This document shows, piece by piece, positions 1 through 60,575 of a DNA stretch of 60,575 nucleotides. The stretch's first letter is position 1; each line of letters begins with the position of its first letter. The notes under the pieces are model-generated. The model was given only the letters and a program-made list of their open reading frames with translations. It was not told the DNA's origin and ran no database searches. Origin of the DNA: Lentisphaerales bacterium (lineage in GTDB: Bacteria > Verrucomicrobiota > Kiritimatiellia > JAUXFM01). The translations under genes were made by a program, and so were the position numbers. The stretch covers positions 1-60,575 of the forward strand of contig JAUXFM010000003.1 of NCBI GenBank assembly GCA_030622955.1, in the 5' to 3' direction.

Positions 1-722
1 TGCCGTTGCCGGGCAACCTTGACGAGCCGAATCCACCGGACTGGCTTGCCGCAATCTGGAAAAATAAAGGTCCATACATGCCGGGCTCAAGTGGCCGTGA
101 AAAACGAATCAGGCGCGACATGGCAATCTATTGCGGGATGGTGAAATGCATCGATGACAACGTCGGACGTATTCTCAAGACCCTTGAGGAGCGTGGGATC
201 CTTGACGACACTATTGTTGTCTTCACTACTGATCATGGAGAGTACCTGGGAGAACACGGCTTACTAGGAAAGAACCATTTTTATGAGACTGCGCATCGTA
301 TTCCCTTGCTCATCCGCTATCCGGCAAAGATTGCGGCCGGGACTATTATCGACCATCTCGTCGATACTGTCGATTTCCAGACAACGATTCTGGGCCTGAT
401 GGAGCAACCTGCCTCAGGCCGCGAGCAGGGCCGCGACGCTTCGCCTTTCCTCAGAGGCGAAGAGGTGCCCTGGCGGGACGAGGTCCACATCCATCATTCA
501 TCGCTCAAACACGCGGGAATCTTCACGTCGGATTACGAGTTAGGCTACGTAAAGGGGCATGATGCAATTCTTTTCGATCGCCACAAGGATCCCCTGCAGA
601 TTAATAATCTGTTCCACAGCGAGAAACACCAAAATATCATTCGTGAATTGACGAAACGTATTGTAGAACATCACAAAGAAATAGAGTCACCTGCCTATAA
701 TTGGCTAAAGGAGAAAGAGTAG
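1..722 (+). CDS. Sulfatase (arylsulfatase-type), C-terminal part; 5' end probably outside window
   Basis: ORF 6..722; 'FTTDHGEYLGEHGLLGKNHFYETAHRIPLLIRYP' is typical of the sulfatase C-terminal half; N-terminal CxPxR motif is absent, so the gene is truncated by the window start. Confidence 0.85.
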   Translation, partial: PLPGNLDEPNPPDWLAAIWKNKGPYMPGSSGREKRIRRDMAIYCGMVKCIDDNVGRILKTLEERGILDDTIVVFTTDHGEYLGEHGLLGKNHFYETAHRIPLLIRYPAKIAAGTIIDHLVDTVDFQTTILGLMEQPASGREQGRDASPFLRGEEVPWRDEVHIHHSSLKHAGIFTSDYELGYVKGHDAILFDRHKDPLQINNLFHSEKHQNIIRELTKRIVEHHKEIESPAYNWLKEKE

Positions 723-2231
723 ATGAAGCGACCGAACATACTGCTCATCACGAGCGATCAGCAACATTGGAACACGCTGGGTTGTTTGAACCCTGAGATC
801 AAGACCCCGAACCTGGACAAGCTGGCTGCACGCGGCACGTTATTCGAGCGCGCCTACACCTGCAATCCCACCTGCACGCCTACCCGCGCGTCCATTATCA
901 CTGGTCAGTACCCAAGCCAACACGGTGCCTGGAGCCTGGGTACGAAGCTGCCAGAAGAAGCACATACTGTCGGCCAGGACTTCCAGAAGGCAGGTTACCG
1001 CACCGCTTTGATCGGCAAGGCACATTTCCAGCAACTCAAGGACACTGCTGAGTACCGCTCAATAGAATCCAACCCATTGCAACAAAATCTGGAGTTCTGG
1101 CGCAACTTCACGGGCCCCTTCTACGGCTTTGAGCGAGCCGAACTGGCGCGGAATCATGCCGACGAACAGCACGTGGGCCAGCATTACGCATTGTGGATGG
1201 AAGAGAAAGGCTTCAAGGACTGGCGCAAGTGCTTCAACAAACCGGGCGGCACAGCCAATCCTCAATATGGGAAATGGAACATTCCAGAGAAGTATCATTA
1301 CGACACATGGATAGCAGAACGCACGAATGCACTTATGACCGAATACAAAGAGAACGATGAACCGTTCTTCCTCTGGTCAAGCTTCCTCGATCCGCATCTA
1401 CCGTATCTCATACCTGACCCATGGGATGAGATGTACGATCCCAGCGAACTAACCCTGCCAAAAGATGCGGAGGGCGAGCACGAAAAGAACCCACCCCACT
1501 TCAAATTGACACAGGAGAAAGACCCGGACTTCTCGCCCTGGCGCGAAAAGGACGGGAGCGGCATGCATGGGTTTGAATCCCACACGAAAGACGAGAAGAC
1601 GAAGCGGCGGGACATGGCTATCTATTACGGAATGGTCAGCTGCATGGACAAGTACATTGGCAAGATCCTCGATAAGCTCGAAGAACTTGGGCTGGCCGAT
1701 AATACCGTTGTAGTGTTCACAACCGATCATGGTCATTTCTTCGGACAGCATGGCCTTACTGCTAAAGGCCCATTCCATTACGAGGATATGATCAAGATCC
1801 CCTATATCGTGAGCTGCCCTGGACAAGTGCCCGAAGGCAAGCGATCAACCGCATTGCAGAGCATCGTCGATCTTGCGCCGACATTCCTCGGTTTTGCGGG
1901 GCTGGATATCCCGCGCACCATGACAGGACTCGATCAGAGCGCTGCCTGGTGCGACAAGGTTGATGCGCCGCGTGATCATGTTGTGGTAGAAAATCATCAT
2001 CAGCCAACAACCATTCACGTAAAAACTTATGTGAACGATCGTTACAAACTGACGGCCTATTACAATCAGCCCTATGGTGAACTGTTCGACTTGCAGGAGG
2101 ATCCTGCCGAGGTGAACAATCTCTGGGACAATCCGGCATCGCAACCACTCAAGGGCGAACTCCTCCTGAAGCTACTCCATGCAGAGATGGGCAAGGAGCC
2201 GATCTGGATGCCTCGTGTCTGCGGCGCCTGA
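723..2231 (+). CDS. Sulfatase, type I (FGly-type Cys motif)
   Basis: 502 aa; 'CTPTRASIITG' matches the sulfatase C-x-P-x-R-x4-TG signature; 'FTTDHGHFFGQHGL'; ATG directly follows the upstream sulfatase TAG. Confidence 0.93.
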   Translation: MKRPNILLITSDQQHWNTLGCLNPEIKTPNLDKLAARGTLFERAYTCNPTCTPTRASIITGQYPSQHGAWSLGTKLPEEAHTVGQDFQKAGYRTALIGKAHFQQLKDTAEYRSIESNPLQQNLEFWRNFTGPFYGFERAELARNHADEQHVGQHYALWMEEKGFKDWRKCFNKPGGTANPQYGKWNIPEKYHYDTWIAERTNALMTEYKENDEPFFLWSSFLDPHLPYLIPDPWDEMYDPSELTLPKDAEGEHEKNPPHFKLTQEKDPDFSPWREKDGSGMHGFESHTKDEKTKRRDMAIYYGMVSCMDKYIGKILDKLEELGLADNTVVVFTTDHGHFFGQHGLTAKGPFHYEDMIKIPYIVSCPGQVPEGKRSTALQSIVDLAPTFLGFAGLDIPRTMTGLDQSAAWCDKVDAPRDHVVVENHHQPTTIHVKTYVNDRYKLTAYYNQPYGELFDLQEDPAEVNNLWDNPASQPLKGELLLKLLHAEMGKEPIWMPRVCGA

Positions 2232-2244
2232 TCCGGAGCAATTC

Positions 2245-3234
2245 TCAGATAAGTCGCGTCGCAAGAAAGCTGATAACGGCGCTCTTCCACTTCTGTGGAT
2301 CTGCATTGAGGCATGAGTCATGGCCAACCCCGTCGAATTTTACAAATGATTTCGGTCCTGCGAGCTCTGAGAAATTGTTCTCTGCCTGATCAATGGTTGC
2401 ACGAGAATCAGCGGTGCCGTGCAATAACAGCGTTGGACAAGTGACCTTCCTTGCGTAATCACAGGGGTTATGCTTAAAGGCGGGAAAGCCGGTCAGGAAT
2501 CCACCCCAGAAGGTAAGAAGTTCTGCGCTCGGGAATGTTGCTACGCGCATTGATCGGAATCGATTTCTTACCGTGGTCAGCATTCGATCGAACACTGCTT
2601 CGAGTATGATCGCGTCCGGATCTATCTTCTCAACTGCGATGGTGCGGAGCAGGGCTGCACCGCCCATCGAAGAGCCATATATCACTATCTTCTGATCTGG
2701 CCAGGTTCTGCGCGCATACTCGAAAGAGTTCAGAACATCGTCCGCTTCGAGGTAGCCTACTGTTGTTGAGTTTCCGCCCGAGCCCCCACTACCCCTGAAA
2801 TCAACAAGTAGTGCAGAATAACCCAACTCGTGAAAGACTGAGGCCTCCTTGACGAGTGCACCCTTGCACGAACCGTAGCCATGGAAGAGGAGCACAAGTC
2901 CTTTCGCCTCCTGCTGCTCAATATGCCAGGCTTCAAGCATCAGGCCGTCACGGGCCGGGTATTGTACCGTTCGAAATGTCATGCCTGCATCTGCAGGTGT
3001 CGTCCGGTTGGTCGGCCTGAGTATTGTGACGCCACAAACCAGGGTTCTGAACCGTGCAAAGAGCGACAGTGATTCAGGCGCTGCGGTCCTGTCCCCGCCA
3101 TCCTTGAAATGCAGCATCAGGTAGGCATGTCTTGCCGCGAGTAGATTGAGCAATACGAACAACCCAAATCCAATACCACATACCGTCAGTATTACCGTCA
3201 TAACACGATGAGTCCCAGTCTTGATCGCTCCCAT
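2245..3234 (-). CDS. Alpha/beta hydrolase
   Basis: 329 aa; nucleophile elbow 'GSSMGG'; 'LLFHGYGS'; 'LLHGTADSRATIDQA'; N-terminal hydrophobic segment. Confidence 0.85.
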   Translation of the reverse strand: MGAIKTGTHRVMTVILTVCGIGFGLFVLLNLLAARHAYLMLHFKDGGDRTAAPESLSLFARFRTLVCGVTILRPTNRTTPADAGMTFRTVQYPARDGLMLEAWHIEQQEAKGLVLLFHGYGSCKGALVKEASVFHELGYSALLVDFRGSGGSGGNSTTVGYLEADDVLNSFEYARRTWPDQKIVIYGSSMGGAALLRTIAVEKIDPDAIILEAVFDRMLTTVRNRFRSMRVATFPSAELLTFWGGFLTGFPAFKHNPCDYARKVTCPTLLLHGTADSRATIDQAENNFSELAGPKSFVKFDGVGHDSCLNADPQKWKSAVISFLATRLI

Positions 3235-3298
3235 TTATTCGGACGGCTCGGAGAACCATCCATGCCTTACATAAAACCATCACCCGTGACAACAACTG

Positions 3299-4183
3299 TC
3301 ATCGGTCTTCCCTCTTCTGTTTTCCGTCCTCTATCTCTTTCTCCAGTGCCCACAGATAGAAGCTTACAAGATCCGCCTTGTAATCGGGGTGCCGGTCCGT
3401 GAATGCTTCAGTATGTCTTCCATCTTTTAGGAGCCAGAACAGTTTGGGCTCCTCGGCTTTCTCAAATAACTTGACGCCATGATGTGGTGGTATGGTCCTA
3501 TCTCTAGCACCATGGATCAGGAGTAACGGAATGGGTGAAATGTTCTCCACAACCTTGCCCGGACTCTTGCCGTTGCCGATGACGACCAGGGACAGGGGAT
3601 ATCGGAACCACGAAACGATGGGAATGCCCTTCATCTTGTCCCTGACAATGCTGCGATAAGAATAGAACGCGGATTCAATGGCAACTGCCTTTATGCCCTC
3701 TCTTTCCCCGCTACCTACAGCCGCTATGGCATTAGCCCCACCAAGACTCTGGCCGAGTACAAGCAGCTTCTGCGGGTCAACATCGTCACGCTCTCTTACG
3801 TATCTAATAGCAGCAACGCTGTCCTCGTAAACCCCGCGTCTTGTCGGCTCTCCCTCCGACTGACCGTAACCACGATAATCGAACACGAACAGATTGAAAT
3901 CTTCTGCGGGCAGCCATTTCACGAACGAGAAATGGGCGGTCATGTTTTGTGCGTTACCATGAAAATGGATAACCGTTCCTTTCGGCGCATTGCCAGCTTT
4001 CACGAACCAGCCGCTAAGTTTTGTCTCGTCCTTGCTCACAAAGGTAACGTCCTCATATTCCAGACCGTGATGTGCTGGAGTCTGGTAGACGATAGGGGTC
4101 GGATAATAGAAGTACTTGCTGACGCAGCCGCTGGAGAGCAGGAACAGAAGACAGAGGACTAATGACAATCTTCGTTTTGTCAT
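3299..4183 (-). CDS. Alpha/beta hydrolase, predicted lipoprotein
   Basis: 294 aa; lipobox-like 'LLSSGC'; 'HFHGNAQN'; 'GQSLGG'; 'LLIHGARDRTIPPHHG'. Confidence 0.87.
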   Translation of the reverse strand: MTKRRLSLVLCLLFLLSSGCVSKYFYYPTPIVYQTPAHHGLEYEDVTFVSKDETKLSGWFVKAGNAPKGTVIHFHGNAQNMTAHFSFVKWLPAEDFNLFVFDYRGYGQSEGEPTRRGVYEDSVAAIRYVRERDDVDPQKLLVLGQSLGGANAIAAVGSGEREGIKAVAIESAFYSYRSIVRDKMKGIPIVSWFRYPLSLVVIGNGKSPGKVVENISPIPLLLIHGARDRTIPPHHGVKLFEKAEEPKLFWLLKDGRHTEAFTDRHPDYKADLVSFYLWALEKEIEDGKQKREDR

Positions 4184-4365
4184 GATGCGGCGAGTTTACA
4201 GGGAAGGGCGGTGCCTGTCGAACGCTGAGTGGGTGCCTAGTTGCTGAGTTGTTGGAAAATACAAAAAGAGTAAGCGATCTAAACAAGAAGAAGAACCTGA
4301 AATGCTGGAGCGGAGATCGTCCTAGCAAGGCGCATCCCAAGCACAAATAGTCCTATCTGCTCAGA

Positions 4366-4887
4366 CTAGATTGTTTCAACAAAATCGGCTGGCATGTTGA
4401 AGACGCGTGCTCCAAGCTCCTTGTCGATCATGAACAGGCCGCTCTTGTCCTCACCTGCCAGCTTGAGCTGGGCAAGTACATCGTTAACGCTCTCCTCTTC
4501 CTCGACCTGTTCGTTTACGAACCACTGGAGGAAGATTTCCGTTGCATGATCCTTCTCTTCGATCGCGAGGTTGACGAGATCATTGATCATGCCTGTGACT
4601 TTCTGCTCATGCTGGAGTGCCGCTTCGAACATGGCCTGTAATGAATCGAAGTCTGTCGGTGGCTCTTTGATCGACGCGAGCTTTGCATGTTCACCGAGCC
4701 TGTTGACGTAGTTGTAGATCCTCAAGGCATGCGTAGATTCTTCCTGTGTCTGCACGAAGAACCATTTTGATGCACCCTTCAGGCCGGTGTAAGAGCAATA
4801 GGAAGATATCGCCAGGTAAAGGTAGCCTGCATACATCTCTGCATTGATCTGCTTGTTCAACGCTGCTGTCATTTTTTCACTTATCAT
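4366..4887 (-). CDS. ftnA: Ferritin
   Basis: 173 aa; 'LNKQINAEMYAGYLYLAISSYC', 'EESTHALRIYNYVNRLG', 'LQWFVNEQVEEEESV'; good RBS (aaggag). Confidence 0.93.
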   Translation of the reverse strand: MISEKMTAALNKQINAEMYAGYLYLAISSYCSYTGLKGASKWFFVQTQEESTHALRIYNYVNRLGEHAKLASIKEPPTDFDSLQAMFEAALQHEQKVTGMINDLVNLAIEEKDHATEIFLQWFVNEQVEEEESVNDVLAQLKLAGEDKSGLFMIDKELGARVFNMPADFVETI

Positions 4888-4918
4888 TGAGTATCTCCTT
4901 GATGTTTAACGCTGCATG

Positions 4919-4943
4919 TTAAAAAAAAGGCGGGCGCCGCCCC
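4919..4943 (-). terminator. Intrinsic terminator-like hairpin followed by 8 T on the minus strand
   Basis: Minus strand GGGGGCGGCGCCCGCCTTTTTTTT; stem GGCGG/CCGCC; lies ~31 nt upstream of the ferritin ATG. Confidence 0.6.
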
Positions 4944-5313
4944 CAAACCGGTCGTAGACTCTGTCATTCTTCTTGTTCGTGACCAGGGTCAAGTGTCGCC
5001 ATGCCCGGGAGCGGCAGCCAGCCGAAGTTTTCAAATATCTAACAGCTTCAATGCTAGATTCATGCCAACCCGGAAGATAAATGAGCAAATGGCCAGAAAG
5101 TAGTGGGATTCTGTGGTTTGGCACTAACCGCAGCCGGGCTGGTTGTCTCAATTCATGGCCGGTTTGATACAAGGGCATCGCTTGAGACAAAACAAAGGGC
5201 TGCATTTGAGGGATGAAGCCTGAATGACGCTCCTGGCCTATGCCTTCAGAGTTTCTCTCGTTCAAGTCTCAGCCTCATCATTCAGCCCCCCCCCCGCCCG
5301 CGAGGCCTTCGCC

Positions 5314-6015
5314 TCAGATATCCACGATAGCGTCGTCCACGCGCGGCGCTTCACCATCTTTGAGCGGTCTGTAGGGCACCGTCCGGTACTCACTTGCCTG
5401 CCGGAGCCTGTTGAGGATATCGGCAATGACATCGACCGCAGTGAGACAGTTATCGATCATTTCCGCCATATCCGGTTGCTTCTCTGTCTTCTTCATCATG
5501 GACAGGTATGTCTTTATCACGGTCGCGGGTTGACTGATGTGGTGACATGCCGCGCCAAGGCTCTGGATCATTACGCGCTGACGTTCTGCATCGATAAGCG
5601 CCAGCTTCTGTTCCTTCAGCTGTTTCCGCATCCGTACCTTTTGAACGGCATTCAGGATTGCACGCTGTAGGTTCTCAGGCAAGATAGACCCTTTCACGAG
5701 GTAATCGGTGGCGCCCTGTTTCATGGACTCGACCGCTGCTTCCTCGCTGCCGGCGCCGGTCACCATGACAATGGCAACGTCACCGAATTGCTCGAGTATT
5801 CTGCCGATCCACTCTATTCCGCTCCCGCCCGGCATATAGAGATCGAGCAGGACACAGTCGACGTTTGTCTTCTCCAGCACTGCCACTGTCTCTCTGCCGT
5901 TTGATGCTTCCAGGGCTTCTAGTGTGATGTCGCCCGGCATCATCCGGAACAGGCGCTTGATGCTGTTGCGGAACCGCTCCTCATCATCAACAACCAGGAT
6001 CTTGTACGTTTCCAT
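5314..6015 (-). CDS. Response regulator with C-terminal DHp-like segment, no ATPase domain
   Basis: Start taken at METYKILVVDDEE; REC domain; 'SLGAACHHISQPATVIKTYLSMM' resembles an HK H-box. Confidence 0.83.
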   Translation of the reverse strand: METYKILVVDDEERFRNSIKRLFRMMPGDITLEALEASNGRETVAVLEKTNVDCVLLDLYMPGGSGIEWIGRILEQFGDVAIVMVTGAGSEEAAVESMKQGATDYLVKGSILPENLQRAILNAVQKVRMRKQLKEQKLALIDAERQRVMIQSLGAACHHISQPATVIKTYLSMMKKTEKQPDMAEMIDNCLTAVDVIADILNRLRQASEYRTVPYRPLKDGEAPRVDDAIVDI

Positions 6016-6019
6016 GTCG

Positions 6020-6988
6020 TTAGTTCCCATCCATAGCAATGTTCGGAAGACCCCACATACCGAACAGCAACCGGCCTGCTTCCCTGTGAGTGAGGTCGAA
6101 GCAGTCGTGCTCGGCCATATCTTCCGGCTGGTTCGATTCCCTGATGCGCCGCAGCACTTCTGCATAGAGCACATCCTCGTGATCTATGAACAGCAACTTC
6201 CCGACAACATCGATGAGCTCGGAGACAAGTTCGTCATTGGAGGCGACTCGATCCGCTTCGGCTCTTGCTGCGATCTCTCTGAATGGTTGACTCAGTTCCT
6301 TGAGGCCGAAGCGCAAGCAGGTGGATGCCGAAGACTCGTGAAGTATTCCGGAACGAATCATCTCCCGGATGACCTTGGTATCAATGGAAGAGATCAGCCC
6401 GTAGATGTCGGTGACGTTCACCTGTTTCGGCAGTGCGAAGAGCGAGAAGCGCAGGAGATTGGCGGCCAATGCAGCATCGCTGTTTATGATCCGTTTCAGC
6501 TCGGCACGATCAGGTTCAACCTGCCCCACCAGATCTACGAGCCCATAGAATGTTGTCGGCATGAGCGAGATGGAACCCATCCTCAGCAACATGGCCTGCG
6601 CTTTCTCGGTCGACATCTGGTCGCGCAGGGAAAGGCGGCTGGCGATAGCTCGTATCACGACCTCCGAGGCGCTGGGTTTTATGAGGAATCTGTGTGCGAA
6701 CAGGAAGGTTTTGAAAACGGTCAGCTGAGGTGCAAAAGCTGATAGGACGATCCTGATTATACCGGGATACAGTTCATGTGCTTTCTCAAGGAGACAGTCG
6801 CCGCTCATTGCCGGCATCCTGAGGTCAGATACAAGGGCATCGACAGTGCTGCTGGCCATTTCCCCGACGGCCTCGTTGCCGTCCGTGAAGAAGAGCATAT
6901 CCCATTCATCGCGCATTTTGTACAGCATGCGCTGCAGAGCGTTCAGCACCCGTTCTTCATCATCAACGAAGAGAATACGTCTTTTCAA
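6020..6988 (-). CDS. Response regulator with HDOD-like output domain
   Basis: 322 aa; 'ILFVDDEERVLNALQRML' REC; C-terminus 'LKRIINSDAALAANLLRFSLFALP...VTDIYGLISSIDTKVIREMI' HDOD-like. Confidence 0.82.
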   Translation of the reverse strand: MKRRILFVDDEERVLNALQRMLYKMRDEWDMLFFTDGNEAVGEMASSTVDALVSDLRMPAMSGDCLLEKAHELYPGIIRIVLSAFAPQLTVFKTFLFAHRFLIKPSASEVVIRAIASRLSLRDQMSTEKAQAMLLRMGSISLMPTTFYGLVDLVGQVEPDRAELKRIINSDAALAANLLRFSLFALPKQVNVTDIYGLISSIDTKVIREMIRSGILHESSASTCLRFGLKELSQPFREIAARAEADRVASNDELVSELIDVVGKLLFIDHEDVLYAEVLRRIRESNQPEDMAEHDCFDLTHREAGRLLFGMWGLPNIAMDGN

Positions 6989-7016
6989 TGGTCTGTCCCG
7001 TCTCCAGCAATCCCTG

Positions 7017-8264
7017 TCAGCCCTGCTGGCCTGGTTCTATAGGGATGCTGACGGTGAACGTTGTTCCTTTTCCGATCTCAGTATCGAATTCTATCGTGCC
7101 TTTATGCTTCTTGGTGATGAGCGACCGCGTGATCGCCAGTCCCTGCCCTGAGCCTCTTCCTGCCACCTTGGTCGTGAAGAATTGTTCAAAAACCTTTGGC
7201 TTGACCTCTTCAGGAATGCCTGTGCCCGTATCGGTAATACGGACCTGGATACAGTTGTTCTCACGGCACGATTTGACGGTAATAGTGCCTGTTTGCTGGC
7301 TATCATCCTTGTTCGCATCTGATATTGCATCAGCAGCATTAGCTATGAGATTGACGAGGATCTGCGTGATATCGCCCCTGTGACAGGATATGAGGGGCAA
7401 TTCCTGGTCGAGTGCCAGTTTCATTTCTGCAACATATTTCCATTTGTTGCGTGCGAGTGTTACGGCGTGGTCGATTGTTTCGTTGATGTCCGTAGGAGTC
7501 TTGCCTGATTCGGTGCCCATGTAGACAAAGTCATGCATGGCCCGCACAATGAGCGCCACCTGCTCAAGTCCTTCACGCGATTGTTGTATCGCTTCGGACA
7601 TTTCTTTGCGGAGGAATGGTAAATCCAGTTTCTTCTGCATCGCCTCTACCTCGTCCGTCTTGCCGGACAGTTCCCCGCCAGCCTGCGAGCTGTTGAGAAC
7701 ACCCATGTACATATCGCCCAGCTTGAGGATGTCCTGGGACGCCTTTGATATGAAGAGCATGTTATCGCCGACGAACTGAACAGGGGTACTTATCTCGTGG
7801 ACGATGCCTGCGGCCATTGTTCCCATCACCTTGAGTTTCTGGCCCTGGCACAGGGCTGTCTCGAGGTGGTCTTTTTCTTCATTGATACTCCTGATTCTTC
7901 CCTTGAGCTCGGAGAGGATCCTGTTGAGTGATATCTCGATGGAACCTATATCCGTCCCCGCATGTTCAAGCTTGACAGTATCCGGCATGTCCCCTCGCGT
8001 AACATTTTCAAGGCAGGTTTGGAGTCGTGCGATTGCTGCAGGGTATCGCCTCAGGATTGCATAACCCAAGATAACAAGGAGCGCCGTGCAGGCGCCTACA
8101 AGGATAAAGGCGGGCAGTCCTAGGTTTTTACGCCATGGTTCATTCATCAGGAAAGAAGCGATAATCAATGCGGGGATCACGGAGGTCAACATTATGCCAA
8201 CGGCGAAGTGATACCTCGCCCCTTTTGAACTGAGAGACAGTTTTCCCAAAGACGGCTTCTTCAT
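7017..8264 (-). CDS. Sensor histidine kinase
   Basis: Start taken at MKKPSLGKLS; two N-terminal TM segments; H-box 'GIVHEISTPVQFVGDN'; N-box 'LVNLIANAADAI'; 'DTGTGIPEEVKPKVFEQFFTTK'. Confidence 0.92.
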   Translation of the reverse strand: MKKPSLGKLSLSSKGARYHFAVGIMLTSVIPALIIASFLMNEPWRKNLGLPAFILVGACTALLVILGYAILRRYPAAIARLQTCLENVTRGDMPDTVKLEHAGTDIGSIEISLNRILSELKGRIRSINEEKDHLETALCQGQKLKVMGTMAAGIVHEISTPVQFVGDNMLFISKASQDILKLGDMYMGVLNSSQAGGELSGKTDEVEAMQKKLDLPFLRKEMSEAIQQSREGLEQVALIVRAMHDFVYMGTESGKTPTDINETIDHAVTLARNKWKYVAEMKLALDQELPLISCHRGDITQILVNLIANAADAISDANKDDSQQTGTITVKSCRENNCIQVRITDTGTGIPEEVKPKVFEQFFTTKVAGRGSGQGLAITRSLITKKHKGTIEFDTEIGKGTTFTVSIPIEPGQQG

Positions 8265-8349
8265 AATAGTGCCTTCCCTGATGAGCATTATACGACCGCA
8301 ATCACTTGAGTCCAGCAGAGAAACGGCAGACGCGGATGCAGTATGTAAA

Positions 8350-9276
8350 CTAATTGCGGAGCATACCAACAGCATTGCTCTTCAGTACGGGCCAGAATGG
8401 TTCAAGATCCATTGTGACGCTGGCATGATAAGGAGTGGAAGGCCGCAGTTCTCTATCGGGTTTATAGGTGAACTCGGTCTTTTCGCTCGACTTGACCTTG
8501 ATACGTTTCCGCATCTTTACCTTACCGTCTTTTGTGGATATCACCACTTCAGCTTTCGGGTTGAAGCCAGCATCGGGTACCAGCGCATAGTCTCCCATCT
8601 TGACCTTCCACCTGACGTGCGGCGGGTCGCTCCTGTGATCCCATGAAACTTTCAGGGAAGGTACTCCAATCACGGGAGAGACGGGTATTTGTGCAAATGC
8701 ATTGATGATCGGACTCACGTCCCCTGACAGAACAAAAGTCGCTTTGTCGCCGGTGGCGGCGTCCTTCACTCTACACGTGATCTCCAGGTCGAGATCGATC
8801 CTGCTCTTGTCCCATTGTGCGGTTGACCAGGCCAGGATACTGTATTCAACAGAGATCTGTGAAAAACAGGTTCTCAGCTCTATCTTTCTGAATGCAACAC
8901 CTTTGCTCTTTTTCGAGCCCCTCAATGATGCCGGTCGGCCGTACTTGCTGTGACCTGGCACATAGACCTGCAGGATATCGTACCGGGCATACTCTTCCTT
9001 GCAGTCGAGGATCAGGTACAGGACATCTTCCGGACCCGGTCCGAACTGGATTCCATAGTAAGCTGAAAAATCTTTTGCCCGCAGTTTCAGCGCAATGATG
9101 TCATCGCCACGCAGAGGCTTTGGTTCCTTGTAAACAAAACTGTTCTCGGGAGGTGCTGAACTGCTCGACTGAGGCGCGACCAGGAACGTGCAGCAGATTA
9201 GCAGCAAAGCAGCAAGATGTTGCCAGGACTGCCTACCCAAGACCCGTGATGTGATCGATACCAGAATGCTACACAT
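8350..9276 (-). CDS. Secreted protein of unknown function
   Basis: 308 aa ORF with N-terminal signal-like hydrophobic stretch; no family recognised. Confidence 0.7.
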   Translation of the reverse strand: MCSILVSITSRVLGRQSWQHLAALLLICCTFLVAPQSSSSAPPENSFVYKEPKPLRGDDIIALKLRAKDFSAYYGIQFGPGPEDVLYLILDCKEEYARYDILQVYVPGHSKYGRPASLRGSKKSKGVAFRKIELRTCFSQISVEYSILAWSTAQWDKSRIDLDLEITCRVKDAATGDKATFVLSGDVSPIINAFAQIPVSPVIGVPSLKVSWDHRSDPPHVRWKVKMGDYALVPDAGFNPKAEVVISTKDGKVKMRKRIKVKSSEKTEFTYKPDRELRPSTPYHASVTMDLEPFWPVLKSNAVGMLRN

Positions 9277-9545
9277 CTTGTGCTCTAATTTCGTAATCAG
9301 AAAAGAAATTCATAATCCTCCAATCAAAACCAAATGCTTGCACACATAAGAAAAGGTACATAAGGGAAGGTTGTGCAGGCAAGCGTGATAGTCAGCTCAG
9401 CACAACAAAAAGCGAAACCGTACCCGAAAACGGGGATACGACCTCACCTGTTCAGGTGAGAAATAGAGCCACCACCACCCTCGCCAAGGTTTCGCCCGGC
9501 GCAAAGTTTTGGCGGGACAAGTCGGCGGGGCACCGCAGGTAAGCG

Positions 9546-9598
9546 CAAAAAAAGAAACGGCACGGAAATCATGACCGATTGGCCATTATTCCGTGCCG
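9546..9598 (-). terminator. Rho-independent terminator of the CsgG-like gene
   Basis: 10-bp perfect stem cggcacggaa/ttccgtgccg (9558-9567 / 9589-9598) followed on the minus strand by TTTCTTTTTTT. Confidence 0.88.
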
Positions 9599-9651
9599 CC
9601 ATTTTGTTGTCTTCTGAGTTCTTTCGTGGGCAGCTTGTTTCTGTCTCCGGA

Positions 9652-10602
9652 TTAATCGACCGGATGGGCGGACATTGTCTTCTTAATCTTTCCCTTGCCT
9701 TCAAGCGGCTTGCAGTAAGCGACCTTCTCTTTAACCTTTGTTACTTCGATCTTGCCGATCGTGGTCATGTCGCTGTCGAGTACTTCGCCCGTATCGGGGT
9801 CAACAACATCTTCAACTTCACCGACCTCGAATGTGTCGCCAATGGCCACACCTTCGCGCGATCCGCGATTGATCATGATCCTGTCGCCCTTGGCAAGCAC
9901 GATCGTTGCTTCCCAGGGAATCTTCTCCAGCTGCTTGATCAGGAACTGAACTCCCTGCGCAACGGCATGTTCGCAGGCCTTGCCGACATTGTCTTTCCTG
10001 AAGCCACCGAGATCACCCGTGAGTCCGCCGAGTTTGGAACCGCTGTATCCGAGGGAAAGTCCGCGTTTGCCGCTCTTGCCGACAACTTTCGTGGATGCTT
10101 TCACCTGGCCGGTTTCTGAGTCGACGAGGTACATTGTGATATTGACCTCACCCTTGCCGCTTGATCCCCCGAGGCTGATGCCTTTGTATCTGAGACCGCC
10201 ACCGGTACCTGAGGTGTTGTTCTCCACGTGTGTTACGGAACCCTTGACGAGGAGCTGTGCGGGCGTCATGCGACCGATCTTGGCCGATTTCTTCCCCTTG
10301 GCCGTTCTGCCGCTGGCAACGAGATCCTGCTCATTCATGGCCTCCTTGCGCATTTCTGGATCGCCCAGCACGATAAACCATCCTGACTCGTGCAATGCGT
10401 GAGTCATGATATCGGAAAAGCCGTCACCGACGTTCCATTTTCCGGACCAGTTGGCCTTGTTCTCAAACTTGGCAACGGTTATCGAGTAACGAAGGTTACC
10501 TTCCGGTTTGGGAAGAGTTATTGCCGCATCCTGACCTATGCCGGATGTTATGCAGCCGGTTGTTATGATCGTGACAAGTACTACCAGGGCGAGTTTATTC
10601 AT
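9652..10602 (-). CDS. CsgG/HfaB-like lipoprotein
   Basis: 316 aa; lipobox 'TTGC'; 'ITVAKFENKANWSGKWNVGDGFSDIMTHALHESGWFIVLGDPEMRKEAMNEQDL' resembles the CsgG family. Confidence 0.75.
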   Translation of the reverse strand: MNKLALVVLVTIITTGCITSGIGQDAAITLPKPEGNLRYSITVAKFENKANWSGKWNVGDGFSDIMTHALHESGWFIVLGDPEMRKEAMNEQDLVASGRTAKGKKSAKIGRMTPAQLLVKGSVTHVENNTSGTGGGLRYKGISLGGSSGKGEVNITMYLVDSETGQVKASTKVVGKSGKRGLSLGYSGSKLGGLTGDLGGFRKDNVGKACEHAVAQGVQFLIKQLEKIPWEATIVLAKGDRIMINRGSREGVAIGDTFEVGEVEDVVDPDTGEVLDSDMTTIGKIEVTKVKEKVAYCKPLEGKGKIKKTMSAHPVD

Positions 10603-11095
10603 GACACCTCCGATTGTTGTATTATGCGTATCTGATGAATCTTTGTTAGCCTACGAGCATCAGAAATGCAACCACAAAAGGCCAAGCGCTCCAAGTAATT
10701 GGCAACGCAGGGCCAATGCGCTAGCCTCGGGAGCACAGGACCTTGAATATTGAATATAGCTTTTCCGGCTGCTTCTTGAGTTTTGGCAGCTTCGCGCTCA
10801 ATTCAGCATCATGACTCAGAGACGTGCGCAGCGCTTTCCTCTGTTTTGCAATCGATGAATCGCTCTTGCACCCATAGTAGTGAAAGAATAAGAATCGGGT
10901 CTAAACACTCAACAATCCGCTCCTTGCCTGATTCATCAGGCGCAAGACCTTTCGGCTTTCCTTCGATTCTTTCTCAAAACATCTTTCTTGCGTCAACCCT
11001 GTTGTCCAGTTTCATGTATGACCCTGTACGCAGGTAATACGACGATCTGAGGCGTTTAGCTGATTGCCGGAATGATCTCTTCCTGCAGCCTTCCC

Positions 11096-11863
11096 TCAAT
11101 GCCCCTCTTCAATCGTACCCACAGTAATACGCAGGTCTTCGCGCCTCTGGATGCGGTCGATCCGGCCGTCGACCAGATAGATGACGCGGTCGGAAACGCT
11201 GAGCATCTTATGGTCATGAGTGGCGGTGATGACCGTTACCCCGAAATCATCCTTGAGCCCGCTGAGCATCTCGATGATTTCTTCGCCCGTCTTAAGGTCG
11301 AGGTTGCCAGTCGGTTCGTCAGCGAGAAGAATTGCCGGATCGTTTGCCAGTGCACGTGCAACGGCAACACGCTGCTGCTGACCACCGGAGAGCTGAGTTG
11401 GCTTATTGAGTAACCTGTGCCCCAGTCCGACCTTCTGCAGGAGATCGGCGGCCTTGTCCTGTGCATCTGCTTCGGGCATGCCCGAGAAAAGCATCGGGAG
11501 CATGACGTTTTCGAGGGCCGACTGCACAGGGATCAGATTGAAGGTTTGGAAAATATAGCCGATCTTGTGACATCTCAGCCATGCGAGCTCGAAGGCATCG
11601 AGCGATGCAATGTCCACTTCATCGATAAAGACCTGTCCGTAATTGGGCTTGTCCAATCCGCCAATCATGTTGAAGAAAGTTGTCTTGCCGGAACCTGACG
11701 GCCCCATGATGGAGATATACTCTCCACGCTTGATGGAGAGCGTACAGCCGCGCAATGCGTGCACTTCTTCACCACCGAGTTTAAAAACCTTCTTAACATC
11801 CACTGCGCGCACCACATTGGCCGCAAGCAAGTGATCATCAGAATTCTTTGCCCTATCGTTCAT
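11096..11863 (-). CDS. ABC transporter ATP-binding protein, LolD/MacB-like
   Basis: 255 aa; Walker A 'GPSGSGKTT'; signature 'LSGGQQQRVAVARAL'; 'ILLADEPTGNLD'; 'ATHDHKM'. Confidence 0.95.
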   Translation of the reverse strand: MNDRAKNSDDHLLAANVVRAVDVKKVFKLGGEEVHALRGCTLSIKRGEYISIMGPSGSGKTTFFNMIGGLDKPNYGQVFIDEVDIASLDAFELAWLRCHKIGYIFQTFNLIPVQSALENVMLPMLFSGMPEADAQDKAADLLQKVGLGHRLLNKPTQLSGGQQQRVAVARALANDPAILLADEPTGNLDLKTGEEIIEMLSGLKDDFGVTVITATHDHKMLSVSDRVIYLVDGRIDRIQRREDLRITVGTIEEGH

Positions 11864-11866
11864 TTG

Positions 11867-12556
11867 TTATACCTCCAAACGCATTGCGCTGATCGGTTCC
11901 ATCCTGGCAGCCAGCCAGGCCGGGTAGAGTGCACCGAACACCGTTAGAAGCGTGCCTGCCAGCAGGCAGATGCCCACACGCTTTATGATTCCAACCACGG
12001 GTACGAGTCCTGTCATCGCCGATCCATAAGTAAGTGATCCTTCGCCCAGCGCGAGTGACAGGCCCATTATGATGCCCAGTGACGTGCCGACCAGTCCCTG
12101 GAACATGCTCTCGAACAGGAATAGCTCAACAACGAGTTTATCGAGTGCCCCCAGGCATTTCATGGTGCCAATTTCGCGGAAACGCTCGGTGACACTCAAG
12201 AGCATGGAGTTAAGGACGCCAACAAAGCTGACAAGCAGCGCCAGCCCGACCATCCAGCGTGTCTGGGTCTTGGCATCTTCGCTGTTGATGGTGAGTTTGC
12301 CGTCACGCTGAAGCTGTTCAATCTGATGCTGATTGGCTTTGCCGGCGATGTTCTTGGCGATTGCATCGGAGCAGAGTATGTAGGACAGAAACGAGATGGC
12401 CAGGATGATCCCGCTGGTGACCAGCAGGGATCGGCCTAGTCGGACGCGGATATTCTGCCAGGCGATCTTTATAGCATTCGAAACAGGAAGCTGCACCTGG
12501 CGCCCGATTTTCTTCCTGTGCCGGTTATCGTCCAGTATTGTGTTTTCTTTATTCAT
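11867..12556 (-). CDS. ABC transporter permease, FtsX-type, with very short extracytoplasmic segment
   Basis: 229 aa; 'AWQNIRVRLGRSLLVTSGIILAISFL'; 'LNSMLLSVTERFREIGTMKCLGAL'; 'GALYPAWLAARMEPISAMR'. Confidence 0.88.
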   Translation of the reverse strand: MNKENTILDDNRHRKKIGRQVQLPVSNAIKIAWQNIRVRLGRSLLVTSGIILAISFLSYILCSDAIAKNIAGKANQHQIEQLQRDGKLTINSEDAKTQTRWMVGLALLVSFVGVLNSMLLSVTERFREIGTMKCLGALDKLVVELFLFESMFQGLVGTSLGIIMGLSLALGEGSLTYGSAMTGLVPVVGIIKRVGICLLAGTLLTVFGALYPAWLAARMEPISAMRLEV

Positions 12557-12927
12557 TTTGCTTTCTTCTTGTCTACTTCTACGGCCACCAGCCCGCGGCC
12601 TATCAGTGTCTTCAAAAAAGTGGTAACGGACAATTCTGCCTCAGCCATCGCGAGGTTATGGTCTACGGCGAAATTCTTGATAATCTCTCGCACCGTGCTC
12701 TTTCCGTTACAGGCTTCATATACTTCCCACCCGTAGGCATCCAACTCAAAACTGACCGTGGCATTCTCGGGCGCACCCAGCACACGCTGCCACTTTGGCC
12801 GTGCCGCAGTGTACGTCAACCTGACTCCGCCTTTTTCGATCTCCTCTTTCTTCGTAACCGGGGCCTGAAAAGGCCGGCTCTGAAAAACCTGTTCGCGCGT
12901 GAGTTTCGGCTTCTTCTGCGCGAACAT
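12553..12927 (-). CDS. PqqD-like (RRE-type fold) protein
   Basis: 'VSFELDAYGWEVYEACNGKSTVREIIKNFAVDHNLAMAEAELSVTTFLKTLIGRGLV' matches the PqqD-like pattern; ATG at 12927 preferred over the TTG used by the ORF caller. Confidence 0.7.
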   Translation of the reverse strand: MFAQKKPKLTREQVFQSRPFQAPVTKKEEIEKGGVRLTYTAARPKWQRVLGAPENATVSFELDAYGWEVYEACNGKSTVREIIKNFAVDHNLAMAEAELSVTTFLKTLIGRGLVAVEVDKKKAK

Positions 12928-12929
12928 CT

Positions 12930-13871
12930 TCAGTTCTGCCCGTTTCTCATTGCCCAATTCATTTCGGCAATAGCCCTGGCGACAATACCTTCAGGTGCCT
13001 CTTTCTTCGCATCGTATTCTGCCATGAAAATGCGATCATCTTCGACGTCATGCACGGCCATCGCAACGCTCGTGCGCGAGGCGATCATGCCCAGTGGCAC
13101 CGGCAGTCTCTTCTTCCCGCATCGACGGATTCCGGAACAGGCATGGCCGTTCCTTTCAATCCTGCAGGGAGCAGGCTTGCCGTTCGTCCTGAATGATCTG
13201 TGTTCCTTGAAAGGTTTCAATTCCTGCCATCGCTCGATGGGGCGCCGGGAAAGAGCCAGTCCTGCGGGATAGACCTGGCGCAACGTTAGCGATTTGCTCT
13301 CTTTCGCATCGAGCTTAATGGTGATATCGCCGAGCTCGAGTTTCCACGTCTTGAGCGTGAAGCCGGCCGGGATCTTGAAGCTTGCACCGAATACGGCAAT
13401 AGGCATTGCTTCATTCGCCCGGAAAGCTTTGAGGGATGGGATGATCCGTTTTTCTATCCATTTGCCGGTCTTGCCATCCTTCATCCTCGCGACAAGTTCA
13501 AGCATGAGTTCGGCTTTCGGGGCGTAGCCATACCACACTGCCCTTGCAGTTCCTTCTTTCCCGGTAAGCCAGGAGCAGTGTCTGAAATCCGTGGCGCTCG
13601 GACAGGATTTCGACAGTGATAGGTTGTTTCGCTTCTCTTTCTTGGTCCGGCGCGCTATGGCGCGGTCGGGCCTGAACCTGCGCGTGTCGGGCCTGATCCA
13701 TTTGACCTGGATGCAGGGCCCATCGGAATTTCCAATGACCATGGTGCCGCGCAGCCATTCTCCCTCGATGCGCAATGGCCGCCAGTCAGCCGGCACGGAT
13801 ACCTGCCAGCCCATCCAGGCAAGCTCGACCCACTCCGTTTTCCCTGCGGTCTCTTTGTGTTTCTTCTCCAT
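12930..13871 (-). CDS. Conserved-looking protein of unknown function with two similar lobes
   Basis: 313 aa ORF between the OPT-like and PqqD-like genes; 'WQVSVPADWRPLRIEGEWLRGTMVIG' and 'ASFKIPAGFTLKTWKLELGDITIKL' look like repeated lobes. Confidence 0.7.
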   Translation of the reverse strand: MEKKHKETAGKTEWVELAWMGWQVSVPADWRPLRIEGEWLRGTMVIGNSDGPCIQVKWIRPDTRRFRPDRAIARRTKKEKRNNLSLSKSCPSATDFRHCSWLTGKEGTARAVWYGYAPKAELMLELVARMKDGKTGKWIEKRIIPSLKAFRANEAMPIAVFGASFKIPAGFTLKTWKLELGDITIKLDAKESKSLTLRQVYPAGLALSRRPIERWQELKPFKEHRSFRTNGKPAPCRIERNGHACSGIRRCGKKRLPVPLGMIASRTSVAMAVHDVEDDRIFMAEYDAKKEAPEGIVARAIAEMNWAMRNGQN

Positions 13872-13934
13872 TTTCCCTATCCAATTCCAAAACTCTGCAT
13901 GCTGCTACTCGCTGTGTTTTTTCGGCTGTTTCAA

Positions 13935-15932
13935 TTACATCGGCAGTTTAATCACGCTCTTAGCCATCAGAACAAAGCCAAGTCCAAGCATCATTGCTAA
14001 CCCCATGCCGGCAGCAAACCCGGCAGCGAAGACGATGCGGTATCTTGGCCAGTTATCGCCGAATTTCTTTTTAAAGACATACCTGCCGAGTAACGCGCCA
14101 ATAAACATCGGGATGATGCCCTGCGGCAGCGACTGGTCCAAGCCCCGGATGATTCCGTAAACCAGGAAGATCGGCAGGTTGAAATGGTTAAGCACCCAGA
14201 ACACGGCCATCGCCATGCCAAACCCTGACAACAACACTGGCAACTTGAATGCCTCACGGAACGGTGCGGCCGCTTCGCCCGGCATCGTTGCAGACCACAG
14301 AAGTCCTTGTTGATATGCGTTCAGTTCCCAGAACTCATTTGCATAAGGAAACATCTCGCTAGGCACATTGCCTATCGACCAGATGAACTGGCTGAAAGCC
14401 ACCATGCCAATAGCCATTATCGGGAACAGAACCAGTTCCGCCTTCATGAGCGAAGTAAACTTGGTCCCCGTAAGCTGCGTGGTCCTGAAGAAGACGGCCT
14501 GTCTCGCATAGTCATGGAACGGGACAGGCGCCACCCAGATCGCTGCGCCCTTGTAGCCCGCGAGGATGAAGGTCGCTTCCCGCATATACGGAATTGGCAG
14601 CTGCCTGCCCACCATGCCTTCCATTCGAGTTGACACGTAACTTATGAAAGGCGTGTAGATGAATCCGTAGAAGACAAGAAGCAGTAGCGGAAATTTCGGG
14701 CCCATGAGCGGACCTGACATATGATTCACGAGGTAATAGGTGAGTCCAATGTAGACCGTTGTTGAGAAGAAATATATTCCCAGCCCGGCCCAAATCGGGA
14801 TATCGCCACGTCCCGCCGGGGGCTTGAAGAGCTTGCCCCATTCCATCTTCGGTTTACCCGCAGCATCCATATCGGCACGTTTCTTCCGGAAGCTGCTGGT
14901 CACATGCCATAGGCCGATGGCCGCAACAGCCAGGCTGAGTCCAATCGTGAAACTGAAATAGAAATCCATCACGTTGGCCTGGATGGTCTTAATCCCGCCA
15001 ATGCCCGGCTCCCAGTTCGTCAGGACACCGGCATGATAGAGAATCGGGTTGAATATCATTGTAAAGATGAGCCCGATGAAACTACCCATCATCGCCCAGA
15101 ACGGCATGACCATACCCGTCACGACAAGGCCCAGGTTGAAGCTGATCATGAACGGCATGGCCGGCATGATTCCTTCCGTGTAGTTCGTAATATCAATGAA
15201 CGGGATCGGTATAATACTCAACGGCTTTGAGAAGATCGCACCTGTGATATTGGGCAATGCCAGGTAGATCATACCGAAGGCGATACCCCCCATCCCGCCA
15301 AAGGCAAACGTACGCCAGCGCCATGTTTCCCGCTGGCTGGACGCATCAGCCAGAGCCGTAATACCCATCGCGCCGACCGGCGCCATGGGGAACGGCAGCC
15401 GCTCAACATCGGACGTGAGTCGGAACATGACGTAGCCCAGTCCAAAATGGTCCAATCGAGTAAGGAATCTCGTGAGAACCATGAGGCCGATAGGCACCAG
15501 CCATTCCGGGATGAAGAAATCCCTCAAGGCCAAGACGTCCGGGTCACGTGGCGCGTACCAGCCGGGAATATACTCGATGATTCCCATCTTGCGGAGTTCT
15601 TCGCTCTGTACAATGAACTGTCGCCAGAGCAGGCCACCCGTAGAGGAGATCACAGCTCCACACATATACGACAAGATGAAAAGCTCGGGTTTCTTGAGTT
15701 TCGTGAAGGCGCGACGACAGATCTCAACATAGAGGATCACTGTGACCCAGCGTGCAGCAGGCCCCATCTGCAGGCCGGCAACAAGCTGCATGTATTTCTG
15801 GGCCGGCGCCATGAAGAGGCCAACGAACACAGCCATGATCACCGTTCGCCAACTGAAGCCCTCCTCGTAGGAATCCGGCTCCGCCATGATATTGCGAAAC
15901 TCTTGAATCTCTTTGTCTTCGCGCATTGCCAT
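13935..15932 (-). CDS. Large polytopic membrane protein, OPT-transporter-like (DUF6784/6785 type)
   Basis: 665 aa with many TM segments; similar in size and pattern to the gene at 21209-23284; family assignment from memory. Confidence 0.75.
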   Translation of the reverse strand: MAMREDKEIQEFRNIMAEPDSYEEGFSWRTVIMAVFVGLFMAPAQKYMQLVAGLQMGPAARWVTVILYVEICRRAFTKLKKPELFILSYMCGAVISSTGGLLWRQFIVQSEELRKMGIIEYIPGWYAPRDPDVLALRDFFIPEWLVPIGLMVLTRFLTRLDHFGLGYVMFRLTSDVERLPFPMAPVGAMGITALADASSQRETWRWRTFAFGGMGGIAFGMIYLALPNITGAIFSKPLSIIPIPFIDITNYTEGIMPAMPFMISFNLGLVVTGMVMPFWAMMGSFIGLIFTMIFNPILYHAGVLTNWEPGIGGIKTIQANVMDFYFSFTIGLSLAVAAIGLWHVTSSFRKKRADMDAAGKPKMEWGKLFKPPAGRGDIPIWAGLGIYFFSTTVYIGLTYYLVNHMSGPLMGPKFPLLLLVFYGFIYTPFISYVSTRMEGMVGRQLPIPYMREATFILAGYKGAAIWVAPVPFHDYARQAVFFRTTQLTGTKFTSLMKAELVLFPIMAIGMVAFSQFIWSIGNVPSEMFPYANEFWELNAYQQGLLWSATMPGEAAAPFREAFKLPVLLSGFGMAMAVFWVLNHFNLPIFLVYGIIRGLDQSLPQGIIPMFIGALLGRYVFKKKFGDNWPRYRIVFAAGFAAGMGLAMMLGLGFVLMAKSVIKLPM

Positions 15933-15938
15933 GTTGTC

Positions 15939-18900
15939 TTATACCTTTGCCAGCAACTCATCGCCCTGTTCGATGAACGCCACGAGGCTCTTGGCCTCAA
16001 GCTTGCGCCATCCCAATAGCTGACGACGCAGATCGCCCAGGAACATCTTATTAAGCCGGCGCCAGCTCGTCAGCTGACCGGATCCGTGTGTGAGTTCGAC
16101 CCTGATCTCGTAAACATCTTCTTCCTCGAGCAGATCTGAAATGGTCAGCCTGAGATTCTGACGCACACCAAAATCGTAAGGTGAGAGCCAGACGGTACTG
16201 GTCACGACAATGGTACGACAACCGTCCTCAACAGCTTCCTTCAACCCGATACTGTCTGCCGTGAAATTGCCGATGTTACCGTCCTTATGCGCATCGAAGA
16301 ACTCGTAAAGAAACGCACCTATACCCGCTGCCGTTCTTGCCGTGGCAGTGAACGGCAGGGCATCCTTTATCATGTAACCGTTTGGAATGACTTCTGGCGC
16401 TGGTACTATCCAGGTCATCTTGTTCGACGGCGTTGCGACTTTGCCCGCCAGGTAGGCAGGGACCAGTGATGATGCGACAACGATCACAAGGACCAGCGAC
16501 ATCGTAATTATCGCCTGGGTGCCACCGAAGTTAAGCGTGATGCCACCCATCCATCCGAGTGCGCTGAACACTTTGGCCAGACCCTGTCCGGCGACATATC
16601 CAAAGATCGATCCGAGCAATCCGTAGGTGATCGCTTCGGCTAGGAACAGAACGCCGACATGGACCGGTGCCAGGCCGAGACTCGTATAGATATAGATTTC
16701 CCGTTCACGTTCGGCAAGCGAACTCAGCATCGTATTGAAGATGATGAATCCTGCGATAAGCAGCGGGATCAGCACGCTCTTGGGCGCCTTGGGTGCGAGT
16801 GGGCGCGCCGCCACAACACGTACCTCCTTGACCCCAGTGTAGTAGATCGGGAACGAGAGCCTGTTCGAGAGCTTCATGGCGAAATTACGCGCCTCTTCTG
16901 CTGAACCCATGGGAATTGCCAGGTTACGTAACGTGCAATCCTTCTTCTCACGGACCATGTCCGCAGGTAGAACGATGATCTTGCTGCTCTCCAGTGCGCG
17001 CACGGAGGAATCTTCTTCTCCCAGCGCGCCTGAGGCCATCTGGATGAATGCCGACTCCGTATCCGAACGAGCCGTCTTGCTACGCTCATCACTGTCCATC
17101 GACGAGTAGTCGGGCGGCAGCATACTGCGTCCATCAAGCCGCATCATCTTTTCATCAAAATCTGTTGAAGAGAATGTTGCGATCAGTTCGATAGCGCTGT
17201 CGCCAACAACAACCATATCGCCAGGCTTAACATCCAGCTCCCTGGCAGTATCTTCGGCGAGGTAGCAGCCGCCATTCTCCGCGAACTTGTCCCAATCAGA
17301 ACAAACGGTTTTTACTGCCGAAACTTCCGATTCAGCCGCGGAAAGGCCGAGGCCGGACATGAGCTGTATCTGCTTCCCAGTTACCGGGTTGCGTACGTTC
17401 AGGCGCCATTCCGTATCGGAATAGACTGACCACCAGTACCGAGGCGCTATCGCGAGATCTTTGCCCGTCGTCGTGCCCAGGGTACGCAGCGCCTGGTCGG
17501 GCATCGGACGGTCGGCTGGCTGGCGGATCAACACAGCATGGTTGTCGAAAGGTTTATTGATGCTGTATTCTTTCTTGCCTTCGTAAGTGCTCGCAGACAT
17601 GAAACAGAGCAGGGAGAAGGTGATCAGGACGATCGTCATGCCTGTCAGGATTGTGCGGAGCTTGCGTTTGCGCATGTTGGCGATCCCGAGTCGCATGGCC
17701 GTAGACAGAAGGCCGAGCCTGGAAGTTTTGGCGCTAATCGACTCGGCCATGCTGCTGCGCATTCTCTCCAGCTCGTTTTCGAACTTGGAGAATATGACCG
17801 AGATGGTCAGAATGCTCATGGAGATGATGCCAAACGCCATCACAATCATGACCGGCAGGCTGCTCATCTTGAAAGCCGGATGAAATGCGAACAGCATTGC
17901 GGCCATTACGGCGAAGATCATGAATCCGCCAAAGATCTGCTTGTAGACATGGCCCGATGCAAAGAGCAGTCGTTCCATGGCGTAGGAGAACGGAATCAGT
18001 GCCAGTAGAAGGAAGATCGCACCGCGGATGACGTCATCGGCTGTTTTCCTGACGGTCTGATAGGCCCGGATCTCATTGGCCAGTGCGGCGGTGGAGGCCC
18101 GGAAGAATTCCCTCCCATCGTTCTTTGCGAGGGCTTCATCTGCGAGTGCCAGTTCCGCCTTGGTCCGTTTCTGGAGTTCTTCAATTGGCTTACTGACAAT
18201 ACCGGCTTTCTTGTAGTCAGATACGCGCCTGGCATCGAGATTATAGAAATCTTGCGCAGCGGCATAGAAAGGATGGGCGCCGATATTTGAGCCCTTGAAG
18301 CCCCGGAGTGTCTGGCGAATGGATTTGCCTTCGGCTTCCTCGCTGGGCATGACATTGGCAAATATCATGCGGTTACCCACAGAACCCGCACGGAGCAGAA
18401 CCTGCCACGATGTATCAGGCTCAACGTAGATGTTGATTATGTCACGGTAGAGATCTGCGTTGATGCGCTTAGGTGGTCCGCGTTTTGCATCCAGGACCGT
18501 CATGTCCGGGAGTTCAGAAAGGAAGCGCGGATCGAAGAAACCGGGGATCGTAACACCCTCACAGGTGAACACGACCCCACGCAGCGCCTCGGGAGCACCT
18601 TCCCGCCTGCGATTCATGGTGAGCTTGACCCCCTTGCCGCCTTCGCTCTTGTTGATTGCCCTCGACACGCGGCCATCTTCCTCGATCGCGTACGCCATCA
18701 TCATCAGGTTGCGCATGCTCCCGTGGCCCGACCCTCCGGAAATACCATCAATGACAAATTGTCCGTCGGGGCCCGTCCTGACGAATTCGAGATGCCGCAA
18801 TCCCGGTACCGGGTTGAGGAAACTCACATATTTCTTGGACTTGTTGGCAGGCACCATGGTTGTTACGTAGCCGGACATGGGGATACGAGCAACAGGTTCT

Positions 18901-21206
18901 CCGGGTGCCTGGTCGGCCACCATGCCCTGTGCCCTGTAAATGCGGGCGGACAACTTGGCATTTTCGACAACGAATTCTGGATCAGAGAAGAGGAGCAGCG
19001 CCATTGCTGCGGTGGCTTCAACCTGGGGTCCAAGCCGATTCCAGTCAAGTTTCTCAATTATATCGTTTGGCGTGTCAACCTTGGATCTGGAGCCGTTAAG
19101 GGTTGCCCAGGTCATGCCCTTGACGCCGAAACTTTTGAGTGATCCGGTCAGGGTACCAACATAGCCCGTGATATGCGAGGATTGTGACGAAAGGCTGTCC
19201 ATAGGGGCCAGGTTGACGCCCAACCGTACGCGGTCAGGAACGAGCGCTTGCCCGGACTTCTCGACCTTCTTGACCCAGGCGGTGAAATCCTTGGCATTGC
19301 TCTTCTCATCGAGGAGCAGAAATGCATCGTAGAAAGCGGGACCTGCTGCAATCCCTGAATCGGAGATATCGAGACCCATCACGAATGAAATGGGCCTTAC
19401 TTCATCCATCTCCCTTGCGATAATGCCGAGCTCCGACGCTAGATCGAGACGGCGTTGATTGTGCTGCTTGTCGATCTCGAAGCGCCTGTCGTTCGCTTCT
19501 TTCTGGCCATTGATACGTGCCAGCATGCGTTGCCAAAGGATCTCAACATCGGTCCTGAATTCGTCGGTGATCGGTTCTTCTTCAATCAACTGTTTCTGCG
19601 TTACTTGGATATGCTGCCTTTTTGCTTCCAGCTTCTTGACTTCCACTCCGAGCTTGGCCTGCTCCTTGAGTAATGGATCCATGACCGAGGCGGGCGCCAC
19701 GGTGCCTCTTTCTTCATGCTTATTTTTAAGTTTGTTGATCTTACGATCGACCCTGCTCTTGGTGAGGCGCAATGGATAGAGCACCGCATCAACTACCAGC
19801 ACTTTCTTCTGGACCTCTTCTTTGACATACCTGTGCAAATCTTTGAAATCGGGGCGACTGACAAGATCCAGGATATCGTCGCTGGCGATGTCGGCATGCT
19901 GAAGGGCAGCATCAGTGAAGCACAGGGGCAGTGCTGCAATGAAGATAGTGAGGGCCGATACGACCGCCACACCGACGCATTTCAGATGTCTGAGGTCGGG
20001 CCCGGTCGTATTTTCGGACCGTTTAACGGTGGAGGGCCTGATCAACCAGACGGCAATGAGTCCAATGACACCTGTCAGGACCAGGATTATGGGAATTGTC
20101 TTTGACCGGGAATCGTCGTCGCAGACGCTCATGCTGGTCTTGAGCCATTGAGCATAGCCCTGGAGTCCGCTGAGGGGCTTCTTCTTTTCCTTGATGAGGC
20201 CGGCCAGTTTTACGTGATTGTCATATTCCTGACGATTCTTGGCATCTGACTTCTGGAGTTGGTCCCGTACTTCCTTTAGCGTCGAATACGAGAGCAACGC
20301 CTGGCGCACACCGAGCTGGTTGATTGCGTAGGCGTCAACAAATGCGAACATGACCGGATGGCGCGGCGGATTCTTTGAGCTGTACTTGATAAGCTCAAGT
20401 GCCAGGGCAGCGTCGACAGCGGCATCAGCGCCTGGCGCCAACTCCGGGACCACGCTCATGGCATCAAAAGGCACCATCACCACTATTGCCTTCTCGCCAC
20501 CCTCGTAGTTTTCAGGTTTCACAAGAGCATATAGGTTCCTAGCCTGGACATCTTCCCATGCCGAACGACAGTAGAGAGTTGCTTCCTCACTTGATGTGCG
20601 GAGGGTCTCTGCCAACGGGCCTGCAGGGACATAGAAGCGAGGAAGGTTGATGGTCACGGGAAGCACGTGTGAGCTGAAATCGATGTGGCGATCATCTTCA
20701 GAGCCCAGGAGTACTACTGCCCTAGCACCTAGCGCAAAAACGGTCTTCCAGTTATGGCCGCCCTTAACGTTCATTACTACGATCTTGTCTCGCAGTTCAC
20801 CAACGGGCAGATCGTCCGGTTCGCCGTTACCAACGTAGATCAGCTTGCCCTTTATCCCTTCGGCAGGAGTCGTGTTCATCCTGACACCTGCGGGCCAGAG
20901 CGGGTAGATACGTTCCCTGTTGGCCCCAAGCTCTATGGTTGCCTTCTTGACCTGGGGCATCATCACGGGGAAGTCGTGCGTCCAGAGTCGCACATTGGGT
21001 AGTTCCGACAGTTCTTTTTCAAGTCGGGCACGGACGGCGGCATGTTCCGGAGAACCGACGATCCTGGAGGACACGCCACCGATCCATTTCGTGCCGGCCT
21101 GCACTCCCTTGAGAATTTCGGGGGTCGCATCATGGGGGGATGCTGACACGGGCGCAGCCGCAAGCAGCAAAGCCGCAATACAACCAGAAACGAGCAGGTT
21201 CTTCAT
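15939..21206 (-). CDS. 1755-aa fusion: signal peptide, PA/M28-peptidase-like domain, coiled coil, extracytoplasmic region, C-terminal FtsX-type permease and cytoplasmic tail
   Basis: Single ORF; 'GSPEHAAVRARLEKELSEL' and 'VMVPFDAMSVVPELAPGADAAVDAALALELIKYSS...VMFAFVDAYAINQLGVRQAL' are M28-like; 'LRTILTGMTIVLITFSLL' and 'FIIFNTMLSSLAEREREIYIYTSLGLAPVHVG' are FtsX-like. Confidence 0.82.
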   Translation of the reverse strand: MKNLLVSGCIAALLLAAAPVSASPHDATPEILKGVQAGTKWIGGVSSRIVGSPEHAAVRARLEKELSELPNVRLWTHDFPVMMPQVKKATIELGANRERIYPLWPAGVRMNTTPAEGIKGKLIYVGNGEPDDLPVGELRDKIVVMNVKGGHNWKTVFALGARAVVLLGSEDDRHIDFSSHVLPVTINLPRFYVPAGPLAETLRTSSEEATLYCRSAWEDVQARNLYALVKPENYEGGEKAIVVMVPFDAMSVVPELAPGADAAVDAALALELIKYSSKNPPRHPVMFAFVDAYAINQLGVRQALLSYSTLKEVRDQLQKSDAKNRQEYDNHVKLAGLIKEKKKPLSGLQGYAQWLKTSMSVCDDDSRSKTIPIILVLTGVIGLIAVWLIRPSTVKRSENTTGPDLRHLKCVGVAVVSALTIFIAALPLCFTDAALQHADIASDDILDLVSRPDFKDLHRYVKEEVQKKVLVVDAVLYPLRLTKSRVDRKINKLKNKHEERGTVAPASVMDPLLKEQAKLGVEVKKLEAKRQHIQVTQKQLIEEEPITDEFRTDVEILWQRMLARINGQKEANDRRFEIDKQHNQRRLDLASELGIIAREMDEVRPISFVMGLDISDSGIAAGPAFYDAFLLLDEKSNAKDFTAWVKKVEKSGQALVPDRVRLGVNLAPMDSLSSQSSHITGYVGTLTGSLKSFGVKGMTWATLNGSRSKVDTPNDIIEKLDWNRLGPQVEATAAMALLLFSDPEFVVENAKLSARIYRAQGMVADQAPGEPVARIPMSGYVTTMVPANKSKKYVSFLNPVPGLRHLEFVRTGPDGQFVIDGISGGSGHGSMRNLMMMAYAIEEDGRVSRAINKSEGGKGVKLTMNRRREGAPEALRGVVFTCEGVTIPGFFDPRFLSELPDMTVLDAKRGPPKRINADLYRDIINIYVEPDTSWQVLLRAGSVGNRMIFANVMPSEEAEGKSIRQTLRGFKGSNIGAHPFYAAAQDFYNLDARRVSDYKKAGIVSKPIEELQKRTKAELALADEALAKNDGREFFRASTAALANEIRAYQTVRKTADDVIRGAIFLLLALIPFSYAMERLLFASGHVYKQIFGGFMIFAVMAAMLFAFHPAFKMSSLPVMIVMAFGIISMSILTISVIFSKFENELERMRSSMAESISAKTSRLGLLSTAMRLGIANMRKRKLRTILTGMTIVLITFSLLCFMSASTYEGKKEYSINKPFDNHAVLIRQPADRPMPDQALRTLGTTTGKDLAIAPRYWWSVYSDTEWRLNVRNPVTGKQIQLMSGLGLSAAESEVSAVKTVCSDWDKFAENGGCYLAEDTARELDVKPGDMVVVGDSAIELIATFSSTDFDEKMMRLDGRSMLPPDYSSMDSDERSKTARSDTESAFIQMASGALGEEDSSVRALESSKIIVLPADMVREKKDCTLRNLAIPMGSAEEARNFAMKLSNRLSFPIYYTGVKEVRVVAARPLAPKAPKSVLIPLLIAGFIIFNTMLSSLAEREREIYIYTSLGLAPVHVGVLFLAEAITYGLLGSIFGYVAGQGLAKVFSALGWMGGITLNFGGTQAIITMSLVLVIVVASSLVPAYLAGKVATPSNKMTWIVPAPEVIPNGYMIKDALPFTATARTAAGIGAFLYEFFDAHKDGNIGNFTADSIGLKEAVEDGCRTIVVTSTVWLSPYDFGVRQNLRLTISDLLEEEDVYEIRVELTHGSGQLTSWRRLNKMFLGDLRRQLLGWRKLEAKSLVAFIEQGDELLAKV

Positions 21207-21208
21207 CG

Positions 21209-23284
21209 TTATAGAATTTCCTTCATAAGGCGCACCATGCCGGGGACCAATCCCCAGAGCACAAGCGCAGAAGCTTCACCAACAATGAGGCCCAGGCAGA
21301 ACGGCGTGAACGTTCTGTAGAGTCTGGAGCCTCCATAACGCAATACCAGCTTCTTTAATGCCCAGCCTATGAAAACACAAACCCAGGTTCTGCCTATCCA
21401 CCAGGTATGCATACAAACCATACCGATAGGATGGATTGGCCATACGGGGAACGACAACGAAAGGAATTGCAAGATAACAGCAAGCCCTACGCCAAATGAC
21501 AGGTGGCCGAGCCTGCTGTAAGGAGCCGTTTGGGGCTGGCCCTTTCCTATAACGTTGTCGATGGTGCCAAGAGACACGTTCCAGTCTTTGAACCAGTAAG
21601 GGTTCAGAGGAGTCTGGTAGCCGTCCATCGTGACACTGTGCTGGTAGTTGCCCTGTACGTGGACTGCACCACAGACAATGAGACTGATAAAAAGAACTGC
21701 CAAAAGGATCCAGCCCAGCCGCCATCGGTGCCGGGGTGTTGATTCTTCGTCAATGGCCATGCCCTGTGCTGCCAGCGCAGCGGGACTGGCAATGGAGGCG
21801 CTGGCGAATATTGTATTGAAGATGCGTTCGTAGTAAATCGCATGTGCGGTCACAGCGGCGGGCGGAAAGAGCCAGACAAGTTGTCCGAGCAATACCGGCA
21901 TGCGGAGGAACGGGACGCCGGATTCTGCAATAACGCGCGTGATTACCAGTGAAACCATGAACGCAAAGCCAACGTAGAGGAGCGCCCAGCCAGGTGTCAT
22001 GCCGACCCAAGCCAGCCAGGCATAGATCCCAACGCAGCCCAGTATGAACATGAGCGCAGCTTTGCGGTAAGTGACGTCTTCCTCGGTTTTCGCCTTTCTG
22101 AAGATCAGTCCGAAAACCCGTTTCCAGTGGGATCTGCCAAGGAACAGGATCACTAGGGAAATTCCAATCATGCCCCCCATACGATGGTTGTCTATGGCAC
22201 CACCGTGATATGGCGGCCAGTATGCCTTGGCCAGCATTTGGTATATGCCATAACTCAGCACGAAAAACCATATCGAAAAGTTAATACGGGTGGGCATGAA
22301 ATAGGCCACACCTATCACCATGAAGAAGAGCATGCTCGATTTGATATAGCCCGGTAGATACGTGTAGGGTATTTCCGTAAAGAATCGACCCAGGTCCCAA
22401 CTGAGGGGTACGGCAGGAACAGCTCCCGGAGAGAAGTGGTTCCATTTGTCAAGACACCGCAGTATGAAGACGGCAATCACTGCTGCCCAGAAGATCTTGT
22501 TGTGGAAGAGCGGCCCGAATTTCTTGCCCGGGCGTGGCGGCGCAACCAGTGATTGCTGCAATGTCAACATGGGGAATGAGAGTCGCTCATTCTTGCGCCA
22601 CTGAGGCAGCACGATCTGGGCAAGTGCAATCATCATCATCCACGAGAAGACGAGCAATACACTCCAGGTCAACGTGGGCACCGCCCATTTCTTCCAGGGG
22701 ATTGGCTGCTTGGGGCCGCCCGGATCCTTCGGATCCAGTGGCGGTAGCTCTTCTATAAAGTAATCGCCGGCAGGTGTTGGTAGCCCGGCGCCCAGCTCAT
22801 CGGGAAACAGGGCATCTGGCGCATGGGGCAACTCGATGTTGAAATTTTCTCTCGCGAACTGGCTGAGGCGTGTCTCATGTCTCACGTAATCCCGGTAGAC
22901 TCGTGAATAGCGGTTATTCTGGTTGGCGTGTTGTGGTGTTCCGGCCATATGGTAGGGCAACCTGCGGAGAAGCCCATCGCCGGGCAACGAGGAAGAGATG
23001 AGCACAATGGCCACAATTACCAGCATCTGCCGGAAGTTCAGCGACATGCGACGATTGATCCAACAGAGCAGCGGGTTAAAAACGAGAACGAAAAACAGGA
23101 TGACGAACATGAAACCGGGCGACAGGTACCCGTCACAAAGATCGGCGGCATAATTATTTGAGTTGATTATGACGTCAATGTAAGGGGTGGCCACCCATAT
23201 GAAGAGTCCGCCGAACAGTCCGAGTAGTATAGCGAAGAAAAAGCGGGTACCAGTCAATTTGCTTGTGCGAACTTCCTTAGTCAT
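21209..23284 (-). CDS. Large polytopic membrane protein, OPT-transporter-like (DUF6784/6785 type)
   Basis: ~691 aa from MTKEVRTS; >10 TM segments; 'RVIAESGVPFLRMPVLLGQLVWLFPPAAVTAH'. Confidence 0.78.
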   Translation of the reverse strand: MTKEVRTSKLTGTRFFFAILLGLFGGLFIWVATPYIDVIINSNNYAADLCDGYLSPGFMFVILFFVLVFNPLLCWINRRMSLNFRQMLVIVAIVLISSSLPGDGLLRRLPYHMAGTPQHANQNNRYSRVYRDYVRHETRLSQFARENFNIELPHAPDALFPDELGAGLPTPAGDYFIEELPPLDPKDPGGPKQPIPWKKWAVPTLTWSVLLVFSWMMMIALAQIVLPQWRKNERLSFPMLTLQQSLVAPPRPGKKFGPLFHNKIFWAAVIAVFILRCLDKWNHFSPGAVPAVPLSWDLGRFFTEIPYTYLPGYIKSSMLFFMVIGVAYFMPTRINFSIWFFVLSYGIYQMLAKAYWPPYHGGAIDNHRMGGMIGISLVILFLGRSHWKRVFGLIFRKAKTEEDVTYRKAALMFILGCVGIYAWLAWVGMTPGWALLYVGFAFMVSLVITRVIAESGVPFLRMPVLLGQLVWLFPPAAVTAHAIYYERIFNTIFASASIASPAALAAQGMAIDEESTPRHRWRLGWILLAVLFISLIVCGAVHVQGNYQHSVTMDGYQTPLNPYWFKDWNVSLGTIDNVIGKGQPQTAPYSRLGHLSFGVGLAVILQFLSLSFPVWPIHPIGMVCMHTWWIGRTWVCVFIGWALKKLVLRYGGSRLYRTFTPFCLGLIVGEASALVLWGLVPGMVRLMKEIL

Positions 23285-23439
23285 GGCCGAAATCGTATCT
23301 CCCGAGTTACCGTAACGAAGCATCATAGAGATACTCTGTTGCAGCCGCAACAAAATCCTGCCAATGCCACCTATTACAGCTATACTATAAGCATAGTGAG
23401 CGCAGAACAGACATTGAGGTGGGAAAGCGGGGGCATTAC

Positions 23440-23982
23440 ATGAAATTCCTCGAATTGGCCAAAAAACGGCGTAGCTTCAGGCACTATTCACCTGAGCCAG
23501 TAACTCGTGAAACCGTGGAGAGATGCCTCGATGCCGCGCGGCTGGCCCCTTCAGCATGCAATTCCCAGCCATGGCGATTCATCGTAGTGGACGAGCCCGG
23601 GCAGAGGCAAAGACTCGCAAATGCCGCATTTTCAGGGATTTACAGCATGAACAGGTTCGCTGGCGAGGCACCAGTTCTCATTGCGATCATTACTGAAAGG
23701 TCCAAACTCGCGGCTAAGCTGGGTGGTCACTTCAGGGGGGTGAAATACAGCCTTATTGATGTTGGTATCGCCTGTGAACACCTCATCCTGCAGGCGGCAG
23801 AGGAAGGCTTGGGAAGCTGCTGGTTAGGTTGGTTCAGTGAGAAACGCGTCAAGAAAGCGTTGGGGCTGCCGCGAGGCACAAAGATCGATGTAATGATCTG
23901 TCTGGGCCGGCCGGCCGAAGGAATTTCCGACAGGGAACCCGTCCGGAAATCCATGGATGAGATCAGGAGATATACTTCCTGA
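23440..23982 (+). CDS. Nitroreductase family protein
   Basis: 'MKFLELAKKRRSFRHYSPEPVTRETVERCLDAARLAPSACNSQPWRFIVV' is the nitroreductase N-terminus; 'LGLPRGTKIDVMICLGRPAE'. Confidence 0.93.
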   Translation: MKFLELAKKRRSFRHYSPEPVTRETVERCLDAARLAPSACNSQPWRFIVVDEPGQRQRLANAAFSGIYSMNRFAGEAPVLIAIITERSKLAAKLGGHFRGVKYSLIDVGIACEHLILQAAEEGLGSCWLGWFSEKRVKKALGLPRGTKIDVMICLGRPAEGISDREPVRKSMDEIRRYTS

Positions 23983-24188
23983 TCCTTCGTCCCTCGCCAA
24001 AAGGTTCTTTTTGGATGATTTTTTTTTGACTTTCCCGTGTATTTTGATATTCGAGAGGCAGTTTCCTGACGGGTACGAGTAGGCCTGTTCAGCGTCCCGG
24101 TAGAATTCGAGGGGATGCGTGCTGACTTCTTGACAAGTCTTCAGCAGGGAACTGAATTTCACGCTCCGCATTCAAAGTGAGGAAGAAT

Positions 24189-24587
24189 ATGGATATAGCA
24201 GTATCGGAAAGACTCAGGTTCACGACGACCCACGAATGGGTGCTTGCTGTGAATGAGAAAACAATTGTAGTGGGTATTACGACCGAACGGCAGGAATGTT
24301 TGTCCGATATCGTACGCATCGAGTTCCCTGATCCGGGCGACCAACTCGAAGCCGGTGATGCAGCGGGTATTCTCGAAGGCGTAAACGACACAACGGATTT
24401 CCTTGCACCAGTGGCTGGCACGGTGACAGAAGTAAATGAGAGACTTGTAACCTCACCAGAACTGGTGAACTTAGATCCCTACGGTGATGGCTGGCTCTTC
24501 AAGATGAAGCCCAAGCGCATGGGTGCCCTTGAGGATTTGATCGAAGAGCACGAGTTTGATCATGTGATGGACGATGATGAAAAGTAG
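24189..24587 (+). CDS. Glycine cleavage H protein-like; lipoyl lysine replaced by asparagine
   Basis: 'TTHEWVLAVNEKTIVVGIT...VRIEFPDPGDQLEAGDAAGILEGVNDTTDFLAPVAGTVTEVNERLVTSPELVNLDPYGDGWLFKMK' aligns ungapped with GcvH except K to N. Confidence 0.9.
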   Translation: MDIAVSERLRFTTTHEWVLAVNEKTIVVGITTERQECLSDIVRIEFPDPGDQLEAGDAAGILEGVNDTTDFLAPVAGTVTEVNERLVTSPELVNLDPYGDGWLFKMKPKRMGALEDLIEEHEFDHVMDDDEK

Positions 24588-24607
24588 CCGCTGAACAGGC
24601 GCTCAGC

Positions 24608-26710
24608 TCACTTCTCAATAAACTTGTTCAAGAAATAGACTACCTGCAGGACGATTATGCCCAGCAGTATGAGGCCGCCCCAGAATCCGGTCTTTCCCAC
24701 TGAACCAGGCAGGCGAGGTTCCTCTGTGAACATCCGGCCCTGCTTGAGCGTCAGCCGCATCCGCGCATTTATGGCCCAGCCCGCACCTTCGAGGATGTCG
24801 CTGAGATCACGGCCTCGCAGTTTAAGAATGGCCACCAGAGAAATGGGCAATATCAGGATCACCAGGCCGCCAAGTATGCCAAGACTGATCTTGACCGCGC
24901 CGAGTGGCGCCAAGGTCTTAGTGATATAGGCGAAAGCTGAGCCGAGCGCAGCGATCGCAACACTGCCACCCATCAACAGGCCGCCCGCCATCAGGCCACT
25001 TGAAGGTTGGGCCTGCTTCCGCTGGCCGGTACCAACAGAGGCAAGTGCACCGGATGTCGTTTTATCGAATTTCTTTTCAGCGGCAGCGGCCATCGATTCG
25101 ACTTTACCGCTGAGCATCTTGCCGACTCTCTGGAACGGCGAGAGTATCGCTTCCATTATGCTTATAGGGTTCTCGATGATCTGCAGAATTCGCGCGTCGG
25201 ATTCATAGCCATCAATATCCCTGAAGAGTCCGCGCTTCCCAACGCACAGGTTGCCCTTGCCGCCTGCCGTCACCGGTACGGCAACTTCGTATTTCTCTTT
25301 GCCGTGGCCTGGCATCACTTCAGCATAGACCACGAAGATGTTGCTCTCCTTGGCCAGCTTACTATGTTCAGCACGATTCTCGACACGCACGCTGAAGCTC
25401 AGGTGTCGCCCATCGATTACAAGTGTGCCCATCTCGAAGACCGCCCTGCTTTCGGGCGAGTAGAGATGCGGGAAGCTCACGAAGTTGTTCGCAAGCATGA
25501 TCATGTTCGCCTGGAAGAGGATCAGTTTTTCGACGATCCTGACATTGTCCAGCGCAACTGCTGCCGTCTTGCTTTTCCCTATCAGTTTCCGGACCCCTGC
25601 GCCCAGGTCGCGGCCCGTATAGTCTGCCAGCTTCTCGTTGCCCAGCTTTTCAACTGGTGTTGCCGGCTTTTCCTTTACCCATGCCTCGTGTGCAGCAAAG
25701 AAGATCTTTACTTTCTCCCACAGTTCAAGGTTGAGTTGCTTGACCTGCCGGTCCAGTACGGGCTCGAGTATTTCTGCCTGCAGACGGTCGATTTTGTTCA
25801 CATAATAGGGATTCAGTCGGCCATCGAGCTCCAGCGAGGGCTCCACCTTCGGCCGCGAGAGCGGGGCATTCTTCATCATTTCAGAAATCGCCGCAGGGTC
25901 GCCGAGGTCAGCCGCTTTGAGCTCATCCTCGCTCAGAGCCATATGGTCGACAGTTCGCCTGTCGAGCGCGGCAGCTTCGCACTGCGCAAAGTACTGATCA
26001 ATCTTCTCCCTGAGCGAGTCGAAGAGTTCGTATGTTTCGGTGCTGGCCGGGCCGAGCGGCATGATCTCCGTCTTCCCGCCACCGGACAGGTCTCCTTTTG
26101 CCCGCCATTCGAGGAAAGCTTTCGACTGTTTCTCAAATTCTACAAGTTTCTCTTCGTTGACCCCGTCCTTGCCGGCGGGATGCGGTACGCCGCCAACTGT
26201 ATCGATAATCTCGGCTATGAACTGCTTAACATTTTCTGATTCAGCAGCTTCTGCAAGTACCACTCCTGCTTCACTTACCGGCTGATCTTCGAGTGCACCT
26301 TTTATCTTTCGGACCTGTTCGAGAGTTATCTCGCCGGCATCCGTGGCACCAAGCTGTGCGAGAATCTTCTCTGATGCGTCCCTGATGCGTCGACCGCCCT
26401 CCTGCTCCTCGTTTATCGAGTCGAGCTTGAGTGTTGTGCTGGCTTCGCCAATCCCGATCTTGTTCTTGAGTACTGCCATCATCCAAGTGATGGCATCGGC
26501 AACTTCAAAACACATGATGCGATGGTTGTCATCCGTATCGAGCAGATCGAGGAAGACGGCATCCGAGTTGAGTGATTTCAAGGGGGCACCGGTAGCTACC
26601 CAGTGGGCTTCATCAAGAGCAGGTACGCGGGCAAGGTCTTCGGGTGTATTGATCCGCAAATGGCATGATCTGCCGAATTGCTGAAAAGTCATCTTGCCGG
26701 GGCTTGCCAT
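24608..26710 (-). CDS. 700-aa protein of unknown function with two C-terminal TM regions
   Basis: Single long ORF; soluble N-terminus, C-terminal 'VKISLGILGGLVILILPISLVAIL' and 'FWGGLILLGIIVLQVVYFLNKF'. Confidence 0.78.
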   Translation of the reverse strand: MASPGKMTFQQFGRSCHLRINTPEDLARVPALDEAHWVATGAPLKSLNSDAVFLDLLDTDDNHRIMCFEVADAITWMMAVLKNKIGIGEASTTLKLDSINEEQEGGRRIRDASEKILAQLGATDAGEITLEQVRKIKGALEDQPVSEAGVVLAEAAESENVKQFIAEIIDTVGGVPHPAGKDGVNEEKLVEFEKQSKAFLEWRAKGDLSGGGKTEIMPLGPASTETYELFDSLREKIDQYFAQCEAAALDRRTVDHMALSEDELKAADLGDPAAISEMMKNAPLSRPKVEPSLELDGRLNPYYVNKIDRLQAEILEPVLDRQVKQLNLELWEKVKIFFAAHEAWVKEKPATPVEKLGNEKLADYTGRDLGAGVRKLIGKSKTAAVALDNVRIVEKLILFQANMIMLANNFVSFPHLYSPESRAVFEMGTLVIDGRHLSFSVRVENRAEHSKLAKESNIFVVYAEVMPGHGKEKYEVAVPVTAGGKGNLCVGKRGLFRDIDGYESDARILQIIENPISIMEAILSPFQRVGKMLSGKVESMAAAAEKKFDKTTSGALASVGTGQRKQAQPSSGLMAGGLLMGGSVAIAALGSAFAYITKTLAPLGAVKISLGILGGLVILILPISLVAILKLRGRDLSDILEGAGWAINARMRLTLKQGRMFTEEPRLPGSVGKTGFWGGLILLGIIVLQVVYFLNKFIEK

Positions 26711-27236
26711 ATGTCTATCTCCCGCATTATTGCGAGGGGAATGCTACGCGACCGACCTGCCATTGTCAACGGTCACCGCCAGTCGGATTTTCCCCAGTTT
26801 TCAGGCGCAGCCTAGGAGCCGGATCTGAGAGCTGTTACTTGATGATGCCTGAAGAGTGATACAAGATGCGGGGATGCGGGATAAAAGGAAGACAATGCCG
26901 TCTGCCAAGGCATAGTAGCAGAACTCGGTAACGCCATAGAAGCGTTTAGCGGCCTTTATGATATGACTGGAGAAAACGGCCAACTTCAGAGAGTTGCCCA
27001 ACCACACTGCGGAGAAGTAAACGGCTGCAAAGACTAAGGCCCTCATGTTCTGCAGGCGCTGACAGGAAAGCACTCCATTCTTTTACTTGCCCAAAGCCGT
27101 CCACCCTTGCAAATCCATCACTTACAAAGAACCACCACTCAAAACTGGGGATCGTCCTGTTGTGGATGAGATCTGAAACCCGATTTCAGCAATCTCCGAA
27201 CTCAGGATTCGGGCTTCCGCTCTCATCGCTCTCCGC

Positions 27237-27488
27237 TCAATACTTCTTCTCGTACGTCCCGGTATCGCGCTTCTCGAGCTTGTGGAAACCGGCACTCTTA
27301 GCGCGTTGATCGAAGCCGCTTTTTGATGAGCCCACGGAATGAATCGAGATGATTTTCCTGACCGAGTTGCCGCATTCGGGGCATTTCTCGAGAGTGTCCT
27401 CTGATATGCGCTGCATTATCTCGAAGCCATACCTGCAGTGCTCGCACGACTGCTTCTCTTCTTTGGCCTCATATTCATAGATCGGCAT
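27237..27488 (-). CDS. FmdB-family zinc ribbon protein
   Basis: 'MPIYEYEA..CEHCRYGFEIMQRISEDTLEKCPECGNSVRKIIS'. Confidence 0.9.
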   Translation of the reverse strand: MPIYEYEAKEEKQSCEHCRYGFEIMQRISEDTLEKCPECGNSVRKIISIHSVGSSKSGFDQRAKSAGFHKLEKRDTGTYEKKY

Positions 27489-27768
27489 CGGATAACCCTC
27501 CCTGTCCTGACATCGAGAGACATGCTACTCGAAGCTCTGTCACAGAACAAGACCTTCTGGGCTCGCTTGCAGCAGAGTGGCAGGAATGTCTAAGCCGGAA
27601 GGCATGAGATCTGACATCCTTGCTTGCGCCATTGGTCATTCGGGTTCAGACGCTCATAAGTCATTTCCACGGCCTGCAACCGGCATGTGACGCAATTCGG
27701 GCCAGCGCCATTCTGGACTACGCCTGTTGCTTACGGTATAGTTCGTCAGCACAAGTGGAGATAACAAC

Positions 27769-28761
27769 ATGTCGCGTTCGGGTACCATAGAGCAGTTTGA
27801 TGCCGGCCGGTTCGATGAGATCCTCGATCGTAATCGGCACCCGCACCATGCCAATTACTACGCGATGTATTCAAGCGTGATTGGCGGCATCGTTACTGAT
27901 CCGGCCCTGATGCTCTTGCCTGTTGATGACCACATGGTGCATCGTGGTGACGGCGTGTTCGAGGTTTTCAAGTGTGTTGGTGGCAAGATCTACAACATGC
28001 AAGCACATCTCGAGCGACTTCAGCTTTCGGCAGACGTGCTGGGTTACAGGGATACTCCCTCGATGCAGGAGATTACTCATTTGGTGATCGAGACCGTCAA
28101 GGCTGGTGGCCGACGGGAATGCGTCATAAGGCTCTTCATTTCACGTGGCACGGGAAGCTTCGATACGAATCCTTACGATTGCCAGAACTGCGAGCTTTAC
28201 ATTGTAATAACCAGTTCGAAGCCATCCCCCATGCAGCAGTTCCCGCGGGGAATAAAAGGGAAAGTGAGCGAGATCCCAGCAAAACGTCCCTTTATCGCTC
28301 GCGTTAAAAGTGTCAATTATTTGATGAACGTGCTCATGCGCAAAGAAGCAATTGATGCTGCCGTCAACTTCGTTGTTTCGCTCGACGAACAAAAACGTAT
28401 TGCAGAGGGTGCTACAGAGAACATCGGCGTCATCACCGACGAGAAGAAGTTGTTATTTCCCGTGGCCGAACGGACATTGCGTGGCACCACCATGATCCGA
28501 GTTATTGAACTCGCGCAGGAGCTGATAGCTGTGAGTCATTTGGCAGCCGCCGATTTTGCAGATCTTTCCGTCGACGATATTCTTGGTGCCAAGGAAGTGT
28601 TCATTGCAGGAACAAGTACCGATATTGCCGCTGTCACAGAGTTCGAGGGGCAGAAAATAGGCGATGGCAAGCCCGGCCCGATCTGGCGAAAACTCTCAGC
28701 TCTACTCGACAAGGATGTGCGCACCAACAGTGCCCTCTCCACCCCTGTGTTCGGGGAATAA
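27769..28761 (+). CDS. Class IV (branched-chain/ADC lyase-type) aminotransferase
   Basis: 330 aa; 'VHRGDGVFEVFKCVGGKIYNMQAHLERLQLSADVL'; PLP lysine region 'RVKSVNYLMNVLMRKEA'; 'AEGATENIGVI'. Confidence 0.92.
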   Translation: MSRSGTIEQFDAGRFDEILDRNRHPHHANYYAMYSSVIGGIVTDPALMLLPVDDHMVHRGDGVFEVFKCVGGKIYNMQAHLERLQLSADVLGYRDTPSMQEITHLVIETVKAGGRRECVIRLFISRGTGSFDTNPYDCQNCELYIVITSSKPSPMQQFPRGIKGKVSEIPAKRPFIARVKSVNYLMNVLMRKEAIDAAVNFVVSLDEQKRIAEGATENIGVITDEKKLLFPVAERTLRGTTMIRVIELAQELIAVSHLAAADFADLSVDDILGAKEVFIAGTSTDIAAVTEFEGQKIGDGKPGPIWRKLSALLDKDVRTNSALSTPVFGE

Positions 28762-28770
28762 CGTCTGCCA

Positions 28771-29856
28771 TCAGCGGCGCGGTTTACCGTGTACGGTTGA
28801 ATGTTTTGTTCCTGTCTTTTTCAGCCAACTGCCAATATCCTGATCCTGAATGACCGAAGCGCGTTGCGAAAAGAAAAGGAAGTGGTCTTCTTTCGGATAG
28901 TAATGAGAGGCCACTGACAATCCCTTGTTCCTGAGGATCGCCTCGGCGGTGCGAACTGCTGTCGCAGGAATCCTGCGATCGTTCTCACCATGTATGATCA
29001 AAAACTCTTTGCCCGCTGAGCTGGACGCGAAATCGACAGATGAGATTATCTTCGATTCCAAAACCGGTGAAATGAGGACAAACCCCTTGTAGCGGTTGCT
29101 GTGATTCTGTATCTCTCTGATAACCCCTCTTCCGCCATTGGAAAGGCCAGCCAAGTAAATGGACTTCTGGTTAAGTGCGGGCTCTTCCACGCAGTGCTCG
29201 TAGACCGCTGTTAATACGGAGGAATCTTCGTCGAGATGCCAGTTGCCACAACCGTATGTTGGTGCGATCACCGCGTAGCCTTCTGAATCAGCCATACTCT
29301 TCAATACCCATGTATAGCCCTTGAAGTTGCCAAGGCTGCCATGAAGAAAGATCACAACCGGATAGGATTCTAACGCCAAATGTCGTGGAACATATTCGTA
29401 GAAATGCAAGGTGCGCCGCTTGCCCTCAAGAATATCTTCGTAACACGTGCTCAGTGCTGAGCCGGCTTCTACAAAGAGAGCATCCTGTCGCATTTCGCGG
29501 TAGATATCGAGAAAGAGCCGTCGGATGCGGACACCTTGTTGCTGATCGATGAACGGATCGATATGTGGAAATAGGTAAGATCCGATTTTGAGCTGGTCGA
29601 TTTCCGGCACTACATTCGCCAACGTGTTTTTACTGAAGGAACTATTGCCAGAATATCTCTGGGTGAAATTGCCATCTGGGATGCCCCCTGCGGGCGCTAT
29701 AGCTGAAGCGCAGCTGAAACAGCATAACCCGCCGATCAGCAGGAATCCTGCAATGAATATTCCCGGTACCCTAACTCTTCGGAACCACAGGAGCCACAGA
29801 GATATGATTCCGCTCAGCAGCATAACAAAAGCGCCGCCCACGAAACGACCCCCCAT
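28771..29856 (-). CDS. Alpha/beta hydrolase with N-terminal membrane segments
   Basis: 361 aa; 'VVIFLHGSLGNFKG', 'GLSNGG', 'LIIHGENDRRIP'; ATG abuts the repeat at 29858. Confidence 0.8.
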   Translation of the reverse strand: MGGRFVGGAFVMLLSGIISLWLLWFRRVRVPGIFIAGFLLIGGLCCFSCASAIAPAGGIPDGNFTQRYSGNSSFSKNTLANVVPEIDQLKIGSYLFPHIDPFIDQQQGVRIRRLFLDIYREMRQDALFVEAGSALSTCYEDILEGKRRTLHFYEYVPRHLALESYPVVIFLHGSLGNFKGYTWVLKSMADSEGYAVIAPTYGCGNWHLDEDSSVLTAVYEHCVEEPALNQKSIYLAGLSNGGRGVIREIQNHSNRYKGFVLISPVLESKIISSVDFASSSAGKEFLIIHGENDRRIPATAVRTAEAILRNKGLSVASHYYPKEDHFLFFSQRASVIQDQDIGSWLKKTGTKHSTVHGKPRR

Positions 29857-29857
29857 T

Positions 29858-29947
29858 GGGCCCAGGGTCAGTCCTCTTATTTAGGTATTCATGGCCCAGG
29901 GTCAGGGCCCAGGGCCCAGGGTCAGTCCTCTTATTTAGGTATTCATG
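29858..29947. repeat. Two direct copies of gggcccagggtcagtcctcttatttaggtattcatg
   Basis: 36-bp copies at 29858-29893 and 29912-29947, separated by GGCCCAGGGTCA-like units. Confidence 0.9.
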
Positions 29948-30164
29948 ATTGACGCGCTTCCCACCTGTTGATAAGGGCATGGTCTGTAATAGAGGGCTAA
30001 GTGAACGACTGAGAATGGGATGTTCTTCCAATATCACTGGTTACCTAAAAAGTGTTCATGAATCAAGTGATGTCAGAACCAGAAAACTGCTCAGATAGCT
30101 ACGTCCGTAACGAGCAGCAGGGTGTCGCCAATAATGTATTACCTAAATAAGAGGACTGTGACCC
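29919..30164. mobile_element. Candidate MITE/REP-like element with inverted ends
   Basis: Left end gggtca-gtcctcttatttaggtat (29919-29942); right end revcomp gggtcacagtcctcttatttaggtaat (30138-30164); no intact ORF between. Confidence 0.5.
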
Positions 30165-30168
30165 TTTT

Positions 30169-30668
30169 GCACAGGAGATGGCCGTGGGATTAAGATCTTA
30201 ACGGTCATTGATGAATACACTCGGGAATGCCTGGCTTTGAAGGTAGCAAGGTGTTTGAGATCGGAAGATGTGTTGGAAGTGCTGGACGATTTGTTTATAC
30301 GCAGAGGTATACCGGAACATATTAGAAGTGATAATGGTTCTGAGTTCACGGCTGAAGCGGCGAGATCCTGGCTGGACACGCTGAAGATCAAACCACTATA
30401 TATTGAGTCTGGCAGCCCGTGGGAAAACGGATATGTTGAGAGCTTCCATGGAAAGCTCCGGGATGAACTGTTGAACGGTGAGCTCTTCGATACGCTCTGG
30501 GAGGCTAAGGTCTTGATAGAGCAGTGGAGACGGCATTACAACACCATGCGTCCTCACAGCTCGCTGGGTTATCGTCCGCCTGCTCCGCAGACGCTTCAGT
30601 TGGCAGGTAATCTTTGGATTACAGGAGAAATATATGCTTGTCAGAAGAAGGTGCAACTTGCAGTATGA
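30169..30668 (+). pseudogene. IS3-family transposase (OrfB) C-terminal fragment, rve integrase core
   Basis: Reads 'DGRGIKILTVIDEYTRECLALKVAR...GIPEHIRSDNGSEF...SPWENGYVESFHGKLRDELLN...YNTMRPHSSLGYRPPAP'; N-terminal half of OrfB and OrfA absent. Confidence 0.88.
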
Positions 30669-30988
30669 GTGGCCCCATTATCGGGGGCAGGTCAGATCTC
30701 AGCACAATGAACCGCATACAGGCGACAAAGCAGAATATCCGTGAGTTGGCTGCGTTCTTGCGACACCTGCGGAAATCACACCGCCCCTTACCTGCTCTTC
30801 AACAGCCGGCAGATACCTTTCTGGATCAGTCACGCACACGTTGGTATGGCGACCGCGAACACGACTGGGCCTCAGAAGCGCCCCGCTTTCAGCGCTACAC
30901 TGTAAACGAACCGGTCCTTGGACCTCGGTTGCCGCGAACAGAGAAGATGAGAAGAACCCGGCACGCAAGTAAGTGAGAAGAAAAGGTT

Positions 30989-32443
30989 ATGAGTAAGCAA
31001 CCCAATATTGTCATGTTTCTGGTGGATGATATGGGATGGCAGGATACATCTGAGCCATTCTGGACAGAACCTACACCGTTTAATGAGCGCTACCGAACAC
31101 CGAATATGGAGCGACTTGCGCGATCGGGGGTGAAGTTCACTCAGGCCTATGCCTGTTCCGTGTGTTCGCCCAGTCGTGTGAGCCTCATAACGGGGTTGAA
31201 TGCCGCACGCCATCGTGTGACCAACTGGACGTTTGCAAAAAACGAGGCCAAGGATTCGGAATCGGACGAGCTCATCTTTCCGGACTGGAATGTCAATGGG
31301 ATCACGCCGTCGCCCGATGGCGAGCGTGCAGTTCATGCCAAATGTCTGCCGGAGTTCTTGCGGGACGTTGGCTATCGGACGATCCACGTCGGCAAAGCAC
31401 ATTTAGGCGCTTTCGACACGCCGGGCGCCGATCCGAAGAACCTGGGCTTTGACGTCAATATTGCTGGGCACGCGGCAGGCGGACCGGGCAGCTATCTGAG
31501 CGAGCAGGGCTTCGGTGCCGATTGGCGTGGCGGGGACAATCATTGGACTGTGCCCGGACTGGAAGCATATCATGATTCGGGCACGTTTCTGACAGAGGTG
31601 TTGACACTTGAAGCCAACAAGGAAGTGGATCGCTCCGTAGCTGAGGGCAAACCGTTCTTTCTCCATATGTCGCACTATGCCGTGCATGTTCCCTTTGCCG
31701 AGGATCCGCGCTTCATCGACAATTACGGAGATCTTCCAGAGCAAGAAGCGATGTATGCCGCATTGGTCGAAGGCATGGATAAGAGCCTGGGTGATATCCT
31801 GGACCGTATTGACAAGCTTGGAATTGCGGACCAAACGATCGTGATCTTCATGTCCGACAACGGCGGGCTCAGTGCACATGGCCGTGACGGGGAAGCGCAC
31901 ACGCACAACAAGCCTTTGTCGAGCGGAAAAGGGTCGGCGCATGAAGGCGGCATCAGAGAGCCCATGATTGTGCGATGGCCGGGGGTGACCCGGGCCGATT
32001 CAACCTGCGATGAATACGTGATGATTGAGGATTTCTTTGTTTCCATACTGGAAATGGCGGGGATACAGAATCCGGAACAGATCGGCGGGGTGCTGGATGG
32101 ACGCAGCTTCGTGCCGCTGTTACACGGTCAAAGCGGTGTTTCCACGGGACGTGCCCTGTTCTGGCACTATCCCAACAAATGGGGTTCTGATGGGCCCGGT
32201 ATCGGCAGCACCAGCGCCATACGCAAGGATGACTGGAAATTGATCTACTATCATGAACCCAGTGCCGCAAGTCAGTTCGAGCTGTTTAACATTTCGGAAG
32301 ACATTGGCGAGACGACCAACCTCGCCGCGTGCGAAGCGGACCGCGTAGCGGCACTGCGAAAAGAACTGCGTGAGTTCCTGATAGATTGCGATGCTCAGAT
32401 GCCCGTGGATAAACGCACAGGCAAAGTGGTGGCACTTCCCTAA
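30989..32443 (+). CDS. Sulfatase, type I (FGly-type Cys motif)
   Basis: 484 aa; 'NIVMFLVDDMGWQD', 'CSPSRVSLITG', 'FMSDNGGLSAHG', 'GSAHEGGIREPMIVRWPG'. Confidence 0.95.
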   Translation: MSKQPNIVMFLVDDMGWQDTSEPFWTEPTPFNERYRTPNMERLARSGVKFTQAYACSVCSPSRVSLITGLNAARHRVTNWTFAKNEAKDSESDELIFPDWNVNGITPSPDGERAVHAKCLPEFLRDVGYRTIHVGKAHLGAFDTPGADPKNLGFDVNIAGHAAGGPGSYLSEQGFGADWRGGDNHWTVPGLEAYHDSGTFLTEVLTLEANKEVDRSVAEGKPFFLHMSHYAVHVPFAEDPRFIDNYGDLPEQEAMYAALVEGMDKSLGDILDRIDKLGIADQTIVIFMSDNGGLSAHGRDGEAHTHNKPLSSGKGSAHEGGIREPMIVRWPGVTRADSTCDEYVMIEDFFVSILEMAGIQNPEQIGGVLDGRSFVPLLHGQSGVSTGRALFWHYPNKWGSDGPGIGSTSAIRKDDWKLIYYHEPSAASQFELFNISEDIGETTNLAACEADRVAALRKELREFLIDCDAQMPVDKRTGKVVALP

Positions 32444-32456
32444 AGGCAAAACTGAG

Positions 32457-32669
32457 TCAGTGGCTAATGCTCTTTCTTGGCCAGACCGGCGAGCTCCAGG
32501 CGAACTCACCTTGGCTGAGAACGACGCGCAGGTAGTTGTAATCCTCGGCTCGGTCCGAGGGCGTTTCATCAATATGGAATGAATCAGTGGAACAGCTCTG
32601 GACCCCACTCATGCATTGCGCCGCGAGCAGATGGCTGTTCTTGATCAACTCAATGCGATTGATCGTCAT
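32457..32669 (-). pseudogene. Decayed 3' fragment of a gene, possibly a DUF3604/PHP-type protein C-terminus
   Basis: 'INRIELIKNSHLLA...DRAEDYNYLRVVLSQGEFAWSSPVWP' resembles 'YYVRV.Q.DG..AWSSPIW' C-termini; no continuing ORF upstream. Confidence 0.4.
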
Positions 32670-33377
32670 GAGCGACTGTGGCGGTGCAGCGAGTTATGGC
32701 AACGATGTTGGGGGAATTGCGAAGAACTTTCACTCTTTGATAACTGAAAATGGAGTTGTTGAACGGTGTCGGCAGCACATGTGGTCTCCGACTTCACCTC
32801 TGAGGCAGACCGGTCATCCGATGACGTCAGAAGCTTGAGATAAGAAGCAACTTATGCAGCTCTCTTTAGCTCAATAATCGGAAGATGCTTGCGACTTTCC
32901 AGATATGACACATGCGGTACCAAGGGCGGAAGATTCTTATTGCGCATAATCTGAAGAGGCAGGCGAGGTGGCGCACGCTGATGAAATTCCTTCGGAGTCT
33001 GGGTGTAGGCGACCACGCTGACACCGTATTGGCGAACCAAGTTATTGGTGTATAGAATGGCCTCCATTCCCGCATTGCGATCATAAAGTTGTTCCGTTGG
33101 CGTCGTAGGAGTCTGTTATGACAGACATGGCCTGATGGAAGGATCCAGACACCTGCGGGCCGGTCCCGAAACAAGTGCGGGATGCAGGCAGATGCGAGCA
33201 CATGCCCAGGATCTTCGCGCGCAGATCTATGACATTACCTGTAGGCGGTTGACATCTATAATGGAGAGATATTTAACCTACAACTTGGCGCCAACAGCAA
33301 CATAACGACAGAGCCAGTTTGGTGATTCGGGCCGCCTCATTGCTTTTTAGTCATTACCCACTATGGCTCTGTGCCCC

Positions 33378-34568
33378 TTATTTGTCGAATCCATCGATTG
33401 TCTTTGTGACATGGTCAATCAGGGGATGGTTAGCGTATTTCTGCCCCTCCACAGGAGGGATATAGTCGTAGTGAAACTCCCACCAGAACACTCCACGATA
33501 TTGTTTTGTGAATACCCATTCAAGCTTACGACTGAGGCTTCGAGTGTTGTCGATTGTCACAAATGTGGTCTTGTCGGGACTGGAATAATAGGGGGCCTCA
33601 GCTTTGGCATCGTACGATTCCTGCCATCCGTCCTTCAGCAACATCGGCAGTTCAGTATACGAGAAGTAGCGTCCTATCTTCTTTAGAGGTATTTCACTTT
33701 TCTGCCCTGGAGATATCCCTTTGTAGTAAAAACCATAGTTAGCCAGACCTATGCAGATCTTATCCGGAGAGAATGCAGTCCACTTGTTCCGCAATATGGT
33801 TTTCATTCTGTTTAGGGGTGTGTTGTGGGTTGCTTTAGCGCCCCAGAGTCCTCCGCCCATATCGTATGTCATCATATTTAACCAGTCTATGTGCTGACTC
33901 AGTTGCCGCGCTTGCGTTCGCGAGTAATTTCTCTTCGAATGATGAAGTGCCGTGGTCAAGTAATACTTGCGTGATGACGATCCAGCGTCCCGGTTTAAAG
34001 AACTTAGCGCTTTGCGTAAATCTGCCATGAGCGCGGTGTGCTGGCCTATGCTAAAGGCGCCCTCCCAATCGATTTCAATTCCGTCATAGTTATACTTCTT
34101 CACGAAAGCAGTCATCACCTTGGCAAACAAAGCTCTCTTCTTGCTATCTCTGGCTATAGGATTGAATTGTGTCCTGCCAGGAATGGAGAGTAGTACGTTG
34201 ACGTGTTTTTTATGAGCACGAGAAATGAGTTCAGGCACAAGGGCAACACCGGAGTCTCCTGCTGGGTATGAGTGGTGTTGAACCAGTTTACCCATGATAT
34301 CATTTTCGGACATGTTGAAATCTTCAGGTTTCCAAGCTGGTGCCGCCATGACATACATGAAATTGAACTGTTCAAACCGTGTTTGATCCAGTTGCGCTAT
34401 ATTCTTGATCCTGTTGCCTACAAGGTAGGTGGCATGTACAAAAGCCTTTTTGCTATCGTTTTGCATTTTCGAAGCCTCCTTGTGTGGTAACTCATCAGCT
34501 ATTAGATTTGATACACCAATAAGGGAAGCGGAACAAATTGTTGTCAGCATGAGGATTAATATTTTCAC
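33378..34568 (-). CDS. Glycoside hydrolase family 18 (chitinase-like), secreted
   Basis: 396 aa; signal peptide; catalytic motif 'YDGIEIDWE'; 'INMMTYDMGG'-like 'LNMMTYDMGGGLWG'. Confidence 0.9.
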   Translation of the reverse strand: MKILILMLTTICSASLIGVSNLIADELPHKEASKMQNDSKKAFVHATYLVGNRIKNIAQLDQTRFEQFNFMYVMAAPAWKPEDFNMSENDIMGKLVQHHSYPAGDSGVALVPELISRAHKKHVNVLLSIPGRTQFNPIARDSKKRALFAKVMTAFVKKYNYDGIEIDWEGAFSIGQHTALMADLRKALSSLNRDAGSSSRKYYLTTALHHSKRNYSRTQARQLSQHIDWLNMMTYDMGGGLWGAKATHNTPLNRMKTILRNKWTAFSPDKICIGLANYGFYYKGISPGQKSEIPLKKIGRYFSYTELPMLLKDGWQESYDAKAEAPYYSSPDKTTFVTIDNTRSLSRKLEWVFTKQYRGVFWWEFHYDYIPPVEGQKYANHPLIDHVTKTIDGFDK

Positions 34569-34648
34569 TGGTTTCTCCTTTGTTTAGATTAAATTGCTGG
34601 TGCGTAAACGACGGGCAAACCGGCATGATCGCAAACTAATAGGTTTTC

Positions 34649-36164
34649 GAGCCTCTTGCAAAACCCCGCAAACGGGCTGATTTTCTAAAAACGACTGATA
34701 CGCCTTGAAACGGCAATTCCAATCCTTGTCTCGATCTTTGTCGACGAGGATCGCGACAGCGGAACCGCAATCTTCGGTGCCCTTTTCTCAAGCATATGTT
34801 CCACGAAACGGATCCCCCCGAAGGGGGAAAGTTGCTATTCTTCTCTCATGCAAAACACCCCAAAACGGGAGGAGAAAAATGAGCAAACTTTCTGCGGTAA
34901 GTATAAGCATACAGCGGCATCTGTTTCCAGCATTAGAAGACGAAATCGGCGAACTTTCCGATAAGGAGTGCAAGTTCGTTCGGATCATCGAGTTGATCGA
35001 GATCGGGCGTTTCCTCGTTGGGTATGGCTGGTGCGGAGTGGGACGCAAACCCCACAGCCGTGCAGCGCTGGCCAAAGCGTTCATCGCCAAGGCGGTTTGG
35101 AACACGACCACGACGCGGGCCTTGATCGATCTGATACGCAGTAGTCCGAGTCTGCGGCGGTTATGCGGATGGGACGGGGTGGCGGACATCCCCGATGAGA
35201 GTGCGTTTTCGCGCACTTTCGCCCTCTTTTCCGAAATGGAATTACCTCAGCGTATTCATGAGGCACTGGTGAACGATCATCTTGGGCTCAAGCTATGCGG
35301 TCATATCAGCCGCGACGCCACGGCTATCAAGGGCCGCGAGAAACCGAAGCCCAAGGAGAAGACGAAGAAGAAAGCGAAGAAACGGGGACGGCCAAGAAAG
35401 GGGGAGAAGCGTGAAAATGCGCCACCACGGCGCTTGGAGTTGCAACCGCACAGGAGCCTTGAGGAAAACCTCAATGATCTGCCTGTCTTCTGCAATGTGG
35501 GCTGTAAGAAAAACAGCAAGGGCTACAAGGAAACCTGGATCGGGTACAAGTTGCACCTGGATGTCATCGACGGCGATATTCCGATCAGCGGTATCCTCAC
35601 CGCCGCCTCGTTGCACGACTCCCAAGTCGCTATCCCGCTGGCTCAAATGAGTGTCGAACGCGTCACCAGCCTTTATGATTTGATGGATGCGGCTTATGAC
35701 GCCAAAGCGATCCACGACTTCAGTCGGTCGCTGAACCATGTGCCGATCATTGATGACAACCCCGGCCGCGGAAAAGATAAGCAGCAAATGGCCCCGGCCG
35801 AAAAGATCCGGTTCAAGGAACGCTCTTCCGCAGAGCGCGTGAACTCGAACCTGAAAGACAATTACGGAGGGAATCATGTCCGCGTGCGGGGGGACAAGAA
35901 GGTGGCTTGTCACCTGATGTTCGGGCTTCTCGCGCTCACCGCCACGCAGCTTTTTAACCTACTGCTCTGACGAAACAGACAGCTTCCGCCAGGAACGGCT
36001 GCTTTTCGTCCTCCAAAACACGGTGGACCGGGACCGGTGTGCCAAAAAACGACCGTTTCTCGCGTCGGTACTGGATTTTCCCTCGAAATCTGCACAACAT
36101 CATGCGATAGTCACGATATCACGCCGGTGCGGACTGACTCGCCGGATAGTTTTGCAAGAGGCTC
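34649..36164. mobile_element. Complete insertion sequence (~1516 bp) with 16-bp perfect terminal inverted repeats
   Basis: gagcctcttgcaaaac at 34649-34664 and its exact reverse complement gttttgcaagaggctc at 36149-36164, flanking one transposase. Confidence 0.92.
34879..35970 (+). CDS. DDE transposase (DUF772 plus DDE_Tnp_1 type, IS5/IS1182-like)
   Basis: Start at MSKLSAVSIS after aggaga RBS; 'ISRDATAIKGREKPK', 'LMDAAYDAKAIHDFSR', 'ERSSAERVNSNLKDNYGGNHVRVRG'. Confidence 0.9.
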   Translation: MSKLSAVSISIQRHLFPALEDEIGELSDKECKFVRIIELIEIGRFLVGYGWCGVGRKPHSRAALAKAFIAKAVWNTTTTRALIDLIRSSPSLRRLCGWDGVADIPDESAFSRTFALFSEMELPQRIHEALVNDHLGLKLCGHISRDATAIKGREKPKPKEKTKKKAKKRGRPRKGEKRENAPPRRLELQPHRSLEENLNDLPVFCNVGCKKNSKGYKETWIGYKLHLDVIDGDIPISGILTAASLHDSQVAIPLAQMSVERVTSLYDLMDAAYDAKAIHDFSRSLNHVPIIDDNPGRGKDKQQMAPAEKIRFKERSSAERVNSNLKDNYGGNHVRVRGDKKVACHLMFGLLALTATQLFNLLL

Positions 36165-36538
36165 ATATATCTACTTAATAGCGGTTCTGCTGATCATGGA
36201 TTCTGACGTGATCAGCGCTGCGAAGGTCGCCAGACCCAAAAAACTTGGCATGCCGTGCCGGAGCAGGATGGAATCTTCTGTACGTTGTCGCGTGTCGAAC
36301 ACCGGTCAACCCAGCGCCGGAATACCGGTCGCGTAATCGGCGTCGATCATGTGACGTTGACCTTTCCAGCGATACTCGCATCCCCGCATCTCGCATGACT
36401 CTTCGAGAAGCCTCAGGCGCTGGCCTCCTGCTTCACTTGAAAAACGTGGGAAAGTCCAAATGACTTGACCGATGGCGCTGAAAGAGGTAAATATGACGCT
36501 GTGTTCAGGTTTTATGATCTAGCAAAAGAGTAATTGTT

Positions 36539-37216
36539 ATGAATTTCGGAATCATAGTTGCCGGTGGCAAAAGCAAGAGGATGGGCACGAAGGCGGACAA
36601 AGCCTTTGTCAATCTGGGCACAAAACCCGTAATTACCTATTCTCTCAAAGCCTTTGAGGAGTGCCCGGATATTGACGGCATCGTCCTCGTTGTCCGGAAG
36701 GACAGGCTGGAGGCAGCTAAAGGTATGGTCAAGATGTTCGGCTTCGCGAAAGTCCAGGATGTCGTGGCTGGCGGCAATGAACGACAGACCTCTGTAGCGA
36801 ACGGATTGGCAGTGCTGGGCGATGAGGTGAAGATCGTGGCTGTGCATGATGGCGCAAGGCCCTGTGTTAAACCGGAGCTTATCTCGGATACCATCAAGTC
36901 CGCCAAGCGTTATGATTCCGGGGTTGCGGCTGCCAAGGTCACCGATACGATCAAGGAAATTAAGCGCGGCCATGTCGTAAACCGGACGGTGGACCGTACG
37001 ACGCTATGGTCTGTGCAGACCCCCCAGACTTTCAAGAAGGATCTGCTGCTTGAGGGTTTTGCGGCAGTCAAGAAGAAGAACGCAAGCGTGACGGACGAGG
37101 CTTCTGCTGTGGAGCTGCTGGGCAAGGAAGTCAGAATCGTTCCTGCAGCATGGTCAAACGTCAAGATCACAACGCCAGATGATCTCCAGATTGCGGCCGC
37201 CCTGCTGCATGTTTAA
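36539..37216 (+). CDS. ispD: 2-C-methyl-D-erythritol 4-phosphate cytidylyltransferase
   Basis: 225 aa; 'IVAGGKSKRMG', 'VVAGGNERQTSVANGL', 'VHDGARPCV', 'VTDTIKEI', 'QTPQTFKKDLLLE'. Confidence 0.94.
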   Translation: MNFGIIVAGGKSKRMGTKADKAFVNLGTKPVITYSLKAFEECPDIDGIVLVVRKDRLEAAKGMVKMFGFAKVQDVVAGGNERQTSVANGLAVLGDEVKIVAVHDGARPCVKPELISDTIKSAKRYDSGVAAAKVTDTIKEIKRGHVVNRTVDRTTLWSVQTPQTFKKDLLLEGFAAVKKKNASVTDEASAVELLGKEVRIVPAAWSNVKITTPDDLQIAAALLHV

Positions 37217-37230
37217 CCCGCCCGCAAACC

Positions 37231-37965
37231 ATGATTAATCCAAAGAAATTCGCGATACTTGGAGATATTCATGCGAACCTGGAGGCGCTTGAAGCAGTCC
37301 TTGAAGATTGTCGTGAGCGGAATGTTACCGATTATGCCTGCGTCGGGGATGTTGTTGGCTACAATGCGAATCCTTCAGAGTGTCTTGAGATTATCCGTGA
37401 GTTGAAATGTGTCGTTGTGCGTGGCAATCACGATCACTATTCTTCGCATGGCGAATCATTGTGGGACTTCCATGCGCTCGCCGCCGATGTGCTTGATTGG
37501 ACAAGGCATCGCTTGACCGATGAGCAGGTTGAATACCTGCGCAACTTGAGGATGAGTCGTATGCTCGCAGGGTTCACTCTTGTCCACAGCACATTGGACA
37601 TGCCCGAGAAATGGGGATATGTGTTCGAGGAACTTGAGGCCGCAGCAAACTTTAATTACCAGAGCACGGGTGTTTGTTTTCATGGGCATACCCATATACC
37701 GGCGGTCTTCGAGCGGGACGGGCGTGTCACGCGCAGTACGCCAATAAAACTCAATGTAACACTCGGTAAGAAGTATTTCATCAACGTCGGAAGTGTTGGG
37801 CAACCACGTGATGGAAATCCACTGGCATCCTACGTAACGTACGATATGGGGAGGAAAGAGGTCGAGTTCCGCAGGATCCAGTACGACATCGAAAAAACCC
37901 AAGAGAAGATCAGGGGAGCAGGCCTTCCTGAAATGCTTGCGTCACGCCTCGCCGCTGGAAAGTGA
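37231..37965 (+). CDS. Metallophosphoesterase
   Basis: 244 aa; 'ILGDIHANLEALEAVLED', 'CVGDVVGYNANPSECLE', 'VVRGNHDHY', 'HGHTHIPAVFE'. Confidence 0.94.
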   Translation: MINPKKFAILGDIHANLEALEAVLEDCRERNVTDYACVGDVVGYNANPSECLEIIRELKCVVVRGNHDHYSSHGESLWDFHALAADVLDWTRHRLTDEQVEYLRNLRMSRMLAGFTLVHSTLDMPEKWGYVFEELEAAANFNYQSTGVCFHGHTHIPAVFERDGRVTRSTPIKLNVTLGKKYFINVGSVGQPRDGNPLASYVTYDMGRKEVEFRRIQYDIEKTQEKIRGAGLPEMLASRLAAGK

Positions 37966-38894
37966 CGGCAGAATACCAATACCTGTTTGGGCCGGTTCCA
38001 TCCCGCCGACTTGGCCTATCGCTTGGTGTTGACCTGCTGACACCCAAGACCTGTACTTTTGACTGTCCTTTTTGTCAGGCCGGGAAGACCACCAGCTTGA
38101 CGGTTTCAAGACAGAACTACGTCCCCATAGATGCGGTGATAGATGAATTCAGGAAGTGGCTGGCCTCAGGCGGCACAGCAGACTGCATCACGCTTGCTGG
38201 CTCTGGTGAGCCGACCCTTCACAAGAACTTTGGCAGGGCGATCGATGCGATCCATGAGCTTTGTGGGATTAGGGTGGTGCTTCTCAGTAATGCCACGCTC
38301 TTCCATGATCCGGATGTCAGGGCGGATGCGGTGCGTGCCGATGTCGTGAAAGCGTCGTTCAGTGCATGGGATGAAGCATCCTTCAGAGAGGTTAATCATC
38401 CGCACGTCGCGGTCAAGTTCAGTGATGTGCTCAGCGGAATCGGGCAGCTCAGAAAAGAACTCGATGGCGAGTTATGGCTTGAGGTAATGATCGTGAATGG
38501 CGTCAACTCTGACCATGATCAGGTTAAGGCGATTGCGGAACTTGCGAGCGGCCTGGGTTCAGATAAGATCCATCTCAATACGGTGGTCAGGCCACCTGCT
38601 GATGGCGTTTCAACGGCAGTGACTATCGAGGAGCTTGGGCGGATGACCCGACTATTCACACCTGAGGCGGAGGTGATATCACGGACAGCGACTAACCAGG
38701 GCGCGCATGTTGCTGCTGCTGACAGTGATGAGATCCTAGCGCTCATCAGGCGCCGACCCTGCACCGGTGCTGACATCGTTGCGGGCCTCGGTATACCTGC
38801 CAGCGTAGCAGAAGAAACTCTAGGTGTCCTTCTTGCAAGAGGACTTGTGGCAAAAGAGAAACGGGGATCTGACGTTTACTATCGGGGACAGTGA
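37962..38894 (+). CDS. Radical SAM protein (COG0731-like)
   Basis: GTG start; 'FGPVPSRRLGLSLGVDLLTPKTCTFDCPFCQAG' has CX3CX2C; 'ITLAGSGEPTLH'. Confidence 0.92.
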   Translation: MTAEYQYLFGPVPSRRLGLSLGVDLLTPKTCTFDCPFCQAGKTTSLTVSRQNYVPIDAVIDEFRKWLASGGTADCITLAGSGEPTLHKNFGRAIDAIHELCGIRVVLLSNATLFHDPDVRADAVRADVVKASFSAWDEASFREVNHPHVAVKFSDVLSGIGQLRKELDGELWLEVMIVNGVNSDHDQVKAIAELASGLGSDKIHLNTVVRPPADGVSTAVTIEELGRMTRLFTPEAEVISRTATNQGAHVAAADSDEILALIRRRPCTGADIVAGLGIPASVAEETLGVLLARGLVAKEKRGSDVYYRGQ

Positions 38895-38972
38895 CCATCA
38901 CGTTTTTCGCTGGTTTTTATCCTCTGTCTCCCTTAAAGTCATATCTCGAATCATTCGCTATGGAATATAGAT

Positions 38973-41900
38973 ATGCAATGGCTTCTCAAAAAGATGCTGG
39001 GAACGAAGAGGGAAAGAGATATCAAGAAGCTCCAGCCCCTCGTCGACCGGATTAATGAGATAGAGGTCGAGTGCCAGTCGCTTTCAGAGGATCAGCTCAA
39101 GGCCAAGACACAGGAATTCAGGGACCGTCTCGAGAAGGACGAATCCATAGATGATATGATGTGCGAGGCCTTTGGGGTCGTGAAGAACGTTTGCAGGCGG
39201 ATTTGCGGGACAACAAGCGATGTCTGTGGGCATGACATGGTCTGGAAGGAGGTGCCATGGGACAGTCAGTTGATTGCTGCAATTGTGCTGCACCAGGGCA
39301 AGATAGCCGAGCTGGCAACCGGTGAAGGCAAGACCCTGGCCGCCACGATGCCTCTCTATCTGAACGCTCTCACAGGGAAGAATGTTCAACTGGTGACGGT
39401 CAATGATTATCTGGCGCGACGCGATGCCCAGTGGATGGGGGCGGTCTACGATTACCTAGGGTTGCGCGTTGGCTGTATACAGAACCAGATGTCGCCCTCG
39501 GAGCGGCGTGAGCAGTATGCGTGCGACATCACGTATGGGACGAACAGCGAGTTCGGTTTCGATTACCTGCGCGATAACGGCATGGCATATACGCCCGAAT
39601 CACAGGTGCAGCGCGATTACTACTACGTCATCATTGATGAAGTCGACAGTATCCTTATAGATGAAGCGCGTACTCCCCTGATCATTTCTGGCCCGGCCCC
39701 GAGTTCCTCTCACCAGTATTTCGAGTTGAAACCCAGGGTTGATCGGCTCGTTAAACAGCAACGCGAACTCTGTAACGGGCTTGCAAAGGAAGCGAAGGAG
39801 CATCTTGAAAAGGGCGATGATGCGCGTGCGCAGCTTCGCCTTTACCAGGTGAGCCATGGGATGCCCAAGCATAGGCAGTTGATGCGTCTTCTCGAGGAGC
39901 CAGCCGTCAGAAAACTCCACGAGCAGATAGAAGGACAGATGCTCACGGATATGCGCAAGGAGCAGGGTCGTGAATTGAGGGAAGAACTCTTCTTTACGAT
40001 CGATGAGCGCGGACATGATGCTAGTCTGACGGAAAAGGGCTGTGAGGCACTTAACCCTTCTGACCCTGATGCATATGTGTTGCCGGACCTGACCTCTGCA
40101 ATGGCGGATCTTGACGGGGAAACGGAGCTTTCGGAGCCTGACAAGATGAATCGGCTCCAGAAGATTCAGGAGAGCTTTACAGAGAAGAGCGAGGTTATTC
40201 ACAATGTTGACCAGCTCATTCGCGCATATTGCCTTTATGAGAAGGATGTCCAGTATGTCGTGCAGGGCAACCAGGTTCTCATCGTGGACGAGAACACTGG
40301 TCGCATGATGCCGGGGCGCAGATGGTCGGACGGGCTGCACCAGGCGGTAGAGGCCAAAGAAGGGGTCAAGATAGAGCGCGAGACGCAGACGCTGGCAACG
40401 ATTACTATTCAGAACTACTTTCGCATGTACTCAAAGCTGGCCGGCATGACCGGTACTGCCGAGACTGAGGCGGACGAGTTCAATGATATTTACAAGCTCG
40501 ATGTTGCCGTGATACCGACGAACCGTCCGGTCAGGCGTCTTGATGGCAACGATGTGATCTACAAGAGCCAGCGGGAGAAGTACGCCGCCATAATTGAAGC
40601 AATATCTGAATGTCATCATAAAGGGCAGCCCGTTCTAGTGGGCACGATTTCTGTCAACACCTCTGAGCTGATAAGTAGGATGCTCAAGAGGGCGAATATC
40701 CCGCACAGTGTGCTGAATGCGAAAAACCATGAGGGAGAAGCGGATATTGTCATGCGTGCGGGGCAGCCCGGTGCCGTGACAATCGCTACGAACATGGCGG
40801 GGCGCGGTACGGATATCAAGCTTGGTGAGGGCGTTGTCCAGATTGGTCGCGACATCGTCGAAAGCGACATCAAGCTCAGCGACAAGGTCGAGGGCAAGAC
40901 GCTGCGCAGTATCCTGGAGGAGCGTCCTTCCGGTCTCTATGTAATGGGGACTGAGCGCCATGAATCGAGACGTATCGACCGCCAGCTGCGTGGAAGGTGC
41001 GCGCGACAGGGCGATCCCGGCGCATCCCAGTTCTTTATCTCCCTTGAAGATGATCTCATGCGCCTGTTCGGATCGGACAGGATCGCAGGGATCATGGAAC
41101 GGCTCGGCCTCCAGGAAGGACAGATGTTGGAGCACAGGTGGTTGAACCGATCGATTGAGACGGCCCAGCGTCGTGTTGAGCAGCATAACTTCTCCATACG
41201 CAAACGTACGCTTCAGTACGACGACGTGATGAATAAGCAGCGCGAGATTATTTATGGTTTCCGCGGCGAAATCGTGCGCTCAGAGAATGTCGGTCAGCAT
41301 ATATGCGACATCATTGAGGATGTTGTTTCCGACAATGCCCAGCAATCGGTCACGGGTCAACCGGAGGGTGTGGCGGCTTTTGTTGACTGGGTCAGGACCA
41401 GTTTCCCTGTACCTATCAGGGTAGAGGATCTCGCAGAGATAAAGGATGATCCTGAGGCCTGTGCTGAGCATGTCTTCAGGAAGGTCAAGGCTGCGTATGA
41501 CCTGAAAGTCCGGTCAGAATCCGAAGATGAAGATGCGGTGAGAAGCCTGGAGCGAAGCATCATTCTGCAGGCAATTGATTCGCATTGGCAGGATTATCTC
41601 AGGGGTATGGATTCGCTGCGGGAAGGGGTAGGGCTCAGAGCATACGGTCAGAGGGATCCGTTGGTCGAGTACAAGCGAGAAGCATTCGATATGTTCGAGA
41701 CGCTGATGGATACTATCAAGCAGGATGTGACTCATGCTGCGTTTCGTTCGGCAACGTCCGCTGAGTCTTTTGAGAGGTTTATGGATGCTTTGCCGCAGAT
41801 GCTGAAGCATGATGATGTCTCGGTTCTGGGCAAAGGTACTGCAGGGCCGACGCGAGCCGGGCGCGGTGCTCTTTCCGGCCCGTTAGGACTTGATGGCATA

Positions 41901-42032
41901 GACGGGCCATCACCTGAGTCGCGTGCTGGGGGTCCACAGCCATTCAGGCGGGAAAGCCCAAAGGTAGGAAGGAACGATCCTTGTCCCTGCGGCAGTGGCA
42001 AGAAGTACAAGAAATGCTGTGGTGCGAAGTGA
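38973..42032 (+). CDS. secA: Preprotein translocase ATPase SecA
   Basis: 1019 aa; '[41 protein letters not shown]', '[13 protein letters not shown]', SEC-C tail '[19 protein letters not shown]'. Confidence 0.99.
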
Positions 42033-42566
42033 GTCACTTCGTCCCCGTCGTTCGTTGCTAGAGCAATTCACGAATGACCTGCAGCATACATACTTGCTGT
42101 GGCGTTGGCTGAATCTCTTCAAAAGACACAACATAGTTCTCGTTGCTGGGGCAGAAATTGATCGATTCGCTTTCGTAGAGGATCCTCGTGGAATCAACAG
42201 CCAAGCAATGCGACAACTTCTTCACTCGAGAAGGTGGCCATCGGCTTTCTTGAGCAAGTAGGCAGCATGTCGATCGGGTTGACCCTGTAGTAGCTGCAAT
42301 GCTGGCACTTGAACTGCTTGTAAGGGGTATTTAAGTGCCTGTTGATATCGCGTGGAGCAGGTTGAGCGCCCTGCCGTTTCTTGTTGTGTGTAGGGCATAT
42401 TCCTTTTGCAAGCATCTATTTGGCGTAGATTATTGATGAATCCTTCTTGCTTACGTCGACGACGTATAGTCCGGAGTGGGATGCGGGCCAAGGGTTGTGA
42501 GCGTCACTAATCGGCAGTCAATCATTCGCTTTTTGGAGCCCTGTCTATGGTGTCATTTGTCCATCT

Positions 42567-44342
42567 GTGAACAGGAAAACGATGCGAAATTCCTCCACCT
42601 TCAGCGTTCTTTGTGTCTATCATGCCGCAATGACGAATAGGACGGTACATTTGCTGAAATGGATTGGAGCGCTGTCGTCAGGGCTCATGCTGGCATCAGC
42701 TTTCCCGCCACTCGAATATACGGAGGCCGCCTGGGTTGGCCTGGCGCCACTCCTGCTGGCGGTCTTCTATTCGAACCCTTCGGAATCATTCAAGCTCGGC
42801 TGGTTTTCCGGCGCTGTTTTCTGGCTGTGCAATATTGGATGGCTGCTGAACCTGGGTTTTACCGGGGGGCCGATGCTCCTTGTGGCCGCAGGTTGGTTGC
42901 TGCTCTCGATTTATGCTGGACTCTATATTGGTCTCTTCTGCTGGGTGACGGCCTGGTGGTTCTCAAAGTTCCCGCAAGAGAAATGGCATAACAGTGTGCT
43001 GTTGACCCTGGCGATTCCTCTTCTGTGGATTGGTCTGGAGTATGCACGTTCGACGCTGTTCACCGGTTTTCCATGGAACCAGCTTGGTGTGAGTCAATAC
43101 AGGAACCTGGTCATAATACAAATGGCGTCATGGGGCGGAGTATATGCTGTTTCTGGAATCGTGATGCTTGTGAATGCGGGAATTGCGACAACGGCCGCGC
43201 GCCACATCGCCCTACACAGGATCAGACGCCGTGTCAGGATACACGTCGAGCTGTTTATTGTTCTTACGGTTTTGGCAATTGCGCTTGTAGGTGGCCGAAG
43301 AGCCCTGCTGCGATTGGCGATGAGGAGCGGAGGGCGTCCAGTCACGATTGCCGTCATTCAGCCGGATGTCGAGCAGTTGAAGAAATGGCCGGATGAGTTT
43401 CGACGCCATATCGCAGGAAAGTTGTGGCGCCAGACCGATCTAGCCAGCGTGATGAAGCCTGACCTTATTGTGTGGCCGGAAACGTCTGCACCGGGGGCGG
43501 TCAGGAATGATCCTGAGCTGGCATGGTTCGTTTCCGGGATGGCGCGCGAGAAAGCGCCGATCCTGGTGGGCTCGATGGATGTTCGTGGTGCTGACCAGGA
43601 ACCAGTCAACTTGGTCGATCTTGAAGAGGGCTTGGAGCTGGAGTATCACAACTGTTCCTTTCTGTTTGACCGGAATGGCATGATTTCGGGGGACTATTCG
43701 AAGCGACACTTGGTGCCTTTCGGTGAGTATATTCCATTGTCGCGCTGGATCAAGCCGCTTGAAAGAGTCGCCCCACTTGGTTGGAACTGTTCGGCTGGGA
43801 ACACGAGTACGGTGTTTCAATTGCGAATTGACGAAGGAGCAGTAGCGTCGGTAAACATTGTGCCCTTTTCCGTGTTGTTATGCTTTGAGGATACCGTAGC
43901 GTGGCTTGCGCGGAAGAGCGTTAGGAATGGAGCCAAATTGATCATTAATCAAACGAACGACGCATGGTTCGATCCATCTTCTGCATCGCTGCAGCATGCC
44001 TGCCATTCAGTATTCCGTGCTGTTGAGAACAGGGTCGCAGTAGTGCGCTCTGCTAACACGGGTATGAGTTGCCTGATAAGTGACACGGGAGTCCTGGGAG
44101 GCTCTACTGGGGACCGGGTCCTTAAGACAAATGCTGAGAGCTTCCTGATGGTCGCTCCCGTCATCCATGATGATGCAGGCAAGACATTTTATGCTCGATG
44201 GGGTGACCTGTTTCTCGCTGTTCCCTGCTTTGTGCTGGCTGTTGCTCACGTTCTGTATCTGGCTGGTAGGCATGCCGTAAATAGATGGCGTGGACGGAAG
44301 TTGAAGCTTGCAACGGGGGAATTGAGTGCGGATACTGCCTGA
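42567..44342 (+). CDS. lnt: Apolipoprotein N-acyltransferase (start may be 42630)
   Basis: N-terminal TM bundle; nitrilase domain with E ('VWPETSAPG'), K ('DYSKRHLVPFGEYIP') and C ('LLCFEDT'). Confidence 0.93.
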   Translation: MNRKTMRNSSTFSVLCVYHAAMTNRTVHLLKWIGALSSGLMLASAFPPLEYTEAAWVGLAPLLLAVFYSNPSESFKLGWFSGAVFWLCNIGWLLNLGFTGGPMLLVAAGWLLLSIYAGLYIGLFCWVTAWWFSKFPQEKWHNSVLLTLAIPLLWIGLEYARSTLFTGFPWNQLGVSQYRNLVIIQMASWGGVYAVSGIVMLVNAGIATTAARHIALHRIRRRVRIHVELFIVLTVLAIALVGGRRALLRLAMRSGGRPVTIAVIQPDVEQLKKWPDEFRRHIAGKLWRQTDLASVMKPDLIVWPETSAPGAVRNDPELAWFVSGMAREKAPILVGSMDVRGADQEPVNLVDLEEGLELEYHNCSFLFDRNGMISGDYSKRHLVPFGEYIPLSRWIKPLERVAPLGWNCSAGNTSTVFQLRIDEGAVASVNIVPFSVLLCFEDTVAWLARKSVRNGAKLIINQTNDAWFDPSSASLQHACHSVFRAVENRVAVVRSANTGMSCLISDTGVLGGSTGDRVLKTNAESFLMVAPVIHDDAGKTFYARWGDLFLAVPCFVLAVAHVLYLAGRHAVNRWRGRKLKLATGELSADTA

Positions 44343-44390
44343 GCTCAGAACATCTGGGCAATATTTACTGCCAAGCTCGGAGGGAATGGG

Positions 44391-45516
44391 ATGCTGGAAG
44401 AGGTCAAGGAACGCCTGGATGCTTTGAAGAAGCGCGCCTCGGAAATGAGAGGCTATCTTTGACATTGATTCGCGTGAGAAGATACTGGCTGACTGCGAAA
44501 AGAACTCTTCTGCGCCCAGCTTCTGGAACGATCAGGCGAAAGCCAAGATCGTAATAGACAAGGCTAACCGCCAACGGCTTGTCATTAATCCGTACCTGGC
44601 GCTTGAAAAGCTCGTCGAAGATGGTGGATTGCTGCTTGAGCTGGCGGAATCGGAATCTAATGAGGAAGAATCCCGAAAGGCCCTGCAGGAGGCAGCCGCG
44701 TCACTTGACAAGGGCGAGAAGGCATTCGAGAAACTTGAGTTGCAATCCTTGCTCAGCGGCGAACTCGATGAGAAGAGCGCCTATGTCTCTTTACACGCTG
44801 GTGCGGGGGGGACAGAATCCTGCGACTGGGCCGATATGCTCTTCAGGATGTATCGGCGATATTGTGATATTGCCGGGTTCAAACATGAGATTCTCGATTT
44901 TCAGGCTGGTGACGAGGCGGGGATCAAACGAGTTATGTTCCTCGTTGAAGGGCCATACGCCTATGGCAACCTGAAAGCAGAGCGTGGTGTCCACAGACTC
45001 GTGCGAATAAGCCCCTTCGACGCGAACAAGAGACGACATACCTCTTTTGCTGGTCTTGACGTGGTTGCTGAAATTGAAGATGACATCGAAGTCGACATTG
45101 CAGAGAGCGACCTCAGGGTTGACACGTACCGCGCAAGTGGTGCCGGCGGCCAGCATGTCAACACCACCGATTCAGCTGTAAGATTAACGCATTTGCCGTC
45201 GGGTATTGTGGTTGGCTGCCAGGCTGAAAGGTCACAGCATATGAATAGGACGAAGGCGATGAAGGTCCTGCGTGCCAAGCTTTATGAGTGGTTGCTCGAC
45301 CAGAAACGGAAAGACATGGAGCGATTCTACAGCGCGAAGGGCGAGATAGCCTGGGGCAGCCAGATCCGATCGTATGTCATGCAGCCTTATACGATGGTCA
45401 AGGATCACCGCACTAGCGTGCAGTCATCCAATGTGCAATCGGTGCTTGATGGGAATATATCCGAATTCATTGAAGGTTACTTAAAGAAGACGGTTGGGGC
45501 GGAGACTAGTGGGTAG
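44391..45516 (+). CDS. prfB: Peptide chain release factor 2, expressed via +1 frameshift at CTTTGAC (TGA 44460-44462)
   Basis: Zero-frame MLEEVKERLDALKKRASEMRGYL then TGA; +1 frame DIDSREKILADCEK... ; 'SPF' specificity motif and 'GAGGQHVN'. Confidence 0.96.
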
Positions 45517-45580
45517 TGCGCATTACATCAGAAGAGTCGAGAATCGAAATCTTGGCCCAGACTGAAGAAGGAAGAAAGAT

Positions 45581-46465
45581 ATGGCGTTGAAGAGCATGAC
45601 TGGGTATGGGCGTGGCGAAGGTGCATCTGGTGGCGTGAAAATCGAAGTGTCGATCAGTTCTGTGAACCGCCGCCAGTTTGATTGCAAGATTGGTGTTCCT
45701 CGATTCCTGGCAGGCCTTGAGTCACGAATTCACGAGATTATCCATAAACGTATTTCCCGTGGCGGGGTGTCAGGAACCGTGAATGTCGTGTTTGCTGATG
45801 AAGAAGGCTTTCGTCGTCTACAGATTAATGAGAAAGCTGCAGCAGCATATGTTTCCCGATTGAGACGAGTGGCAAAGAAATTAAGAATTAAGGACGACAT
45901 CAGTGCATCGATGCTACTCGAACTTCCTGGCGTTGTTCAGTCGAGGCAACCACGTGAGGATGATGGGAAGACCTGGGCATTACTCGCAAGAGCGCTGCGC
46001 TCTGCGTTGAGCCAGTTGCTGGCAATGCGGGCCAAGGAGGGGCATGCTCTTTCGATTGATCTGAAGCGAAGATTCGGAAGCTTGGCAAAATACCTGGCAT
46101 CCGTGAGTAAGTTAGCAGGCACAGTCAGTGTGAAGCACAGGAAGAGGTTGATGGCTCGATTGAATGCTGCAGGTTGTGATAGTGCAGTGGATGCAGATCG
46201 GCTTGCGCGAGAGCTGGCAATCTTTGCGGAGCGGTCGGATATAACCGAGGAGATTACAAGACTGCAGAGTCATTTGGGGCAGGCTTCGAAGCTGTTCGAG
46301 TCGGAAAAGCCTGTTGGCAGGACGATGGATTTCCTTGCACAGGAACTGTTCAGGGAGATCAACACGATTGGGTCGAAGGCAAGTGATCCAATAATCTCGA
46401 AACATGTTATACGATTTAAGACAGAACTGGAGCGAATCAGGGAACAGGTCCAGAATGTGGAATAG
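45581..46465 (+). CDS. yicC: YicC family endoribonuclease-like protein
   Basis: 'MALKSMTGYGRGEGASGGVKIEVSISSVNRR' N-terminus; C-terminal 'GRTMDFLAQELFREINTIGSKASD'. Confidence 0.95.
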   Translation: MALKSMTGYGRGEGASGGVKIEVSISSVNRRQFDCKIGVPRFLAGLESRIHEIIHKRISRGGVSGTVNVVFADEEGFRRLQINEKAAAAYVSRLRRVAKKLRIKDDISASMLLELPGVVQSRQPREDDGKTWALLARALRSALSQLLAMRAKEGHALSIDLKRRFGSLAKYLASVSKLAGTVSVKHRKRLMARLNAAGCDSAVDADRLARELAIFAERSDITEEITRLQSHLGQASKLFESEKPVGRTMDFLAQELFREINTIGSKASDPIISKHVIRFKTELERIREQVQNVE

Positions 46466-46570
46466 GGAGAGGGTTGAAGGTTGAGGGCCTGTCGCCCATT
46501 GGGTGGCGCCGGTTGTGGCTGTTAGAAGCGTTCCACGGGATTTGGGCAAGATGCCGTTGAGACCTGAAAC

Positions 46571-47203
46571 ATGCGTGAAAGAATGGAGAAACGATTGATA
46601 GATATGACGGCAGGCACGACGCCTCTCTTGATTCTGGTGGTGGCACCTTCGGGTGCAGGAAAGTCCACTATCTGTGACAGACTCATCGACGAATGTGCGA
46701 ACATCGTCTATTCCATATCTTGCACGACGAGACAGCCGCGCGGCGAAGAGACCGATGGGGTCGACTACTATTTTCTTGCCGAGGCTGATTTCGATGCGAA
46801 TGTGGCTGATGACGCATTCCTCGAAAATGCCGTGGTGCACGGTTTTAGATATGGGACATTGAGGAGAACGGTTGCTGAAGGACTGCGCGCAGGGAACGAC
46901 GTGCTCATGGACATCGACGTCCAGGGGGCCAAACAGATCAGGGAGACAATTGGTGCTCTATCTGACGAGGATCCGATCAGGAAAGGGTTCCTGGATATCT
47001 TCATAGTGCCGCCCTCGCTCGAGGAGCTAGAGAAGCGATTGACGGGCAGGGGCGAGGATGATTCAGAGACAATAGGGTTGCGCCTCATTAATGCAGAGGC
47101 CGAAATGGCATGCGCGGGGGAATTTGCACATGTCATAGTCAATGATGTGCTCGATAAATGCTATGCATCAGTCAGAAGAGTGATTGAGGACAAGCGTGTG
47201 TAG
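46571..47203 (+). CDS. gmk: Guanylate kinase (start may be 46604)
   Basis: 'VVAPSGAGKSTICDRL', 'SISCTTRQPRGEETDGVDYYF', 'DVLMDIDVQGAKQI'. Confidence 0.94.
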   Translation: MRERMEKRLIDMTAGTTPLLILVVAPSGAGKSTICDRLIDECANIVYSISCTTRQPRGEETDGVDYYFLAEADFDANVADDAFLENAVVHGFRYGTLRRTVAEGLRAGNDVLMDIDVQGAKQIRETIGALSDEDPIRKGFLDIFIVPPSLEELEKRLTGRGEDDSETIGLRLINAEAEMACAGEFAHVIVNDVLDKCYASVRRVIEDKRV

Positions 47204-47224
47204 TAACAGCCGGAGGAGAGGAAA

Positions 47225-47770
47225 ATGGCGGAAAAGAAATCGATAGTCTTTGGCGTGACGGGATCTATTGCGGCATACAAGGCTGCCGAGCTGGTGCGCA
47301 TGATGAAGCGCTTGGATTGGGATGTGCGGGTGATAATGACCGAATCTGCGCTGGAGTTCGTTGGTGAGTTGACGTTCGAGACGCTATCGCAGCATCCTGT
47401 GAGTATAGAAATGTTCAGCGAGTCAGAGTCCTGGGACATTGAGCATGTTTCCCTGGCCGACAGTGCCGACGTCATGCTGATCGCGCCCTGTACCGCCAAT
47501 GTCATTGGCAAGGTGGCGAATGGGCTGGCCGATGATCTCCTGACTGCGACAGTTCTTGCATCCAAAGCGCCTGTTGTGATAGCTCCAGCGATGAATGTTG
47601 GAATGTGGGAGAATGTTGCAACTCGTGACAATGTGGCTCTACTCAAGAAGAGGGGCGTAGCGATTGTTGATGTAGGCGAAGGTGATCTAGCTTGCGGTTA
47701 TGAAGGCAAGGGCCGCCTTGCAGATCTTGACACGATCATGAGTGTGGTAGAGGGCGCACTTCGGGGCTGA
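47225..47770 (+). CDS. coaC: Flavoprotein, phosphopantothenoylcysteine decarboxylase (CoaC-type)
   Basis: 181 aa; 'VFGVTGSIAAYKAAELVRMMKR', 'LIAPCTANVIGKVANGLADDLL', 'PAMNVGMWEN'; no CoaB domain. Confidence 0.88.
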   Translation: MAEKKSIVFGVTGSIAAYKAAELVRMMKRLDWDVRVIMTESALEFVGELTFETLSQHPVSIEMFSESESWDIEHVSLADSADVMLIAPCTANVIGKVANGLADDLLTATVLASKAPVVIAPAMNVGMWENVATRDNVALLKKRGVAIVDVGEGDLACGYEGKGRLADLDTIMSVVEGALRG

Positions 47771-47777
47771 CAATGCA

Positions 47778-48122
47778 ATGAAGACCGCAATCCTGCGAAA
47801 AGATGGTTCAACAGTTATCGAGCGGATTCAGGTGGCTGAGGGCTTATGGGAAAGAGGCGTGGGGTTGCTTGGCAGGAAATCACTTGCACCCGGTAATGCA
47901 ATGATGTTTAGGAATTGCGCCTGTGTACATACCTGTTTCATGCGTTTTCGATTAGACTTTCTTTTCCTGGATCCTGAATATCGTTTCCTGCGAATGGTCA
48001 GCGATGTGGGCCCTTTCCGTGTCGTTCATGGCGGAAGAGGGGCGAGGACTGTCATTGAAATGCAGGCGGGATGGTTCAATAGTGATGGGATCGAGGAGGG
48101 TAGTACGTTCGAACTGGCGTGA
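47778..48122 (+). CDS. DUF192 family protein
   Basis: 'VAEGLWERGVGLLGRKSLAPGNAMMFRNCACVHTCFMRFRLDFLFLDPEYRFLRM'. Confidence 0.88.
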   Translation: MKTAILRKDGSTVIERIQVAEGLWERGVGLLGRKSLAPGNAMMFRNCACVHTCFMRFRLDFLFLDPEYRFLRMVSDVGPFRVVHGGRGARTVIEMQAGWFNSDGIEEGSTFELA

Positions 48123-48124
48123 GA

Positions 48125-49468
48125 TTATGGCGCAGGTGCTGTTGTGGTTATTGACCCATTTGAGCCAAAGGTAGCCTTCTTGAACGTTTTGTAAATGCCT
48201 GGATTTGTCTCTAGCCTGATGTTGCCATTGGGGTATCTGCGGACCAGCATTCCTTCAGTTCTTTGCCCGTCTTTCAGCACGATGAAGTAGTTGGAGATGA
48301 AAAGGCGAGGAAGCCGTTTGTGAAGCGCAGCCGTCTCATTGCGCTTGATTGTGACGGTCGCGGTAACTGTCTTGTAGCCCTCTCGTACAAGCTGGATCTG
48401 GTGGTCGCCCTGCACGATTAATTCAATATCGTAAACCTGCGACAGGTTCCCTTCATTTGCTGGCTTCGTTGTTCCGACTTCAACGCCGTCGATGAATACC
48501 TTGACGCTATGTGGTTCAGTAACTATTGAGAGGGAACCAGCATTCTTTGTGAGTCTGAACTCTTCACTCTCGCTTTTCGCGGGACGGACCGTGATGTTCC
48601 TGGCATCTGCATCATAGCCGGGCATTTCGACCCTGACCCGATATATGCCGGGCTCAGCTTCCTCTAGTTTGAAGGGCGTTACCCCTTTGCGCTGGTTGTT
48701 GACATATACCCTTGCACCTTCAGGTATTGAATGAATCATGAGGGAGGAAGGTTTTGCTTTAAGGGCGACGACGATCCTGGGTGTTTGTCCGGCGCGCACG
48801 ATCAATTGTTGCGTATAGGGGAAGTAGTTCTTGAGATTGACCTCAAGAGCATAGGCGCCTGCGGGGAGATGGTCTATTGCGCAGGGGGTAGTGCCCTTGA
48901 TGGCGCCATCAAGCAGGACGCGGGCACCCATAGGCTGTGAACTGACCGAGACATTGGCACTGTTGAGAGCCAGCTTAACGTCTATCTTCCTGGGCTTGCA
49001 ATCAGTGGCCGCAAGCTCGACTTCACGCGGCTGATAACCTGCCTTGGTTATGTTTACTCGATAAGTGCCAAGCGGCTGGGCGGCAATAAGGAGAGGCGTC
49101 TTGCCCTTGTGTGCACCGTCTATGGAAACGTCGGCTCCCTCTGGTTCGGAATGCACGAGGATGAGGGCCTGGAGTGGTTTCAGTTTGAACTCAATCAGTC
49201 GCTTGTCTCCAGGTGTGAGCACAACGGTCCTTCTTTCTTCAATATATCCCGCGAGTGTCAGGGTCAGGAGGTGCGTGCCGGGCCTCAAGTTCGGGATGTC
49301 GCATGGCGTGCCGCCCTGCGGGATGCCGTCACAGGAGACTGCAACGCCCTTGGGTTCCGATTTCACTCTCAATTGCGGGCTGACCGGTGCATCCTGCGCC
49401 AATGTGGATGCTGCACATATGGATACCAAACAGAGTATCGTAAGAGATTTGGAAAACATGCTTGTCAT
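48125..49468 (-). CDS. Secreted protein with about five PEGA repeats
   Basis: Signal peptide; repeats such as 'SEPEGADVSIDGAHKGKTPLLI', 'SQPMGARVLLDGAIKGTTPCAI', 'SIPEGARVYVNNQRKGVTPFKL'. Confidence 0.92.
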   Translation of the reverse strand: MTSMFSKSLTILCLVSICAASTLAQDAPVSPQLRVKSEPKGVAVSCDGIPQGGTPCDIPNLRPGTHLLTLTLAGYIEERRTVVLTPGDKRLIEFKLKPLQALILVHSEPEGADVSIDGAHKGKTPLLIAAQPLGTYRVNITKAGYQPREVELAATDCKPRKIDVKLALNSANVSVSSQPMGARVLLDGAIKGTTPCAIDHLPAGAYALEVNLKNYFPYTQQLIVRAGQTPRIVVALKAKPSSLMIHSIPEGARVYVNNQRKGVTPFKLEEAEPGIYRVRVEMPGYDADARNITVRPAKSESEEFRLTKNAGSLSIVTEPHSVKVFIDGVEVGTTKPANEGNLSQVYDIELIVQGDHQIQLVREGYKTVTATVTIKRNETAALHKRLPRLFISNYFIVLKDGQRTEGMLVRRYPNGNIRLETNPGIYKTFKKATFGSNGSITTTAPAP

Positions 49469-50802
49469 TCCTGCATTTGCCTTTCCACTTCAAGCAATCT
49501 GTTGTAGGCCCGCTTGTACCGATCATCCTTCTGGTCGATGATCATCACTGTAAGAACCTGAAGGTGTTCGGCGGCTTCTGCCCATTCCTTGACATTGGTT
49601 GCGCGGGTAACAAGGAACCAGAGGCGGTCATATTCATCCTGGAGTTCTCTCTTCCAGTTGGTCCTGAGAGCGAGCGCCTCGGCGTAGAAATCGGGCTTGG
49701 GCTCGACTGTATTCAGAAGCCCCTCGAGGTCATTCATTGACTTGATGGCGAGCGCAAGGTTCTCATTCCTGATGTTTCGCTCATCATAAAGCTGCTTTCC
49801 GAGCTTGAACGCATCCATGGCACTCTTTGTGAGTACTTCTGGATCTCCCTCGATGATTCCCATTGCGTTGGAAATGAACTCCTCGATTAACTGACGCGCA
49901 CGCTTGAACTCATCAGGTTGAAGCTTGTTCAGGACGATCGTGCGGTGTGTTTGTTGGCCGATCGTCAGGGTCATGTCGTAGAGTTCGTGGATGCCAGGTG
50001 TGCTTCGCCCCTCGTAACGCGGGTTGAGAGAGAAGAACCCGGTATCTTCGATTGAGAAGGCAAGCTTCTGAAGGAGGTTCCTTTCAATCGTTTCTTGCTT
50101 GAAAGGGACTGCGGTGCTTTTGCCGAGATTGTCAATTGTTAGGGTGGCTTTTCCTTTCTCGTCGATGGTGAGGAAATAGCGGGAGATGTTCTGCTGCGAT
50201 GCTATGACCTTTTCATAGCGTAGCTCAAGCACTGCGAGCCTCACAGGTTGGCCCGTCCGTATATCTGGGTCTGGGCCAATTGGCTTGGAGTGGGTAAGTA
50301 TCTTCGGCAAGTAGATGATGAGGATGACTAACAGCATGAGTGCGGCGGCGGCGATTAGATGGCTGCGCTTGATCTTCAAGGCTTCCTTGGGGGATGATGG
50401 TGACGATGATGATTTCTTGAAGCCCAGATCTACGACAGCTTCGCCGGCTTTGTGCGGTGCTGGCGCGCCTACTGGATCGCCGACGCCCGACGAACGTGGC
50501 ACATCAATCTTGATGGCGCGTATGAGTGTGTCGCCGACTGTGACAACATCCTGATCGGAAAGCATGGCCTCCTGGATGGGCTTGTCATTGAGCATTGTCT
50601 GGTTGGCGCTGCCGAGATCTGTAACGAAGAGGCCCTGCCCGGGTTTGAAAAAGAGCCTGCAGTGAAATCGGGATAATGAGGGATCGGTCAGCACCACATC
50701 ATTGCGAGAAGAACGCCCAAGCCGAACGCCAGCAGTTGTTACTGTGATCTTCTTGCCCTTGTCCGGGCCTTCTTCAATGATTAGCTCTGCAATATGTGAC
50801 AA
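49465..50802 (-). CDS. FHA-domain protein with a TM segment and large C-terminal region
   Basis: 'VRLGRSSRNDVVLTDPSLSRFHCRLFF...VTDLGSANQTMLNDKPI' FHA; TM 'LIAAAALMLLVILIIYLP'. Confidence 0.92.
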   Translation of the reverse strand: MSHIAELIIEEGPDKGKKITVTTAGVRLGRSSRNDVVLTDPSLSRFHCRLFFKPGQGLFVTDLGSANQTMLNDKPIQEAMLSDQDVVTVGDTLIRAIKIDVPRSSGVGDPVGAPAPHKAGEAVVDLGFKKSSSSPSSPKEALKIKRSHLIAAAALMLLVILIIYLPKILTHSKPIGPDPDIRTGQPVRLAVLELRYEKVIASQQNISRYFLTIDEKGKATLTIDNLGKSTAVPFKQETIERNLLQKLAFSIEDTGFFSLNPRYEGRSTPGIHELYDMTLTIGQQTHRTIVLNKLQPDEFKRARQLIEEFISNAMGIIEGDPEVLTKSAMDAFKLGKQLYDERNIRNENLALAIKSMNDLEGLLNTVEPKPDFYAEALALRTNWKRELQDEYDRLWFLVTRATNVKEWAEAAEHLQVLTVMIIDQKDDRYKRAYNRLLEVERQMQE

Positions 50803-50872
50803 CGCATCTCTCCCTCATGAAGACTGGGCTAAGAGTAAATCAAGTGCTTTGATTTGTCAAGAATCAGGGAAG

Positions 50873-51793
50873 CTACAGCACGCCCTGGTTAAGAACCTGC
50901 GCAACGAATGGCCCCATGAGGACAAGAAATACTGCAGGGAATATGAATGCGACGAGGGGAAAGAGCATCTTGACCGGTGCCTCGTTGGCAAGCTTCTCTG
51001 CACGTTCAAATCTACGTGCTCGCATCTGGTCTGACTGGATGCGCAGAATGGACCCCACGCTGACTCCAAGCTCGTCGGCCTGGATGAGCGAACTGGTGAC
51101 GGACCTGATGTCCTGCATGTCTATTCGTAATGCCATTGCGCGCAGCGATTCCTTTCGTGTCTTTCCGAGCTGGATTTCCCTGATCACTCGCAACAACTCC
51201 TCCCCGAGCGGATCCATCTGCCTGCGTTCGATTGTGCGCTGCAGTCCTGACATGAAATCCAATCCTGCTTCTACAGAGAGCGTCAGTAGATCCAGGACAA
51301 AGGGCAAAGCTCTCTGGACGCTCTTGTGTCGTTGGGCGAGTGATCGATTCAGCCAGGAACTTGGATAGATTACAACGCAGAGCAGTTCCACCAGGTAAAA
51401 GAACACCTTGGTTCTCGCACTGGGAACGCCGACCTTGCCGGTTGAAGCGAAGACTGCAGCAGTTGCCAGGATCCAAACTGTTCCCAGCACTAGGGGGACA
51501 AGGATTCGAAGCGAGAAGAACTCCTCTGCGTTCAGGAGTCCTTCGTAGCCAGCCGCGACGAGCCGGCGGTCGGCACGCTCTCTGCTTTTGGCAAAACGCT
51601 CGACCCGGAAGAGTGGTGTCAGGTTGGGAACGATAGGCAGGAGCAGACGGAAGAGGAGGGGGATGCTTCGCTCCTGGCGTCGTCCATCGGCAAGTGTAAC
51701 GTATGTGATCTCCCTTGCGACAGTGAGGCAGTACCATGATATCCCGCCCGCAAAGAGGGCCCAGAGCGCGCTGAGAAGTGCTTTATTGTGCAT
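50873..51793 (-). CDS. tadC: Type II/Tad secretion inner membrane protein, TadC-like
   Basis: T2SF domain 'ALPFVLDLLTLSVEAGLDFMSGLQRTIER'; C-terminal TM. Confidence 0.88.
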   Translation of the reverse strand: MHNKALLSALWALFAGGISWYCLTVAREITYVTLADGRRQERSIPLLFRLLLPIVPNLTPLFRVERFAKSRERADRRLVAAGYEGLLNAEEFFSLRILVPLVLGTVWILATAAVFASTGKVGVPSARTKVFFYLVELLCVVIYPSSWLNRSLAQRHKSVQRALPFVLDLLTLSVEAGLDFMSGLQRTIERRQMDPLGEELLRVIREIQLGKTRKESLRAMALRIDMQDIRSVTSSLIQADELGVSVGSILRIQSDQMRARRFERAEKLANEAPVKMLFPLVAFIFPAVFLVLMGPFVAQVLNQGVL

Positions 51794-51804
51794 GATTCGA
51801 TATC

Positions 51805-52689
51805 CTAAACGTCAATGTCGATGATCTTTCGGATCACCAATCCTCCAGTAATCTCCAGTATGACAACAGCGACAAGAACCAGTGCTCCGAGCGGGGACTT
51901 GATGAATGGGATCATCTTTTCCGGCTCGATGATGCACAGCGCAGTCCCAAGTACCAATGGGATGAATCCCATGACCATCCCCTGCATGCGTTGCTGGGCC
52001 GTGAGGGTCCTAACGCGGCGTTCAATTCGCATCCGCTCCCTGATTGTTGAGGCGATTTTTTCGAATACCTCGGTCAGGTTCCCACCAGTTTGACGCGCGG
52101 TTTCAATAGAGAGGATCATCAGTGAGAGGTCCTCACTTGTGACCCTTTCACCGAGATGTGTAAGGGCATCTGAGAACTTCACTCCTATGCGCGTTTGCTG
52201 CAATAATACCTGGAATTCCTGAGCTATCGGGTTTTGCCCTTCGTTTGCCACGCTTTCGAAAGCCTGCGCTATACTGAAGCCGGCTTTGAGCGCATTCCCC
52301 ATGTTTGTAAGAGCTTCTACGAGCTGGCCATTGAACTTCTCTATTCGTCTCTTCTTCAGGAATATCAGTATCCAGGTTGGGGCACGCAGTGCGAGGATTG
52401 CTGCGAGGCCACCAAAGAGTAGGCCGCGTCCGATCCCGAGCGCGGACCCGAAACTGGCTGTGAGCAGGAAGAAAATAATAAAGAAAGCGACGGCCCCGGT
52501 CCATGCAAGCTCAATAATGCGGCGCGGCGGGATGAAAAGAAAGACATCTTCAAATTGTCGTGCAGTATCAACGGAATACTCGCCTGAATATGCTTCGGCA
52601 CCGGATCTCATTGCCTGCCCTAGGACAAAGGTCAGTCCTGCAAAACAGAACATGTACAGGGCGGGAATGAGGATGTGCAAGCCGTTCAT
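51805..52689 (-). CDS. tadB: Tad secretion inner membrane protein, TadB-like
   Basis: T2SF domain 'QLVEALTNMGNALKAGFSIAQAFESVANEGQNPIAQEFQ'; ATGA overlap with upstream CDS. Confidence 0.9.
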   Translation of the reverse strand: MNGLHILIPALYMFCFAGLTFVLGQAMRSGAEAYSGEYSVDTARQFEDVFLFIPPRRIIELAWTGAVAFFIIFFLLTASFGSALGIGRGLLFGGLAAILALRAPTWILIFLKKRRIEKFNGQLVEALTNMGNALKAGFSIAQAFESVANEGQNPIAQEFQVLLQQTRIGVKFSDALTHLGERVTSEDLSLMILSIETARQTGGNLTEVFEKIASTIRERMRIERRVRTLTAQQRMQGMVMGFIPLVLGTALCIIEPEKMIPFIKSPLGALVLVAVVILEITGGLVIRKIIDIDV

Positions 52690-54428
52690 GACTGATCCCA
52701 TGCCTGGGGATTGAACATGTCAGATTCAAGCGTCAGGCCTTTTGCCTTGAGCTCTTCCATCCATGTGGGTACGGCGCCTGTTGGCCTGAAGGTGCCAAGC
52801 ACCGTCCCGCCTTCGCCAATACCGGTCTGAACGTATTCAAAGATATCCTGCATAGTGACTCTGTCACCCTCAAGCCCCACGACCTCTGTTACCTTGGAGA
52901 TCTTGCGTGTCCCATCGCCGTACCGCGATTCATGGATAATTAGATCCACGGCTGATGCGACCTGTTCACGGATAGCGCGCACAGGCAGATCCATGCCGGA
53001 CATGAGCACCATGGTCTCGAGTCGAGACACGACGTCACGTGGTGAATTGGCGTGGATCGTGGTGAGCGAACCGTCATGCCCCGTATTCATGGCCTGGAGC
53101 ATGTCCAGTGCCTCGCCACCACGACACTCACCAATCACTATGCGGTCCGGTCGCATACGCAGCGAGTTCCTTACCAGATCACGGATTGTGATGGCGCCCT
53201 TGCCTTCAATGTTTGGGGGCCTGGCTTCAAGTCTTACGACATGCGTCTGCCGCAAGCGCAGTTCTGCAGCATCTTCAATAGTTAGAATTCGGTCGGAGTC
53301 GGGCAGGTAACTACTCAGCACATTGAGGAAAGTTGTTTTTCCGGATCCAGTCCCGCCGGCAACGATGATGTTCTTGCGTCCGAGTACGGCTATTTTTGCA
53401 AATTCAGCGATCTGGGGTGCGAGAGTCCCGAATCGCACCAGATCCTGGTCAGTGAATGGGATCTTGGAGAACTTCCTGATCGTAAGGCATGGTCCAATAA
53501 GGGATAGCGGTGCGATGATTGCGTTGACACGTGAACCATCCTTCAATCTGGCATCGACATATGGCTGGCTCTCGTCAATACGCCGACCAATAGGAGATAC
53601 GATCCTTTCGATGATTGCTGTTACGGATGCGTCGTTGAGGAATGTAAGATCGGTCAATTCCAGTTTGCCGCGCCGTTCAACATATACATGCTCATGGCCG
53701 TTGACCATTATTTCGGTAATGTCATCTTGGTCGATCAGATCCTCAAGCGGGCCAAGCCCAATGGCTTCGTCGTAGACCTCTTTAACAAGCGCCATTGGGT
53801 CAATGCCCTCTGGCAGCTTGTCGCAGACGTCTTTCACGATCCCTTCGAGTGTGTCATGGGCGCGTTTGTGCAATGCATCCTCGCCGATATGTGTCGCGGC
53901 GAGCCGCTTCAGATCGAGCCTCTCGACGAGTTCCTTGTGAATCTGCTGTTTCACAGATTGCTTAATCTTCTTGAAGGCGGTTACATCGCCGGGAGAGGTT
54001 TCCGGCACTGAAATGGTAGCCGGTTCCGGTGCTGGCTCATGCTCGGGTTTCAGCGCCGGGGTTGGGGCTGGTGCCGGTTCTACGGCTGGCATCTCCTCCA
54101 GTACCGGTGTCGGCGCAGCGGGTGCAGCGCTGCCGTCACGCAGGATGAGTGCAAACTGGCCGATTGTGACCGACTGGCCTGGGATCAGTGGTTGCATTCC
54201 CTTTACGACTACACCATCAACGAAAGTTCCCGATTCACTGCCAAGATCTTCAACTGAGAGCGAGTCCTCTCGTATTACAAGGAGCGCGTGGCTTGGCGAT
54301 ATGCCGGGCGACGGCAGCATGATCCTGTTATCTTCATCGGAGCCGATCGAATAGACCCCGGGAACAATATCGTGGATGCGTGGTTCTTTGCCGGGCCCGC
54401 ATATTTCCAGTTTGAATGTCTCACTCAT
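52686..54428 (-). CDS. tadA: FHA-domain/CpaF (TadA) secretion ATPase fusion
   Basis: N-terminal FHA 'YSIGSDEDNRIMLPSPGISPSHALLVI...VEDLGSESGTFVDG'; CpaF 'DITEIMVNGHEHVYVERRGKLE', Walker A 'GGTGSGKTT', 'NTGHDGSLTTIHANSPRD'. Confidence 0.95.
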   Translation of the reverse strand: MSETFKLEICGPGKEPRIHDIVPGVYSIGSDEDNRIMLPSPGISPSHALLVIREDSLSVEDLGSESGTFVDGVVVKGMQPLIPGQSVTIGQFALILRDGSAAPAAPTPVLEEMPAVEPAPAPTPALKPEHEPAPEPATISVPETSPGDVTAFKKIKQSVKQQIHKELVERLDLKRLAATHIGEDALHKRAHDTLEGIVKDVCDKLPEGIDPMALVKEVYDEAIGLGPLEDLIDQDDITEIMVNGHEHVYVERRGKLELTDLTFLNDASVTAIIERIVSPIGRRIDESQPYVDARLKDGSRVNAIIAPLSLIGPCLTIRKFSKIPFTDQDLVRFGTLAPQIAEFAKIAVLGRKNIIVAGGTGSGKTTFLNVLSSYLPDSDRILTIEDAAELRLRQTHVVRLEARPPNIEGKGAITIRDLVRNSLRMRPDRIVIGECRGGEALDMLQAMNTGHDGSLTTIHANSPRDVVSRLETMVLMSGMDLPVRAIREQVASAVDLIIHESRYGDGTRKISKVTEVVGLEGDRVTMQDIFEYVQTGIGEGGTVLGTFRPTGAVPTWMEELKAKGLTLESDMFNPQAWDQS

Positions 54429-54436
54429 ACTACAAT

Positions 54437-55273
54437 CTACCTGACCCTTGGATTGTTGCGAATTTCGCGCTGCCTGTAGGTGTTGTACTCTGGGATGCGT
54501 TTCTCGAGGTGCTCGAAGTTGACGGATTCAAGTGTCTTAATGTAATGCACATCGTCGGGGTGGCGCAGGCTGAGGCTCAGCTTGCCCTTCGCATTCTGGG
54601 CGAAGATGAGCAGTTCAGCTTCCTGCGGGGTGACCTCTACTGTGACCGTACTATACCCACTCGAACGTTTCGATCGTCTTGATCTCTCGAACGTGCTGGG
54701 CTTTGCCAGCCTGTCGCCAGTAGCCAAGACTGTGACATCTTGAAGCATGGTGAGCGTAACGGATTCCATTTCGCCGGGGATGGTCTTGGACGCAAAGGTA
54801 AATGTGCCTAGTACATCGATGTGATCGTTGGGTTGGATCATGCCGCTGACGGCAGCCGAGCCGCTGACGGCGATCGAAACCGCACGCAGGTTCTTGGTCT
54901 TATTGATAATTGGGGACAGCCCTGAATGGGGTTTGTCCGAACCCTCTATGTCGTTCCATGTGATCAGGTTGTGTTTCTTGACGCTCCAGCGCAGTTTCTT
55001 GCCTAGTACCGTTGTGCCGTCCTTGGCCATGAGTACGTCATCTTTCAGCCCGACCTTGGGAACCTGTCTTTTTTTCATGTTCTCTGTCGTTAGGCGTGTT
55101 CCAGTTGGGAGATCTTTCGAGGCAACCATGATTTCAACTTTTTGCAGGAGAGTCCGGACCCGTGCGATCTCCTTTGCCACTTCGATATCCTTCTTCTTCA
55201 TGAATTGTGCTGTTAGAGTTGCTGCGACGATTCCGATAACCACCGAAATGATGGGGATCATTTTCTGTTTCAT
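54437..55273 (-). CDS. cpaB: Flp pilus assembly protein CpaB/RcpC-like
   Basis: 'VEIMVASKDLPTGTRLTTENMKKRQVPK' SAF-like domain; 'VSGSAAVSGMIQPNDHIDVLGTF'. Confidence 0.9.
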   Translation of the reverse strand: MKQKMIPIISVVIGIVAATLTAQFMKKKDIEVAKEIARVRTLLQKVEIMVASKDLPTGTRLTTENMKKRQVPKVGLKDDVLMAKDGTTVLGKKLRWSVKKHNLITWNDIEGSDKPHSGLSPIINKTKNLRAVSIAVSGSAAVSGMIQPNDHIDVLGTFTFASKTIPGEMESVTLTMLQDVTVLATGDRLAKPSTFERSRRSKRSSGYSTVTVEVTPQEAELLIFAQNAKGKLSLSLRHPDDVHYIKTLESVNFEHLEKRIPEYNTYRQREIRNNPRVR

Positions 55274-55307
55274 TCTTTGCTGTCTCCTTGTGCCTGTTCT
55301 GGTGATG

Positions 55308-56045
55308 CTATTTCACCTGGAGCGTTTTGTATAGTATAGTAATCGTGCTGCCGTTCTGGCCACCAGAATCTTCGACTGATATGCAGCAGACATCGTCGCC
55401 CTTGAGCCTGATAATGGTTGCTGGTATCACTTCTGTTCTATCGGATGTAGGAAAGGGTGAGATCCAGCCCTTGTCTTTGAGCGTGCCGTCGTAAAACTTG
55501 CGGACGATCTCAGGTTCCGTGTTCACTGTCGATATCGCTATTCGGGTATTTGTTTCTTCAGCGTGCATGAAGAACGTTGGGGTCGATCCGGGAAACGCGG
55601 GGACATGTTTCAGTAGGTGCTTATGCGGCGGCTTGATGGAAATCATGTAGTCGGCCTCCGTTTGTTGGATTCCGAATGCCACGCATTTCTCGATGTCCTG
55701 CATTGTGACCAGCAGAATCCTGGTCACCATCCCGTCGCCCTTTATGATGGCGTAACCCATGAGGCTGCCGCCATAGAAGAAGCTGCCGGCATCCTTGTGT
55801 TGCTTCTTGAGCTTTGCCAAGATGCTGCGCGGCTTGGCCTCGAACCCTGCGACCGCGAGTATTCCCGAACCACCATTGATGTTAACGGTGGTTTTATGCG
55901 CCAGTCGCCCGCCCATATGTTCGGAGGTAAGTGCGGCGAGATGTGTATTGCGCCACCGCATGAAGACACGGGACTGTGCGGCGATGCAGAGGGAAAGAAA
56001 GAGACATGCCGCAGCTATGATCAGTCGCTGGTGTGGCGTCTTCAA
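55308..56045 (-). CDS. Tad-locus protein of unknown function
   Basis: 245 aa ORF with N-terminal signal/TM, start overlaps stop of adjacent TadE-like gene. Confidence 0.7.
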   Translation of the reverse strand: MKTPHQRLIIAAACLFLSLCIAAQSRVFMRWRNTHLAALTSEHMGGRLAHKTTVNINGGSGILAVAGFEAKPRSILAKLKKQHKDAGSFFYGGSLMGYAIIKGDGMVTRILLVTMQDIEKCVAFGIQQTEADYMISIKPPHKHLLKHVPAFPGSTPTFFMHAEETNTRIAISTVNTEPEIVRKFYDGTLKDKGWISPFPTSDRTEVIPATIIRLKGDDVCCISVEDSGGQNGSTITILYKTLQVK

Positions 56046-56629
56046 TAGATCCCTTTTGTCCTGGTCATCCAGACCTTGGACTTGACCTCTATTGAGTCTG
56101 ATCCGCTGATCAGGTGAGAGAAACCCGGCAGAAGATCGAGCGTTCGGTCATCTGTTCCGCTGACGAGGCCCATTTCATAGTGTGGGAGAGGGGAGTCAGC
56201 CAGCAACGAGATCTCGTTGTTGGGCAGGTATGACGAAAGGTCACTAGGCTGGGCATGCGCAAGAATGCGAGACTGTAGATAGCCTACGTTCCCTTGCACC
56301 GGTTCATCATCGGGAGAGTATTTGCGCTCGTCACCGCCTTCCTCCCAGTTGACAAGGTATTCGGGCGATTCTTCGGAAAGCCCGATTTCCAGCATAGCTG
56401 CCTCACCGGCCTCTTCCCTGGCCTCAATCATCGTTTGTGTGTGGTGATAGCCAAGGAGTCCGATCTGAATCAGGCCTGTGATGACTACCACTACGACGAT
56501 AAGACAAACGGCGAACTCAACGATTGCCTGACCGCTTCGATTGTGGATTTGCGTAAGAGAGCTGTAGATTGACGTGACTTTCGATCCGAACTCCGAGGTC
56601 CTAAACCTGAAATGCAAAATGGCCATCAA
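56042..56629 (-). CDS. TadE-like pseudopilin
   Basis: 'RSGQAIVEFAVCLIVVVVVITGLIQIGLLG' class IVb-type signal. Confidence 0.82.
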   Translation of the reverse strand: MMAILHFRFRTSEFGSKVTSIYSSLTQIHNRSGQAIVEFAVCLIVVVVVITGLIQIGLLGYHHTQTMIEAREEAGEAAMLEIGLSEESPEYLVNWEEGGDERKYSPDDEPVQGNVGYLQSRILAHAQPSDLSSYLPNNEISLLADSPLPHYEMGLVSGTDDRTLDLLPGFSHLISGSDSIEVKSKVWMTRTKGIY

Positions 56630-58035
56630 TGTCCTCTCCTCGTGCCGCCACTACTGTGGCCGCCAGCACCACTTGGTATGTTGCACAGTGCGCTGTTGAC
56701 TTCAAGCCAGCTGATGCCGACCCTGCGCCATGCATCATTCTCCCATGTTATGAGTTGGGCGCAATACCAGCAACTGAGTGTGATTCCGCTGAGGCCCCTG
56801 TCCATGTATTCTGGGAGGTGATCCTCCACATGCTCGCGCCAGCGCAGGTTGTAAGCTCCGCCGGCAGGCATAGTGCAGGCATCGAGGGGGATCAGGCGGA
56901 CATCGTGAAAGGCTGGAAGAACAACATCGTATTCGTTGGGACGTTCAGTGTCGTTGAGGTAGCCGAAAGGTTTGGCTGCTGATGTCCAGGTGATCTGGCT
57001 ATCTGCAGAGCCGGGCGAGAGGCGTTCCGCTGAGAGCTCCAGCCTGATGGCAGCGTCTGCGCCGATATATTCGTACTGCGGTTTAACTTCAAAGCCGTCG
57101 AGCCATGGGAATTCGTATCCGTCAAAGTTGTAGAGCGTCTCCCAGGGCGCCCATCCACTGCTGTTGTAGCAGTACCAGTTCGCAGCGAAATTAAAGATAT
57201 TCGTGGTTATCTCGGCTGCTGTTAGTGATCGCTCTGTGCTCAACTCGTTCATATTGTCGATCAGATCAAGGCTGTCCACAACACTGATAGCTGTCAGGCG
57301 CAACCCGAAGATTTCGGCGTTCATGTATTGCACATGCGGGGGTACGGGGAGGGCATCCCACCACCTGTAATCGGTGTATTCCTCGAGTGTGTCCATGGCA
57401 TTGTGCCAGAACCAGCACCAGCTACCGCCGGCAATGGCATTGTAGAACGCCATGTTGTAGAGCATGTGCCCGCCGATGGCATCGCCGTAGAGAGTCGCAT
57501 TGTCGGGTGCTGCCGCTATACCATCATCGACGAAGAGGGATAGCATGTCCGAGTAGTCCTCCCATGCACCGGGGTAGGGTTCTGGAAAGAGCATCTTTCC
57601 GCTGCCGTCGGTCATGCTTGGATAGTCATACGTGACTCTGGCCCAGTGCTCCTCGAGGTATTCGGTGAAGTCGTCATTATTGTACATCCCGTTGTTCTTG
57701 GCGGCCTGCTGCGCGGCGGCGAACGCAGTCATTGGTCCCGCGTAACAGAGGCGGGCCTGGAGGCCGGCAATTGCCTGAGCGGAATCAGTGTCGTTGCCCG
57801 TGAGTGCGGCAGCCTGCATAATGTTCAGGTCCCCGATGATGTTCAGGCTTATGCCCTGCCATCGTGCAGCTGCCAGGGCGGCAGAATCCCCTGCATTCTG
57901 GCTCCGGAATTTGACGTGCAGGATTTTGTGAAGGTCGAAGTTCCAGAACAGTATGAAGGTCAGGATTACGAGGACGCAGATGACGAATATGATTGTCTGG
58001 CCGCTTTTGCGCTGGCTGCGTTGGTATGCTCTCAT
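56626..58035 (-). CDS. TadG-like / large pilus-locus protein
   Basis: 469 aa; N-terminal 'RKSGQTIIFVICVLVILTFILFWNFDLHKILHVKFRSQNAGDSAALAAARW'. Confidence 0.72.
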   Translation of the reverse strand: MRAYQRSQRKSGQTIIFVICVLVILTFILFWNFDLHKILHVKFRSQNAGDSAALAAARWQGISLNIIGDLNIMQAAALTGNDTDSAQAIAGLQARLCYAGPMTAFAAAQQAAKNNGMYNNDDFTEYLEEHWARVTYDYPSMTDGSGKMLFPEPYPGAWEDYSDMLSLFVDDGIAAAPDNATLYGDAIGGHMLYNMAFYNAIAGGSWCWFWHNAMDTLEEYTDYRWWDALPVPPHVQYMNAEIFGLRLTAISVVDSLDLIDNMNELSTERSLTAAEITTNIFNFAANWYCYNSSGWAPWETLYNFDGYEFPWLDGFEVKPQYEYIGADAAIRLELSAERLSPGSADSQITWTSAAKPFGYLNDTERPNEYDVVLPAFHDVRLIPLDACTMPAGGAYNLRWREHVEDHLPEYMDRGLSGITLSCWYCAQLITWENDAWRRVGISWLEVNSALCNIPSGAGGHSSGGTRRGH

Positions 58036-58059
58036 TCCTGCCTGTTGCTCCTTGACCTT

Positions 58060-58686
58060 CTATTCCAGGTAAAGTTCAGAGTGATTCTCGATGCGTGATT
58101 CGCCGTGCATTGAAATGGAGTCGGCATCAATAAATGCCTTATGCAGGGGAACCCATAGCGGTACGTCCTGGCTCGTGTTGAAATCTATCTCCTTGGCCTG
58201 CACGGCGGCCGGGTTCCAGGCGTGGATACTGTTCCAATTCTCATAATCGAGCACTGACTGCAGGTGGCCCCAGTGTTCTGCAGCGAGGTACTCGGGTATC
58301 CGGGAGCTTTCGATTTCATACTGCTCCGATCCCGGTGAGGCAATCACGGCCATTTGCCATAGGTCGCCGCCATCGAGGGAGTCAATCTGCCCAGCAAGGG
58401 GACTGCTTCGCTGGAATACGGGGTTGGAGAGTTTGCCCGCATTGGCGATTGAACCGATACGCACGACCTTGTAGACCATGAAATCGTTAAATCCCACGGT
58501 TCGGGCCCGGGCACCTTTGAAGGCCGCATAGTCCAGAATCTCCTGTGCTGCGAAGAGCTGGGAAATCTGGAGCATCACGAAGAAGATGAGGCTCATCATC
58601 GCCATGACAATACAACTCTCTACCATAGATTGCCCGCTTCGGCCGGACATTCTGAACAGGGCTGGCCTCTTAAGAGCACACATCAA
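58060..58686 (-). CDS. TadE-like pseudopilin
   Basis: 'GRSGQSMVESCIVMAMMSLIFFVMLQISQLFAAQ'. Confidence 0.75.
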   Translation of the reverse strand: MMCALKRPALFRMSGRSGQSMVESCIVMAMMSLIFFVMLQISQLFAAQEILDYAAFKGARARTVGFNDFMVYKVVRIGSIANAGKLSNPVFQRSSPLAGQIDSLDGGDLWQMAVIASPGSEQYEIESSRIPEYLAAEHWGHLQSVLDYENWNSIHAWNPAAVQAKEIDFNTSQDVPLWVPLHKAFIDADSISMHGESRIENHSELYLE

Positions 58687-58741
58687 TGCCTCTCATACAG
58701 TATGGTAGATTTACATTGCCAAGTCTGAAGGACGGGAACCG

Positions 58742-58975
58742 CTAATTTATTCCTGTTTCGTCTACCGACCTGAACATGTCTTCGGATGATGTCGAAATAG
58801 CCGAATCGACATCGCCTGAATCCGCACCGAGTTCGGCAGCTGCGCCGCCAACAAGAGTACGAAGACGATCACCAAAAACACCAAAGACAGCAATTGCCGC
58901 CAGAGCAATGATGACAACGATTATGATGTATTCGACCATTCCCTGGCCGCTCTTTCTATTGCACGTCTTTTTCAC
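58742..58975 (-). CDS. Flp-type pilin
   Basis: 77 aa; 'KSGQGMVEYIIIVVIIALAAIAVFGVFGDRLRTLVG'. Confidence 0.9.
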   Translation of the reverse strand: MKKTCNRKSGQGMVEYIIIVVIIALAAIAVFGVFGDRLRTLVGGAAAELGADSGDVDSAISTSSEDMFRSVDETGIN

Positions 58976-59092
58976 AATGTACCCCCTCCGGGAATAATTA
59001 ACCGATCCCTTGACAAATATAACGTTGCTATTTCAATAACTATTGCATCAAGCGTGTCAAAAAAGTTGCGCTCGTAGCGCTGTAATGGCCAA

Positions 59093-59329
59093 TCACGGAT
59101 AATCCGATGCTGCGAGCTTCAATACGCGGTCACCATGCTCGTTGAAAATGTAGAGGAAAAGCGACATAACGCCCAAGAGCGAGAGCAGGATCCCGGCGGT
59201 TATAGCGTATTCAATCATCGCCTGCCCGGACTTGCGGGTCCGCATCTCGGTAGTATGCGCAGCTTTGCATGACGAGATCCGTTGCAGCCAGCATATAACT
59301 TTATGATATAGCGTCATGATGATCAGCAT
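59093..59329 (-). CDS. Second Flp/TadE-like pilin
   Basis: 78 aa; 'RKSGQAMIEYAITAGILLSLLGVMSLFLYIFNEHG'. Confidence 0.78.
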   Translation of the reverse strand: MLIIMTLYHKVICWLQRISSCKAAHTTEMRTRKSGQAMIEYAITAGILLSLLGVMSLFLYIFNEHGDRVLKLAASDYP

Positions 59330-59373
59330 ATCAGCTTGACTTTCCGTTGTAAAGACACAAACCTTTCATAGAG

Positions 59374-60399
59374 ATGGATATAAAAGCGATTACATACAAG
59401 CGTCGGGTTGTGCCTTTGATGGCTTGCGCTTTCTTTGCGCTTTGCTGCGTTGCAGCTTTTGCGGTGATTGCCGTATGCGGCAAGTGTGGACACGAGCGGC
59501 TTGACGATGCCGTTGTCTGTGGTCATTGCGGAGCTTCATTCCCTGCTGCAACGAAGTATGCCGATCCGGGTGGCGAGGAACCGAAGGAATCGGCTGGGGC
59601 CCCTGTTCTTGCAAATCAACCAGCCGTTGATCATCATCTTGAATCAGCCATCATCAGTATGGAACTCAAGCTGACGGAGAAGTACCTTGCTGAAAACATG
59701 GGTGCCCTTGCAGAGTTGTTCTGCAAGAATGCAATGGCGCTTAACCTGCTCACCCTGGAGAATGCAGGCACGCGATCCGAAAGGATTCTTCATCTGCTGA
59801 AACGCTCAAATGCTAGTTATGCTTCTTCTGCGATCAGAGAAGCTCGAGCGGCCATGGCTCGATCCAGGAAGGCCTACGAACTTTTACAGAAGGCCCGCCG
59901 CTATGTCCCTGTGGGGAATACCTGGCTTCCGGTACATGATGAAGCGAAACTTTCAATGAAGCAGCGTGTGTTGTTGCGACGTGCACAGGCCGCGCCCTGC
60001 GGTACATGCCTTGGCTTCGGCAAGGTGGTATGCAGCAAGTGCAAGGGGACTGGAAGGGTCGAGTGTCCCAATGGATGCAAGAAAGGCTGGGTCCAAATAG
60101 AAGCCATGGATGGGCTTAACGGAAAGGCCCGGATGAAAGAGGTGCGATGCCCTACCTGCCTGGGATACAGCCGCGTTAATTGTGGTGAATGTCTTGGCGG
60201 AGGAGCGATTGTGTGCGAAACCTGCAAGGGATTGGGCGAACGCGCACAGTGCAGCGAATGTGGGGGAGAAGGCATGTCGGCATGTCGGCGATGCAATGGA
60301 TCCGGGCTCTATAAGGAAGGCAAATGCACCTATTGCGGCGGCAAAGGGCAGATTCTTTGCCGGGAGTGCAAGGGAGACGGCAAGAAAGTGAATAAGTAG
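59374..60399 (+). CDS. Zinc-finger protein: N-terminal zinc ribbon plus DnaJ-type CxxCxGxG repeats
   Basis: 'CGKCGHERLDDAVVCGHCGASF'; 'CGTCLGFGKVVCSKCKGTGRVECPNGC...CETCKGLGERAQCSECGGEGMSACRRCNGSG'. Confidence 0.85.
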   Translation: MDIKAITYKRRVVPLMACAFFALCCVAAFAVIAVCGKCGHERLDDAVVCGHCGASFPAATKYADPGGEEPKESAGAPVLANQPAVDHHLESAIISMELKLTEKYLAENMGALAELFCKNAMALNLLTLENAGTRSERILHLLKRSNASYASSAIREARAAMARSRKAYELLQKARRYVPVGNTWLPVHDEAKLSMKQRVLLRRAQAAPCGTCLGFGKVVCSKCKGTGRVECPNGCKKGWVQIEAMDGLNGKARMKEVRCPTCLGYSRVNCGECLGGGAIVCETCKGLGERAQCSECGGEGMSACRRCNGSGLYKEGKCTYCGGKGQILCRECKGDGKKVNK

Positions 60400-60407
60400 G
60401 TCTATCT

Positions 60408-60575
60408 ATGGATGAATTGCCCCAGTTATCAGGCTTCGAATTCATAGAGAAGCATGGCGAGGGCGGAATGGCTTCGGTCTGGAAGGCCCGGCAGATTTCG
60501 CTTGATCGAATTGTCGCTATCAAGATTCTTTCGCAGGGGCTGACTGCCGACGCAGAAGACGTTCAGCGCTTTCAA
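60408..60575 (+). CDS. Ser/Thr protein kinase, N-terminus only (runs off window)
   Basis: ATG at 60408: MDELPQLSGFEFIEKHGEGGMASVWKARQISLDRIVAIKILSQGLTADAEDVQRFQ; Gly-rich loop and VAIK lysine. Confidence 0.88.
   Translation, partial: MDELPQLSGFEFIEKHGEGGMASVWKARQISLDRIVAIKILSQGLTADAEDVQRFQ

Follow-up and report, generated by a model that had tools for sequence, protein, structure and literature searches.

A conserved seven-gene set of the PVC phyla, Sumerlaeota, and Desulfobacterota that may encode a type VII ABC envelope machine with a pseudopeptidase ectodomain

We found that seven adjacent and co-directional genes of a Lentisphaerales bacterium, the largest of them encoding a giant protein of 1755 aa, are co-conserved far beyond close relatives, in the PVC phyla, Sumerlaeota, and Desulfobacterota, cultured strains among them. 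In our judgment, the chances are about even that they encode one inner-membrane machine whose cargo in Desulfobacterota, to judge from genome context, would be a glycoconjugate. The window analyzed was a stretch of 60,575 nucleotides (contig JAUXFM010000003.1), in which all seven open reading frames lie on the minus strand between positions 11096 and 23284. The predicted features are as follows.

11096-11863, minus strand: LolD/MacB-class ABC ATPase, 255 aa (Walker A, LSGGQ, and H-switch present)
11867-12556, minus strand: minimal FtsX-type permease, 229 aa, four TM (Pfam FtsX 2.8e-15, hydropathy)
12553-12927, minus strand: PqqD/RRE-like protein, 124 aa from ATG 12927 (Pfam PqqD 1.7e-7)
12930-13871, minus strand: LOB, soluble two-lobed protein, two Mog1/PsbP-fold lobes, 313 aa (AF2, Foldseek, hhalign)
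13935-15932, minus strand: OPT-family transporter, 665 aa (Pfam OPT, PF03169, 1.5e-6)
15939-21206, minus strand: giant, 1755 aa, pseudo-M28 ectodomain fused to an FtsX/MacB-type permease
15942-16406, minus strand: giant, conserved C-terminal domain, residues ~1601-1755 (invariant P1676, D1678, G1710, W1715, W1733)
16407-17669, minus strand: giant, FtsX/MacB-type permease, residues ~1180-1600 (Pfam FtsX 2.2e-11; one TM, ~270 aa, three TM)
18972-19400, minus strand: giant, second half of the M28 fold, residues ~603-745 (second-domain alignment to M28 enzymes)
19401-20186, minus strand: giant, insertion in the M28 fold, residues ~341-602 (hydropathy, AF2 secondary structure)
20187-21137, minus strand: giant, PA domain and first half of the M28 fold, residues ~24-340, zinc ligands lost
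21209-23284, minus strand: D6785, polytopic membrane protein with DUF6785 and DUF6784, first gene of the operon (Pfam 1.3e-72, 7.1e-23)

The initial annotation had described seven co-directional frames here, and this was confirmed, with junctions of 2-63 bp. D6785 and the giant are separated by 2 bp, the giant and OPT by 6 bp, OPT and LOB by 63 bp, and the FtsX and ATPase genes by 3 bp; PqqD and FtsX overlap by 4 nt, while LOB and PqqD lie 2 bp apart with ATG 12927 as the PqqD start or overlap by 28 nt with TTG 12957. The most plausible start of D6785 is ATG 23284 (691 aa), and its homologue in the closest relative (L077) was also called at 691 aa. No Rfam element was found in the window, promoter and terminator scans remained at chance level, and a viral fold search gave no match. 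The direct neighbors of the operon (nitroreductase, GcvH-like, and CsgG-like) are not glycan genes; the window also contains sulfatases and a GH18 gene.

Most of 78 evaluable loci carried the gene set, either whole or to a large extent, and its association is therefore more than chance. Among the 43 non-Desulfobacterota loci with at least 2.5 kb on either side of the giant, OPT was near the giant in all 43, and at least five of the six other genes were near it in 27. All seven genes occurred in the same order in L039/L086 and L077. Against a single machine, no OPT was found beside the giant in G291 and G258. Over 61 loci, distance matrices were correlated among giant, OPT, D6785, and FtsX (r=0.88-0.98, species kinship not corrected for). 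In the profile scan of genome contigs, a single giant sequence gave no match, and an alignment of OPT proteins was needed. The initial annotation had proposed one conserved system, for which synteny of at least five of the seven genes beyond close relatives should speak; such synteny was found across phyla. We found no mention of the seven-gene set or of DUF6785/DUF6784 in the literature.

Sequence profiles and structural models indicate that the ATPase, the small FtsX protein, and the C-terminal half of the giant are parts of a type VII (MacB/LolC-class) ABC core. The ATPase matched Pfam ABC_tran (8.8e-33), and its closest NCBIfam family was LolD (6.5e-65), as first annotated, followed by YbbA (5e-62), MacB (3e-60), and FtsE (4e-59). 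PF02687 (FtsX) was present in both permeases. The small one, correctly recognized from the start as a minimal FtsX protein, is without a large periplasmic domain, having ~43 aa between TM1 and TM2 by hydropathy; in many relatives it is longer (~490 aa). In the giant, FtsX (residues 1480-1588) was the sole Pfam/NCBIfam domain. Hydropathy placed its TM segments at 1185, 1477, 1504, and 1565, with ~270 aa between the first two, and the permease matched the PDB profiles of YtrF, MacB, LolC, and LolF. The ATPase family and the FtsX domains in two permeases thus uphold the FtsX-type ABC machine proposed earlier. A MacB-type permease fold is shared with MacAB-TolC, but the operon has no MacA-type adaptor or TolC gene. 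A MacAB-type pump was rejected, since none of the 33 window proteins scanned was an MFP adaptor; likewise, the reported lack of an RND/MFP subunit in the window was borne out (0/33).

The outer part of the giant contains a PA domain and an M28 fold. It matched aminopeptidase PDB 2ek8 in hmmsearch (E=2.6e-19), and residues ~24-340, mostly modeled by AF2 at pLDDT >90, matched the same structure in Foldseek (1e-14). The insertion contains two hydrophobic helices (371-389 and 410-428) and long helical hairpins (AF2 confidence low at 362-450). Behind it, a TPxD motif is present (T712, P713, D715) with no zinc His (columns 711-715). Among the M28 zinc ligands (His, Asp, Glu, His), both His and the EE positions were lost in nearly all 81 homologues, and the Asp was retained mainly in Desulfobacterota. 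Because of this loss, the ectodomain is, on sequence grounds, a catalytically dead pseudopeptidase, and peptidase activity was rejected. Of the M28-FtsX fusion first annotated, the PA/M28 fold and the fusion itself therefore stand, and the peptidase function does not. A noncatalytic M28 fold is also present in nicastrin and nicalin, pseudopeptidases that belong to membrane complexes of eukaryotes (profile matches 7e-10 and 1.6e-7); unlike them, the giant is bacterial and fused to an ABC permease, and its M28 fold is interrupted by ~260 residues with hydrophobic helices. Its C-terminal domain was considered as a further Mog1-like lobe and rejected, as it showed no relation to the lobes of LOB.

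Two OPT-like proteins had been annotated. The 665-aa protein scored narrowly above the curated cut-off of PF03169 (27.7 vs. 25.8 bits), while D6785 was connected with the family by profile-profile comparison only (hhalign E=1.1e-4, prob 57%) and appears to be a remote OPT relative. OPT was the best conserved component (36-63% identity to the first sequence of a 27-member alignment), and no related solved structure was detectable by sequence. D6785 occurs in a single copy in the source genome and was absent in 14 control genomes. Although the PF03169 match and the remote likeness of DUF6785 connect them with oligopeptide/metal-chelate transporters, both differ from known OPT transporters in having an ABC core as constant company.

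The last two components probably form a cytosolic pair. LOB had no Pfam/NCBIfam family, and its two lobes, noted initially, repeat a single fold in tandem (hhalign E=0.0012). LOB and PqqD are fused in L052, L058, and L090. In the AF2 model of a natural fusion, the LOB part was mostly above pLDDT 90, and its Foldseek matches were PsbP, Mog1, and LpqN (best E=9e-4). The PqqD-like gene had been recognized rightly by family and fold, and its product matched the leader-binding domain of TbiB1 in Foldseek (prob 1.00, E=0.03).

In Desulfobacterota, the genes of the set are preceded by a conserved cluster of GT28-like, GT4, GT4, His-phosphatase, GT28-like, and polysaccharide deacetylase genes. When 118 Desulfobacterota genomes were searched with the first glycosyltransferase of this cluster, the eight strongest matches came from exactly the eight genomes with the giant, and it accompanied the giant even when not adjacent (G291, G258, G212, and G273). 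The hypergeometric P value of this co-occurrence (1.4e-12) ignores kinship and is overstated, because related genomes share gene content. Since the machine travels with sugar-building genes in these sulfate-reducing bacteria, its cargo probably contains sugar and is less likely to be a peptide. The same glycosyltransferase was absent from 57 genomes of the class of the window, and the glycan link could therefore be peculiar to Desulfobacterota. A KdsD-KdsC-LptC-like link was confined to one Phycisphaerales locus (L097) and was not taken as general.

Peptides are the best-known ligands of OPT proteins and PqqD/RRE domains. A peptide system, RiPP-like or scavenging, in which PqqD binds, OPT carries, the M28-like domain holds, and the ABC core releases the peptide, could therefore be read from these folds, including the TbiB1 match and the M28/PA fold of the giant. 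However, the zinc ligands are lost in all branches, the operon gaps (≤63 bp) leave no space for a precursor gene, and the 493-bp downstream gap contains short, unsupported ORFs only. The initial annotation had stated that the window has no radical SAM partner. A radical SAM gene is present in it (37962-38894), but is hardly a partner because it lies 14 kb away on the opposite strand, beside metallophosphoesterase and SecA genes. Unlike RiPP systems, the operon has no adjacent radical SAM, protease, or precursor, and its PqqD is paired with a double Mog1/PsbP-fold protein; a RiPP cluster was rejected accordingly. Together with the glycosyltransferase, deacetylase, and histidine phosphatase genes in Desulfobacterota, these results make a peptide system unlikely. 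Thus, of the initial reading, the conserved system and the FtsX-type ABC machine are supported, and the peptide or lipoprotein function is not supported.

Another scenario is glycan uptake by PVC polysaccharide degraders, through an importer or a relay from the outer to the inner membrane; in Desulfobacterota, the system would then have been co-opted into a biosynthetic locus. Genes for GH42, GH38, GH127, sulfatase, arabinose isomerase, pectinesterase, or sialate esterase adjoin several of the PVC copies, several copies occur per PVC genome, and the window has its own sulfatases and GH18 gene. Yet these neighbors were hand-picked and are mostly on the opposite strand, and genes of this kind are frequent in the genomes concerned; the enrichment is suggestive and was not relied on because of this high background (3/10 control proteins carbohydrate-related). 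Moreover, no importer with a type VII ABC core is known to us, and we consider this scenario improbable. Lipoprotein sorting of a LolCDE-like kind, specific to these phyla, is slightly more doubtful still. In profile comparisons, LolCDE/LolDF came closest for both ATPase and permeases (LolC/LolE/LolF for the latter), but all scores fell below the NCBIfam equivalog cut-offs (ATPase against LolD, 218.7 vs. 307.75 bits; LolCE, 44.9 vs. 362.45 bits), the permeases have 229 and 1755 aa, and the source genome has a separate, better LolCE-like permease elsewhere (C114/C85). A function such as lipoprotein sorting would be expected in nearly all genomes, whereas this system was found in just 7-14% of sampled genomes of three phyla, some with several copies. 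Finally, that the ABC core and OPT are merely co-transcribed neighbors with no common complex or function is very improbable: gene order varies among lineages, and D6785, LOB, or PqqD is missing at some loci, but the set has been kept across phyla despite reordering, with correlated divergence.

We return to a single inner-membrane machine with glycoconjugate cargo. Type VII ABC transporters work by mechanotransmission (PMC5985334, PMC12646458), and in E. coli YbbAP-TesA the ABC core extracts the substrate and the periplasmic hydrolase TesA receives it (PMC12646458). The operon likewise combines a LolD/YbbA-class ATPase, an FtsX-type permease, and a periplasmic hydrolase-fold partner; unlike active TesA, this partner is a catalytically dead M28 domain within the permease polypeptide itself, and the operon further encodes two OPT-type membrane proteins and a PqqD/Mog1-fold pair. 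The ATPase would drive long-range movements of the pseudopeptidase ectodomain, which would serve as a periplasmic binding clamp, similar to how LolCDE or YbbAP lifts its substrate from the inner membrane. The OPT pair would bring or remove substrate via the membrane, and the LOB-PqqD pair could serve as a cytosolic docking or gating adaptor. The Desulfobacterota substrate would be a glycolipid or oligosaccharide from the neighboring glycosyltransferase/deacetylase cluster, and the PVC machine probably has a related yet different glycan-type cargo.

More tentatively, these components may represent an unrecognized class of envelope machine, in which a type VII core, a nicastrin/nicalin-like clamp, a heteromeric OPT-type pair, and a PqqD/Mog1-fold adaptor form one complex that extracts a lipid-linked glycan or hands it over across the envelope of PVC bacteria and sulfate reducers. 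This apparently undescribed multi-gene envelope system is kept together in at least four phyla, including cultured sulfate reducers, and its glycosyltransferase link opens the question of substrate to direct test. The pseudo-M28 ectodomain would be a bacterial counterpart of nicastrin and nicalin. If OPT works with the type VII core, the mechanical work of an ABC transporter would be linked with a family of secondary transporters, a coupling of which we know no earlier case.

All seven open reading frames of the operon proposed in the initial annotation were borne out: each is encoded on the minus strand, and neighbouring frames are 2–63 bp apart except for one pair that overlaps by 4 nt. The best start of the DUF6785 protein was ATG 23284 (691 aa), and that of the PqqD-like protein was ATG 12927 (124 aa). 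Pfam and NCBIfam searches agreed with the identities already given to the LolD-like ATPase, the FtsX permease, PqqD and OPT; they also placed an FtsX domain on the C-terminal side of the giant protein, assigned the operon's first protein to DUF6785+DUF6784, and gave no family match for the middle, two-lobed protein (LOB). A radical SAM gene in the window had been missed in the initial annotation. The following features were found outside the operon:

37962–38894, radical SAM protein, unlinked to the operon, with a metallophosphoesterase and SecA as neighbours
23419–24587, stand-alone GcvH-like protein adjoining a nitroreductase, divergent from the operon
723–2231, 30989–32443 and 33378–34568, two sulfatases and one GH18 protein
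48125–58686, Tad/Flp-pilus-like cluster, including T2SSF, RcpC/CpaB, TadE/G-like, PEGA repeat and FHA proteins
52686–54428, FHA domain fused to a T2SSE ATPase, in the Tad/Flp-pilus-like cluster

The sulfatases and the GH18 protein suggest that the host degrades polysaccharides.

The giant was used as a query against 57 genomes, and homologues of the same length turned up across the host's class, in many of its families; in the regions fetched around them (up to 20 kb), the partner genes were the same and their order was shuffled. A search of species-representative genomes with an OPT alignment yielded 561 confirmed stretches, the best 80 of which came from Lentisphaerae, Kiritimatiellota, Verrucomicrobia, Phycisphaerae and other Planctomycetes, Sumerlaeota and many Desulfobacterota, a list of phyla that is a lower bound because these loci were ranked on OPT similarity and genome sampling was partial. 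Desulfobacterota isolates among the 80 included Desulfopila sp. IMCC35008 and Desulfatibacillum alkenivorans DSM 16219; Desulfacinum hydrothermale DSM 13146, Desulfogranum marinum DSM 2058 and Desulfoferrobacter suflitae were further isolates. At E ≤ 1e-40, the giant was present in 17/145 genomes of the host phylum, 8/118 Desulfobacterota and 21/149 genomes of the phylum of locus L096.

Table. Partners near the giant at fetched loci (L-numbers) with a complete giant and at least 2.5 kb on either side. OPT counts are biased for L077–L156, because OPT was the probe, and unbiased for L039–L075 and L206–L222, found via the giant alone; the counts for LOB and PqqD should be read as minima, since both genes often lay outside the fetched stretch or were too diverged.
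Gene; outside Desulfobacterota; inside Desulfobacterota
OPT; 43/43; 33/35
DUF6785; 34/43; 34/35
FtsX; 36/43; 34/35
ATPase; 35/43; 35/35
PqqD; at least 28/43; at least 17/35
LOB; at least 24/43; at least 16/35

The usual order in Desulfobacterota was FtsX, ATPase, giant, DUF6785, OPT, a secreted protein of ~205 aa, LOB and PqqD. The ~205-aa protein, conserved between OPT and LOB in 24 loci (including L103, L108, L118, L120 and L124) and always co-directional, has an apparent secretion signal, had no match in Pfam or NCBIfam, and is a probable eighth component in this phylum. Downstream of PqqD in L110, L124, L136, L144, L148, L151 and L154, regulators that read from sequence as STAS-like, serine-kinase-like and phosphatase-like recur, mostly on the opposite strand, and an 843-aa ABC protein (PF00664+PF00005) accompanies the regulators adjoining the Desulfobacterota operon. 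Type A loci (L040–L060) form a second lineage of the system, in which the permease is full-length (~490 aa) and there are usually two genes for ATPases.

A model of the giant covering its first 1165 residues was of good confidence (pLDDT 85, pTM 0.82). Sequence profiles matched YwaD-type aminopeptidases (2.6e-19), transferrin receptor, nicastrin and nicalin, and Foldseek concurred with this M28 assignment (2ek8, 1e-14). The fold is interrupted by an insertion that contains two hydrophobic segments and helical hairpins, after which the final segment of the fold, with the TPxD motif (residues 712–715), follows. Of 81 homologues, nearly all have other residues in place of the two zinc-binding histidines and the catalytic pair of glutamates; the HxD aspartate, which is not a ligand, is retained. 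Judged by these residues, the ectodomain is therefore a predicted pseudopeptidase. The C-terminal part comprises a MacB/LolC-type permease and then a conserved 155-residue domain whose fold was not recognised.

The model of LOB came from L090, where LOB and PqqD are naturally fused. In Foldseek, the LOB lobes matched the Mog1/PsbP fold and also LpqN and DcrB-like proteins, and the PqqD part matched the leader-peptide-binding domain TbiB1. The window's LOB and PqqD proteins have no hydrophobic segment, and thus both are probably cytosolic. Profile comparison gave a remote relationship between OPT and the DUF6785 protein (probability 57%, E 1.1e-4), including the region round the DVERLPFP / NERLSFP motif.

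A link to glycan genes was found in Desulfobacterota, where a conserved run 5' of the operon (GT28-like, GT4, GT4, histidine phosphatase, GT28-like, polysaccharide deacetylase) leads into FtsX, all co-directional and spaced by 1 to ~170 bp in several loci. Among the 118 genomes, the eight with the best matches to the first glycosyltransferase (E ≤ 1.2e-80) were exactly the eight with the giant, a co-occurrence with a hypergeometric probability of 1.4e-12 when shared ancestry is ignored; five further genomes, without the giant, had weaker matches. The two genes were non-adjacent in four of the eight genomes:

G291, ~466 kb apart
G258, ~64 kb apart
G273, ~21 kb apart
G212, on different contigs

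This glycosyltransferase was not found in 57 genomes of the window's class, so the evidence is not directly transferable to the window's organism. At the Phycisphaerales locus L097 (1–4936), genes named KdsD-, KdsC- and LptC-like by reading rather than profile search lead directly into the giant gene, overlapping it by 4 nt, an arrangement not seen at other loci.

Type VII ABC systems convert cytosolic ATP use into periplasmic work, not into substrate passage through the transporter (PMC5985334), and the role proposed for YbbAP is the extraction of hydrophobic molecules, which are then offered to the hydrolase TesA (PMC12646458). By analogy, the giant's pseudopeptidase ectodomain would act as a receiving clamp, and the OPT pair may form a membrane conduit. 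We also infer the parts played by OPT, LOB and PqqD, and that the cargo in PVC bacteria would be a glycan.
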